Assembly (NCBI GenBank): GCA_037178675.1
Contig: JAYMGJ010000380.1
Coordinates: 62,001 to 126,000 of the forward strand
Source: Scleroderma bovista
Lineage: Eukaryota; Basidiomycota; Agaricomycetes; Boletales; Sclerodermataceae
Length of the DNA stretch: 64,000 bases
Direction of reading: 5' to 3'
The first letter of the stretch is position 1, and the number at the start of each line of letters is the position of its first letter. Positions 1 to 64,000 of this stretch are shown piece by piece. The translations under genes and the position numbers were made by a program. A model generated the notes under the pieces. It saw only the letters and a list, made by a program, of their open reading frames with translations, searched no databases and had not been told where the DNA came from.

Positions 1-2517
1 CTCGACCTGGGAGAAGCCTTTCGCTACTAAGCGGGCTTTCTTGCGGCCATCTGACTTCACATTGAAGACCCATTGATTCTTGATGACCTTCTGGTCTTGG
101 GGATGGTCAACTAGCTCAAAGACTTTGCGCTTTCACAGCATGTCGAGCTCTTCTTGGCAAGCAAGTCGCCAGAGTTTCTGCTCAGCTTGGGGTAAGCGAG
201 CAATGTCCTTATAGGACCAGTTGCGGACACTCTCATATTGAGGCTCGCTGGTTGTGATGGCTTTGCCCATCAGGAAACGGACTAGGTTTGCTCCTCCTTC
301 CTCGCACATCTTTTGCACATCTTCCTCACTGGGCGTTGCAGAGGTGTTGGGGAAACCACCAGGAACATGGTCTGGTGTGTCCGGTTGTGGGGGCCTAGAG
401 GCCTCTCCCACTGTTTCTCGCCATTGGGAGGCACTTTCAATATCCTGGAGTTGCTCGACGGGATGTCGCTGCTCACCATACATGTTACTGGGGCGCAATG
501 GCGCTCTACATTCACGTTGGGGGTGGGCAGGGATATTCACTGCAGGGGGTCGCAGTGCATTCTGGCAGTGTTCAGCTCGGCCAGGGCGCTGTGGTGCTGG
601 GGGTGGCAGGTTTCTTGCTGGTGGAGGCACTGGAGATGGTGTATGGGGAGGATTTATTTGGTTAGGCTCTTCCTCAGGAGCCTCAGGTTCCTCGTGCTTT
701 GGATCATCATCCTGTGCTTGGGGATGTGGGTAGCCATGGTTGTGTTCCACATCATCTTCACTGTCGATATCATCAGGGGGATTCCCTGGTCGATTGGTGG
801 TAGGTTTTGGATTTACCCTTCCAAAAGGGTTCTTGAGAGGTTCGCACCTGTTTTGGGGGCAGCGAGGGAAATAATGCTTGTCAAAGATGGCATGAGCAGC
901 GGTAAATATTGCATTGGTGGAGTGCATAAACAAAATGTTGCGCTCATTGCCAGGGGCAACACCAACATAAGTCATTAGCTCTGACTTGGGAGCCATCTTA
1001 TTTGCTTGAGCCGAGGCTGGGAGGTAGACAAAGGCTCCACAGCCAAATACACAGAGATGATCGATGTTAGGCATCTCCCCCTTAAGCATTTCGTGGGGGG
1101 TGTGCCATCGCAGGCGAGCTACCAGAGTACAGTTGTAAATGTGGGTTGCATGAGCGAACACAAATTCCCACCAGGAGTCAGGAATGCATGCTTGATGCCA
1201 CATAGACTCAGCTTTATCCATGAGAGTGCACCCTAAACACTCGGCGCAGCCATTCTGCATGGGGGTTCTTGGAGCACTTTGATATATTTTGATTCCTTTC
1301 TCAAGGAGTGCTTGATCAAACAGATCAGATTTATATTCTCTGCCAGCATTGGACATCCATCCAACGACATGCGTATCATGTTGGACTCACACCATTTCGA
1401 GGAAATCTTTGACAGCCGTGATCACTGCAGCTTTGGAGCAAAGAGGCATAGTCCAGGCATGAGAAGTATAATCATTGTAGAAGGTGATAACATATTTAAA
1501 CTTCTGGTATGATGTAACTGGGAAGGATTTCAGGTCAGAGTGCACCAGCTTGAAAGGCTTGGAAGCACGTCTTTCGTTCTCTGGCAAAGCTTGATTGGGC
1601 ATCTTGCCAAGAGTACATCCAGGGCAAACACAGTCCTCAGTAGGAAAGTGAATCTCTGGAAAGCGCTGCGTATGCTTTTGCGTGCGTTGGAGTACTTCCT
1701 TTGAGGGGTGCCCGAATCTCCAGTGCATAATGTCATAATCGACTTTGCTCACGGAGGCGATGTAGTTAGATCTAATTATCAGGATAGATCTAATTCCGAA
1801 AATGATGTTGTGATCGTCTTCTGAGTCTGGCCCAAACCATAGGCATTCAGTTTTATAGGTGAGGCTAATGCCTTGCTTATCACCAGTGACCTTGTAGTTA
1901 TGCTGAAGCATTTCGCCCATAGAAATAAGGTGTGCAGTAGCGCCTGGCATATGGAGCACTTGGGTGAGTGTGATTACTTTCTCATCCCCAGAGTTGTGGT
2001 TTAGGCACCAGAGTAATACTGTGCCAATGCCAGCAATTAGTGCTACACCATTAGCTGTTTTGGCATAGTGTGCTCACTTTAGCACATTGTAGGAGGCGAA
2101 ATCGCCTATGTCACCGGTGAAGTGGTGTGATGCACCAGAGTCTAGGAGCCAGAAAGCACCAGATAGTTTGCTATTGTCAACCATTTTTCCCTTACAGCCA
2201 GCACAGCATGCATCATTCGAACACAAACAAATATATGCATTACTCGAGGGGACACGACATGACAAATTGTAGTTACTACTCGCTACATACAGTGACGGCG
2301 TAAAGTGCACATGTAAAGGGAGCATGTCAGTGTCGGTCAGCATGCATGCAGAAGGTACTTGCCTGAAGAGGCTGGCCTCTGCGCCCATTGCCATCAATGT
2401 CGTGTTGTAGCAGTTGAGGACCATCGCATCGATCTCATTGAACTCATCATCAGCGAATGGTTCATGAGTGAAGGGCTCTTCATCCCCAAGGGAGATGGCA
2501 TCCTCCTCATACATCAT
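1..2517 (-). pseudogene. Copia pol: protease, integrase, start of reverse transcriptase
   Basis: The aspartic protease signature DSGASHHFTGD is encoded near 2105-2140. It is followed by a GAG-pre-integrase region with LHMPGA and the MHWRFGHPS motif near 1700-1740, and then the integrase core (VHSDL near 1535; RTPMQNG near 1265). A Pro-rich acidic linker leads to the RT entry around 30-130, where the frame reads KNQWVFNVK and ends ARLVAKGFSQVE at the window edge. All segments are in one frame, broken by TGA at 2074-2076, 1387-1389 and 133-135. Pol is in a different frame from gag: reading passes from gag to pol by a +1 (or -2) shift around 2517-2540. I cannot tell a programmed shift from an indel. 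The window edge truncates RT. Confidence 0.9.
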
Positions 2518-2527
2518 GATGTGCTCC

Positions 2528-3574
2528 TCAAGATGAGGGTGCTTTCAGTGAGGAGGGGCCGGCCTTGGGCTGGTCCAGGTTCGCACTTGCCAATGACACA
2601 ACTTGGTCGAGGGTGCGGATGGTCTGGCAGGAGGGTTCTACCCCCAGACAGTGTGCCAAATTGAAGGCCTTGATAGTATTGTTGAATGCGGGGGGGCTGT
2701 AGTGGGCAGCACCAGGAGTGTGAGCCAAGGTGCAGGGGTCGACAGTGGGCTCTGGTCCATCATAGTGGACATAAGTGGCAAAGGCTGCCTGTTGGGTGTT
2801 CTCGCGGCAAGCGCAAGCCTTCTTGCTGCCATGTTGAGTGTGGCCTCCCTGTCCTTGGGCAGGAGTGTTTCCGCTCATACCGCCGTTGGACCTGCCTTGC
2901 TGCTGCTGCTGCTGCTGGGCGAACTTTGGGTCAGCCAGCTTGCGCTTCACAGCGCTAAGCTTGTTGGCCTGGGGGCCCTTACCACCGCCACACAAAGAGG
3001 CGCCTTTCTGCTCGAATGAGAGTGTGGTGGCCTTGACGATCCTGTTGGGCTTGAGATTCTTGATCTCATCTGGTGACATTTGGCTGAGAATCTGAGCTAC
3101 AACCTCCATAGTAGGAGGGAGCTTGCAGAGAATAATCATAGCCTGCACGGGGGCAGGGAACTTGAAGCCAGTGTCCTTGAGGTAAGCGAAATGGCTAAGC
3201 ACCTTGGTGATAGCCGGAGTGGGGTGAGAGCCAGCGGGGATGGTAGTCGAAAGGAGCTTGCTAAGCTCAGCGTAAGCGGAACCAATACTGGGTGCGCTGA
3301 AGTTCTTCTTGAGGTGGTCCCAGACATCCTTAACACTATCGAGATTCGAGACAGCAACCTGGATCGAGGGGGCGAGGCGCAAGGTGATGTTACTGAGCGC
3401 TCTTTCGGTGTTGTCATCCCACTCCTTTTGGTCATTGTGACCGTCAGTGGGTTGCATCATTGAGTAGATGTACAATTGGCCTTGTGCCCGGAGGTAGGCC
3501 TGCATAGAAGTGTGCCACTGCTGCCAGTTGGAGCCAGTGAACATGGGAACCATCTTGTCGAGAGTGCTGGACAT
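2528..3574 (-). CDS. Copia Gag-like capsid protein
   Basis: About 348 residues from the ATG at 3572-3574 (MSSTLDKMVPMFTGSNW). The open frame extends further upstream but without an ATG. The N-terminal half has the Copia Gag pattern (F-x-G-x-N-W, an IWDHLKKNF-like segment), placing it in the Retrotran_gag / UBN2 group. A glutamine run of seven lies near 2897-2917, followed by a Gly/Ser/Gln-rich tail. I see no clear CX2CX4HX4C zinc knuckle. The stop is at 2528-2530, next to the pol frame. The protein should form the virus-like particle of the element. This reading frame is uninterrupted even though pol is not. Confidence 0.85.
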   Translation of the reverse strand: MSSTLDKMVPMFTGSNWQQWHTSMQAYLRAQGQLYIYSMMQPTDGHNDQKEWDDNTERALSNITLRLAPSIQVAVSNLDSVKDVWDHLKKNFSAPSIGSAYAELSKLLSTTIPAGSHPTPAITKVLSHFAYLKDTGFKFPAPVQAMIILCKLPPTMEVVAQILSQMSPDEIKNLKPNRIVKATTLSFEQKGASLCGGGKGPQANKLSAVKRKLADPKFAQQQQQQQGRSNGGMSGNTPAQGQGGHTQHGSKKACACRENTQQAAFATYVHYDGPEPTVDPCTLAHTPGAAHYSPPAFNNTIKAFNLAHCLGVEPSCQTIRTLDQVVSLASANLDQPKAGPSSLKAPSS

Positions 3575-3945
3575 GGTGATATTCTGTTGGGAGTCAACAG
3601 AGTCAGCAAGTGAATGCGACAATGGACAAGCAAGAAAAGAAGAAACACCTGAGTGCTAGTGAAAGCACTTCTGTCAACAGCTAACTCATGACTAGGTCAT
3701 GCCAGCACAAGTCGTCGTCGATGTTCACCATGGTTGGCACAAGTCATTGACAAACTTCGCCTGGGGCTATACAGGTGCTCAACTAGGAGCTCACTGTCTG
3801 GCGCAAGTTGTTGACCGACTTTGCCTTGTGGCTGTGCAGGGGCTCAGCTAGGAGCTCACTGTGGTCCACAGTGTCAAGCTAGTTAAAGCAACACTCAGGG
3901 AGCTGGAGCACTGTCTGGTGCATTGCTGCACACAGTGTGCTCACA

Positions 3946-3957
3946 GGGCTCATAACC
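3946..3957 (-). other. Copia primer-binding site matching the initiator tRNA-Met anticodon arm
   Basis: Directly inside the 5' LTR the minus strand reads GGTTATGAGCCC. Its complement, GGGCTCATAACC, is the conserved anticodon stem-loop of eukaryotic initiator tRNA-Met. This matches the half-tRNA priming known from Drosophila copia, where an internally cleaved initiator tRNA is the primer. There is no gap between the site and the LTR terminus at 3958. Confidence 0.75.
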
Positions 3958-4245
3958 TGTTGAAGCAATACCTATATACGTAGAGGAACTGCTACTCCAA
4001 CTCACCTGTTGAGTGGAGTGCACAACCTGAGATGGTAGTGGTAGCTGGTCAAGAGCTGTTATATTATATATGCGATGAACACTGTTTATATACAACAAAT
4101 AGTGTGACACGTGACTGTGACGCGCAACATGTGACATGTAACATCTACTCTAAAGAGGACTATTACTAAGTCTACACTAATATGGGTCGCAGTCTTGTGC
4201 GCAATTCATCGACGGTGTATGCTGGGTGCACGTGCGACTTCAACA
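3958..4245 (-). repeat. Copia 5' LTR (288 bp)
   Basis: It begins TGTTG and ends CAACA, and matches the solo LTR at 6626-6906 over its length with scattered differences. An AT-rich TATATAAT-like stretch on the minus strand (about 4059-4072) is a plausible promoter. The flank 4246-4250 is TTGCA. Confidence 0.9.
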
Positions 4246-4363
4246 TTGCAACATGCCACGGTGAAGGAGGAAAACATGGAGTCATGTGAAATAGTTTCCA
4301 AGACCATATTATTACTGTGTTCATTCATTAATAAGCATGCTGACTAGAAATAGGAGAGGGATG

Positions 4364-5023
4364 CTAGCTTACCACCCTAGTCTTAGGGAGTGTCAAGTCT
4401 GGGTCTACTCCGGTAGGGGGTCTGGTCAAGTCCAGACGAGCGCGGACAAAGGGGGAGAGCAGAGGGCTGGACAAGAGATTAGTCCGGCCGAAGTTGGTGA
4501 CCGCTTGGATTCAACGACTAAGGACAACGAGCGTTGATCCCTTGCGTAGGTTCCGGTCAAGAAGGGGAGACAGAGACAGAGACAGAGACGGGCAAGATCA
4601 GGAGTAGAGACTATGGTTGTAGTTAGCGGAAGGTTATCTGCGCGACCATTGACCGGAGTAACTGAGAACGACCGGAGTTGAGCTGTAGGCCTGCGATGTG
4701 ACTGGAGTAACTGGATATGGTCCGGAGTTGGACATGGTCGTAACAGGGAGTGACAAAGCTACAGACAACCACTGGACATCTTGGGGAGAATACTCCAATG
4801 CTTTCGCATGGCCAAAGACTTGACTGGGCTTACAGTTTAGTCCAATAGAAGGATTGCAAGACATCAAAGTGACTGACCAGTTCCACCATAATATGAGATC
4901 TTGAATAGCCTTCTTCTCCCCTGCAGTTTCAGCATTCTCAAAGAAATCAATGATGTTGTTGTTGTAGAAGTCATTATAATTGAATTCACCATTGATGATC
5001 TGCCAGCTCCCACAGCTGGACAA
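4364..5023 (-). pseudogene. C-terminal part of an unrecognised multi-exon protein, split by a solo LTR
   Basis: The minus strand encodes an aromatic- and acid-rich segment (FNYNDFYNNNIIDFF, then DLILWWNW and QVFGHAKALEYSPQD). The WWNW and QVFGH parts are separated by an intron-like stretch of about 49 bp (GTCAGT to CCCAG, about 4807-4857). After removal of the LTR at 4391-4745 and one TSD copy, the frame runs on to a TAG at 4364-4366. The segment resembles hypothetical proteins common beside Agaricomycete transposons, but I cannot name the family. The 5' part is lost where the C LTR begins at 5045. Confidence 0.5.
4391..4745 (-). repeat. Solo LTR, family A, internally deleted (355 bp)
   Basis: On the minus strand it begins TGTTACGACC and ends GACTTGACA, as do the LTRs of the Gypsy at 51884-59798, but the middle is missing relative to the 642-bp form. 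It is flanked by a perfect 5-bp TSD, GGGAG, at 4386-4390 and 4746-4750. Confidence 0.9.
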
Positions 5024-5044
5024 AGCAAAGCAAAGCTAGGATAA

Positions 5045-5666
5045 TGTCAAGACCAGTTCTCCTCAACGATCTTACTAGGAGGTTCAGAGGTGCAGGGGAC
5101 TAATGAGGAGGTAAGCCCAGACACTACATAGTAGGTGCTAGTTAGTGTGGAGAGTCAAGTCTGGGTCAAACGAACAAAGTCCAGGCACTAGAGAAGCACA
5201 GGGAGTAAGTCCAGGTTTTTGCAGAGTAAGTCCGGACTGTGGGAAAGTGGTCCGGAGTTGAGCACAGCTTGTCCAGAGCAAAGGACATCCCAGAGGTGGG
5301 ATAAGTCCTGAGAGGTCTAGCGTCAAGTCCAGGACAGAGGTGGCTTTTGCCCTCATGCAAGTAGGAGACTTGCTAGGATCAGACATAGGACCAAGGGGAT
5401 GAGATAGGATGGAGGCCGGAGTTGGCTGGAGTTCAGGAGTTCAGGTGAACAGATGGATTAGGAGAGCATAGTGGGTAGTACAGAGTGGGGAGTATCTTAG
5501 TCAAGATTTAATCTAAGGATCTACTAGGCCAGAGTACAATAGTTTATATAGTAATGAAAACTAGGGTGAGTATATATGGTGACAAGTAAACACCTTAGTT
5601 GGGACAAGGGATGGAGCAGAAACAGACAGGAAAATAAAGCAGGTACAGGAAAATAAACTGGAGCGG
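5045..5666 (-). repeat. LTR fragment, family C
   Basis: Matches the C LTR at 37435-38655 in reverse orientation, starting TGTCAAGACC (the LTR 3' end read on plus). It contains the tandem TTTATTTTCCTGT-like run near 5635-5660. It is interrupted at 5666 by repeat B and picks up only a few bases (about 9173-9178) on the far side. Confidence 0.8.
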
Positions 5667-6625
5667 TGTGAGTCAAAGTGTGGATTTGGGTCGAAGTAAT
5701 AACCCAAACACAACACCAACAAAGGACTATGAAAAATGTGCAAGTGGTGGTTTACCTCCATGGTGTCCAGAGAGGATGTGCTGAGGAGGGAGGAAGGGGA
5801 TCTACACCAACAGGGTGATGCAGACGATGATGCAGGATACTCCTGGGGTACAGGAGCAATAGATGACAAAGGGGATAGGGGCCTAGACTCTTCCTAAAGC
5901 CTAGGAAGTGTCAAAGTGGGGATTGAGGTGACTGGGACTGAAGTAGCAATACTACACCTAGAGGTTGGTGCAGCAAAGGGGCAAGGGGGCTCCTGACGTT
6001 CAGAAGAAATGGGATATGAAGGATAGACAGGCTAGACTCTGCTTGAGCCTAGAGAAATACTTGAACTTGAATAGATTGAATAAAACTTGAATATCAGAGT
6101 CTTTAGACCTTCACTGAAGCCTACAAGACTCAAAGAGCTGAGGGGATACTGACTGAGAGAGTCTGAGAGAGGGATAATTTCATGCAATTTGGTCTCTCCT
6201 CACTAGGCTGAGCCCAGGGGTTTAAATACATGGGGGGGGGGGCACAGCATTAAAGTACAAAAAGAGAAGGGAGTAAGCAGAATTTGTCAAGGATTGGTAA
6301 GGGATTGGTAAGAGCTTTGTAAGGGGTGTGTAAGCGATCAGTAAGCAAGGGATAAGCAGGAATGAGTAAGCATAGGAAGCATGAATAAGCTGCTGAGTAA
6401 AGGAATGAGTAAGCTGCATGACAAGATTGATTGGTAAGGGAGTGAGTCATCAGCTGAGTAATATACCAAAAATGCGAAAGGGATAGAGTAATACTGATGA
6501 CAAGAGAGCATCAGTAAGCAAGGGATGAGTCACTGCACAGCAGAAGGAGTCATTGATGCACAGCCTAAGAAGTTTGATGGGGGGCTGTGTACCATCAGGA
6601 ATTTGATGGGACAACAATGGGGAAG

Positions 6626-6906
6626 TGTTGCAGCAATACCTATATACGTAGAGGAACTGCTACTCCAACTCACCTGTTGGGTGGAGTACACAACTAGAGA
6701 TGGTAGCGGTAGCTGGTTAAGAGCTATTATATTATATAAGCGATGAACACTGTTTATATATAACAAATAGTGTGACATGTGACAGTGACATGTGACATGT
6801 AACATCTACTCAAAAGAGGACTATTACTAAGTCTACACTAATATGGGTCGCAGTCTTGTGCGCACTTCGTCGATGGCTTACGCCGGGTGCATGTGCGACT
6901 TCAACA
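6626..6906 (-). repeat. Solo Copia LTR (281 bp) with 5-bp TSD
   Basis: TGTTG to CAACA, the same family as 3958-4245. The TSD is GGAAG at 6621-6625 and 6907-6911. The three other B copies keep the empty site GGGGAAGATCTGAG (near 16421-16435, 32935-32950 and 61028-61040), which confirms the insertion exactly. Confidence 0.95.
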
Positions 6907-7318
6907 GGAAGATCTGAGATAAACAGGGGGATTGATCTGAGACAAAACAGCCACAAGAAGGGTACCAGGGGTCCAGAGGTCTTTTGGGGGGTCACCATAC
7001 ACTAAGGTATAGTGCATGTGTTCTAGTGCCGCTGAAGTGCAACTATGGGCTCCCTTGATGAGCTCTCTTCTGGGAAAGAACGAGAGAGGGTTCTTCTTCC
7101 TAATAGCACTATAAAGTGGGGGCATAACTGTCATGGTGCTGGGGGATGTCGTCTGAAAGTAGGGAAGCGGATAGAGTATTGAATTTGATGCATCCAGGGA
7201 AGCGAGACGAACAACAGAGGAAGATGGACATGGCAAGTATCTGGGAGGAAGGGACCATAGGCTCAGGGCTCAGGGGACACAGAGATGACCAGAGAAGACT
7301 TCTCAAGCTTGACAATAG

Positions 7319-8840
7319 GACATCACCCTCTACACACCAAAGCTATTCGGTTAAACTACTCTCAGACTCACCCTGTTCCACCTATTCAATAGACTCGCCC
7401 ACTTCAACCCTACAATCGCCTCAGCCATGAGCGACAGCGATAGTGGGCCTCCAGGCAACCCCCCGTCGGCAGTGACCATGCCGTCAACCCTCCCCCCCCC
7501 CTCATACCACAATAAACACAAGAAGACAGACCACAGTCTATGGGAAAATGGCAACAGGAAGGACCAAGGAAGATTTAATCAACCACCCTGACATTGCCTC
7601 CTCAATAACTACTGCAGCCCAGGCAAAGAAACACTTAATAGAACGCGCCCTCATTAAACCAGACCAAGACCCCGATCACCCCTCCTTCAGCCTAGCGCTG
7701 CTCAACATCGCCCACTCCGTCCCAGGCATCACAGCTGTAGCAGCAGACGCCATCCACTCGGTAGCTATACTGATTGACTCCATGCCATCCTGTCAACCCC
7801 CCGCCACATCCTCTGTCACTTCATCCCAGCTTGACAGTCTCTCCTCCGCCCTTGAAAGTCAGATCAACTCCCTGAAGGAGTGCGTCGAAGAAGTCCGCAA
7901 AACCACAGGTACCAACAGATTGTTGGCAGAAATGTTATCCAGGACAGTTGAGGAGACACGGAATGAACTACACAGTGTAACGCAGTATATCAGCGACACA
8001 GCTGACGAACTAACAGGAATACCCACATCGATCAAAGAAGTCCTACCCACCCCCAACGCAGCTATCGTCTCCCCTCCCCAGCAAACCCCTCGCACCCCCT
8101 ACAGGGACGCCCTAACGGCAGAACCCCAACCAAGCAGACTCACCCAGAAGATCACAACCCTATGCCCAGACGACACCAGAGCAAACGCAGCCATAAAGGA
8201 AAGGCAGATCTTACTCAACTTCGACCCAAACCACCCGACACTCAACAAGAACACCCCACACAGAGAAGTAGTCAATACAGTTCGAAAAGCGCTGACCAAC
8301 CTACAGGACCAAAGCAGACCAACCCTACAAGCCAGAGCCCTCATCCACCTGCGAAACGGAGGATACGTGATTGAATTAACCTCTGCCGAAGCAGCAGCCT
8401 GGGTAAGAGACCCAATCAGGAAACAGATACTAACGGAAAGCCTAGGAGGTAACGCACGCATTAAAGACAGATTATACAATCTCCTAGTCCCATTCATCCC
8501 CATCACAGCCAACATCAACGACGAGCACACGCTTCGGGACATAGAGAAGACCAACGACATACCGGCAAACTCCATCACTCAGATGTGCTGGATCAAGGAC
8601 CCCCAAAAACGAGGAAGGAACCAACGTGTCGCCCACGCACAGATGTCTCTCAACAGCCCTAAAGCAGCAAACAAACTCATAAGAGACAGCATGTACTTCG
8701 ACTTCGGAATATTATGCCCATACAAGGACAAGAAGGAACCCCTACGCTGCCTCAAATGCCAACACTGGGGCCACATGGCCAAAAACTGCACTGAGACGAA
8801 GGATACTTGCGGAACGTGCGCCGGCAAACATCGCCACTCC
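7319..8840 (+). mobile_element. Non-LTR (Tad-like) retrotransposon fragment, 5' end and ORF1 only
   Basis: This foreign block lies inside repeat B. B sequence stops after GACAATAG (about 7318) and resumes at the AATCAT near 8841. The block holds a short leader and ORF1. No reverse transcriptase ORF follows, so it is a 3'-truncated piece. About 400 bp of B is missing at the junction relative to 16849-17246. Confidence 0.75.
7548..8840 (+). CDS. LINE ORF1 (Gag-like, zinc knuckle), 3'-truncated
   Basis: About 430 residues precede the read-through into repeat B; the frame stays open to 9326, but that tail is B sequence. A Ser-rich coiled-coil region lies at residues 90-160. Near the end is a CCHC knuckle, CLKCQHWGHMAKNC, followed by the start of a second, CGTCAGKH. 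This pattern is typical of ORF1 of Tad-clade LINEs, an RNA-binding protein of the ribonucleoprotein particle. The ATG at 7548 is the first in frame. An ATG at 7427 is in another frame, and a run of ten C (7492-7501) lies between the two, so a homopolymer slip may have removed a longer N-terminus. Confidence 0.8.
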
Positions 8841-9173
8841 AAAAAATCATTTCTTCTCTTTCTCCTTTGTTTCTCCATCAATTCTTCAGCTTCTTTGATC
8901 ATTCTGGTATGGGAGTTGGATTGCAGATGTGTGCATTCCTTTCTCATACCACAATTGTCGTTATTCCTTCAGTTTCTTCTGCTTCTTGGCAGTTCTTGTG
9001 TGAGGGATGACTGCCAGACATTGGCATTCATCTCTTGCTCCAGGATAGTCTTCTTGTGCGACAGACGGCTACGACGAGGGTCCGTCATGCTTATCCTTCA
9101 CATAAGGATCATTCGATATAGGCATTATCTTCCATGTTCACTCTACCAAACCTGTTTGGTGCGTGACAGTGGG

Positions 9174-9548
9174 AGCAGACACAGCATCTCTGTCCACTCC
9201 ATCCCATCACTGTCCATCGCATTCTTGAAGCAGGAACTGTCCCCTTGCTTCCCTGTTGTTCCACCACTGCTGTTACACCCCTATTGTCAATCCATCACTG
9301 CTGCTCAATCCCAGGACTCTTCCTAACCACTGTGGTAGGCTGAAGAGGAGTCAATACCATCCCCAGTCACATATATTCTCCATCAGAAGCCCTTCCCTTC
9401 CCTCCTGCACTGTACCTGAAGGCTTGCAGCACATTCTCCTGTGGAGATTAAATACCAGAAACACAAAGGAAGACCACCACTCGCATATTGCTGTCATTTG
9501 GTGTTGGTTGTTGGTTGTTCTGACCTCTTCCCTCACTTAGGTGCACAG
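9174..9548 (+). repeat. Fragment of repeat B'
   Basis: Matches 47595-47965 in reverse orientation (for example GCATCTCTGTCCACTCC and the TTGGTGTTGGTTGTTGG stretch). It ends GTGCACA at 9548. It abuts repeat B copy 1, and its 5' end is missing, so it is a junction product rather than a clean insertion. Confidence 0.65.
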
Positions 9549-10611
9549 TGGGAACCAAATTACAGGCAGATATGGTTCCTGACAATGGTAGCACAGGGTG
9601 TGGGGTTGGGTGTGGCAATGTATACCAATCACCACAGTGATTACCACTGATTGATATTGATTGGATTATGGTAAACTTGACAAATTGTAATGTAGATATT
9701 TCAGGTAATTACTCAGTGGCATGTTGCTGTACACAGGAGCTGCGGTATATGACTGAAACTGCGGTCTATGACTGAAACCGCGTTCACTTCCGTAGGGGCT
9801 ACTAGAACACCCACACAGCAACATATTATGTTATAAATAGCATAGTAAAAATTTGGAGAGAAACATACACATATAAATCAGGACACATTAGTGATACAAT
9901 ATACTCCATGTCCTAGGAGAACAGTACCAACCAACAGAAAAAGGGATACAGCAAACAAATTGCTATGCTTCAAAATGATGGGATAGAAACCTATGCTAGA
10001 TGAACACAACAGAAATATATATGCCAACTTAACATTGGGTGGGAACTAATCATGGATTGGTCGGATTTGGTTGGGCATTGCAAGTGCCGCGGTCAGTTCC
10101 ATTAAATATGACTACTGTGGTTCTTCTGGTAGAATACTAGTTCAGGCACTACATAAATTTGACCATGGTGACATTGGGTAGATACGACCTTATCAGATGA
10201 CCAGATAAGCATTTATCCAGATGATCGTAGTACCTGCAGCAAATGGGTTGTACATTGGTCTAATTAATATAGCAGAAACATGAAGACACTGGTCAAAAAC
10301 ATATATAAATTATATTGAGAAGAACAGGGGTCCACAAAGGGTTCATTTTTGAATTCCTGGGGTGCTGAACATGCAAAAGCCGCGGTTACCGGGTGGATTC
10401 ATGTCACAGAAGTGGTTAAATTAGTCACACCAGGTACATTGCATTAGGAGTGAAACACACAAATTATATATCCCAATCACCCTACATGACATTCCTGTAC
10501 TAAAAGGACACAAGTAAATATAAGACATGCATAAAAGGGGAAAAGAAATTGGTTGGTCGTGCAAAGCAAAGGTCCAAAAAGAAAAGGTACAAAAAAGATG
10601 TAAACAAAAAA
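9549..10611. other. No gene recognised; downstream region of the 10612-13722 gene
   Basis: AT-rich, with stops in all frames. Short GC-rich words stand out against it: CTGCGGT twice near 9737-9761, CCGCGGT near 10087 and CCGCGGTTACC near 10379. Similar words occur on the other side of the neighbouring gene at about 13831-14060. Confidence 0.5.
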
Positions 10612-10875
10612 TTATGCAGCTGCATCCATTTGGGTATCCACCCCATCACCTACCAATGCATCAAGCACACCTGGGGGTCCTGGGGCCAAGGACACATCAG
10701 ATGATGTTACCACAATGGTGGGAGGGGGGAGTGTAGGAGTGTCCACGACCATTGTGGCATCTGAGAAGGTATCAGTCTGGAGAGGGCAAGGAGGTGGCGC
10801 ATAATCTTCATCAGCACTGGAGTTGGCCAACCATGGGGAGTGTGGATCATCCCCAGTTGGACACCAGAGGGTGAT

Positions 10876-11469
10876 TGTCAAGTCCGGGTCTACTCCGGTA
10901 GGGGGTCCGGTCAAGTCCAGACGAAAGCGGACGAAGGAGGAGGGCAGATGCTGGACAAGAGATTAGTCCGGCCGGAGTTGGTGACCGATTGGGTTCAACG
11001 ACTAAGGACAACGAGCGTTGACCCCTTGCATAGGTTCTGGTCAAGGGAAGGAGACAGAGACGGAGATGGACGAGAACAGGAGTAGTGACTTATGTTGATT
11101 TCAGACTGAGTTTGTACAAGGTAAACTAGAGGGTACTTATACTAAGTAGAAACTAGGGTCGAGTACATACAGTGACAAGTAAACAACCTAATAGCGGACA
11201 AGGGATGACCGGAGTTAGGACTAGGTCAGGTCCGGTGAAAATGCTACAAGGTATAGGATATATCGAGTTCACGGAGAACTCACGTCAAGGCAGGGTAGAC
11301 AGCGAGGTGTAGTAAGAGCGAATGGAGTATAGACCAAGGGTCATAGTTAGCGGAAGGTTATCTGCGTGACCGTTGACCAGAGTAACTGAGAACGACCGGA
11401 GTTGAGCTGTAGGCCTGCGATGTGACCGGAGTAACCGGATATGGTCCGGAGTTGGACATGGTCGTAACA
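10876..11469 (-). repeat. Solo LTR, family A (594 bp), inside an exon
   Basis: On the minus strand it runs from TGTTACGACC to GACTTGACA. Perfect TSD GTGAT at 10871-10875 and 11470-11474. It keeps the AGTCTGAAAT motif that marks the presumed transcription start in the 51884 element. Removing it together with one TSD copy restores the host reading frame. Confidence 0.93.
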
Positions 11470-12575
11470 GTGATGAGAAGATCTGTTGGCACATTGACAG
11501 GACGTGGATCCACCACTGAGGAACCCTCACCCTCCAACAACGCAGGTACGTGAGATGGAGAATGACCTGGAACCTGTTGGTCGGGAATATGGGTGTTGGT
11601 CCCAGAGGTGATTCCAGTGGATGCAGGGACAGGGGAAGGTGAAGGCGCACATTGAACTAATACAGGACTATCCACAGGTGTGGACATTTGGACAGCAGCG
11701 GTGGGCAATGGCGCTGGAGGGGCAGTGAGTGTACTTGATTGCAAACCTTCAGCAAGCTGGCAGAGGGTATCCATTTCCAGCTCCTGTGCATTGAGTCGGC
11801 GATTGACATCACCCAAGTCCTCTTTCAACTGCGAACATTCGCTACATGCACTGGTTGTTGCGGTCATGGCATGCTCACTCCATTCCACACTTGTACCGCA
11901 GTCGCGTGATTTTGATAGCCATTTTGTCGGACTATAATCACTCCATCAAACTCTGTTTAGACTTTCAGAAGAATGCAACAACAAAATATTATGACTCACT
12001 TTCACGTCTGCCCCTTGATGGCCCAGGTGTAGGAGGACGAGGTGCAGACCATGGGTTTGGGGCGTCATCTGCAGGAATAGGACTCTGGGCTTTCCGCTTG
12101 TGAGTCGAACAGGAAGGATTGATGCGTGTAGGGGCCAGCGGTGCTGACTTCGATGGAGGAGACGCCCTGTGATTGGCTTGCCTGGTTGGTGCACGGGACT
12201 GAGACCGAGACCTCCCCCGTTTGGATGCCAGGCTGCACCCATGCTTTGATTTGTTGCATTGGAAGCAGGCACAATCTTCCTTCCTCACACAGGGCAGCTG
12301 GCAACGGGCACAGTAGTCGCACCAGTCGACAGCTGGAAGGATCAGAAAGTCAGGTGGGGGGTGTTGAAGGTCGAACATCTTGTTGGAACCACGACTGGTG
12401 GGGTTCTGTTCCTCCTCACTGTCAACAATTGGAGCAGACTTGACATGTTTACAAGGGCGACGGGACTGGCTATGTCCCCGGGTCTGCCCACGCCCACGAC
12501 CACAGTGACTTGCTCTTACTTCCTCACCCCCTGCTGCCTGTGACGAGCTAACCTCATCATTACTCACCTCATCAT

Positions 12576-13196
12576 TGTCATGACCGTGACACCTGATCAC
12601 CCTGTACCCTATTGTCCGATCGCGTCCACGCGTTCGCCGTCCATTTATTGTATGTACTCCCTTCTCCGTTTCTCTCTATCCTGTATCGCCACCAATCGGT
12701 GAGCGTGTTACCTGTTCTGTCTCTCTGTACTATTACCTAATATGTTTCCTTTCTTGTTTCTGGTTACTATACGTTCCCGTCCCATTGCATTACTAATACG
12801 ATACCTATCGGTAATCTGGTTATCGCACTTACCGTACTTACTCAGCGCACAGCACGTCTGTGCTCATCGTTCGTCGGTAATCCTGACTTCCCGTACATTG
12901 CCTCATCCGTTCCACTCAGTATAAATACTTAGATACTCGGTCTGTTGTAGTTTCAGTTCGAATATCAAATAAGATACTTCTTGTCTGTTCTCCCTTCGTA
13001 CTCTCCATCTCTGCCCTCGTGCAAGTACTCAGTCGTAGACCGTTTACCCTCAGACTCTCCGTATAACCCTCGGTCAGCCTTCTTACTACTCGGGAAGCGT
13101 GACTATGCTACGTAGCATCTCAGTCTTACCGCTAGACCAACCCCTGACCCCCAGACCCCTCGTAGAGATCAGATCGGTGAAGAACCAGTCTTGACA
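12576..13196 (+). repeat. Solo LTR, family F (621 bp), inside an exon
   Basis: Starts TGTCATGACC and ends CCAGTCTTGACA. Perfect TSD ATCAT at 12571-12575 and 13197-13201. Its 3' end resembles the C LTR end (GAACCGGTCTTGACA), suggesting a related Gypsy family. Excision in silico rejoins the host frame (aspartate-rich segment into the DEVSNDEV segment). It is the only F copy in the window. Confidence 0.9.
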
Positions 13197-13722
13197 ATCA
13201 TCCCTTCCCTTCCCCTTATCCACCAGCTCTGTCACTTCCTCCTCTCCGTCCATCTGGGTGTCTTCCATTGCTGCTGGAAGCACTCCACCATCCTGAGAAG
13301 GCTGACCATGGTGGGACCACAGATGGTCAGCGACCTTCTCCAGAGGGCACTGTAAACGTTCCGGCCACTTTGGCCACTCAGTAATTCCCTCATTTGGATC
13401 CTTGAGGTACTGGTCGAGGGCCATGAGCATAGTTGGAATGCTCAAACTGTGGGGTACATCTCCCACTACTGCTCTAATGCGGTTCTGGCAGGCATCAGCT
13501 AAGGTAGACCAGTATAAAATGACAACTTACCAACTGATTCCATACATCCCGCTGCACCTGCATCCACAAGGCCATATCTTTTGTTTTCTTAATTGTTGCG
13601 ACCGTGGTGATAATGATGGATGTGGCATCCACAATGATTTTGGCTGGCATCATAGGAGTATCAAATAGACCAGAAATGTCAGATGTGGAGGCTACTTGGG
13701 TAGTGAAAGTCTGAGGAGACAT

Positions 13723-14563
13723 GGCAGAATGAAACAGAGGGTGATTGGAGGTGGCAAGCAAGGACACAGTGTGGAATCCTCCCGGTGATGGTGAATATTT
13801 ATTATGGTTACGTCATCAAGGGTCTAGTACAGCCGCGGTGTCAAACCGGACAGCGGTATGTCACACCGCGTGGTAATGACAGCCATGTCAGCATTGTTAG
13901 CCTAGAATGTACCAGAAGCCTGTCACATGTCTGGAAATCAATATGTCCAATGATTGTACATTATTCCTCTGCAGTATTGTACTGAATAAACCTGATAGAA
14001 AAGAGTGAGGCTCATGAATATATAAATTTGATTAAAACACTTGCACTTCCATTTACCGCGGGTAAATGACATATACTTAAGACTATCGAAATTACAATGA
14101 CAAATTGTGGAACTCCACCAAGAGTGAATGCCCAAATCCCATCAACAATGTGAAGTTAAACATGTCCAACCTGAGTCCACTGCGCCGGTCACACCTGTGG
14201 CTCATGTGGTAAATAGTAGAATTTGACTGCCAGGGCCACCAAATTGTGAATAAGTAAAATCCTCAAATATGTACAATTATACATATAATACACCCAGCTA
14301 TCTGCCTGGATGATAACATTTTGGCATATTGCCCTTGATATTATACACAATTACCGTGGATGATGCCCTGTTACACCCTAAATATGGGATAGTGGATGCA
14401 TTGTAAATACATTCCAGGCTAGATTCCACCAATGACATCACACAGCTCATTGTGCCCATGGGAAATGTCTTATATAAGCCAGTCTATTCAATATATATTT
14501 AATCTGAACCTGTCCATCCCAGCCATTGCAATACCTCTTCCCTTGTTCCATCTATAATAAACC
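13723..14563. promoter_or_regulatory. Divergent intergenic region between two TE-associated genes
   Basis: 841 bp between two genes reading away from each other, so it should hold both promoters. A TATATAAG box lies near 14471-14478, about 90 bp before the ATG at 14564. A GC-rich island with CCGCGGT, CAGCGGT and ACCGCGT words lies near 13831-13875, and TACCGCGGGTAAA near 14055. No ORF is recognised. Confidence 0.4.
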
Positions 14564-15476
14564 ATGAGCGGGCAAAGGAATGTGAGATTCATAGATGATG
14601 GTGCAGCACACTCAGGTACGTCTGTAGTCTGCTCAAACCGACTGGCAAAATTATTTCCATCAGCTTTATTCGGTAGCCCAGGATGGATACCACCAAACAG
14701 AAATGTTCCATGAAGTTTGTATCTCTCTGTTGATGTTTGGCACTGCTAATCTGAGTGTGGCAGCGAGTAATAATAGCACTGAAGGGTCTCCACCGCAGAT
14801 TCAAGCAACCACGGCTGCCGTGATGGTAGTGGACACACAAATTTCCACTAGTCCTTCTCCAAGGTCTCAGAGGCATTCAGGTACATATTTATTCTTTTGT
14901 CTTTTCCATAATGCATGTCATGTTTGCAGGTAGTGATATTAGCACAAGCTGGTCTCCAACCTTCCATAACCGCAGCTGCGACCAAGTCTCTGGGTATGTA
15001 TTCCATTTATTGGCTTTATCACACCTCATAATATCTTTTCAGTGAGTACAAGTAGCACAAGTTGGTCTCCACCACAACTCTGGCCGTGTATGATCCAGGG
15101 TGCCTCGAAGTTGGCACACAGCACCAGTCCAACCCATACACACACCCACGGTATCACACCTAACACTATATTACGAGACATATCGACACCTCTATTGGTA
15201 CCCAAAAGTCCCTCTGAATGCTCCATCAATACGGACACGTCCAATGACAGTGGTAGATGGAGTCCACCTCCACAAAAACCCTGAGAAATATTCTGCCCTG
15301 TATCAACACCCCTCTCGCCTCTCACACCATCATCCATGTCGGTGTCGCCACACCCTGAATCAACTATTGGTAGTGATACTGACAGGGAAGGAATTTCACA
15401 GAAGGACCTATGGCCAAGGGTTATCGGCACCAGTCCAACAACCCATAGTAGAGTGCTGGAGAAAGGAATGGTGCGG
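14564..15476 (+). pseudogene. 5' half of a Ser/Pro-rich TE-associated gene, cut by repeat B
   Basis: Starts at ATG 14564 (MSGQRNVRFIDDGAAHS). Short exons follow, separated by likely introns: GTACGT after 14613, GTACAT to TTTGCAG at about 14881-14930, and GGTATG to TTTTCAG near 14992-15043. The exons encode Ser/Thr/Pro-rich text with a repeated SDISTSWSPT / STSSTSWSPP motif. One in-frame TGA lies at 15282-15284. The frame is open at the repeat boundary (reading through codons 15468-15476) and continues exactly, after one 4-bp TSD copy, into the reverse complement of 31793. The 3' half of this gene is therefore annotated at 31304-31793. No function is recognised. Confidence 0.6.
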
Positions 15477-17573
15477 TGTGAGTCAAAGTGTGGATTTGGG
15501 TCAGAGTAATAACCCAAACACAACACCAACAAAGGACTACAAAAATGTGCGAGTGGTGGTTTACCTCCATGGTGTCCAGAGAGGATATGCTGAGGAGGGG
15601 GAAAGGGGATCTACACCAACAGGGTGATGCAGACGGTGATGCAGGATACTCCTGGGGTACAGGAGTAATAGAAGACGAAGGGGATAGGGGTCTGGACTCT
15701 TCCTAAAGCCTAGGAAGTGTCAAAGCGGGGATTGGGTTGACTGGGACTGAAACAGTGATACTACACCTAGAGGTTGGTGCAGCAAAGGGGCAAGGGGGCT
15801 CCTGACGTCCAGAAGCAATGGGATATGAAGGATAGACAGGCTAGACTCCGCTTGAGCCTAGAGAAATACTTGGACTTGAATAGATTGAATAAAACTTGAA
15901 TATCAGAGTCTTTAGACCTTCACTGAAGCCTACAAGACTCAAAGAGCTGAGGGGATACTGACTGAGAGAGTCTGAGAGAGGGATAATTTCGTGCAATTGG
16001 GTCTTTTTCACTGGGCTGAGCCCAGGGGTTTAAATACATGGGGGGGCACAGCATTAAAGTACAAAAAGAGAAGGGAGTAAGCAGAATTTGTCAAGGATTG
16101 GTAAGGGATTGGTAAGAGCTTTGTAAGGGGTTTGTAAGCGATCAGTAAGCAAGGGATAAGCAGGAATGAGTAAGCATAGGAAGCATGAATAAGCTGCTGA
16201 GTAAAGGAATGAGTAAGCTGCATGACAAGATTGATTGGTAAGGGAGTGAGTCATCAGCTGAGTAATATACCAAAAATGCGAAAGGGATAGAGTAATACTG
16301 ATGACAAGAGAGCATCAGTAAGCAAGGGATGAGTCACTGCACAGCAGAAGAAGTCATTGATGCACAGCCTAAGAAGTTTGATGGGGGGCTGTGTACCATC
16401 AGGAATTTGATGGGACAACAATGGGGAAGATCTGAGATTAATAGGGGGATTGATCCGAGACAAAACAGCCACAAGAAGGGTACCAGGGGTCCAGAGGTCT
16501 TTTTGGGGGGTCAGCATACACTAAGGTATAGTGCATGTGTTCTAGCGCCGCTGAAGCGCAACCATGGGCTCCCTTGACGAGCTCTCTTCTGGGAAAGAAC
16601 AAGAGAGAGTTCTTCTTCCTAATAGCACTATAAAGTGGGGGGAACAACTGTCATGGTGCTGGGGGACGTCGTCTGAAAGTAGGGAAGCGGATAGAGTATT
16701 GAATTCAACGCATCCAGGGAAGCAAGACAATCGACAGAGGAAGATGGACATGGCAAGTATCTGGGAGGAAGAGACCATAGGCTGAGGGCTCAGGGGACAC
16801 AGAGACGACCAGAGAAGACTTCTCAAGCTTGACAATAGACCTAAGATGACCAAAGTACATCCTTGACACAGGACTGACGAGGAGAACACGCTGACCGAGA
16901 ACGAGAGGGACTGAGGGAGCAGGCTGCGAGGATATGTGCCAGGCAGTGCACGGGAACTCTGGGAGAGGCTGTCCTAAGAGCAGGACATAGTGGAGATCTG
17001 CAGCAATAGCGGAGAAATGATCCAGAGAAAATACGGACTCCATAGTGAGCGATGAAGCGAACGTCTGGATTGCAGGGGGAATATCTCCGTGGGAAATGAA
17101 CAGATTTGCGTCGGAACTTGACAGGCAGATAGACCACGCTCTAGGCTCTGACGGTATAGTCACGTGCCTGATAGCTTCAGAAACGATGGAGCTATTCAAA
17201 ATATCGGAATGCCAGCACTGGGTGCCTAAAAATGATGTTTGGGCGCTAAAAATCATATCTTCTCTTTCTCCTTTGTTTCTCCATCAATTCTTCAGCTTCT
17301 TTGATCGTTCTGGTATGGGAGTTGGACTGCAGACGTGTGCATTCCTTTCTCATACCACAATTGATGTTATTCCTTCAGTTTCTTCTGCTTCTTGGCGGTC
17401 CTTGTGCGATAGATGACTGTCTGCATTGGCATTCGTCTCTCGCATCAGGATAGTCTTCTTGTGCGATAGATGGCTATGATGAGGGTCCGTCGTGCTTATC
17501 CTTCGCATAAGGATCATTCGATATAGGCGTTATCTTCCATGTTCACTGTACCAAACCTGTTTGGTGCGTGACA
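15477..17573 (-). repeat. Repeat B copy 2 (2097 bp)
   Basis: TGTGAGTC to GGTGCGTGACA, uninterrupted. Left flank GCGG (15473-15476), right flank CTGC (17574-17577). These do not match each other, but each matches one flank of copy 3 (31794-33891), as expected if the two inverted copies recombined. ORFs within it are shadows repeated in every B copy. Confidence 0.85.
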
Positions 17574-17767
17574 CTGCAGATGTGTCTAGAGGAAGACAGG
17601 GGTTAGTCCTGAGGTGGAGATGGACGTAGTGACCGGAGTTGAGCTGGAGTACAGCTATGGGGCTGGAGATGGCCGGACTAGATCTAGAGTTGCATCTATG
17701 CCTAAGGAGAGGTCAGGTGGGCCAGGGTTAGACCAGAGTTGTGACTGGGAAAAGTATGGATATAACA
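17574..17767 (-). repeat. LTR fragment, family C (5' end of the LTR)
   Basis: Matches 45925-46109. On the minus strand it begins TGTTATATCC (variant of TGTCATATCC) and stops at repeat B. The missing remainder of this LTR is at 33892-35315. Confidence 0.8.
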
Positions 17768-19265
17768 GCCGCCCATTGAGGCAACTACCTCTGGCATTTC
17801 AATGCACGAGTTCCAGACTTTTGTAGCTCCAGATGTTCCCATGCCTGCAACTGCAGATGATGCCATCACACAGGTGACACCAGATGGTACAGCAAATGAG
17901 CCTACTCAATCTGTGTTGTCTCCACCTGCTTATTCTCTTCTGCTCCCTACTGGATTTGACATGCCATGCCCATCTTGAACACATCATCTACCATGTTGTT
18001 ATCGGGACGAACTTCCAGAATCAATGGTGCCTGCAGTCCCTACATGCTCTGTAGTAGACCCGCCTTCTCTTCCGTGCTGAGTTATTCTCTATGTTTTTGA
18101 TTCATTCCAGACCATGTTCAGTAACTTTGGAATTGCTTGTGATTACCGCCATTGCCCTTCATATGATCCAGACTCCCTTCTTTCTGTTCTTGATCTGTCT
18201 GACCTGCCTTGTTGCCATGAAGTTGACTCAAATGGAGCCCATGACAGCTGTGCTGATCACTATGGGCCTACTGGAGAGCATGCACCGCCATGGCCTCGGG
18301 CAAATATGTCAATTTGGCAGTTAATGACATGGAAGCTGACTGGGAGCAGTCAGAAGTCAAGTGGTGAAGTAACACATCTTGTTCATGACATGATCCAAGC
18401 TGTGGATTTCAACATAGATGATTTGGCCAACTTTGATGCATCAAAACAGTTGAAATGACTGGAAGATAACATTACTCCTGATTCAAACATGGCTTTTGAT
18501 CGTGATGGCTGGAGTGAACCCACAGTGGAGATTATGATCCCTACCCCTGAGAAACAGAAAAAGAGAAAAGGTCACTGCTTTCTAGTCCCCAGTCTCATGT
18601 ATCATTCCTTGATGGCCGTGATCAAGACTGCATTCTCTGAGCCCATAGTGAAGTGGTTCCATCTCACACCATTCAAATGCATCTGGAAATCCCCATTGGT
18701 GAGACGACCCTAGGTGAAAACACCAAGGACCTGACTACTCGCTAAAGCTCTGAAAGGATAGGATGCAAGATGCTAGGGAAAAGACCAAAGATGAGCTTGA
18801 ATGGGGAGCCTCTGGGTGTTGGATTGCACTGTATATATACTACTCTACATGAGGGCTACACGAGGCTATCCACAAGGCTACGTACTGTGCAATGCTATGC
18901 TAGTGATGTCATAGTGGAGCTAAGGCTATGCGGGATGACATCAAGGGAGGCAGCATGTACAGCATGAGGTGTGCGTCTAGACTAGGTAGATAAGATACGG
19001 CTGTACACTAAGATAAGATTAGATAAGATAAAAAGTTGGTCCATTACAATTGGGTCAAGAACAGTGTGTGTTTGATGAATTATATTCATCTGATGCATGG
19101 AATAAGGCACACGATGAGATTCAGAAGCAGAGGCACACTGACAACTGACAACTGGAAAGAGTAATAGCGGGCTTGATGTTATGGTTGGATTCAATGCAAC
19201 TAACACAGTTTGGACACACAAGCACATGGCCTATCTATCTTTTCTTTGGAAACCTGTCACTTCAG
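17768..19265 (+). pseudogene. Plavaka-type transposase, N-terminal half, degenerate
   Basis: Recognised by the order of conserved segments of this KDZ-related DNA transposase: a YRDELPESMVPAVPT segment near 18006-18050, VILYVFDSFQTMFSNFGI and HCPSYDPDSLLSV near 18085-18190, the DGWSEPTVEI segment near 18503, then WFHLTPFKCIWKSPLG and DELYSSDAWNKAHDEI on either side of a solo LTR. LERVIAGLMLWLDS and TSTWPIYLFFGNLS follow. Stops (for example after DMPCPS near 17976 and TGA 18457-18459) and a frame change near 19190 disable it. A GT splice donor follows near 19266. The catalytic C-terminal part is not found. The zinc-finger N-terminus is probably the piece at 35316-35594. Confidence 0.75.
18700..19048 (-). 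repeat. Solo LTR, family E (349 bp)
   Basis: TGAGACGACC to CCATTACA on plus, the same family as the LTRs of the Gypsy at 38774-45106. Perfect TSD ATTGG at 18695-18699 and 19049-19053. It lies within the Plavaka coding sequence; removal joins the SPL and GQEQ codons in frame. Confidence 0.93.
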
Positions 19266-19474
19266 GTAACCACTTTTGATAAGCATTTAGCCTGAATAGT
19301 TTAGTATCACAATTCAGCCAAATAGCCTATAAAACCATGGTCATCCAAGGGAAGGTCTGCTTCCCTCCTGGGATGGGCCATTGTTTTTATAATCCCATCC
19401 CAGGGCTGGTCCATGCCATATGGGATGGCCCATGCTTGCTTGTGGTGTCAGGGGTCCTCATACAGTTATTTTCA
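19266..19474. other. No gene recognised; contains an imperfect inverted repeat
   Basis: GGGATGGGCCAT near 19371 and ATGGGATGGCCCATG near 19420, with CCCATCCCAGGGCTGG between them, form an imperfect hairpin. No TSD was identified, so I do not assign an element. Confidence 0.35.
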
Positions 19475-19482
19475 TTCCTGCT

Positions 19483-19896
19483 TAGTGTTTTAAAGTCCAA
19501 TCTGGTCTGGTCTATTGCCTCTTTCTCTTTTTGGAGGCAACCAGACCATGACTAGTTATTTCAGATCTTGCTTGGACCACAACTGAACCAATAGCAACTG
19601 GTTGCATGTGGTTGCATAGGGCAGTTGCAACCAGTTTCTTGCACAAATGAAGTACTCTCTTGATTTGTGCAAAAAAGGGGATCTAAAATTAATTTTAAGC
19701 ATGCAAAACAGGAGTCCTTGGTCTTTGTTTTTTTTTACTAGATTTATGTATTATGTGTGCTAGTTAGTCACCAACCAATAGCCCTCAACTGGTCTCAACA
19801 AAGACTGGCTGTGACTGGTTTGCAACAGGTTTCTGGTACCAGTCCAGTTCAGTTGCCAGGCTTTTTGCAGTCCTAGGACCAGACTTTTAAACACTA
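19483..19896. mobile_element. Small non-autonomous hAT-like element (414 bp)
   Basis: Terminal inverted repeats TAGTGTTTTAAAGTC at the left and TAGTGTTTAAAAGTC (read inward) at the right. Perfect 8-bp TSD TTCCTGCT at 19475-19482 and 19897-19904. The 8-bp TSD and TAGTG terminus fit the hAT superfamily. There is no coding capacity. The interior shares sequence with 21285-22372. Confidence 0.85.
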
Positions 19897-19904
19897 TTCC
19901 TGCT

Positions 19905-20849
19905 TACTCCAGATTGTTTTGTATTTTCTTTCCACACTGCACATTCCCTTGCTGAAAATGGGTTCTGTGATATTGCAAAACCATCTTCATGCTTTATTTG
20001 CTTCTCTAGTCTGGTGACTTTTACCTTCTTCTTCCTTAGTACTTGGGTGATGGACAAAACAATATGGGGTATAAAAGTGAGCATGATTACTTCTAGAATA
20101 TTACATGACACTTCTGTGAATAGCGCAATCACCACCATCTATTTAGTTGTTACAAGTGCTCTACCTATGGACAGGTGTAACATAGCTATAGTAGGAGAGA
20201 ATGACATTGGCCAAACATTGACAGCACCTTTTGGGTGTTGGAATGTGAGAAGATGCAGCTGGCTCCCTACCAAATCACAGTTGAGGGATAAGGTTCTACA
20301 TTCTGGATCTGGATGTGCATCCACCTTGGTGTATATGTATAGATGTGGACTTTGCAAATTTTGGGACATCTTGTGATTATGTCAGGAGGCTGCACAAATG
20401 TATAATTTTTGTCCATACTGCTGACATACCATGTCAAAGCTATCCAAAAGACAGTTATCCAAGCATGAGCAGTGATGAAGATTGTAATGTTCTACAAGTT
20501 GCTCCTCCCTTTTGCACTTGTTTTTTTTTTGGACAAGCAATAATAATGTGGAGAAACTGGCTAGTTTATTTCTACAAAAATGCTGAATTGGACACCTTGT
20601 TAGATGGCTGGTCTGAGGAAAAATGGTGTTACATCCTATCTATCTTGTGATGGGGTGTGTGGATTCCATAAACTCACTGGTAAACCTGTTTCAGGTGGAA
20701 GACCTGGTGAGCCTAATACACAAACATGCATGAGATGCTCCCATTTGCAACAGAAGTGGACGTTGAATGTTGACCAAACCACTTGTTGAGAACACTACTG
20801 TATCACACATAACCTAATACTCCAGGAGTGACCTTGTTAAACAAGGTGA
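19905..20849. other. No gene that I can identify
   Basis: Short ORFs on both strands are under 125 residues, with no domain I recognise. The minus-strand ORF 20139-20369 looks compositionally protein-like (NCDLVGSQLHLLTF), but I cannot assign it. It may be decayed TE sequence. Confidence 0.3.
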
Positions 20850-20999
20850 TAATATATAGAGGGGTGCTTGCACAATCAGGAGGTGGGTGTGTACCAACAG
20901 ACTTGGCCCTGCCACTTGCACTTGAACTCTAAGCAAGCCACTACATTACTACACAAATCCACCCACCTCCTGATAGTGTGGGCACCCCTCTATATATTA
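20850..20999. mobile_element. MITE with about 40-bp terminal inverted repeats (150 bp)
   Basis: The left arm, from TAATATATAGAGGGGTGC, and the right arm, ending GCACCCCTCTATATATTA, are near-perfect inverted complements over about 40 bp, including CAGGAGGTGGGTG and its complement. The termini are AT-rich, so the TSD (TA or a 3-bp type) cannot be fixed. No coding sequence. Confidence 0.75.
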
Positions 21000-21284
21000 T
21001 TCCTAGCATCCTTAGATAGTTTTGGGCCAGTTGAAGTTACTCTGTAATTTTATAATGGGTGCACAGTCCTTACAAGGCTGCTCAAGAATGACAATATGAA
21101 AGAATGGTCTGAATTGAAAAATATCTAGTATGGGGCACCCTAGCAGCTGAAAGTATGATTCTATTACTGCAAGATTTAGCCTGATATCTAGTGTTTTCAG
21201 CAAGATATCACTTGCACAAGTTTACCATATTTCTGAGTCACTTTTGCTCAGAAATGCCTGACTGCTGACCATTTTTCAAACAGC

Positions 21285-22372
21285 AATAAAAGTCTGGTCC
21301 TAGGACTGCAAAAAGACCAGCAACTGAACCAGACTGCAGTTGCTGGACCTGAGGGTTGGGTGATTGGTCTGGTTGTGATTGCATGAGCTTGTGGGAAAAT
21401 ATAAAACTAGTTGCAGGGCTACATGAAGATCAAGTACCTCTGTTTTTGCACAAATCAGGGGTTCTTGGTTTGCATGCTTAAAATTGGTTGCAGACCCTGT
21501 CATGACCATGTCCAACTCCATATCTTATCCAGTTACTCCAGTTGCATCACAGCTCTCCAGCTCAACTCTGGTTGTTTGCAACTTACTCTGGTCATGATCA
21601 TGCAGATACACCTCTGTTAAGTATGACCCTTGGGCTAGTCTCTATTCAGTCCTTACTACACTTCCCTGTCAACCCTGCTTTGCTTCAAGTTCTCCACATC
21701 TTGTTATATCCTATGCCTTGTATCATTTTCACCAGACCTGGTTTATTTTACCTGGACTTGACTTTATTTTCATCAGACCTGACCTAGTACTTCCTCTGGT
21801 TATCCCTTGTCTGCCCTTCAGGGTGTTTACTTGTCACCATATGTACTTGTCCCTAGTTCTTACTTAGTATAAGTACTCTGTAGTTTATCCTGTACTCTCC
21901 AATCTGAAATCATCTAAGTTACTACTCCTGCTCCTTGTCTATCTCCATCTGATCAGAACCTACACAAGGGATCAACACTTGTTGTCCTTGTCATTGAATC
22001 CAATCAGTTGCAACTCTGGCCCAGGCTAACCTCTTCTCAAACCTCTGACCTTATCTCTCATCTGTTTTCATCCAGGCTTGACCAGACCCCATACTGGAGT
22101 AGACCCAGACTTGACAGATCCCCTGTTTTGTGCAAAAAAGGGTATCTTGATCTGTGTGCTGAAAATTGGTTGTGAGCCTCCTTTTCTGTGCAGATCAATT
22201 TCAGACCCCTTATTTTGGGCAAATCAGGTAGTCTCAATTTGCATGGCTAAAATTGCTTGCAGACCCCCTAATTAAAAACTGGGTGTGATTGGTTTGGTTG
22301 TGGTCTGAGAAATATCAAAATTGCTGCAACCAGTTGGGGTCTGGTTGCCTCCAAAAATGGGAACACTACACT
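21285..22372. repeat. Second hAT-like MITE copy, split by a solo LTR
   Basis: The left part (from AAAAGTCTGGTCC near 21288) and the right part (to GGGAACACTA near 22370) match the ends and interior of 19483-19896, including GCAAAAAAGG and GCATGCTTAAAATTGG-like words. An LTR of family A interrupts it. The left terminus is degraded, so I give no TSD. Confidence 0.6.
21498..22116 (+). repeat. Solo LTR, family A, old copy (619 bp)
   Basis: TGTCATGACC to GACTTGACA. The flanks GACCC (21493-21497) and GATCC (22117-22121) are a TSD with one C-to-T change. Nearly every CCGG of the young LTRs reads CTGG or CCAG here, an unusually clear case of CpG loss. Confidence 0.88.
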
Positions 22373-22689
22373 TTGATGTGCATGGAAGCTTGCCATCATG
22401 GTTGAGCAGGAAAGGTCCAGTTGGCATGACACATGAGGTGTGAAAAATGACTGATGACCATGATGAGAGGGGATGCTGATGAGGGATAAAAAACTATGAT
22501 GACAGTGATGAGAGTCATTGAGAAATCATTGCAATAGATGTCTGCTGATAGCCTTGATTTTGTGATGGGACATCCCACTTGCACATAAAAATACCAATGA
22601 AATGTCCCATTGTACCAGGCTGTGATGAATGTTTCATTTTTATGTAGTGATGTGTCAAGAACTGAGTCACTCTAAACACCTCCACCCAC

Positions 22690-23946
22690 CTCTGCCTGCT
22701 TTCATGTCACTCACAATGCTGGTGGGGTTGAGGACATGCCAGGCAAAAGAGGACCAGCTCCCCTGGCCCAGGGTCTGACGACCCTGCATGAAATCCCTGC
22801 CACTTGAGAAGTTTCAGAAGTCTCCATGCCCTGGACACTCTCAGAAGCTCCTTGTACCTATTCTGTCATGGCTACATCAGTACTGCGATAATGAATGGGC
22901 TACTTTACTCACCGGCACAGAATGCGGGAATGCATTGGATGTCACTCTCTGCAGCTTACTATAGTAGTTCATCGCAGTTGTTCCACATTCCACATTATCC
23001 CATATAAAATCATCCAGCACTTGGAAGCTAAATGCGGACCTGGGACTCTTGGTTGTTGCAGGGAAAAGGCTGGCCATCATGAGCTGTAGATGTGAATCCT
23101 TGGAACCACTGCAGCTGCAGTACCAAATATCACAAAAGTGCACTCCATTTGTGTGCACCAAGGTTAGACAACCTCTGTCCCGTGGTCTAGTCAGATGAGG
23201 CGGTCGCACATCATCCTCCATATCTTCCCAAGCCTCTTCATCGTCGCTTGCAATATTCACGTGGCTATATCCCCCTCTGGGACAAGGTTTTCCACCGTGG
23301 CCCAAGTGCATCACAAAACCAATCTACTCTATTAATTATCATGTTGATATGGTGAAAGAAATGACACACCAGGCAAAGAGAGAAGTCCTCAAAGAAGGTT
23401 CCAGTCCATCTCTGAATCTGATGGAAGGGACTCTGCTGGTGTGCATCCAAGCAACAGTTACTGCAGAACATTGGTCTATGAGCACACTCTGTGCACCTAA
23501 ATGTCGCATCCTTTCCACAGCACATGCAGATCTTTGATTCTGTGGGTGACTCCATTTCCAGGAGCACCGACAAATATCTGGCCTTGAAGGGGAGCCAGTC
23601 TTGAAGATAGTGATCCTATGATTGGATGAAATAAACTCTTAAATTAAAGGGGGATGTGGAGCAATCTAACCTGGTTCCTTGGCAATCTACATGCTTGCAG
23701 AGGTGGGTCATCTATTGCAGCATATGCCTCTACAGGCTCATCAGGAAAGAAATTGATGTGCTCTAATGCAGATGAACCAGCCTGAGTTGGGGATTGATTG
23801 TCATCAGCTCTTTCAATGCGTGCCTTCTTTCGGGGTGGAGCCTTGACCATCTTATCCTTGGATTGTCTGCCTGATCTTACTGTCCTCCATGTCACCTGCA
23901 TTACAGGTGTAGAGGGTCCAGCTTTAACTACCTTGGACTTCCCCAT
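22690..23946 (-). pseudogene. KDZ-family transposase, N-terminal part
   Basis: Minus strand, start ATG 23944-23946 (MGKSKVVKAG). Exon 1 runs to about 23671, a 55-bp intron follows (GTTAGA to TCATAG), and exon 2 begins near 23615. Exon 2 holds the cysteine-rich segment CMCCGKDATFRCTEC, then CSNCCLDAHQQSPFHQIQRW. The next exon (from about 23330) has CPRGGYSHVNIA and LTLVHTNGVHFCDI, then FQVLDDFIWDNVECGTTAMN. After an intron from about 22913, LLKLLKWQGF and LVLFCLACPQP end near 22700. This matches the CxC2-like cysteine cluster and N-terminus described for KDZ transposases of basidiomycetes. The catalytic region is absent, so it is a 3'-truncated copy. It is divergent from the 24374 gene. Confidence 0.82.
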
Positions 23947-24373
23947 GATGTTCTCTGGACGAAAAGCTCACAGAAAGGATTGCTTTTGACCTCAAAATGC
24001 CTCATTGCAATGCCTTGAACTCGGACAACTTCAATGATTGCATTGGCATCCTCGGTTCCCAATCTAGTTCAGGACAATCTTCAGGTACAAATGAAACCTT
24101 TCCAAATATGGAATGAGATCTTGAGATAGGCAAATAAGGGTCATGAAAATGGACCCTGAAGAAATGGACCTTTCCATGTATGGTATAACATTTGCAAATA
24201 TTCCCAGAACCTTTCCAAATAGGCCTTGGGTGCCATGTTGTATTTGCACATAAATGGGAAGGGAGGATCAAGGGTCCCTGTGACATGGGAAGGAGGTGAC
24301 CATGGGACCTTTGATCAACAACCTGGTATGTGCACCAGAACTTAGGAATTGCGGAAAAGGTTCCACCTCAGTC
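23947..24373. promoter_or_regulatory. Shared upstream region of the KDZ and companion genes
   Basis: 427 bp between two divergent ATGs (23946 minus, 24374 plus). It contains GGTACAAATGAAACCTTTCC and similar AT-rich words, but no TATA box I would defend. An ATG at 24299 would extend the plus-strand gene; I prefer 24374 because the text in between is not protein-like. Confidence 0.35.
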
Positions 24374-27300
24374 ATGTCTGATTCTGAATACAGCAGCAGC
24401 AACAGTGGTGGGCACTCCAATGGCTCAGGCCAAGGCAAGACCCCCCTCCAAAAAGATGAGGTCGCAATTATCCCGGGGAAATTGGAACAGTGGATGGGTG
24501 CTGATGCAACAAAGAGGAAGTCTATTTTCAAGGACATTGCGCACACTGTTCAAGGGCTGGAGGCCAACAGGACCCTCAAGAGTAACCAATGGGTGGTCAA
24601 GAAGAAGGTGAGTGCTTCCCCCGATTTAGAGGTGTTATCATATTGTGTCTTCATAGGCAATTCAGACGTGGCTCTATAACCACAGTCGTACCTGGAAGAA
24701 AAAGCAACTTGTCAAGTATGGCCAGAGATGGAATACCCGCATGGTGATAGCACACCAACAGAAGGAGAAATTAGATTCTCTACTGAAAAGAGCTGGGCAT
24801 GCACTGGGATCCAACGGGTATATGAAATTTTATCAACAGGCAGTGGGGAAGGTGATCAAGAAAATGAGCCCAAAGCAGATGGAGCAAGCAGCTGGGACAG
24901 TGAAGGAATGGAACAACAGCCACCCCCCTGCAGAGATTCAAGCAAAGTGAGTGTATTATTCCATTCTTGAATTTCACTCAGGTGTGGTTAGAACTGTGGA
25001 AGCAAAAGGCCGGAAGTTTGCATGGGAGTTTTCAAAGGAAATGTGGAAGCAATGTGGTGCAAGAGTGGTGGTGATGGCGGCTTGGAAAGATGCTGCAGGG
25101 CATATTATGTATGGCCTGTAGGTGCAGTCATTGGGGGTCGATACTTTTACTAACACCAGCAGGCATGACTTCAACGATGAAATAGGTGATGGAAAGATAT
25201 TTGATGGGTGGGACAGGGTAGAGAGCAAATGGGAGCGATATGCCCATGAGGTGTTTGGGGTGCAGGAAGATGCTGGTGAACCTTCCGAGGACCAGGACCA
25301 GGACCAGGTGCCAAGAAGAAAGCCCCACGGAGGTAAACATTGCATGTGGATTAACCTCCCCTCCAATGAGGACGGGACGCTGTCCATCCCTGTCATTCTC
25401 AATATGAATGCACAAGACAAGAAGGATGTTGTGCGGGCATTCATTGCTTTTCATTATGGTAATGTAAATAAGATCTGGAAATTAAAGACTAATGGTGTCA
25501 CACAGGAAAGGCTTGTGACTGCAGAAATGTCACTGTTCCCTGGGCTGCCATCACAGTAGACCGCGGCATATATATCTCTGGGCGGTATTGGCCAACCAAT
25601 GTGGCATTCAAGGAACCCTCTAGGCTTACCAACGAGGAGGCCACCACCATATTGGAGTGGTGGCAAGACAGGCAGGTGACTGATCCAACTGATACCTTCA
25701 GGTTCAAGAGATGGCTGGAGTCTGATGGGTCAGCGCAATCTGCGGTTGCCCAATCCCACAGCAGTTCTGCAAAGAGGCATGTCAAAGGACACAGGAAAGG
25801 TAAGGATAATGTTATTAAATGGGAAATTACTAAGGCATGATTAGAACCTTCGGCTGATGAGGATGAAGAGGAGGAGGATGTTGAGGATGAGGATGTTGAG
25901 GATGAGGATGTCAAGGATGAGGATGAAGATGAATTGCCACGGCAGCAGAGGGCCCACGGCTCTGCAGTGGAACACTCCGGCCAAAAAGCGCCAGTCAAGG
26001 TTCGCAGGAAAGGTAAATACAATCATATCAAATGCACAACTACTGAGGCATTGTCAGAACCTGCCATCAACAAAGATGATGACATACAAGCAGATGAAGA
26101 GGTAATGCCACGGCACATGGGGCCCGCGGGTCCCTCTGGGGCTGGAGGCCAGTCAAAGGACCTACACAACGGCGCAAATATTCATGGTAAGGATGTCCCT
26201 TCATGTGTCATAATATTGTTGATGTATTTCAGGAGGTTCTGAGCCATGATGCATGGGTGGTAAAGGACACTCAAAGGGAAAACCTCATGAAAAAACTGCA
26301 GACAGTAAGTGGGAAGGCGTACTACCCTAGGAAGGTACTCTAACGAACATGCCAAGACTCCGCCTTGGATGAAAGGGACAATGGTACCAGAGGTGGTCAC
26401 AATATCAAGGTTGGCCCACCCAACAAGGCATATTTTATGCCTGCTGGATCCGATCAACATAGGGATGTCAAACAGGTGAAACAAAAAGGTGAGAAATATA
26501 TTATATGACGGTGAAGATTGACAAAAAAAAACAGACCATATGCATCATGCACCCGCAGATACAATGGTAAATCATCTCATGGTTGTTGCCAAACCAAAGC
26601 CACAGGTGAAGACCAAAGGTTCGTCCATTCCTATGTGGTCACACATTATTAATATGTAAATCTTTTATATATTGGAAGACAAACAACCCGCAGAAATGGG
26701 TGGGACTACTGCTACAATTCAGCAGGAAAACTTGGCACCTTCTGTTCCTGCAGCTGGCCATGGAGCAGCTAAACCTGCAGCCAAGACAAGAGGTAAGACT
26801 ATTTGGTGCCATTACACTGTCAATGGATTTTATATATTGTATGAATTCAGGCAAGCAAGGTGCACTCCCGGGAGAAAATACTGCTGTGAATAGGACAGAC
26901 ACTGCAGCTGCATCGGTCACCACGGCTAAGATGGCAGCCAAGACAAAAGGTACCAGTATTCACATACATGCACGCATCCCATATATCCAGAGAAGACAGC
27001 TAAAACTATGTGTAAGGGTCCTTCCAAAACATCAACTGACCAGCCCCATGCAGCTCAGCCAGGGGCCAAGATGGCAGGTAAATTCATTTGTGCATCTTAT
27101 ACATATATATGATATATTTAAAAGAAGAATTACCAGAGCCCAGAAAGAGTACTTCCGAAGTGCAGGCAGAAACTGCGGGCCCTTCCTCCATTCCCGGTGA
27201 CGAGGCACCTCCCGGTCATTCTGTACCGGACCCTGCAAATGCAGACAACATTAATGGTGTTCAAAGTCACTCTGGTCCACTCTTTTCCGCTTTGTTTCTG

Positions 27301-27514
27301 GCTCTGTTCCAACTCTGGAAGCTCCAGGTTTCTACATGAAATTTAAACTCCGGAGTGACAAATGCAGTGCTCGGCGTTGACCGGGACCATCCGCTCCATC
27401 ACACACAACTTTTATTCGTAGAATCAAGTAAATTTTCATAGAATGAAACAACAGATATTCATAGAATGAAATAGATTCCAATCAGATATCTCCCATCTCC
27501 TGCTGAAGCCCTCC

Positions 27515-29043
27515 ATGCCCCGGAAATCCCTTCGACAAGAATTGTATGAAGAGCTTGACTATGTGGCCTTAAAGATCGTGGATTTGAGACGGAAGAACAC
27601 AATCACCTATTTCAATGATGATCTGGACGATGAGTTCTCATCGGACGACTCACTCGAACCCATCATCATCACCCCCCCTCTCCTATATCCCCGATTCTTC
27701 CTTCAGACCTTGATTCTGGCTCGTTATCCTCTTCCGACTCTTCCGACTCGTTTCATGACCAAGACTTGTGATATAGCTGCCTCTTGGATGTGATACAGGC
27801 ACTGCACGATGAAACGAAGCATGCTCGTGTGTTGAACCAGCTGCAAGAGCAGCCACTCCGTGCACCACAGTTGCATCTTCTGGAACACTTTGCTGAATTT
27901 CACCCTCATTTGTTCCATAAAAAATTGCATGTCGATCCCACAGTTTTCGACTGCATTTTAGATCACATCAGTGATCATCCTATTTTTCAAAGCAGGTCAA
28001 ACAACCTACAGCTCCTGGTTGCTGTGCAACTTGCAATATTTCTCAATCGCGCTGGCCACTATGGGAATGCAATTTCACCTGAAGATATTGGACAGTGGGC
28101 AGGTGTCAGCGTGGGTTCGGTAATCAACTGCACACACCGGGTCATGGTTGCGATCCTTGATCAGCACGATGAGTTTATTGATATCCCTTGCGCAGCTTCC
28201 GAAGATGCAGAGGAGGCGAGGAAGTTTGTCGAAGAGCGCACTTGCCATGGATGGCGGGGTGGAATTTTTGCAGCGGATGGAACAACTATTAACCTGCACG
28301 AGAAGCCGTCAATATACGGTGAAACCTTTTATGATTGGAAATCGAGGTACTCCCTTAATTGCCAGGTGTGTTATACCTGTTCCTACATCTCTGTAAATTC
28401 ATGTGGCACAGTTGGTTGTTATGCCGCATAATTTGCTCATTGTTGATTATGGCCTTGGCCATCCCGGAAGCGTCCACGACGCATATGCATTTCAGGGGAC
28501 GTACCTGGCGAGGAATCCTGGGCATACGATCCTCCAGGATCATTGGATATGGGCAGATAGCGCATACCCATCTCACACATGGTGTGTTGTCCCCTTCAAA
28601 ACACCACGGACCGCTCGCCTGTCACGAGCTCAAAACTTGTACAACAAGTACTTATCGCGGGTGCGTACAGGCTGGTTGACATCGGATGGGCCTCCTTTTG
28701 ATCAGTGCTGAACTAGGTCTGAGTCTGTGTGGAACATGCTTTCGCAGCCCTGAAAGGCCGGTTCCAGTCTCTCCGTGAGCTTCGTCTACAGATACGCACA
28801 GAACGTGACTTACAGATTGCGGTATACTGGGTGGAGTGTTGTCTCATCCTCCACAACATGATCATTCGTTTTGAGAGTGCGCTTGGAGTAGAATCAACCA
28901 CTGGCTGGGCAATGGATGAGGGGAGGGAACCAGATCATCGCCTGAATCCTGTTTTGGTGGATGTTCCTGAAGGGTCGCCTGGTCAACAGTTTCGTGGGGA
29001 ATTGATGAGGCGCCTTTTTACTCACCTTAACATGCTCGAATGA
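27515..29043 (+). pseudogene. Harbinger DDE transposase (DDE_Tnp_4 type), frameshifted N-terminus
   Basis: The N-terminal segment from ATG 27515 (MPRKSLRQELYEELDY) goes out of frame at the C-run near 27670-27677, and the continuing frame has a TGA near 27761. From 27784 the protein is continuous: a helix-turn-helix-like part (QLAIFLNRAGHYGNAISPED), then FAADGTTINLHEK with the first catalytic Asp. After an intron (about 28366-28411) comes LIVDYGLGHPGSVHDAYAF with the second Asp. After a second, less certain intron (about 28660-28710) comes VEHAFAALKGRFQSL with the catalytic Glu. The C-terminus is at 29043. All three acidic residues are present. The frame damage at the N-terminus makes this copy probably inactive. 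Confidence 0.85.
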
Positions 29044-29228
29044 TGACATATACCGCCAATAGAAAGGGCCAATGGTAGTTATATTCAGTATACAGTCCTG
29101 ATACATCAGTGAGAAAAAAAACATGCACAACACACCACATAGCGTACACAACCGAGAACGTAGACCAGTACCAACAGCACAGGCAATGAGATAGCAATAC
29201 AATGAGATGCGATGAGTAGATGGTTCAG

Positions 29229-31027
29229 CTAATTGAATGACGAGGGACCTGAAGATGAGCTGGGCTGTTTGCTGCTTTGCAACTCAGCAAGCTGGACCTG
29301 CAATTGCAACGCCTCAATCTGCTTCAAGTATGCATTTTCCTCGGCTTGCTTGAGCTTGATCTCCAACTTCTTCAGCCCCTCCTGGCACCTGAATTCAGCC
29401 TCGGCATTTTCACGACTGAAGTGGATTTTGTCCCGCTGAAGGGAAATTTCTTTGTCCCTGATGGCATAGTTCATGCGAGCCACATAACGTCGAGTACGAT
29501 CAGCAGATGCCTCCTCTCTCTCCTTGCCAAAATCACTCAGCTTATCATAAAGTTCTGCCTTAACGCGCGAGGCTGCTCCAGCACTGCCCTTCTTTGTGGT
29601 AGAGAAAGCCGGGGAATCGGATGAGAGATGGGATGGGAGACTTGAAGAAGATCGGGCAGAGCTGGGGGGTCGGGCATATGGACTTTGCTGACGAAATGCA
29701 GTGCAGCTGTCATAAGAGGGGGTTCTTTCTTTGGGCGCAAGGTTAAATGTCGTGGAGGGTGCCATGTTGTCCCGAGGCTGAATGGCCTAGATGTGCAGTG
29801 CTGAGTATGAAAGAAAATAATATGGGTGCGAGTGACATACTGGCAATGCATCCTGGCGCTGGGGAGATAACATCTCCACATCTCCATTGAACGGTTTGTC
29901 GTCGTCCATTGGTGGGTTGTCACCACCATCAAACTGAGCAGGAGAGACACATGGCTCGTCATTCCCAAAGTCCATCTGCATACCATCGTCGACACCCTCT
30001 TCATTGAGACCAGAACCGTCACCTCCTTTCTCATTGCCAGGTCCCTCTTCATTCTGTTTGGCTTGACCAATATCGTCACCATGAGATTCTTCATCTTCGC
30101 CATCACGAGGCTTCTTCTGGTGTACAAGGGACGCTAATTTCTCACCGCGATTGATATTTTTGTTGGAGGAGGAAAGTTGACTGTCAAATGAAGGGATACC
30201 GCGCCAGATTGCATCAAGATCATCGAAAAGGGGGAAAGTGCGGTGGATCTCGGCTATGACAACAATCAGAGACAATCAAGCAATTATTCTGGACATACCT
30301 TGTATGTTGGCATCTGGGCCACCAGGCAATACACCACTCCCTGTGTTCTTGAGGCGTCCACGAGCTTCTCGATATTTCTGCTTCAACCTGATGGAAAAGA
30401 GTTCATAAAGACGATCCAAATGATGGAAGACACTTATGTTCCCAATTGATTGCCCAAGGAGGCTGAGAATTTCTCAGGATGTGACCCGTATAGCTCTGCA
30501 TATACGTCATCATGTTCGAAGATGTGCTTAGCAATAGCAGCTTGCACATCTTTCTTGTTCCTCCCGGATGGTTTATCATTTGGGGAGATTGCAGGGGTAG
30601 CACTTGAGTTTCCTGCATGATCATGGAAAAGGATGTGGCGATCAGCGGGGTGAGATACAAGCCAAGCAACAAGCTTCTCTGAGCGGGTGGGATCTGCATC
30701 CCAGCAGATATTGGGAGGGGATTTCAAGGTTACTCCTTGTACAGGAGGGGGCGCAGCTGGGGGTTGGGGGATGGGTTGAAAGGTAGTATCCGAAGATTGC
30801 AGGACTGTGGACTGTTGATGTCCTTTTCCTTTGGGCCTACCATGCAAATTTCCCCTCCCCACAGAAGACTGAGGGGGCGCTGTTGACTTTGGAGGTGCTT
30901 TTGAGGCATTGTTGGTGGTCGACATGACAGTAAGTTGAGTAGGAGGCTGCTTGACTAGGGCTTGCAGCCGTGCTGAACGACGAGGGGGTCTGATGGGAGG
31001 CATCTTTTTGTAACTCCGACAGGCCAT
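29229..31027 (-). CDS. Harbinger partner protein, Myb/SANT-like plus coiled coil
   Basis: Minus strand, first ATG near 31027 (MACRSYKKMPPIRPPRRSARLQ). Exon 1 (to about 30440) carries a basic, Pro-rich leader and a Myb/SANT-like segment (TRSEKLVAWLVSHPADRH, KKDVQAAIAKHIFEHDD). A short exon near 30296-30388 (LKQKYREARGRLKNTGSG) completes that domain. After an intron comes HRTFPLFDDLDAIWRGIPSF and a long acidic Asp/Gly-rich region. The last exon (29229-29776) is Ser-rich, then a coiled coil (KKLEIKLKQAEENAYLKQIE). In PIF/Harbinger elements such a protein binds the element ends and recruits the transposase. The donor after exon 1 is not canonical, so that boundary is uncertain. I see no internal stop in the exons. 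Confidence 0.7.
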
Positions 31028-31303
31028 TGCCGACCAACTCAAAAATTCCAGAACACTTCCAGAGCGGTTCCAGCACCACCCAGCGCCACCCTGAGCGCCA
31101 CTATTGTGCCCATGGTTCTGGACCCACCTACCCCCATGCCTGCACAGTGTCAATCCACCTGGAATAAGAGGCTTCCACCACGGCTAGAGGATTATCTGGA
31201 TGACCGCATTCCAAAGAGATACAGAAAATAATTATCATACGTGTATGTACATAGCCAAGAGAGAGATTATTGGTTACAAGTGCACATATTCAAGGGAATG
31301 TAA

Positions 31304-31793
31304 TTACAACATTGTAGGATCTAAGTCCTCCAAATCATACATCCCACTGTCAGAGTCTGATCTGTCACCTCCATCAATCCTCTGAAGCCTCTCTCTCATT
31401 TCTGCATACTGTGCCCATCTATTAACAAGCCTTCTCCATTCCCGTGTCTCTTCCACCAACCTGTCCGCATATTGTTTGTACATTGCGACCATTGGTTTGT
31501 CATAGAGGTTGTCCAGTTTGGTAACTCTTCCTTCCTTCAGGTGAAATCGGGCAGCTATTTTGCAGGCTGTTGTTACTATTTCATTGTAAGTATCAATATA
31601 ATATTATCCAACAATAACTCACATTCATGCCGTGGCTCATTGAACCTTCCATTGTAGACATCCATCCTGGCCATACTGTAGACCAAATGCCACCATTCCT
31701 CTATGAACCTGTGAGTTTACTGTATTCAATCCAAAGGCAAATGTACCCTCTGCAACATTTGGACAGGTCACCTCATCCGATTCGGTTTCCCGC
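31304..31793 (-). pseudogene. 3' half of the gene starting at 14564, displaced by inversion
   Basis: Read on the minus strand from 31793 the frame is open at the repeat boundary (RETESDEVTCPNVAEGTFAF). It passes through one or two short introns (near 31700 and 31560-31610) into an aromatic segment (EEWWHLVYSMARMDVYNGRF), then KIAARFHLKEGRVTKLDN and a charged helix (MYKQYADRLVEETREWRR), ending in a Ser/Asp-rich tail at 31304. Joined to 14564-15476 across one GCGG copy, the codons are in phase. No function is recognised. It ends about 70 bp from the convergent stop at 31231. Confidence 0.6.
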
Positions 31794-33891
31794 TGTCACG
31801 CACCAAACAGGTTTGGTACAGTGAACATGGAAGATAATGCCTATATTGAATGATCCTTATGCGAAGGATAAGCACGATGGACCCTCATCATAGCCATCTA
31901 TCGCACAAGAAGACTATCCTGATGCGAGAGACGAATGCCAATGCAGACAGTCATCTATCGCACAAGGACCGCCAAGAAGCAGAAGAAACTGAAGGAATAA
32001 CATCAATTGTGGTATGAGAAAGGAATGCACACGTCTGCAGTCCAACTCCTATACCAGAACGATCAAAGAAGCTGAAGAATTGATGGAGAAACAAAGGAGA
32101 AAGAGAAGAAATGATTTTTAGCGCCCAAACATCATTTTTAGGCGCCCAGTGCTGGCATTCCGATATTTTGAATAGCTCCGTCGTTTCTGAAGCTATCAGG
32201 CACGTGACTATACCGTCAGAAAGCCTAGAGCGTGGTCTATCTGCCTGTCAAGTTCCGACGCAAATCCGTTCATTTCCCACGGAGATATTCCCCCCGCAAT
32301 CCAGACGTTCGCTTCATCGGTCACTATGGAGTCCGTATTTTCTCTGGATCATTTCTCCGCTATTGCTGCAGATCTCCACTATGTCCTGCTCTTAGGACAG
32401 CCTCTCCCAGAGTTCCCGTGCACTGCCTGGCACATATCCTCGCAGCCTGCTCCCTCAGTCCCTCTCGTTCTCGGTCAGCGCGTTCTCCTCGTCAGTCCTG
32501 TGTCAAGGATGTACTTTGGTCATCTTAGGTCTATTGTCAAGCTTGAGAAGTCTTCTCTGGTCGTCTCTGTGTCCCCTGAGCCCTCAGCCTATGGTCCCTT
32601 CCTCCCAGATACCCCCCATGTCCATCTTCCTCTGTCGATTGTCTTGCTTCCCTGGATGCGTTGAATTCAATACTCTATCCGCTTCCCTACTTTCAGACGA
32701 CGTCCCCCAGCACCATGACAGTTATTCCCCCCACTTTATAGTGCTATTAGGAAGAAGAACTCTCTCTTGTTCTTTCCCAGAAGAGAGCTCGTCAAGGGAG
32801 CCCATGGTTGCGCTTCAGCGGCGCTAGAACACATGCACTATACCTTAGTGTATGCTGACCTCCCAAAAAGACCTCTGGACCCCTGGTACCCTTCTTGTGG
32901 CTGTTTTGTCTCGGATCAATCCCCCTATTAATCTCAGATCTTCCCCATTGTTGTCCCATCAAATTCCTGATGGTACACAGCCCCCCATCAAACTTCTTAG
33001 GCTGTGCATCAATGACTCCTTCTGCTGTGCAGTGACTCATCCCTTGCTTACTGATGCTCTCTTGTCATCAGTATTACTCTATCCCTTTCGCATTTTTGGT
33101 ATATTACTCAGCTGATGACTCACTCCCTTACCAATCAATCTTGTCATGCAGCTTACTCATTCCTTTACTCAGCAGCTTATTCATGCTTCCTATGCTTACT
33201 CATTCCTGCTTATCCCTTGCTTACTGATCGCTTACAAACCCCTTACAAAGCTCTTACCAATCCCTTACCAATCCTTGACAAATTCTGCTTACTCCCTTCT
33301 CTTTTTGTACTTTAATGCTGTGCCCCCCATGTATTTAAACCCCTGGGCTCAGCCCAGTGAAAAAGACCCAATTGCACGAAATTATCCCTCTCTCAGACTC
33401 TCTCAGTCAGTATCCCCTCAGCTCTTTGAGTCTTGTAGGCTTCAGTGAAGGTCTAAAGACTCTGATATTCAAGTTTTATTCAATCTATTCAAGTCCAAGT
33501 ATTTCTCTAGGCTCAAGCGGAGTCTAGCCTGTCTATCCTTCATATCCCATTGCTTCTGGACATCAGGAGCCCCCTTGCCCCTTTGCTGCACCAACCTCTA
33601 GGTGTAGTATCACTGTTTCAGTCCCAGTCAACCCAATCCCCGCTTTGACACTTCCTAGGCTTTAGGAAGAGTCCAGACCCCTATCCCCTTCGTCTTCTAT
33701 TACTCCTGTACCCCAGGAGTATCCTGCATCACCGTCTGCATCACCCTGTTGGTGTAGATCCCCTTTCCCCCTCCTCAGCATATCCTCTCTGGACACCATG
33801 GAGGTAAACCACCACTCGCACATTTTCGTAGTCCTTTGTTGGTGTTGTGTTTGGGTTATTACTCTGACCCAAATCCACACTTTGACTCACA
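31794..33891 (+). repeat. Repeat B copy 3 (2098 bp)
   Basis: TGTCACGCACC to GACTCACA, uninterrupted. Left flank CCGC (31790-31793), right flank GCGG (33892-33895); see copy 2 for the swapped pairing. The CCAAACAGGTTTGG palindrome lies just inside the left end, and the GCTTACTCATTCC-like tandem motif near 33115-33300. A TTTAAA box lies at about 33334-33339. Confidence 0.85.
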
Positions 33892-35315
33892 GCGGTCTAA
33901 CTCCGCCATGTTGAACCTGTACCTACCACTTGTCACTACTCTGGTTTCAGTCAGGCCACTCCCTTGGTCTTGTCTGCAATGTAGCCCAACTCTGGCTGGT
34001 ACATCCAACTCCAGCTCAGGTCTGCTCCTGTTCCACTCCACTCCTTCTGTCAGGTCCACCAATGGCCTTGGACATTTCCATGTCCAACTCCAGACCTTCC
34101 TCCAGCTATTCTGCCCTTCCTCCAGCTGTACACTCCCTCTGCTCATACACTCCCTCTGCTTGTACACTCCCTCTGCTTGTACACTCCCTCTGCTCTTGCA
34201 CTTCCTCTGGTTGTGCACTTCCTCTGGTCCCACTTCCTCTGGTTCCACTTCCTCTGGTCCTTAAGTCCACCTGTGACCCTTACTTGTCCTCTTCCAACCT
34301 AGTTCCCTTTACCTACTTGTCCCTGCATCTGCTCCGTCGTCCCTGTAATCCTAGTTCCCCATTTCTGCTTCCACTCCAGTTTATTTTCCTGTCCCTGCTT
34401 TATTTTCCTGTCCCTGCTTTATTTTCCTGTACCTGGTTTATTGAGACGACCCTAGGCAAAACACCAAGGACCCGACCACACACTAAGACTCTGAGAGGAT
34501 AGGACACAAGTATCTAGAGCAAAGACCCAAGATGAGCTCGAATGGGGAACCTCTGGGTGCTGGATTGCACTTTATATATACTACTATACACGAGGGCTAC
34601 GCGAGGCTATCCATGAGGCTACGTGCAGGCAGAAGGCTATGTAATGACATCACTGTGGAGCTAAGGCTATGGGTAATGATGTCAAGGGTGGCAGCGTGTA
34701 CAGCACGAGGTACAGGTCTAGACTAGGTAGATAAGATAGAGGCTGTATGCTAAGATAAGATAAGATAAAAAGTTGGTCCGTAACATTTATTTTCCTGTCT
34801 GCTTCTGCTCCATCCCTTGTCCCGACTAAGGTGTTTACTTGTCATTGTATGTACTCACCCTAGTTCTCATTACTATATAAACTACTGTACCCTGGCCTAG
34901 TAGATCCTTAGATCAAATCTTGACTAAGATACTCCCCACTCTGTACTACCCACTATGCTCTCCTAATCCACCTATTCACCTGAACTCCAGCCAACTCCAG
35001 CCTCCATCCTAGCAAGTCTCCTACTCACATGAGGGCAAAAGCCACCTCTGTCCCAGACTCAATGCTAGACCTCTCAGGACTTATCCCACCTCTGGGATGT
35101 CCTTCCCTCTGGACAAGCTGCGCTCAACTCCGGACCACTTTCCCATGGTCCAGACTTACTCCCTGTGCTTCACTAGTGCTCGGACTTCTTTCATTTGACC
35201 AAGACTTGACTCTCCGCACTAACTAGCACCTACTAGTGTCTGGACTTACCTCCTCATTAGTTCCCTGCACCCCTGGACCTCCTAGTAAGATTGTTGAGGA
35301 GAACCGGTCTTGACA
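33892..35315 (+). repeat. LTR family C, 3' part, CpG-depleted, carrying a solo E LTR
   Basis: Continues the C LTR whose first part is at 17574-17767 and ends GGTCTTGACA at 35315. It includes tandem CACTCCCTCTGCT / CACTTCCTCTGG units (34125-34260) and TTTATTTTCCTGT units (34380-34440). Compared with 37435-38655 most CCGG sites are CTGG or CCAG. Right flank GCAGT. Confidence 0.85.
34442..34785 (-). repeat. Solo LTR, family E (344 bp)
   Basis: TGAGACGACC to CCGTAACA on plus. Perfect TSD TTTAT at 34437-34441 and 34786-34790. It is inserted in the TTTATTTTCC tandem of the C LTR; the empty site is visible at about 38062-38085. Confidence 0.94.
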
Positions 35316-35594
35316 GCAGTGTTGGCTATGGTGAATGACAATAGTGAGCCTGTGATGCGCAACATCCAAAAGCCTAGGCCATACCATAGTTGAAATCCTG
35401 CAAAGCCTCTTTAAAGGCCTTTCCTCCAATGCACAAGTAGATTGCTGGTATTTGAGTCGTCAAGTCTGAGCCTCAACAGCGAGGGTAGTTTGTCTGTGCA
35501 AGTAGATCCAACAAGCATTGCGATGGATGGACAACCCTCTTGAATTTGAAAAAGTCTGATTACATGGCTCCCTGCATCTGAATAGTTCACTCAT
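35316..35594 (-). pseudogene. Plavaka transposase N-terminal fragment with zinc-finger-like motif
   Basis: ATG at 35592-35594 opens MSELFRCREPC, then NQTFSNSRGLSIHRNACW, a C-x3-C...H-x3-C arrangement typical of the first exon of Plavaka transposases. Downstream text runs to the C LTR at 35315 with stops and frame changes. After undoing the inversion and removing the C LTR it lies directly upstream of, and on the same strand as, the piece now at 17768. It is probably that gene's own 5' end. Confidence 0.5.
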
Positions 35595-36654
35595 TCTAAG
35601 TGCGAGAAGAGACAGCAGCACCACAGCAAAGCAGAATACACATAGTTTCATTGCCTGGATAGGAATGAGTCCATAGAGAGTGGCTATATTTGACAAGTGA
35701 GCATGTCAGAGGGTCCCAACGACTCCTGAGTAAGTCATGACTGGGAACATATACTGCTTACCTTCAGCTCTATTGTGGTGGCTGCTAACAATACCTCTTG
35801 TCGTCAATTTGGTGGTGACTTAGTCTGAAATGATGAGATGACAATGTGTTGCCCCTAGAACCAAAACAGGGTTTGTGCGAAACTTAACCCCTGAGCCCCA
35901 TTTAGCACAGGCTCGTGATCATTTGTTCCATCCATCCTTGACATTCTAAATTTCCAATTAAATCCTTATTCTTGATCAGGGACTGGAATGAAACGGTTAC
36001 ATACATTGATCAAGTAATGTCATGCATTTTCTGAGTTTGTTGAATAGTGGGGAAGTACTCTGATTGGACAAAAAAAACCTGAAGCTAGACTAAATGGATG
36101 CAGAGTCCTTTGGTAAAGCTGCAGATTAGTACTTTGCTGGAGTGAGTTTGCATGTTAGCCAAGGGCTGCAGAGTGATAAGGATCTATTGGACAGAAAGAT
36201 CATTGTTTCCGAAATGTTATACATACCATGCAGAAGAGCCAGCATCCACTCATAGTCTCATAGTATGTATCATGTCACCTGGACCAAACTGCATGCTGCC
36301 TGTTAGTCAGCAATCCAGGACAACAAATCAAATCACTCACATCTGGCAAAAGCAGGAGCTGCAACATTGCCTTATGTAGTTAGGACTATCCCATAGAATG
36401 GGTCCTCTGCTCTCCCTGACATTTACCATTGACCCATGGAATGGGATCTCCACTTTCCCTGATAGTCAGCCTGTTGAGAGTTCACAACAGGTACCGTCAT
36501 TCCAAATCAACCAGAAAAAAAAAACATGACAGTGCAAATGCTTTGTGAGGCCAAACTTTATCTGGAGTGTGAATCAGCAAAGCATGTTAAAGAAAGATTG
36601 GACTCACCAAAAGAAATCCACAAAACTTCATGAATCCTGATGCCAGTATTCATT
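35595..36654. other. No gene recognised
   Basis: Only short ORFs. The sequence is AT-rich and of host-like composition without CCGG clusters. No inverted repeat or TSD was noticed. Confidence 0.4.
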
Positions 36655-37434
36655 GACTTCCATCGCTTTCCCAAGGAACTCCAGTGCGAGATCTTCCTTA
36701 TTGCAGCTGCAAATCATGCCCGTCCCCACCACTACTTGCTTGTTGCCCACTGGTTTTGAGTGTGGTGAGTTCTACATGGACCTTCTACTGCAAATATGAA
36801 CAGTTTTGATTGTTAGGGTTGAAAGGACTGTTTACCACTCCATTATCCTTCACACCAATGCAGCAGCCCAACTCTTCATGGTTTTGATTGAGCACTGCCT
36901 GGAATTTGCTTTAGCTGCCGTTAGGAAGCTCTATATGGTGATGGCAATATGAAACAACTATGCCGCACAAATTCTGGACACCTGTAAAGGTGTCACTGAT
37001 CTCACATTGTGTGTTATCTGTCACCACTTACTTGCCAAGAACCCTATCATTGATCCACTAGAGGCTCTTCCTTTGACCTTGCTGTCAGTGGACTTGTCAG
37101 CTATCTTCCATGATCAGTACTCATATCTGCCAAATTTACAGGTTGCCCACTGCATCACCCACCTGCATCTTACCAACACCTGGGTTTCTTGGGCTCGTAA
37201 GGCTCAAATAACTTACTCATCTCTCCATTCCCTGGTGCACGACTTGCTCTAATAGTAACTTGGTTTGTGAACTTTTGGAGTCTACCAACATTAAAGTTTT
37301 GGTACTGTAGAGCAGCAAATATGAGAAGCATGAAGAACTTGTAAAGTGCCTCTCGAAGGAAGGGTTAGAAGACTGCTGCATCATCTCCTTGAACTCTAAA
37401 TTATATTTGCACTACTTGATCTTTGGAGGGTTTT
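36655..37434 (+). pseudogene. F-box/LRR-like Agaricomycete protein, decayed and truncated by an LTR
   Basis: In shifting frames the plus strand reads LPKELQCEIFLIAAANH, then TVYHSIILHTNAAAQLF, GVTDLTLCVI, PLEALPLTLLSVDLSAIF, HCITHLHLTNTWVSW and LSKEGLEDCCIISLNS. This is the order of a very common Agaricomycete family with an F-box-like start followed by leucine-rich segments, likely substrate adaptors. The longest open piece is 37007-37252. Stops and frame changes occur on both sides, and the C LTR at 37435 removes the C-terminus. This is the clearest non-TE gene remnant in the window. Confidence 0.6.
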
Positions 37435-38655
37435 TGTCATATCCATACTTTTCCAGTCGCAACTCTGGTCTAACCATGGCCCACCTGACCTCTCCTTAGG
37501 CATAGATGCAACTCCGGATCTAGTCCGGCGATCTCCAGCCCTATAGCTGCACTCCAGCTCAACTCCGGTCACTACGTCCATCTCCGCCTCAGGACTAACC
37601 CCTGTCTTCCTACAGACAGATCCGCGGTCTAACTCCTCCATGTCGGACCTGTACCTACCACTAGTCACTACTCCGGTTTCAGTCCGGCCACTCCCTTAGC
37701 CTTGTCTGCGACGTAGCCCAACTCCAGCTGGTACATCCAACTCCGGCTCAGTTCTGCTCCTACTCCTGCTCCACTTCCTGTGTCAGGTCCACCAAAGGCT
37801 TAGGACATTTCCATGTCCAACTCCGGACCTTCCTCCGGCTACTCCGCCCTTCCTCCACCTGTGCACTCCCTCCGCTCTTGCACTTCCTCCGGTCCCACTT
37901 CCTCCGGTCCTGGAAATCGCATGTTAAGTCCACCTCTGACCCTTACCTGTCCTCTTCCGACCTAGTTCCCTTGTCCCTGCTTTTCCTCTGTCATCCCTGT
38001 AACTCTAGTTCCCCATGTCTGCTTCCACTCCAGTTTATTTTCCTGTCCCTGCTTTATTTTCTTGTACCTGGTTTATTTTCCTGTCTGCTTCTGCTCCATC
38101 CCTTGTCTCGACATTAAGGTGTTTACTTGTCACCGTATATACTCACCTTAGTTTCATTACTATATAAACTACCGTACTCCGGCCTAGTAGTCCTTAGATC
38201 AAATCTCGACTAAGATACTCCCCACTCTGTACTACCCACCATGCTCTCCTAATCCCATCTCGTTCTCCTGAACTCCGGCCAACTCCGGCCTCCGTCCTAT
38301 CTTGTCCCCTTGGTCCTATGTCCGATCCTAGCAAGTCTCCTACTTGCACGAGGGCAAAAGCCACCTCTGTCCCAGACTCGATGCTAGACCTCTCAGGACT
38401 TATCCCACCTCTGGGATGTCCTTCACTCCGGACAAGCTGCACTCAACTCCGGACCACTTTCCCACGGTCCGGACTTACTCCGCAAAAACCCGGACTTACT
38501 CCCTGTGCTTCTCTAGTGCCCGGACTTCGTTCGTTTGACCCGGACTTGACTCTCCGCACTAACTAGCACCTACTAGTGTCTGGACTTACCTCCTCATTAG
38601 TTCCCTGCACCTCTGGACCTCCTAGTAAGATCATCAAGGAGAACCGGTTTTGACA
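37435..38655 (+). repeat. LTR, family C, complete (1221 bp), CpG-rich copy
   Basis: TGTCATATCC to GGTTTTGACA. Contains the tandem CCTCCGG and TTTATTTTCCTGT blocks. No TSD: the left flank is GTTTT and the right flank CACAG. Its right end abuts another C LTR in opposite orientation. Confidence 0.85.
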
Positions 38656-38773
38656 CACAGGGAGTAAGTCCGGACTGCAGGAAAGTGGTCCAGAGTTGAG
38701 CACAGCTTGTCCAGAGGGAAGGACATCCCAGAGGTGGGATAAGTCCTGAGAGGTCTAGCATCGAGTCTGGGAC

Positions 38774-39142
38774 TGAGACGACCCTAGGCAAACACCAAGG
38801 ATCCGACCACACGCTAAGACTCTGAGGAGATAGGACGCGAGTATCTAGAGCAAAGACCCAAGATGAGCTCGAATGGGGAGCCTCTGGGTGCTGGATTGCA
38901 TGGTATATATACTACGATACACGAGGGCTACGCGAGGCTATCCACAAGGCTTTGTGCAGGCCGAAGGCTATGTAATGACATCACTGTGGAGCTAAGGCTA
39001 TGGGTAATGATGTCAAGGGTGGCAGCGTGTACAGCACGAGGTACAGGTCTAGACTAGGTAGATAAGATAGGGGCTGTACACTAAGATAAGATAGACGCTA
39101 TCTAATCGCAGATTAGATAAGATAAAAAGTCGGACTGTAACA
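38774..39142 (-). repeat. 3' LTR of the family E Gypsy
   Basis: On plus TGAGACGACC to GACTGTAACA, 369 bp. The polypurine tract on the minus strand, TGAGGGGGGAGTAG (39143-39156), directly precedes it. Confidence 0.95.
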
Positions 39143-39153
39143 CTACTCCCCCC

Positions 39154-42100
39154 TCAGGTGCAGGATTCCAGACTGCAGAACTGAGCGTCGCAAACCGTGA
39201 GGTTTTCGGGGACAGGACTAAATAACGAGTCAAAGTCCACTTGGGCCATACGAAGTTTTCGAGGAGCAGAGGGGTTTTCTCGGTAAAAGCGCTCAACTAC
39301 CAGAGGAGAATTCTTTAAATTCGACGAGGGTTCCCATGTTCTTTCATGTTCTTCATATCCTTTCCAATGTACCAGATACTGGAGTTGCCTTTTATAAATA
39401 CGAGAAGCCACAATATAATCCACTTCGTATTCCTCATTGCATTCTTCAGAGACATGTACCGGACCGGGCCGAGACACGGGCTGACCGGGAAGAGGACCTA
39501 AATAAGGTTTAACTCGAGAGACATTCACAACTGGGTGAATCCGAAGAGTTTTCGGGAGCTTAAGCTCGACCGCATTCGGGGTTATGCGAGTGACCTCATA
39601 GGGTCCGATCCACTTCTCCGTAAGCTTCTTAGAAGCACGATTTAGCATACAAAGGTTGTCCGTAGAAAGCCAAACCTGTTGGCCTACAACATAGTCCGGG
39701 GTGGGATTCCGATGCTTATCTGCCTGAAGCTTCATATTACGTTTTGCCTTCTCAGAAGACTCAACGACTTTATTAAATACGGCGGCAAAGTCTTTAGCCG
39801 CTGGGGCTACTGTTTCAACCGGCTCAACACCCATACGAGGGGAATAACTCCGGGTAATTCCAAACGGTGAATCAGTGGTTACTTCCAAAACCGTGTTGTT
39901 CCAAACGAACTGGGCAATCTTGATCCATTTGGCCCATTCGCTCTGACGATCATTGATGTAGGTTCAGAGATACTGATTAATTTCGCAGTTCAACCGCTCC
40001 GTTTGACCATCGGTTTGAGGGTGAAATGCTGTGGACATTTTCCTTTTAACGCCTAAAAGTCTATACAACTCCCCCAGGAAGTTGCTCGCAAAGACCGATC
40101 CGCGGTCTGACACAACGGAAGACGAGAGTCCATGCTGACACCAGACATGATCTCTAAATAACTCAGCGGTTGACAAGGCGGTTTCCTCTTTAGTGCAAGG
40201 CACAAACACGACCTCCTTGGAGAACCAATCAACCACGACTAATATATAATTGTAACCGAGGGATTCCGGCATCTCGGTAAAGTCCATAGTGACATCAAGC
40301 CACGGGCCGCTAGGGGTAGGGAGAGGGATAAGACTTCCAGAAGTCTTTTGATTCGACACCTTGGACTGTTGGCACTTTTGACAGTGCTTTACGTAGGTTT
40401 GAATCTGCTCTTTCATCCCTTTCCAAGAATAATGCTTCCTGAGTGCATTATACGTAGCTTTTACTCCTTTATGACCAGCAACCGGAGTATCGTGAAAGTT
40501 CGTAATGAGCGACTGTCACTCTTCATAAGACTGATCAGTGACGTCGATCAGTTTAATAGATACCGGGTTTAACAGGACCTGGTCCTTGTTGTCATCGGAA
40601 CTAGATACGTAATGGTCCGATCGCCTGCTAAGCAGATCTGCAACGTGCATCTGGGTTCCCTTTTTATAGATAAGCGAATAGTTAAACCGCGTCATCCACA
40701 TCTGCCAGTGCGCTTGTCGCTTAGACAGGTTCTGTGACTTGGTAAAGTATGTTAAATTATGGTGGTCCATATAGATCTCAAAGGCATAAGGAGTGGCCTC
40801 GAGATAATGGCGCCAGGCCTCAGTTGCTTTTATGATGGCCAGCATCTCCTTATCGTGAATAGGATAATTCCGTTCTGGAGGTGTCATGGAATGTGACATG
40901 TACGCGACGGGTCTGAATTCGCCGTCTTCACACTTCACGGATATCACTCCCCCGACGGCGAACTCAGACGTGTCTGTTTCCAGGCGGAATTCACGGTTTT
41001 GATCGGGGTACTGAAGTACCAGAGCACGAGTAAAGGTGGCTTTCAAAGCTTCAAATGCAGCGCGTTCCTTTTCTCCAAAGTTAAACACCGTATCTTTACA
41101 CGTAAGGTCCATCATGGGTCTAGCCATGATCGCATAATCTTTAATGAAGCGTCTATAGAAATTGCCGAGGCCTAGGAACGCGCGAACCTGCTTTACGTTC
41201 GTTGGCTCAGGCCATTTCAAAATAGCATTAACTTTCTCAGGGTCCATTTTGATGCCCTCATGTGACACGATTATACCGAGGAAGTCGACTTCGGTGACTC
41301 TGAAGCGACACTTCTCAGGTTTGACAAACAAATCGTTATCTCGTAAATGTTTCAAAACTTCCAGCACAATTTTATCATGCTTCTCCTGATCGTCTGTATC
41401 CGTAAATATCATAAGGTCATCGATGTATACCACGCAGACATCCGACATATCGTGGAAAATCTCGTTCATCATTTTCTGGAATGTCGTGGGTGAATTACAG
41501 AGACCGAAATACATAACCAACGGCTCGAAAGCCCCTTTGTGCGTTACAAACGCAGCTTTCCACTCATCGCCTTCGCGAATCCTCACATTGTTGTAACCCC
41601 AACGAAGATCCATTTTCGTGAAGAGTTTACAACCCTTAAGCTTGTCAACAAGCTGAGAGATAAGCGGCAGCGGATAGTTATTTTTAATTGTCCAGTCGTT
41701 TACATAACGGTAATCCTGTACCATGCGCTTCTTGCTGTCCTTTTTTGGGATAGAGAAGACCAGTGACGTTTGCTGACTAATAGAAGGCCGAATGTATCCT
41801 TTAGCGAGTTGATCATCAAGGAACGATTTGACTTCTTTTTGTTCATCAACAGAGAGTGGGATAAGTCTTCCCTTTTTGGGCGGGAAGTCTTCTTTTAGAT
41901 CAATTCCATGATCCCAAGGTTTTCTTAGCGGCATGCGCTCCGACGACTTTTTACTAAATACATCTAGAAACTCCCAGTACTCTTTAGGTACTTGCTTCTG
42001 AGCTTCCTCTAGGGTCGACTCATCCATAGTGACCTTTGATTCATGAGCTTTTAAAGCTTGCACCCAAGTTTCCTGAGATTCGTTTTCTGGTAATAACTTA

Positions 42101-42939
42101 GCAAAGCGTGTCTCTAAAAGTGACTTGCACTCTGGAGGACACCTAGTTAAATTAACTTTGCCGGTTACCCAATCTATATCGGGATTGTGCTTCTGAAGCC
42201 AGGTGTGGCCAAGGATAAGCGGTACTTTTCCAAGGCATGTGACGGCACACCACAGCTTTTCAGCATGTTTTCCAATACCGACTGTTAACAATACATAATG
42301 CGTGATGTCGCCCTCCTGATTCCTAGTGCCATCTACGTTAAGCACTGGGACGGGTTTCACCAGCTTAGATAACTGAAGCCGTCGATCAAGAGCCCAGCTC
42401 TTGTCAACAAAACAACCAGTAGCGCCACTGTCTAGCAGAGCGTCTACTTTAATAGTATTAAGCGGTCCGCGGATGCAGACTGGTACCGTCACTTCACGTT
42501 CCATTGTGAAGGACCTTCGTAAGTCCATGAAAACTTCCAAGTTGCCGGCGGGACTTTCCGGTTCCTTAGATGCCAAAGAAGGAGAAGAAACACTTTTATT
42601 CGATCGGGAATTAAGCACGCTCGATTTTACTTCTGGCGCCGAGCCCTTTGCAGGGACCCCCTTAGAAGGTACAGTACAGTCCGAGTCACAGTCCATAGTA
42701 TCGACCGACAAAACAGAAAAGCGAGAAGGAGAAACTGCTACGGGAGAAAATACAGAAGACACTCTTTTGTAGGTTTTCGCTATTTTTGTACGTAACAAAG
42801 CAATGCGGTATTTAAATATTTCCTGCACTGCAGGAACAGTAGCACGAGAAAGTCTATAGTCCAGAATACGTACAGCTAAGTCCAAAGAAGACTCGAGAGC
42901 GAGGATGCCCGTTTTATCCTCACTCACTAATCTTTTAAA
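39154..42939 (-). pseudogene. Gypsy E pol: protease, RT, RNase H, integrase, chromodomain
   Basis: Entered by a -1 shift from gag. The protease signature LLDSGATGCFVDKSW is near 42400-42440. RT has YNNVRIREGDEWKAAF and the catalytic VVYIDDLMIF near 41415-41445. RNase H has FRLETDTSEFAVGGV near 40970. The integrase HHCC and DDE core follow (KHCQKCQQSK; VVVDWFSKE; DRGSVF; FHPQTDGQTERLN). A C-terminal chromodomain lies at about 39250-39420 (LQYLVHWKGYEEHERTWEP). All in one frame except TGA at 40516-40518 (between RNase H and integrase, where Trp is likely) and TGA at 39964-39966 (a CGA-to-TGA type change). The stop at 39154 lies at the polypurine tract. Confidence 0.93.
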
Positions 42940-43925
42940 TCTTTGAAGAACGCCTGCATTTCTGCAAACGTCATTCCTCTTACCGCATTTAGCTGGTCAT
43001 CCTCTGGCTGGGCTTGCGTTGCCCGTGCTTGTGGTTGCCCACAACGAGGGCAGCGCGGCTTTGTGCACTCTCGTGCAATGTGGCCAAATAGTTGGCAATT
43101 GTAGCATTGGGGCCCTTTACCCCTTTGCTGGTTTGTTTCAGCGGCACCTATATCCATTGGGACACCACTCCCAGATGCGGCTGAAGACGAATAAGATTGG
43201 CCCTGGTAATATCGGGCAGAGCCTTGCCCTTGGAGGTTGATGAGGAAGAGTTCTTGGGCTCTTCCCATTGCACGAGCAGAAGCTGCGAGTCGGTCATACG
43301 TGTCCCGACGCATTCCCTGTATATAAATTTGCTCCAAGAGTTTCCTCTGGAGCGCGCGTTCGAGCAGGTCACGAGCGTACTCATCTCCACAACCCCCTTG
43401 GTTCTTGAGCGCCTCGAACTGCGCTAAGAAGTCGTCAACTCTCTGCCTCGGGCCCTGCCTAAGGCGGAGAAGTTGGGCACGTGCCCACTCGGCGTTGTTC
43501 CCGGGGAGAAAGAACCTCTCTATCTCCTCCGCGAAGTCATCCCAAGCGGGCCAGGCTGGCGGGGGCGGGAGCTGTCCGGCCGGGACGGGCGGGGCATTGG
43601 CGAGGGCCTGGGCTGCCGCCATGCAGCCGTCCAGACGTACCTGAGCCCACCGACCAGCTTTCGGGCCAGTGAGCTGGGAGAGAACTGCAGCGGTGACCTG
43701 GGCGTCATTTGCCCCTTCCATCGAGATCTGTAACCAAATCTTGATCTTGGACCACCACTCGTGGAACTTCTGAGGGGAGCCATCGTAACTCCCGGGATCC
43801 GCGACCACCTTCTTGCGCGGCGGCGGCGCAGGGTGAGGCTGTGCAGCCGCAAGGGCCGCGATATGTGCTTGGAGGTCAATTTGCCCCTGGATAAGCTGTC
43901 CGAGGAGCTGGTTAAGGTCTGCCAT
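42927..43925 (-). CDS. Gypsy E Gag with zinc knuckle
   Basis: 332 residues from ATG 43923-43925 (MADLNQLLGQLIQGQ). An N-terminal helix and Pro/Ala linker are followed by the Retrotrans_gag capsid region (KFHEWWSKIKIWLQ, then ALKNQGGCGDEYARDLLERAL) and a CCHC knuckle, CYNCQLFGHIAREC, with a second CPRCG near the end. Capsid/nucleocapsid precursor. Intact. The TAG at 42927-42929 overlaps the pol frame. Confidence 0.93.
   Translation of the reverse strand: MADLNQLLGQLIQGQIDLQAHIAALAAAQPHPAPPPRKKVVADPGSYDGSPQKFHEWWSKIKIWLQISMEGANDAQVTAAVLSQLTGPKAGRWAQVRLDGCMAAAQALANAPPVPAGQLPPPPAWPAWDDFAEEIERFFLPGNNAEWARAQLLRLRQGPRQRVDDFLAQFEALKNQGGCGDEYARDLLERALQRKLLEQIYIQGMRRDTYDRLAASARAMGRAQELFLINLQGQGSARYYQGQSYSSSAASGSGVPMDIGAAETNQQRGKGPQCYNCQLFGHIARECTKPRCPRCGQPQARATQAQPEDDQLNAVRGMTFAEMQAFFKDLKD
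42933..42939 (-). promoter_or_regulatory. Candidate -1 ribosomal frameshift heptamer at gag/pol (family E)
   Basis: The minus strand reads T TTA AAA in the gag frame (third base of GAT, then TTA AAA), two codons before the gag stop. Slipping back one base gives the pol frame. The heptamer fits X XXY YYZ. I have not tested for a downstream pseudoknot. Confidence 0.55.
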
Positions 43926-44724
43926 GAGGACCTAGTAGGGGTGGAGGCGGGAATAGGGGGTAGGTCTTTGTTTAACCGGTCGGAGACGGGAGGACCGGAA
44001 CGTGCGGCGGCGAGCGAGCAGGAGGTCTGGCAGGGGCGGAACAGGAAGGGAACGGTGGAAGCCGAGGAGGACTTGAATTTCGAAGTCGCTGACAAGGCGA
44101 CTGTAGGTGGCAACAGCGTTGGTGAACTGGAACTCCTCTTCGATTGCCGACTCCCTTTCCTGTACTTTGACAAGGGTATCAGGGCGGGGACCGTAGATGA
44201 TCGCCAAGCGCTCCTGTTGCGCTTCGACGAGGTGACGAGGGAAGTGGTAAGGTATGGTGACTGCCGTAAGGGGTGACGTAGGAGTAAGGTTACTTGGGAC
44301 TAGATCCCCACAGGTGTTCCACTAAACTAAGCGTAAGACTTTGTTTGCCTGTCGCGCTCGCCGGGTCAGGGCAGTGGCACAGCTATGCAAAGAACAAACG
44401 GCTAGTGGCTGCAGATCACGGTTCTACCTCTGCACGGACGCAGGAACTACTGAGTACGTATGTCTCAATTGCCTTGAGGCTGCGAACCTCTTTTGAACGG
44501 GCGCCGACCTTCAGTCACCAGGCACGACCCTGGGCTGGTGTACAGTACGTAAAGGTAACGGTGCTAAAACTTCCCAATGCTGAAGCACTACGGGAACGGC
44601 ACTAAAGGCTGGCCGTGAACGAAACGGAAGGTGTGAAGATGAAGCTCCTTAACCCTGGAGTCCGGGTATAGTTTCCCTTTACTAGGCTGGGGAACAGCGC
44701 GTGGAAGAACAAGTAGATGGTTAG
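43926..44724 (-). other. Gypsy E 5' leader between primer site and gag
   Basis: About 0.8 kb of untranslated leader. ORFs here on both strands are shadows. Expected to hold the packaging signal, but I see no specific motif. Confidence 0.5.
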
Positions 44725-44735
44725 ATTCGAGCTCA
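44725..44735 (-). other. Self-priming primer-binding site of Gypsy E
   Basis: Two bases inside the 5' LTR, the minus strand reads TGAGCTCGAAT. Its complement ATTCGAGCTCA occurs in the same LTR on the RNA strand (44838 down to 44828), about 30 nt downstream of a TATATATA box (44868-44875). An 11-nt match between the predicted RNA 5' end and the primer site is the Tf1/sushi self-priming arrangement. Confidence 0.7.
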
Positions 44736-44737
44736 GG

Positions 44738-45106
44738 TGAGACAACCCTAGGCAAACACCAAGGATCCGACCACACGCTAAGACTCTGAGGAGATAGGAC
44801 GCGAGTATCTAGAGCAAAGACCCAAGATGAGCTCGAATGGGGAGCCTCTGGGTGCTGGATTGCACGGTATATATACTACGATACACGAGGGCTATGCGAG
44901 GCTATCCACAAGGCTTCGTGCAGGCAGAAGGCTATGTAATGACATCACTGTGGAGCTAAGGCTATGCGTAATGATGTCAAGGGTGGCAGCGTGTACAGCA
45001 CGAGGTACAGGTCTAGACTAGGTAGATAAGATAGGGGCTGTACACTAAGATAAGATAGACGCTATCTAATCGCAGATTAGATAAGATAAAAAGTCGGACC
45101 GTAACA
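44738..45106 (-). repeat. 5' LTR of the family E Gypsy, with promoter
   Basis: 369 bp, TGAGACAACC to CCGTAACA on plus. Contains the GTATATATAC box (44867-44876) and the predicted transcription start near 44838. Confidence 0.95.
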
Positions 45107-46109
45107 GGGACAGATGTGGCTTTTTCCCTTGTGCAAGTAGGAGACTTGCTAGGATCAGACATAGGACCAAGGGGACAAGATAGGATGGAGGCCAGAGTTG
45201 GCTGGAGTTCAGGTGAACAAGATCAGATTAGGAGAGCATGGTGGGTAGTACAGAGTGGGGAGTATCTTAGTCAAGATTTGATCTAAGGAAACTACTAGGC
45301 CGGAGTATAGTAGTTTATATAGTAACGAGACTAGAGGTGAGTATATACGGTGACAAGTAAACACCTTAGTTGGGACAAGGGATGGAGCAGAAGCAGACAG
45401 GAAAATAAACCAGGTACAAGAAAATAAAGCAGGGACAGGAAAATAAACCGGAGCGGAAGCAGAAATGGGGAACTAGGATTACAGGGACGACAGAGCAGAT
45501 GCAGGGACAAGTAGGTAAAGGGAACTAGGTTGGAAGAGGAAAAGTAAGGGTCAGAGGTGGACTTAACTAATGTTAAGTCCGGAGCGATGTCCAGGACCGG
45601 AGGAAGTGAGACCGGAGGAAGTGAGACTGGAGGAAGTGGGACCAGAGGAAGTGCAAGAGTGGAGGGAGTGCAAGAGCGGAAGGAGTGCACAGCTGGAGGA
45701 AGGGCAGAGTAGCCAGAGGAAGGTCTGGAATTGGACATGGAAATGTCCAAGGCCATTGGTGGACCTGACAGAGGGAGTGGAGTGGAACAGGAGCAGACCT
45801 GAGCAGGAGTTGGATGTACCAGCCAGAGTTGGGCTAGATCACAGACCAGACAAAGGGAGTGGCCGGAATAAAACTGGAGTAGCCACTAGTGGTAGGTACA
45901 GGTTCGACATGGCGCAGTTAGATTGCAGATGTGTCTTGAGGAAGACAGGGGTTAGTCCCGAGGTGGAGATGGACATAGTGACCAGAGTTGGGCTGGAGTG
46001 CAGCTATGGGGCTGGAGATGGCCGGACTAGATCTGGAGTTGCATCTATGCCTAAGGAGAGGTCAGGTGGGCCAGGGTTAGACTGGAGTTGTGACTGGGAA
46101 AAGTATGGA

Positions 46110-47590
46110 TATGACAGTATCCCCCTCTTAGGGCCAAGCCCTCGAGGCTTCAGTGGGGATGCAACATATAGTGCAAGGTCTACCATTGGGACTAACAGAA
46201 GGACTAGGCTAAGGTCCGGGTGAACCATCAGTGAGTGATGATACTGGAGATGAGTCCAGGTCCAGGAAGTCCAAGGCAGAGCAAACAGGTGTCAAGGTCA
46301 GACAGTCAGGCAGGATGTCGGAGTAGACAGAGTGTCTCAGAGAAGCGACAGTATGTTGGAGAAGTGAGTCAGATGACTCAGGAGATGACATGGTGTATTT
46401 GGAGTTGAAAAGTGAGTCAGGAATCACAAGCAAGACAGCTGGAGATGTCACAGTGGACAAAGTGGAACTTCTGGAGAAAACACCAGGAGTCAGGACAAGG
46501 AGTCTGATGACACAGGAGGTCCGGAGTTTTGAGTTTCAAGCGGAGAACTGCGAGCAGGAGTCAAGGCAGGGAAGCAGATGGCTCTGGAGATGATACAAGA
46601 AGTCCAGAGTTTTTTAGATATGGACTGGAGATGACCAGGAGTTAGAACAGACTGTCAGATGGTGCATAGAGACATGCAATGTCCCAAAGTCCAGATGCGA
46701 GCCAGATGTCGCAACCGGAGATGCTAAAACTGACCAGGAGTTGACCAGTAAGTTCAGAGCTGGGCTGGAGTTGGCCACAAGGGCCGGAGAGACCAGAAAT
46801 GGTCCGGAAACAGATTAGTGCGACTGAGGGAAGCACAGATTAAAAGCACAGATGAGTAGAATAAGCTCAAGGAGCAAAATGTGGGTGGCTGTAAAGCCAG
46901 AGTGACCAGAAGGTCAGGAACAGGGAATGTCCAAGCTAAGAGAACCAGTGGCCGGAGAGTGGCCTTAGGGTGACCCTAGAGGTTACTGACAAGAAGGGAA
47001 AGTGGTCCGACGATTTCCGGGCAAGTACTCAGCTTTCCTGTGGAAACAGTCCGGAGTTTTGAGTACAAAGTAGTACAGTTGACTGGAGAAAGCATAAAGT
47101 TGATCTGGAAGTAGTAGGATCAGTTGGGTGAGAGCCTAGATGGGTTGGGAGTCCACAAGTGTCAGCAACAAGAGAGAGGTTCGAAGGTTGAGGTTCTGGG
47201 TGTGCAGATGAGAGCCAGAGTTGGAGTGCAAGTACTGCCAAGTGACCGGAAGTCTGCTAGTAGGGCTGGACAAGGATGGGACAGTTGGTACAAAGGTAGT
47301 CAGCAGATACAAGCAGGCTAGCATAGAGGACATGGTTTTGGTGAGTCAGCGCAGAGCTGTCTTGGCCAGGTTGCTGAAGGTTGACACAGCTGGAGAGAGC
47401 CTCCAAGTTAGATAGAGACCAGAGATTGGGTCAGGAGTTCCGGACTGGCCGGAGAAGCAGTCAGAAAGGTGAGTCAGCATGACACTGTCTCAGTCAAGAG
47501 GGTTGGTACAGGACCAGGAGTTCTGAACTGGTTGGAGACACAGTCGGAAGAGTGAGTCAGCATGAAGCTGTCTCAGACAGGAGTGTTGGT
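46110..47590 (-). other. Internal remnant of a family C Gypsy, non-coding
   Basis: Begins with a polypurine tract (minus strand, AAGAGGGGGATAC at about 46110-46122) just outside the C LTR, the same layout as the PPT of the 51884 element. The rest is rich in CCGGAGTT, GACTGGAG and AGGAGT words, with imperfect repeats (GAGTCAGCATGA near 47470 and 47555), and has no recognisable gag or pol. It may be the pol-to-LTR spacer of a decayed element. Confidence 0.5.
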
Positions 47591-49118
47591 GCGATGTGTG
47601 CCTAAGTGATGGAAGAGGTCAGAACAACCAACAACCAACACCAAATGACAGCAATATGTGAGTGGTGGTCTTCCTTTGTGTATCTGGTATTTAATCTCCT
47701 CAGGGGGATGTGCTGCACACCTTCAGGCAGGATGCAGGAGGGAAGGGAAGGGCTTCTGATGGGAATGGAATGCGACTTGGGATGGTATTGACTCCTCTTC
47801 AGCCTACCACAGTGGTTAGGAAGAGTCCTGGGATAGAAGAGTGATGATAGATTGATGATAGGGGTGATACAGCAGTGATGGGACAACAGGGAAGCAAGGG
47901 GACAGTTCCTGCTTCAAGAATGCGATGGACAGTGATGGGATGGAGTGGACAGAGATGCTAGACTGTGCTTGAGCCTAGAGAAATGATCAGATACAAGATA
48001 TATCTGATAAACAGCAATATAGGAGCTTTAGGCCAGCACTGGGTGACCTACAAGTCCAAAGACAAAGAGGGAGCTTATAGACAGTGAGGGAGAGTGAATG
48101 TGGTCACTTTATTGAGGGGGAAGCAGACACTTCCTTGCAGCCTTTGGCTGCTGGTTTATAGGCAGGAGGGGCTGTGGCCCTGTAAGCACAAATGACTAAG
48201 TGCTTGGTAAGAAATTGGTAAGCGATTGATAAGCAGTGTAATCAGGCTGAGTCATCAATGGGGAGAGCCTGAACAAGCTACTGAGCCAAGGGAAAGAGCA
48301 AAAACATAGGTAAAAAGGGGTGCATAACCAAGAATATGGAAAGATCATTGCATGGGGCCCAAAAGAGAGGGGGGGAAAGCATGGGATGAGTAGATTGAAG
48401 CTAAATGAGCATATGCGATGACATAATGCATATGAATCATAGGGGCATGAGTCATGAATTGATAAGCAGCATGATAAGCATGATTTGAAGGATGATTGGT
48501 AAGTGATTGGTAAGGGGAGTAATGGGGATTAGTAATGCCAAGAGGGGATGAATAATGCGCAGCAGAGTGAGTCAGAGTGAGCCAGAGTGACTCTGTGTGA
48601 CTCAGACAGAAGGGAAGCACAACCTGTGATTGATTGAACTTTAGATCTGGAGATGAGCTTCTGAAGCAGTGCCACTGATGGGAGTGGCTGGGGGATAATA
48701 AAAGAATTGATCCGACCAGAAGAGCAGTGTCAGGTGGCCTGGAATGACAAGTAGAGTCACAGCTGGTCACAGAGTGTCACAAATCCCTTGGATTGAGCTT
48801 CTGTAGAGCAAAAACACGAAATTTGGTGCTCCCAAAGTGCAGTCTTCCCTTGAGCAGTAAGGGGAAGGTTCTGTACTCTATTAGGGCTCCTAAGAAGGGT
48901 TCTAGAGCACTGTTTCATTTGTGTTTGTTGCGGGATAGCAGGGAAGTGAAACGTGAATAGCAGATTCAACATGTCCAGGGAAGCGAGATGAATGATAGAG
49001 GGAGATGGATGTGACAGGACTCTGGGATGAAAGGATCATATGCAGAGGACTCAGGAGACACAGAGACAACCAGGTATGAATTTTCAAATCTAATGATAGA
49101 CTTGAGATGACCAAAGTA

Positions 49119-50655
49119 CAGTGACTCCACACTGCCAAACACATAGAAAATGACACTAAGCTTTGGTGGAGTTGTAAATATTACATGCTCTTGGCTACAA
49201 TATTGCTCTCTAAGTCATGTGATTTCGTTCACACAGTCCAGAGATATGGGCATTTTAAAACAGCAAGTCCATGAAAAGGGTTTTTTCACTTTTGAATTGG
49301 TAACTAGGATCTCATTCAAAACAGTCTATAATTGCTATTGTTTGTTGATACAAACAAAGATACACATGTAACCAATATGTCTGAGCTTAAAAAAGTTCAC
49401 AAACTTCTTTGTTTTCAACCACTATCATGGTCAGATCCCTCTCTCTTACTCAACAAAACACCATTCTCTCTTTGCTTGACTCTGGCAATTCTGGTGAAGC
49501 TATTGCCAAGCAAGTAGGTGTCAGCCCCTCTACTGTATCCAAACTTCACTCTAAGAAGCATTCTACCCTTCCTAAGGCCATTGGAGGGCATCCTTCCAAG
49601 CTTTCTTCTACCAATATTCAGTATCAGATGGATTGAGACCATAATGCTTCAATGTTTGTTGGAGCTAATCCTTCAAAATCTGAAGGTAAAGGACCCCATC
49701 CATCTTACCATCCATCTGGATAGTATAGCCAACACCCTCCCAAGTCATGCAATCTCACATCATCAAGGAACCACCTCCAAACTTCAGAATTCCCTGTACC
49801 AGCCTATTATTGAGCACCTCACCTGCCTTTTGCCAAGCTCACTTGTGTCCATCTGACCCTAGGTGATTGATTTTGATTTCATCAGACCATACAACCCTCT
49901 TCCAGTTGTCTATAGTCCAGTCCTTGTAGGTATAAGCAAAATTGAAGTGATCAATAGGGCATTTGGTCTTGACTACAGCCTTTATACCAGATTTCTGCAA
50001 GTGAAGATGAACAGTATTGGCAGAGGGAGGCTTGTCAAAGATATTGGAAAGGGCTTTGGTGGCTTGAACTGCATTTTCAGCCTTGCCAGAGGTGATAAGA
50101 TGTTGAGCATGGCAAATATTGGCAAGAGAAAGCTTGGAAGAATGCCCTCCAATGGCCTTAGGAAGGGCAGAACACTTCTTAGCAAGGTTTAGATACAGTA
50201 AAGGGGCTGACACCTACTTGCTTGGCAATAGCTTCACCAGAATTGCCAGAGTCAAGCAAAGAGAGAATGGTGTTTTGTTGAGTAAGAGAGAGGGATCTGA
50301 CCATGATAGTGGTTGAAAACAAAGAAGTTTGTGAACTTTTTTAAGCTCAGACATATTGGTTACATGTGTATCTTTGTTTGTATCAACAAACAATAGCAAT
50401 TATAGACTGTTTTGAATGAGATCCTAGTTACCAATTCAAAAGTGAAAAAACCCTTTCCATGGACTTGCTGTTTTAAAATGCCCATATCTCTGGACTGTGT
50501 GAATGAAATCACATGACTTAGAGAGCAATATTGTAGCCAAGAGCATGTAATATTTACAACTCCACCAAAGCTTAGTGTCATTTTCTATGTGTTTGGCAGT
50601 GTGCTTCGCACACTGCCATTAGGGTTAGTTATGGAAAGGGTTTTTGGAGTCACTG
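49119..50655. mobile_element. Tc1/mariner element with fold-back structure (1537 bp)
   Basis: Termini CAGTGACTCC and GGAGTCACTG, TSD TA at 49117-49118 and 50656-50657. Intact B copies read CAAAGTACAT at the same place, which confirms the site. The outer 500-540 bp on each side are inverted copies of each other (49119-49618 against 50115-50655); the left arm lacks about 42 bp near its end. Both arms contain the transposase N-terminal coding region. Confidence 0.9.
49640..50304 (-). pseudogene. Tc1-type transposase, C-terminus lost
   Basis: Minus-strand ATG at 50302-50304 (MVRSLSLTQQ). A helix-turn-helix segment (NSGEAIAKQVGVS) is followed by a small deletion that shifts the frame near 50190. 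It continues with a second HTH (SANTVHLHLQKSGIK) and VVWSDEIKINHLGSDGHK, the region of the first catalytic Asp. FGGGSLMM then follows with a TGA, then MTWEGVGYTIQMDGK and a TAG, stopping after LKHYGL near 49640. The second and third catalytic residues should follow, but the inverted left arm begins instead. The left arm (49427-49636, plus) repeats the first 69 residues. Confidence 0.8.
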
Positions 50656-51461
50656 TACATGTGCAACGCAGGACTGACGAGGAGAATGCGCTGACTGAGA
50701 ACGAGAGGGACTGGGGGAGCAGTCTGGGAAGATATGTACCAGACAGTACACAGGAGCTCAGGGAGAGGCTGTCCCAAGAGCAGGACATAGTTGAGGTCTG
50801 CTGCAATAGCGGAGAAACGTTCCAGAGAAAATGTGGACTCCATAGTGAGTGATGAAGTGGGTGTCTGGATTGCAGGTGGAATATCTCCATGGGAAATAAA
50901 CAGATTTACGTCGGAACTTGACAGGCAGATAGACCACCGTCTAGGCTCCATGATGGTATGGTCACATGATTGATAGCTTGAAAAACGGTGGAGCTATTCA
51001 AAATATCGGAATGCCGGCACTGGGCACCTAAATTTGACATTTGGGCACTAAAAATGATTCTTCCTTTTCTCCTTCGTTTCTCTATCATTTCTTCTGCTTC
51101 TTTGGTTGTTCTGGTATGGGAGTTGGACTGCAGTAGGTTGCATTCCTCTCTCATACTGAAATGATCATCAATCCTTAGATTCTTCTGCTTCTTGGCAGTT
51201 CTTGTGCAATAGATGACTGTCAGTGTTGGCATTCATCTCTCACATCAGGATAGTCATTCTCGTGCAATAGATGGCTACAACGAGCTTGAATTCATTCTTT
51301 GCATAAGGATAGTCTTGACTTTGCATGATATGGATAGCAAGGGCTGTCTGTATCCCTCAAGTTGGGACAATCTTTCAACAGATCTTGGTTCATTCTTCGC
51401 ATTAATTTCATTGGCTAACTTTCTCCATATCCACAGTATCAAACATGTTTGGTGCATGACA

Positions 51462-51878
51462 GTGAAGCCAAACAAGCTAGCTAGTAGCAGGAAACAGGTA
51501 TGGGGTTCCGGACTGGCCAGAGATGCGACCAGAAAGGTCAGATACAGACTATGATAAAGATAAAACATGACCAGAGGTTCCGGGGTGAAGCCCTTATCCC
51601 CTTCTTTGGGTAGATGTCCCATAGTCTACCCTCAGGGTAATGGGGTCAAAGCATCAGATGGTGGGGTCTGAGAGCAGGTAGTGCAGATGCACCAAAGTGA
51701 TACTTGGGGCTAGCAAGCACAAAGTGGGTTAGGCAGAACAGCAGAGGATGGTGCTGTGGAGTGAGTAAAATCCAGAGTTTTGACAAAGAGATCCAGAGCA
51801 GAATAGCACAAAGTGCAGTTGTCCAGGTGGACAACAACTGGAGTTACTCGGAGTAGTCAGGGATGGTGATGAGAGAGG
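51462..51878. other. Non-coding TE remnant, family C internal-like
   Basis: Contains TTCCGGACTGGCC and AGAGGTTCCGGGG words as in 47435-47530, with no ORF. It holds the target site TAGCC for the Gypsy at 51884. Confidence 0.4.
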
Positions 51879-51883
51879 TAGCC

Positions 51884-52525
51884 TGTTACGACCATGTCCA
51901 ACTCCGGGTCCTATCCGGTCACTCCGGTCACTTCGCAGCTTTACAGCTCAACTCCGGTCGCCCACCAGTTACTCCGGTCGCGCTCACGCAGATAACCTTC
52001 CGTTAAGCACGACCCTTGGTCTATGCTCTATTCGTTCGTTACCACACCTCGCCGTCAACCCTGCTTGGTCGTGAGTTCTCCGTGTACTTGTTATATCTCC
52101 TGCCTTGTATTATTTTCACCGGACCTGATTTATTTTACCCGGACCTGACTTTATTTTCATCGGACCTGACCTAGTACTTTCTCCGGTTATCCCTTGTCCG
52201 CCCTTTGGGCTGTTTACTTGTCACCGTAAATACTCGACCCTAGTTCTCCGTAGTATAAGTACCCTGTACTCCGTCCTGTATACCTCAGTCTGAAATCAAC
52301 CATAGTCTCTACTCCTGATCTTGCCCGTCTCCGTCTCTGTCTCCGTCTCCCCTTCTTGACCGGAACCTACGCAAGGGATCAACGCTCGTTGTCCTTAGTC
52401 GTTGAATCCAAGCGGTCACCAACTCCGGCCGGACTAATCTCTCGTCCAGCCCTCTGCCCTCTTCCTTCATCTGCGCTCGTCCGGACTTGACCGGACCCCC
52501 TACCGGAGTAGACCCGGACTTGACA
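51884..52525 (+). repeat. 5' LTR of the family A Gypsy
   Basis: TGTTACGACC to GGACTTGACA. Contains three tandem 21-bp units around TTATTTTCACCGGACCTGAT (52124-52190) and many ACTCCGG words. The TATA box is at 52254-52259 (TATAAG). Confidence 0.96.
52254..52296 (+). promoter_or_regulatory. Family A promoter: TATA box and predicted start
   Basis: TATAAG at 52254-52259. The motif AGTCTGAAAT at 52287-52296 starts 33 nt downstream and is complementary to the primer site, so the RNA is predicted to begin at about 52287. Confidence 0.6.
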
Positions 52526-52527
52526 GT

Positions 52528-52537
52528 ATTTCAGACT
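52528..52537 (+). other. Self-priming primer-binding site of family A
   Basis: ATTTCAGACT, two bases beyond the LTR end, is perfectly complementary to AGTCTGAAAT (52287-52296) in the LTR. The spacing (2 bp) and arrangement match the family E element. No tRNA 3'-end match (TGG...) is seen here. Confidence 0.7.
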
Positions 52538-52594
52538 CACACTTGTGTGGGTTCACTGTTCCATACCCCGTACACAAACTAGCTTCTATTTCTT

Positions 52595-54043
52595 ATGACT
52601 ATGACTACGCGCTCTCGTGCTCGTACCGCTGCAACACTTGCTGAAGAAGCAGGTGCAGTAGACGACCTCCACCTCTCTGCTGCTCAACAAGCCCTGTCTA
52701 ACCGCAGGCAACCTCCGGCTTCTGTAAGCCAATTTAGGAGCTTCACAGCTCGAAGCCCAGTAGTGTCGATGACTCCGCGTCGCGACGCTGCGTCTCAGAG
52801 CCTTCGTGGTTCTGCAGACCCTGGTCACCGAGGATCCGTTCCCGATGACGGCTTCCCCTACCATCGCGACTCCACTCCGGAGCGTCGCGAACCCGGTCGA
52901 TTCCAATGGTTCGGCCCTGAGGATGGTCCCGGAGATGATCCGGACGACCCCGGAGATGGCGACAACGACAACAACGACAACGACGAGTTTGTCGACACCC
53001 CGGAAGAGCTAGACCCTGGTCTAGCTGTTTTCCACAATCTAGCCATCGCCGTCAATCGCCTCTCCCGCTCTTCCCGCCGGACCAACGAGTCCTCCTCCTC
53101 CCGTGCCAAAGTCCGTGAACCGGACACCTTCGACGGTACGGACCCCAAAAAGCTCAGGACCTTCTTGGTCCAGTGCGAACTCTGCTTCCAGGATCGAGCC
53201 AAGGCATTCCGCCTTGACAGGGCAAAGGTAACTTTCGCCCAGTCATATCTAAAAGGGATGACCTTAGAATGGTTCGAACCGGACCTCCTGAACTCCGGCG
53301 ATCCGGCTGACCGTCCGCGCTGGATGGATAGCTGGGTCCATTTCGTCACCGAACTACAGAGTACGTTCGGACCTCACGACCCCATTGCCGATGCCGAGCA
53401 CCAGCTCGAACACCTCCGGATGAAGGACGCACACCGCGTTACGCGGTATATTGTGGACTTCAACCGACTCGCCTCCCAGGTCCAGGACTACGGAGATGGC
53501 GCGCTCCGCCGCCTGTTCTACTCCGGACTTCCGGATCGTCTGAAAGACGAGATTGCTCGAGTTGGCAAGCCCCTGACTCTCCATGGACTCCGGGCACTAT
53601 GCCAGGAGATCGATGCGCGCTACTGGGAGCGCAAAGACGAGATTGCTCGTACCACAAAGAGTCAGTCCACCTCGTCCCCAGCTAAGACCTCCGACTCCGG
53701 AGGCAACTCACCCAAGTCCGGCAAGGAGAAGTCCAAGTCCGGCAACACCTCTAGCTCCGCCACTGCTGGGTCGTCCAAAACGACCAGCAACCCATCCTCC
53801 TCCGGTTCCACCAGACCGGACCTCACCAACAAGCTTGGTAAGGATGGAAAGCTCACCGCCGATGAGCGAAAGCGGCGACTAGACAACAACCTCTGCATGT
53901 TCTGCGGAGGTACCGGTCATTTTGCGGACAACTGTCCCAAAAAGACCAAAAAGGCCAAAGCTCGCGCTGCGGCCATCACTGCGGAGTCCGGTAAGACGGA
54001 CTCTACTAACTCGGGTGCCAACTCCGAGTCAAAAAAAGAGTAA
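52595..54043 (+). CDS. Gypsy A Gag with zinc knuckle
   Basis: 482 residues from the first ATG after the leader (MTMTTRSRARTAATL). A long acidic, Pro/Asp-rich N-terminal region is followed by the Retrotrans_gag capsid domain (FDGTDPKKLRTFLVQCELCF, then RDAHRV-like and YFSGLPDRLKDEI-like segments). A Ser/Lys-rich linker leads to one CCHC knuckle, CMFCGGTGHFADNC, and a basic tail. It ends TAA 54041-54043, four bases after the A7 run. Intact. Confidence 0.95.
   Translation: MTMTTRSRARTAATLAEEAGAVDDLHLSAAQQALSNRRQPPASVSQFRSFTARSPVVSMTPRRDAASQSLRGSADPGHRGSVPDDGFPYHRDSTPERREPGRFQWFGPEDGPGDDPDDPGDGDNDNNDNDEFVDTPEELDPGLAVFHNLAIAVNRLSRSSRRTNESSSSRAKVREPDTFDGTDPKKLRTFLVQCELCFQDRAKAFRLDRAKVTFAQSYLKGMTLEWFEPDLLNSGDPADRPRWMDSWVHFVTELQSTFGPHDPIADAEHQLEHLRMKDAHRVTRYIVDFNRLASQVQDYGDGALRRLFYSGLPDRLKDEIARVGKPLTLHGLRALCQEIDARYWERKDEIARTTKSQSTSSPAKTSDSGGNSPKSGKEKSKSGNTSSSATAGSSKTTSNPSSSGSTRPDLTNKLGKDGKLTADERKRRLDNNLCMFCGGTGHFADNCPKKTKKAKARAAAITAESGKTDSTNSGANSESKKE
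54031..54037 (+). promoter_or_regulatory. Candidate -1 ribosomal frameshift heptamer at gag/pol (family A)
   Basis: A AAA AAA in the gag frame, followed by GAG TAA. A one-base backward slip enters the pol frame, which is open from 54010. Fits X XXY YYZ. The downstream structure was not assessed. Confidence 0.6.
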
Positions 54044-57000
54044 GCAGCTCCCGGCCCTCCGCACAACCGGTGAGCTGCGTTGACTCCGGAAGTGCACCCA
54101 AGGAGGCTCGCCTCAACGCGTCCGCTCTTTATGACCCTAATTCCCTTATGCCATATGTTATCCTCTTATCATTTGACTTACCTAAAACCCGCGCACTTGT
54201 GGACTCCGGGTCCACGCATTGCTTTGTAGATGTACAATTCGCGCACAAAAACAATATCTCCACTTACTCCGTTCCTCCGATTACTCTCCGGCTCTTTGAC
54301 GGTACATCAAACTTTGTAATCACTCAAGCTGTCGATATATCAGTGAAATTCCCCGCATCCGGTGATGTCACCCCTATGACCTTTTACCTCGCTCCGTTAG
54401 ACTCTGACTGCTCGATTGTCCTTGGACATAACTGGCTCACCCGCTACAATCCGTTGATTGATTGGGTACTGAGCAGTTTAACATTCCGGACTCCTGCAGA
54501 AAGTTTGCTAGCGCCCCCGTCGACTCCCTCTCCGGTTCTGTCCGGTAACCCTGTCTCTGGCCTCTCCGGCCAATCTGACCCCAGCCTCGTGCCATCTGTC
54601 GACACTCCGGTTTGCACCCCTCCGCACATCTCTCTGATAAATGCAGCCGCATTCGTGCGTGCGTGCAAGTTAGAGGGATCCACCAAATACCAACTTCAGC
54701 TGCGTCCTTCTGACACAGCAAAGGCTCGTTCTTCCTCCGCCTCTACTCCGCCGGACTTGGACGTCGTCCCTCCGGAGTATCGCGATTATGCGGATGTGTT
54801 CAGCAAGGCGAAGGCCTCTGAACTCCCCCCGCATCGCGACTACGACTTGAAGATCGACCTTGAAGAAGGTACCTCCCCTCCTCTGGGAACCCTCTACTCA
54901 CTGTCTCCGGTTGAGCTCTCCGCTCTCCGGACTTTCATCGACGAGAATCTTAATACAGGTTTCATCCGTCCTACCGCCTCCTCCCACGCTGCTCCGGTCC
55001 TCTTCGTAAAGAAGAAGGATGGCTCACTTCGCCTCTGCGTTGACTTCCGAGGCCTTAACAAAATTACCAAAAAGGATCGCTATCCACTCCCTCTTATCTC
55101 TGACCTTTTGGACTCTCCCAGCCGTGCCAAAATCTATTCCAAGATCGACCTCCGGCATGCCTACCACCTCGTCCGGATTGCTCCGGGCGATGAATGGAAG
55201 ACCGCCTTCCGCACGCGCTATGGGTCTTACGAGTGGTTAGTAATGCCCTTTGGCCTCACTAACGCCCCTGCAGCATTCCAGCGCTTTGTCAACACGATCT
55301 TTGCTGACATGCTGGATGTCTGCGTCGTCGTATACCTCGACGACATCCTCATCTACTCCGAGGATATGGAGTCCCACCAGCAGCACGTCCGGGAAGTTCT
55401 CCGCCGACTCCGGTTGCATGGCCTCTTCGCCAAACCGGAGAAATGTGAGTTCCACTCGGACTCGGTAGAGTACCTTGGCTATCGCCTCTCTCCGGACGGT
55501 TTGACTATGTCTCCGGACAAGATCCAAACCATCTCCGACTGGCCTGAACCTCGAAAGGTAAAGGACATCCAGTCCTTCTTGGGCTTTGCCAATTTCTACC
55601 GCCGGTTCATATTCAACTACTCGGACATCGTGGTCCCTCTTACCCGGCTCACCCGGAAAGACGCTCCTTGGAACTTCTCTGAGGACTGTCGACGTTCCTT
55701 CAATGCTCTCAAGCATGCCTTCACCACTGCACCCATCCTCACCCACTTCATTCTGGATACCCCTATCATCGTGGAAACTGACGCCTCCAACTACACTGTC
55801 GCTGGCATCTTGTCTATCACCTGTGCTGACAGAGAGATTCATCCGGTCACATACTACTCCCGGACTTTGACTGCCCCGGAGTTGAACTACAACACCCATG
55901 ATAAGGAGTTGCTTGCTATCTTTGAAGCATTCCGGAACTGGCACCATTACCTCGAAGGCTCCACCTCTCCTATTGACGTTGTCACGGACCACAAAAACCT
56001 CAAGTACTTCTCCACTTCAAAAGTACTGTCCCACCGGCAAGCCCAGTGGTCTGAATTTCTCTCTCAATTTAATCTTGTCATTCGTTTCCGTCCCGGAAAA
56101 CTTGGTGCCAAGCCGGACGCTCTCACTAGACGATGGGACGTCTACCCCAAAGAGGGGGATAGTGGCTACGCCCGGGTTAACCCCCAAAATCTTAGGCCGG
56201 TGTTCACTCAAGAACAGCTCTCTAATTCACTTCGCGCTACCTATCTAGAGTTCCTGGTCCTCCGTGCAGTCGCAATCATGGACGTAGAAACACTCCATAG
56301 CGACATCCTCTCTGCACTACCCTCTGATCCCATTGCCCAGATCCACCTCGCAGATCCACCGGACTCTTGTTGGTCCACCGATGAGGCTGGATTCCTTCGA
56401 CTAGATGGTCGCATATACGTACCGAACTTGGATGACCTCCGTCTCCGGGTACTCTGGTATCAACACGATCACCCACTTGCTGGTCACTTTGGGCAAAACC
56501 GGACTCTAGAGCTAATCCAGCGTGAGTATACTTGGCCTGGTCTCCGGACCTTCGTCAAGGATTACGTCCGGTCCTGTACCTCCTGTGCAAGAGCTAAGAC
56601 ACCGCGCCATAGACCCTACGGACTGCTGAAACAGCTCCCAGTACCGGAGAAGCCTTGGAACTCCATCTCAATGGACTTCATAGAGCAACTCCCTGCATCT
56701 ACCGGCTTCACAGCCATCCTGGTCGTAGTAGATAGGCTTTCTAAACAAGCCATTTTCATCCCTACTCATGACACCATCACTAGCCCGGAGCTCGCAAAGC
56801 TCTTTTTACTCCATGTGTTCTCCAAGCACGGTGTCCCCGCCCACGTCACCTCAGATCGCGGTACAGAGTTTGTCTCTCACTTCTTCCAGTCACTCGGAAA
56901 GGCCCTCGACATGCGCCTCCACTTCACCTCCGGTTACCACCCGGAGGGCGATGGCCAGACTGAGCGCTCCAACCAGACTCTCGAACAGTACCTCCGGATC

Positions 57001-57754
57001 TACTGCAACTACCAGCAGGACAACTGGGCGGACCTACTCCCATTGGCGGAGTTCGCATACAACAATGCACCTAGTGCTACTACCGGAGTTTCACCCTTCT
57101 TTGCCAACAAAGGTTACCACCCTAACATCTCCGTTTACCCAAGAACGAGATATGACCTCTGCACGGGCTCGTGATTACGCAGTCGACCTCGAGTCGCTGC
57201 ACCAATACCTTCGAGAAGAAATGGCCAACGCGCAACTTCGCTACCAAGGTCCAGCTGATGCCAAACGTACTCCGGCACCGGACTTCAAGGTTGGCGACCA
57301 AGTATATGTGAAAGCCAAATACTTCCAGTCTACTCGACCATCCAAAAAGCTATCAGAGAAGAACCTGGGGCCCTACACTATCATCGCGCAAGTAGGCTCC
57401 CTCTCTTTTACGCTCCGTCTTCCAGATTCCATGCGCGCAGTTCACCCCGTCTTCCATGTCTCCCAACTCGAACCGGCCATACCTAATACCATACCAGACC
57501 GGCTGCAACCTCCTCCGCCACCGGTCGAAGTAGATGGTGAACCGGAGTTCGAGATCTCTGAGATCCTCGACTCCAAGGTTGACCGTCGACGCAGAACGTG
57601 CAAGTTGCTTTACTTGGTACGTTGGTCCGGTTACGAAGGAACTGACGAAGAAACGTCATGGCTACTCGCCACGGAACTAGGCAACGCTACGGAACTGTTA
57701 GAAGATTATCATGTCCGGTACCCGGACAAACCCGGACCACTCGCGTCTATGTAG
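54037..57754 (+). pseudogene. Gypsy A pol: protease, RT, RNase H, integrase, chromodomain (one frameshift)
   Basis: The protease signature LVDSGSTHCFVD is near 54199-54235. RT has [20 protein letters not shown], the KIDLRHAYHLVRI segment and the catalytic VVVYLDDILIYSED near 55325-55365. RNase H has IIVETDASNYTVAGI (55765). Integrase: the HHCC zinc region (HPLAGHFGQNRT, then CTSCARAKTP), the DDE core (MDFIEQLP, DRGTEF) and HPEGDGQTERSN. A chromodomain lies at about 57560-57740 (KLLYLVRWSGYEGTDEETSW). The frame breaks at 57141-57142, where one extra A in CCCAAGAACG separates the integrase end from the chromodomain frame (57143-57754). There is no other stop. Confidence 0.95.
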
Positions 57755-57921
57755 TAATACTCTCGCTCTCTGTTTCTTTTATCCGTCTCTCTTATCTGTT
57801 TCACTCTCTGTTTCACTTCATCTTGTAATATCACTCACTAAACTCAGATCACTTTTCTTTATAAACAAAAAAAAAGTCAAACTAATTACACTTTCTATTT
57901 ACAAAGTCCGGACCGGACCAC
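57755..57921. other. Spacer between two convergent ORFs
   Basis: T-rich (CTCTCTGTTTC repeats), including a run of nine A at 57868-57876. Probably holds 3' ends of both the sense pol RNA and the antisense RNA. No strict polyadenylation signal is assigned. Confidence 0.4.
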
Positions 57922-58991
57922 TTACTCCGGAACAGCGCCGCCAGGGTTCTCCTGCTCCTCTTGGAGCCCCTGGACCTCCTGTTCGACCTCCTCCGGGTCG
58001 ACCTCCGGCTCGCTGTCCTCCGACTCCTCGTCCTCGTCCCAAGGCGCCGTAAAGAAACGGCATTCCTCGAGGAATGTCTCGAGGCCGGCCGTCAGCCGCT
58101 CATTTCCTTTGGCCACCGAGCGGGTGGCATCCGCGACCTGGCGCATCTGCCCGGTCATCTCCTCCACCGCTCCGGTCAACTTGTCCAGCCGCTCCAGGAA
58201 CGGCCCAGGGTCAAACCCGGGCCGTTTCCCAGACGGTCCCGGTACTTCGACGATGTCGTCGTCGTCGACGACCTTCGCAACCGTCTTCTTCTTTTTCCGC
58301 TTCTCCCCTCCTCGCGGCGACGTTGCGACCTCCTTCGCCTTGCCCTTCCCTTTGTCCTCTACCGGACCCGGACCTCCTACCTCCGGCCACTCGCACCGCT
58401 CCTTGAGCCCGGCGCACTTCATGCACGCGCGCTGCTTGGGCCTTTCCGGGTCTCGTTCGCACTTGGCCTTGTGCTTGGCACAACGAACGCACCTGCCAGG
58501 AAATTAATGAAAAATCGTAGAAGAAGATAAAAAACTGCTTACCGGGCTTCCTCACTCCGGTCACCACTCGGACCTGCCTCCGGCTCCTCCCTCATCCTCT
58601 TCTTCGACGCCTCCTGCGCCATCGCTCTCTGCCTCGCTGCGACCTCTGCAGCCCTTCACTGCACCTCCGCCCTGTCCTTCTCCGCTTGCTCACGCGCCTG
58701 GCGCTCCGCCTCCTCTCTTGCCTTCTGCTCCGCCTCCGCCTTAGCGCGCTCCGCCTCCTCGCGAGCCCTTGCCTCCGCCTCTTCGCGCGCTCGCCTCTCC
58801 GCCTCTTCCTTACGCTGCTTCTCCTCCCTCTTCACTTGCTTGCGACGACGACGTTCCTTCGCCTTAGCGTCGAGGACGTCGGACTCGTCCTCGCTACCGG
58901 ACTGAAGCTCCGGTGTTGGGGCCTTCGTCCAATCCCTGGACTCGGTGGCAGCAGAGGCGATGGGGCTGGTGGACTTAGCAGTGTTCGACAT
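57922..58991 (-). pseudogene. Antisense accessory gene of Gypsy A: coiled-coil, Zn2Cys6-like protein
   Basis: Minus strand, ATG 58989-58991 (MSNTAKSTSP). Exon 1 (58543-58991) encodes an acidic start and then a long Ala/Arg/Glu coiled coil (KREEKQRKEEAERRAREEAE). A TGA at 58656-58658 interrupts it, consistent with CGA decay. A 50-bp intron (58493-58542, GTAAGC to GGCAG) joins in phase to exon 2. Exon 2 opens with six cysteines, CVRCAKHKAKC then CMKCAGLKERC, spacing C-X2-C-X6-C-X11-C-X2-C-X6-C. A Lys-rich stretch (GGEKRKKKKTVAKV), a helix (LDKLTGAVEEMTGQMRQVAD) and an acidic tail end at 57922. The cysteine spacing resembles fungal Zn2Cys6 DNA-binding domains. A role in element control is inference only. 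It is convergent with pol. Confidence 0.7.
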
Positions 58992-59042
58992 GTTTTGATC
59001 GATGGCAGGAAACTGGGGGTAAGAGGCCAAACCGGTCTGATC

Positions 59043-59048
59043 TTTATA
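59043..59048 (-). promoter_or_regulatory. TATA box of the antisense gene
   Basis: The minus strand reads CCTATAAAGATC, 52 nt upstream of the ATG at 58991. Its position suggests the antisense gene has its own promoter inside the element. Confidence 0.5.
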
Positions 59049-59156
59049 GGTCCAAATTTCGTACCCAGACAATCACTCCGGACTCCGCATTGTTCTAGGC
59101 GACCACACGACAGCCTCATTGGGGCCTCATGGGTTCGGCCCCTAAAAGGGGGATAC

Positions 59157-59798
59157 TGTTACGACCATGTCCAACTCCAGGTCCTATCCGGTCACTCCGG
59201 TCACTTCGCAGCTTTACAGCTCAACTCCGGTCGCCCACCAGTTACTCCGGTCGTGCTCATGCAGATAACCTTCCGTTAAGCACGACCCTTGGTCTATGCT
59301 CTATTCGTTCGTTACCACACCTCGCCGTCAACCCTGCTTGGTCGTGAGTTCTCCGTGTACTTGTTATATCTCCTGCCTTGTATTATTTTCACCGGACCTG
59401 ATTTATTTTACCCGGACCTGACTTTATTTTCATCGGACCTGACCTAGTACTTTCTCCGGTTATCCCTTGTCCGCCCTTTGGGCTGTTTACTTGTCACCGT
59501 ATATACTCGACCCTAGTTCTCCGTAGTAGAAGTACCCTGTACTCCGTCCTGTGTACCTCAGTCTGAAATCAACCATAGTCACTACTCCTGTCTTGCCTGT
59601 CTCCGTCTCTGTCTCCGTCTCCTATCCCTTGACCGGAACCTACGCAAGGGATCAACGCTCGTTGTCCTTAGTCGTTGAATCCAAGCAGTCACCAACTCCG
59701 GCCGGACTAATCTCTCGTCCAGCCCTCTGCCCTCTTCCTTCGTCCGCGCTCGTCCGGACTTGACCGGACCCCCTACCGGAGTAGACCCGGACTTGACA
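59157..59798 (+). repeat. 3' LTR of the family A Gypsy
   Basis: 642 bp, the same length as the 5' LTR. Differences include CCGGG/CCAGG, CGCTCACG/TGCTCATG and AGCGG/AGCAG, mostly CpG transitions. Confidence 0.96.
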
Positions 59799-59887
59799 TA
59801 GCCTAGGTATATGGAGACAAGAGAGTAGCGAATGGAAGGGTGAGTCCAAGTTGGTGAAACGGAAGACAAGGTCTTGGGTGGTAGCAG

Positions 59888-61985
59888 TGTCATGCACCAA
59901 ACAGGTTTGGTACAGTGAACTTGGAAGATAACACCTATATCAAATGATCCTTATGCGAAGGATAAGCACGATGGACCCTCATCATAGCCATCTATCACAC
60001 AAGAAGACTATCCTGATGCGAGAGATGAATGCCAATGCAGACAGTCATCTATCACACAAGAGCTGCCAAGAAGCAGAAGAAACTGAAGGAATAACATCAA
60101 TTGTGGTATGAGAAAGGAATGCACACATCTGCAGTCCAACTTCCATACCAAAACAATCAAAGAAGCCGAAGAATTGATGGAGAAACAAAGGAGAAAGAGA
60201 AGAAATGGTTTTTAGCGCCCAAATGTCATTTTTAGGCGCCCAGTGCTGGCATTCCAATATTTTGAATAGCTCCATCGTTTCTGAAGCTATCAGGCACATG
60301 ACTATACCGTCAGAGAGCCTAGAACGTGGTCTATCTGCCTGTCAAGTTCCGATGCAAATCTGTTCATTTTCCACAGAGATATTCCCCCCACAATCCAGAC
60401 ATTCACTTCATCGCTCACTATGGGGTCCGTATTTTCTCTGGATCATTTCTCCACTATTGCTGCAGATCTCCACTATGTCCTGCTCTTAGGACAGCCTCTC
60501 CCAGAGTTCCCATGCACTGCCTGGCACATATCTTCCCAGCCTGCTCCCTCAGTCCCTCTTGTTCTCGGTCAGTATGTTCTCCTCGTCAGTCCTGCGTTAA
60601 GGACGTACTTTGGTCATCTTAGGTCTATTTTCAAGCTTGAGAAGTCTTCTCTGGTCGTCTCTGTGTCCCCTGAGCCCTCAGCCTATGGTCCCTTCCTCCC
60701 AGATACTTGCCATGTCCATCTTCCTCTGTCATTCATCTCGCTTCCCTGGATGCATTGAATTCAATACTCTATCCACTTCCCCACTTTCAGACGATGTCCC
60801 CCAGCACCATGACAGTTATGCCCCCACTTTATAGTGCTATTAGGAAGAAGAACCCTCTCTCATTCTTTCCCAGAAGAGAGCTCGTCAAGGGAGCCCATGG
60901 TTGCACTTCAGCAGCGCTAGAACACATGCACTATACCTTAGTGTATGGTGACCCCCCAAAAGACCTCTGGACCCCTGGTACCCTTCTTGTGGCTGTTTTG
61001 TCTTGCATCAATCCCCCTGTTTATCTCAGATCTTCCCCATTGTTGTCCCATCAAATTCCTGATGGTACACAGCCCCCCATCAAACTTCTTAGGCTGTGCA
61101 TCAATGACTTCTTTTGCTGTGCAGTGACTCATCCCTTGCTTACTGATGCTCTCTTGTCATCAGTATTACTCTATCCCTTTCGCATTTTTGGTATATTACT
61201 CAGCTGATGACTCACTCCCTTACCAATCAATCTTGTCATGCAGCTTACTCATTCCTTTACTCAGCAGCTTATTCATGCTTCCTATGCTTACTCATTCCTG
61301 CTTATCCCTTGCTTACTGATTGCTTACAAACCCCTTACAAAGCTCTTACCAATCCCTTACCAATCCTTGACAAATTCTGCTTACTCCCTTCTCTTTTTGT
61401 ACTTTAATGCTGTGCCCCTCCATGTATTTAACCCCTGGACTCAGCCCAGTGAAAAAAAGACCCAATTGTACGAAATTATCCCTCTCTCAGACTCTCTCAG
61501 TCAGTATCCCCTCAGCTCTTTGAGTCTTGTAAGCTTCAGTGAAGGTCTAAAGGCTCTGATATCTCAAGTTTATTCAATCCATTCAAGTCCAAGTATTTCT
61601 CTAGGCTCAAGCAGAGTTTAGCCAGTCAATCCTTCATCTCTCATTGCTTCTGGACGTCAGGAGCCCCCTTGTCCCCTTCCTGCACCAATCTCTAGGTGTA
61701 GTATCACTGTTTCAGCCTCAGTCAACCCAATCCCCACTTTGACACTTCCTAGATTTTAGGAAGAGTCCAGACCCCTATCCCCTTCGTCTTCTATTACTCC
61801 TGTACCCCAGGAGTATCCTGCATCACTGTCTGCATCACCCTGTTGGTGTAGATCCCTTTTCCCCCTTCTCAGCATATTCTCTCTGGACACCACGGAGGTA
61901 AACCACCACTCGCACATTTTTGTAGTCCTTTGTTGGTGTTGTGTTTGGGTTATTACTCTGACCCAAATCCACACTTTGAATCACA
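59888..61985 (+). repeat. Repeat B copy 4 (2098 bp)
   Basis: TGTCATGCACC to GAATCACA. Flanks GCAG (59884-59887) and GTGG (61986-61989): both are single CpG-decay products of GCGG, so the TSD was probably GCGG. Uninterrupted. It keeps the empty site for the Copia solo LTR. Confidence 0.82.
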
Positions 61986-62689
61986 GTGGGTGGTTTCTGA
62001 GCAGAGGTGGTTCCTTCCAATCAAGGAAGAACCAGAGTTGCTTTCAGAGTTAGATTGCAGTCATGGGGGTTAGCCATCGCAAGCTGGATAGAAGCAGGTG
62101 GGTTTGCCTGGAGTTACCAGGAGTTCAACTGGCTAGTCGACAAGGGGTCAGAGAGAGCAGGAGGTGGAAGTAAATTCCGAAGTTTTGGAAACTAGGTTCC
62201 CAGGGGTGGCGTCAGGGGCTTGGCAAACACTGCAAGGTATTCGGCGGTAATACAAACTAATACCTAATTGATCAACAGATCCTTGTAGGTGGTATGTTAT
62301 GTTTCAACATTACTCCTATTAGTAGTTTCCGAGCAAGGGTTGTGCATGGAGGCACAGATTTGTGCATATAGCACCAGATTGCACTGGAGGTGTGGATTGT
62401 GCAAAAGAGCACGAAGGTTTGTGTGCAGAGACACAGAGGTGTGCACAGGGGCATGGAGAGAGTTTGTGCAACAATGCCAGAGGAGTGGAGATGACCGGAG
62501 TTGACAATTTCAGAAAGGACAGACTCGGAGGTTGACAAGATAGTCGGAGACAGGTAAAAGGGGTCAGAAAGACAGACTGGATGGCAGGAGTTCCGGAAAT
62601 AGGGGTTTCCGATGGGTAACAGCAAAGCCTGTTAGTCCGGGTAGGTGGAGAAAGTCCAGAGATACCAAAGCGATCAGGTGGAGATGTGA
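61986..62689. other. Non-coding TE remnant
   Basis: Contains GTTAGATTGCAG as in the C LTR (45919-45930), and TGACCGGAGTT and TTCCGG words like the C internal region. No gene recognised. Confidence 0.4.
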
Positions 62690-63000
62690 CCGGAGTTAGC
62701 ACACAGGGCACAGGAGGTGACTGGAGTTGGTGTGCAGCCACAGAAGATGACTGGAGTTAGTGTACTGGGCACAGCAGGCAACTGGAGTTAGCACACAGGG
62801 CACAGGAGATGACTGGAGTTAGTGTGCAACCACAGGAGTTGACCGGAGTTAGTGCACAGCCACAGGAGATGACAAGCATTGGTGCACTGGGCACAGAAGG
62901 TAACTAGTAAAGGTAGTACACAGGTCACAGGAGGTGACTGAAGTTAGTGCACAACCAGGAGTTGACTGGAGTTAGTGCGCAGCCACAAGGAGTGACCTTT
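62690..63000. repeat. Minisatellite, about nine units of 30-35 bp
   Basis: Units share the core TGACTGGAGTTAGTG followed by a CAGCCACAGGAG- or GGGCACAGGAG-type half. Two alternating half-units (AGCCACAG and GGGCACAG) suggest a higher-order arrangement. No coding role seen. Confidence 0.8.
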
Positions 63001-63326
63001 TCACTAGAGGGAGCCCAAGCGAACAGTAGGGTGACCGGAGTTTTGAGCTAAAACATTGGAGTTGGTTATAGAGTTTACCCATCTGTTTGCAATGTAGCTC
63101 AACACCCCTTGCTTGTACTCTTGGCAAGCTGTCATTATTGATTCACCTCATGAGGTACAATGCAATTTGTGAGCTGGTAGCTAGAGATGGGGGTTGCAAA
63201 TGGCAAGAAATCATCCAAGAAATTCCTAACTCCTTGGTTCTCCACCCAGTTAAATGGCAGGCCACAAGAAGCTGTGATGTTAGCAATGTGACACTCAAAT
63301 CATTCCTGATGAGCATCTGACCACTG
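63001..63326. other. No gene assigned; one short plus-strand ORF
   Basis: The 77-residue ORF 63087-63320 has protein-like text (YNAICELVARDGGCKWQEII), but I do not recognise it and cannot rule out chance. Confidence 0.3.
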
Positions 63327-63915
63327 CTAAGAAACAATAGGACTGGCAGGTGGAGGGGTCCCAGATGGAAGATGCTGAGATGAAACTCGCCTATGCTTCA
63401 AGACAGGAAGAGGAAGGCTATCTGCTCCTGGGGTACCAGAGTGAGAAGGAGGGGCACTAGATGGCAAAAGAACAGAACTTGGTATAGGACTCACAGGGCC
63501 AGGAAATGGTGATGGAGAATATGAAAACCCACCCAGGGGCATTAGTCTAGGGTCAATGACTGGTGTCAATGATGCTGTAGACATAGTGCCTGGGGGAGAA
63601 ATCTGGATCAATGATGGAAATTGAACAAGAGATCCAGTGGCAAGTGCCTGTGCAGAAGGGGGAACAAAGACATGAGTTGTCACAATTGGATGAAGAGGGG
63701 GTGCAGCTGCAGGCTGTAAATGAGAGCTAGCCACACTAGTAGTATTGGCACCCTGAATCCACCTGTGGTCAATAACCTGCTGTTCTGCCTGACAATGAAT
63801 CTCATCAGGCTGATGGTCATAGTTCTTGAGATGCAGAACCATTGTATCTGAGCATCCCTGCAGCCAGGGACATCTTGGATCTTTGCTATAGCTCATGCCA
63901 TAGCCCCACACTGCA
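63327..63915 (-). CDS. Hypothetical protein exon with C2H2-like start and Pro/Ser-rich tail
   Basis: The minus-strand frame opens after CTATTGCAG, a good 3' splice site (about 63916-63924), so this is probably an internal or last exon rather than a gene with its ATG at 63911. Its first 35 residues contain C-x5-C-x6-H-x5-H (CPWLQGC, then LHLKNYDH), a possible zinc finger. The remaining 150 residues are Pro/Ser/Thr-rich and low in complexity, ending at 63327. Upstream exons would lie beyond the window. It resembles TE-associated hypothetical proteins of Agaricomycetes in style, without a family I can name. Confidence 0.45.
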
Positions 63916-64000
63916 ATAGATCAAATATTTGAGATAAAATACATTAGCTTTGTCATTAAGTTTTAAAAAGATGGTACAAACTCCACTCTATAATCTACTC
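63916..64000. other. Probable intron or upstream sequence of the 63327 exon
   Basis: AT-rich 85 bp to the window end, with no further coding signal visible. Confidence 0.3.

Follow-up and report, generated by a model that had tools for sequence, protein, structure and literature searches.

A probable inversion between two inverted solo LTRs, read from the interrupted transposons of a single Scleroderma bovista genome

Two long repeats facing each other across a nest of older transposons raise the question of whether the DNA between them still has its original orientation. In the window, i.e., the whole stretch of 64,000 nucleotides that was analysed (C380:62001-126000, in an assembly of 51.8 Mb and 850 contigs), the two repeats are mutually inverted LTRs of about 2.1 kb each, belonging to one family, here called family B. 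A preliminary description of the window had given the coordinates and the inverted orientation of the two repeats, which both alignment and base-level reading find to be exact, and had claimed that the interval of 14,220 bases bounded by them is inverted. The features concerned are the following:

15477-17573, minus strand: left LTR, family B, solo; 98.9% identical to the right copy (BLAST) and at most 97.2% to 35 other aligned copies; TG...CA ends
31794-33891, plus strand: right LTR, family B, opposite in orientation to the left LTR (alignment to the left copy)
17574-31793, no strand assigned: inverted segment of 14,220 bp, each end of which is contiguous with its other half in uninterrupted paralogues

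The interval 17574-31793 is indeed reversed relative to uninterrupted copies present elsewhere in the same genome. Its breakpoints are exact at both ends, as no base is lost and 4-bp duplications are the sole addition. Two elements are broken, a KDZ-type transposon (E1) at the left LTR and another LTR (LTR C) at the right one, and both are whole in uninterrupted paralogues, joined at the bases that the claimed inversion predicts.

E1, as delimited by blasting its paralogues back onto the window, is about 9.9-10 kb long, spans the left LTR and contains the split gene. Its pieces in the window are 9550-10875, 11470-12575 and 13197-15476, followed by the reverse complements of 31793-31103 and 27252-22725, so that about half of it (approximately 5.2 kb) lies inside the inverted segment:

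9550-15476, plus strand: left part of E1, with interruptions at 10876-11469 and 12576-13196; C173 and C731 are colinear with it, as is C385 from 12320
31103-31793, minus strand: E1 continued, adjoining 15476 in paralogues, with the second half of the split gene (paralogue comparison)
22725-27252, minus strand: E1 continued, with the companion gene region and the CxC2 domain of the KDZ gene at 22880-23323 (minus strand; PF18803, E 8.4e-24)
27253-31102, no strand assigned: Harbinger-type DNA transposon (DDE_Tnp_4) inserted in E1 (PF13359, E 1.3e-13 for 28397-28708)

E1 resembles the KDZ (Kyakuja-Dileera-Zisupton) transposons by its CxC2 domain (PF18803), and its paralogue in C385 has a CxC2 gene followed by the KDZ domain itself (PF18758). 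In contrast to these transposons, the E1 of the window has been interrupted four times (by insertions at 10876-11469, 12576-13196 and 27253-31102 and by the left LTR) and its KDZ gene ends at 22725, the catalytic domain that should lie beyond being missing. In Pfam searches of the window E1, CxC2 was found and the KDZ transposase domain was not, and no other part of the window matches the missing portion, as represented in the C385 paralogue (L070). The E1 of the window is a truncated relative of a KDZ transposon and, as its right end is this truncation, no target site duplication of E1 can be read. The stretch 27253-31102 is missing from E1 in C385, C731 and C173. This absence, together with its DDE_Tnp_4 matches (a second profile result is weaker and below Pfam's cut-off), identifies it as a Harbinger-type insertion in E1, DDE_Tnp_4 being a transposase domain of PIF/Harbinger elements. 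Of the three constituents that had been proposed for the segment, namely KDZ, its companion gene and Plavaka, KDZ is retained as a CxC2 domain only and Plavaka is not confirmed, since the two open frames at 18081-18710 have no Pfam match. Taken together, the dense nesting of transposons and the KDZ-associated domains are suggestive of a mushroom-type basidiomycete.

The state of E1 without the left LTR was read from its paralogues, searched for with 13000-15476 and 29500-31793 as queries (40 candidates scored for each); in the paralogues listed, the two query stretches are neighbouring. In all of the eight places read first (C385, C731, C173, C267, C604, C59 twice, and C54), the left half runs directly into the reverse complement of 31793 without any LTR, and the 4-bp target is present once, with point changes in some of them. 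The same continuity is found in C305, where the right half continues into the left half across the site, again without an LTR. C175 and C563 likewise lack an LTR at the site and continue to match the window for about 15 bases to its left; there they diverge, at a break that is common to both. In total, 11 paralogous places were thus read base by base, nine of which are continuous across the site and two of which diverge about 15 bases to its left. With right-half matches and no listed left half, C175, C563 and C305 were considered as possible natural ends at the site, and none of them ends there. A homologue ending naturally at 15476, which had been named beforehand as evidence against an inversion, is seen at none of the 11 places.

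The stretch over which these paralogues are colinear with the window reaches leftward to 9550 (C173, C731) or 12320 (C385), and rightward through 31103 and then from 27252 to 22725 (C385), 24785 (C173) or 25383 (C731). Among the matches listed, the more distant copies in C375, C288, C212, C697 and C554 have their two halves adjacent by coordinates, and in C343 the halves are about 1.3 kb apart. Further matches, at 68-70%, concern the inner part of the right half only and have no bearing on the site. At the level of the gene, the open frame reaching 15476 had been described as continuing in phase into the reverse complement of 31793. This is upheld in C173 and C731, where, the target duplication being counted once, rough spliced open frames of 435 and 353 residues, respectively, run across the former insertion site. 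The predicted protein of the uninterrupted paralogue has no homologue at E <= 0.001 among 7996 candidates scored.

The other broken element is LTR C, the two parts of which were recognised by comparison with uninterrupted copies:

17574-17768, minus strand: first 195 bases of LTR C, parted from the remainder
33892-35315, plus strand: remainder of LTR C, holding an insertion at about 34431-34785

In an uninterrupted LTR C, the reverse complement of 17574-17768 joins 33892 onward directly. LTR C of C731, read by base, is ...ATCCGCGGTCTAAC..., and the window has at the same place ...ATCTGCAG, the family B LTR, and then GCGGTCTAAC.... At least five copies are uninterrupted, C731 and, by coordinates, C385, C777, C94 and C380:107.4-108.1 kb, and the rejoining of the start of LTR C to its remainder, the other continuity that had been proposed, is thereby borne out. 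A target duplication of LTR C itself was also looked for across the inversion (GCGGC/GCAGT); it matches at three of five positions, with transitions only, and is too weak to count.

The 4-bp target site duplications (TSDs) of the two family B insertions are distributed as follows:

15473-15476, plus strand: GCGG, left one of the two TSD copies of the left LTR, the other being today at 31790-31793 (minus strand); in paralogues, the site is present once, without the LTR
31790-31793, minus strand: GCGG, displaced TSD partner of the left LTR insertion (flank reading and paralogues)
17574-17577, minus strand: GCAG, a GCGG altered at a CpG; TSD copy belonging to the right LTR, now displaced (uninterrupted C731 reads CCGCGG once)
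33892-33895, plus strand: GCGG, second TSD copy belonging to the right LTR (flank reading and paralogues)

The present flanks, read in the same LTR orientation, are GCGG/CTGC for the left copy and CCGC/GCGG for the right copy; when the interval is turned back, they become GCGG/GCGG and CCGC/CTGC, respectively. The right copy then matches at three of four positions (GCAG/GCGG), the mismatch being a transition at a CpG when judged against C731: as the target CCGCGG is present there once, the duplicated target is GCGG, and GCAG results from a later transition. The swapping of TSDs had been the starting point of the preliminary description. It holds in that the flanks are mismatched in place and those of the left copy match at all four positions after the swap, but the match of the right copy is incomplete and the TSDs alone are ambiguous. 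Indeed, the 18.4-kb unit as a whole is flanked by GCGG/GCGG, likewise an exact match, and family B favours NCGN targets, so that TSDs alone are no proof of an inversion. At the level of sequence, this proof comes from the empty sites and not from the TSDs.

The weight of a TSD match was estimated from the family itself. Family B LTRs start with TGTCACGC, end with ACTCACA and are about 2.1 kb long; their first 23 bases, with at most two mismatches, have at least 859 occurrences in the genome (436 forward, 423 reverse), and a spacing of about 9.5-9.7 kb is found in some direct pairs. Thirty-seven full-length copies were aligned, namely the pair in question, a third copy of the window and 34 fetched loci, four incomplete fetched copies (L043-L046) being set aside. 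Flanks were tallied on 32 of them, without the pair in question and without L024, L037 and L039, which share an inner flank resembling, in our reading, a primer-binding site. Exact 4-bp duplications are present in 17 of the 32 copies, a difference by transitions only in 6 and unmatched flanks in 9, and the target flanks are NCGN-like. When partners are shuffled, a match at all four positions is obtained in 11% of pairings and a match at three or more in 50%. The tally and the shuffling together indicate that B is a retrotransposon LTR with 4-bp, CG-centred targets, and that a TSD match is of modest weight.

The inverted LTRs, the 4-bp target duplications and the host elements that are whole, in un-inverted order, in paralogues are directly visible, and they make it likely that two LTR insertions occurred independently and that a single crossover in inverted orientation then took place between them. 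Two elements of one LTR-retrotransposon family would have inserted into older transposons, at a distance of 14 kb and with opposite orientations, the targets being the KDZ-type E1 and a C-type LTR, and both insertions would then have been reduced to solo LTRs. Recombination between LTRs in inverted orientation inverts DNA. A crossover between the inverted 2.1-kb LTRs, by non-allelic homologous recombination (crossing-over or template switching), would thus have inverted everything between them, exchanging the inner flanks and cutting in two both E1, with its gene, and LTR C. We infer this sequence of events, and homologous recombination as the maker of the exchange, from the fit with what is observed: exact breakpoints with 4-bp duplications as the sole addition are predicted by a crossover inside the LTRs, and one inversion with an exchange inside the LTRs explains together the two cut elements, the exact ends and the exchanged flanks. 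This is an ordinary, known kind of rearrangement, of which the locus is a clear instance.

The same order of sequences could be due to an assembler having crossed between the inverted LTRs of a chromosome that is not inverted, which we regard as improbable, though not negligibly so. Both breakpoints do fall at a 2.1-kb pair that is 99% alike, in a family with at least 859 ends in 51.8 Mb; apparent duplicated contigs are present among the 850, and the unmatched flanks of 9 of the 32 other LTR copies are also expected from misjoins. However, neither the window nor the 73 fetched loci contain any Ns, and repeats that are nested and nearly identical are resolved; both points suggest long reads, for which 2.1 kb would be easy to span. 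In addition, the 23 alignment columns at which the two LTRs differ give a handle for phasing reads. We infer that the order in the assembly is the order in the living DNA. No second haplotype was found in the assembly, the relatives of about 17770-18700 being only 81% and 75% identical, and among the matches listed no other contig carries 13000-15476 whole.

Alternatively, both LTRs and the 14 kb between them could have moved as one composite, or fold-back, element, whose target duplication would be the outer GCGG/GCGG. The exact match of these outer flanks agrees with such a unit, as does the inverted orientation of several other family B LTR pairs, but GCGG/CCGC is frequent among the TSDs of family B, so that the outer flanks would match by chance fairly often. 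Furthermore, a composite element predicts that 15476 is joined to 33896, whereas 9 of 11 paralogues join it to the reverse complement of 31793, and C copies join the reverse complement of 17574 to 33892. The empty sites thus rule out this reading, which retains practically no probability. It is very unlikely, too, that the pieces of E1 and C came to their present places through two separate events of ectopic exchange, or gene conversion, with other loci instead of a single inversion. Exchange between distant LTRs may occur, given the unmatched flanks of 9 of the 32 other copies, and the KDZ gene, which is also cut at 22725 with its catalytic half gone, points to other rearrangements in this region. 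Nevertheless, in both elements the pieces on the two sides fit together to the exact base, a result that is accounted for by one inversion but would not be by two exchanges independent of each other.

LTR recombination has been the subject of general and yeast work (PMC2672092, PMC3024322, PMC10787394, PMC3026039, PMC3102749). In Saccharomyces, dispersed Ty1 LTR elements are described as recombining to give rearrangements (PMC3102749). Our locus is similar in that the substrates of rearrangement are dispersed members of a single LTR family, but here two inverted solo LTRs would have flipped a segment of nested transposons, and the result is a fossil and not a laboratory-selected event. REANNOTATE treats inter-element LTR recombination as an annotation problem (PMC2672092), and in both cases recombination between LTRs of different insertions upsets the structure of single elements; as described there, REANNOTATE handles duplications and dating, whereas the detection of inversions is named as future scope. 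The locus would be a base-exact fossil of an LTR-mediated inversion; one genome suffices to read it, since each of the two cut elements still has unbroken paralogues. The locus illustrates a route by which transposon genes become split and placed far apart on opposite strands, which misleads annotation, and flank reading of this kind could measure LTR-LTR exchange genome-wide.

The two LTRs themselves are each other's nearest relatives among the 37 aligned copies (99.05% over gap-free columns, against at most 97.2% for the next). They share 13 near-private variants, the second highest number among 666 pairs, and rank 34th of the 666 by identity. Among eight same-contig B pairs examined, this one included, four are at or above the 95th percentile of identity, two are in between and two are below the 10th. 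The closeness of the window pair would fit gene conversion accompanying the exchange or a common source, and does not decide between them. The differences are denser in the inner half of the LTRs (4 of 22 positions in the outer 1031, p = 0.004), where most of the shared near-private variants are found too (12 of 13). The crossover point within the LTRs could not be placed from the 23 differing columns.

An excess of inverted neighbours is expected where LTRs recombine, and adjacent family B LTRs show one. It is a possibility, though a rather doubtful one, that these LTRs recombine often and sort themselves, direct neighbours being deleted and inverted ones surviving and flipping, and that the window pair has been caught after such a flip. 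On this view, nests of transposons would be reshuffled by inverted pairs acting as reversible switches, and orientations would differ among nuclei or strains. The flanks of four other inverted same-contig pairs (C274, C251, C645, C796) were read and none has swapped TSDs, one copy of the C796 pair (L028) having unmatched flanks; the process is thus not seen in every inverted pair, and the flipped state is found in one of five.

Orientation was counted for adjacent pairs on 336 LTR ends (of at least 859) on 200 contigs, with apparent duplicates dropped by equal spacing and the window's own pair included. Up to 15 kb, 41 pairs are inverted and 16 direct (binomial p = 0.0013); the counts are 30 and 12 up to 10 kb, 50 and 26 up to 25 kb (p = 0.008), and 64 and 34 up to 40 kb, these four distance limits not being independent. 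The number of inverted pairs could be raised by palindromic misassemblies, a possible case of which is seen in C1. When only the first 100 places are taken, 14 pairs are inverted and 6 direct (p = 0.12). With duplicates kept, the counts are 51 and 19 at 15 kb and 61 and 30 at 25 kb; without the window pair, they are 40 and 16 at 15 kb (p = 0.0018) and 49 and 26 at 25 kb (p = 0.011).

Flanks lacking an exact or transition-only match are found in 9 of 32 aligned full-length copies of LTR family B (loci L022, L025-L028 and L031-L034), counted without the inverted pair at window 15477-17573 and 31794-33891 and without L024, L037 and L039. Such unmatched flanks may have arisen either when far-apart LTRs underwent exchange or through misjoins. 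Members of several target duplications, at window 17574-17579 and at other LTR flanks, are distinguished by transitions at CpG sites, a pattern that cytosine methylation would be expected to produce.

Two paralogues of E1, the KDZ-type transposon cut by the left B LTR (L071 on contig C175 and L072 on C563), share a break about 15 bases left of the LTR insertion site, beyond which they continue into a common, unrelated sequence.

Genome-wide, neighbouring B LTRs within 15 kb are more often inverted than direct (41 vs. 16, among the matches listed). Within each of the contig groups C8/C36/C480, C21/C139 and C1/C12 of the assembly, LTR-end spacings are repeated from contig to contig, which suggests duplicated haplotype contigs. 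On C1, one spacing is palindromic (20479/8709/20479), with alternating strands.

The window contains a fourth B LTR, and its LTR copies repeatedly hold an open frame, 157-192 aa long, that may be a gene:

5667-9168, fourth B LTR, with two interruptions, flanked by GCGG and GTGG
16705-17283, minus strand, recurring open frame
32191-32664, plus strand, recurring open frame
60285-60758, plus strand, recurring open frame
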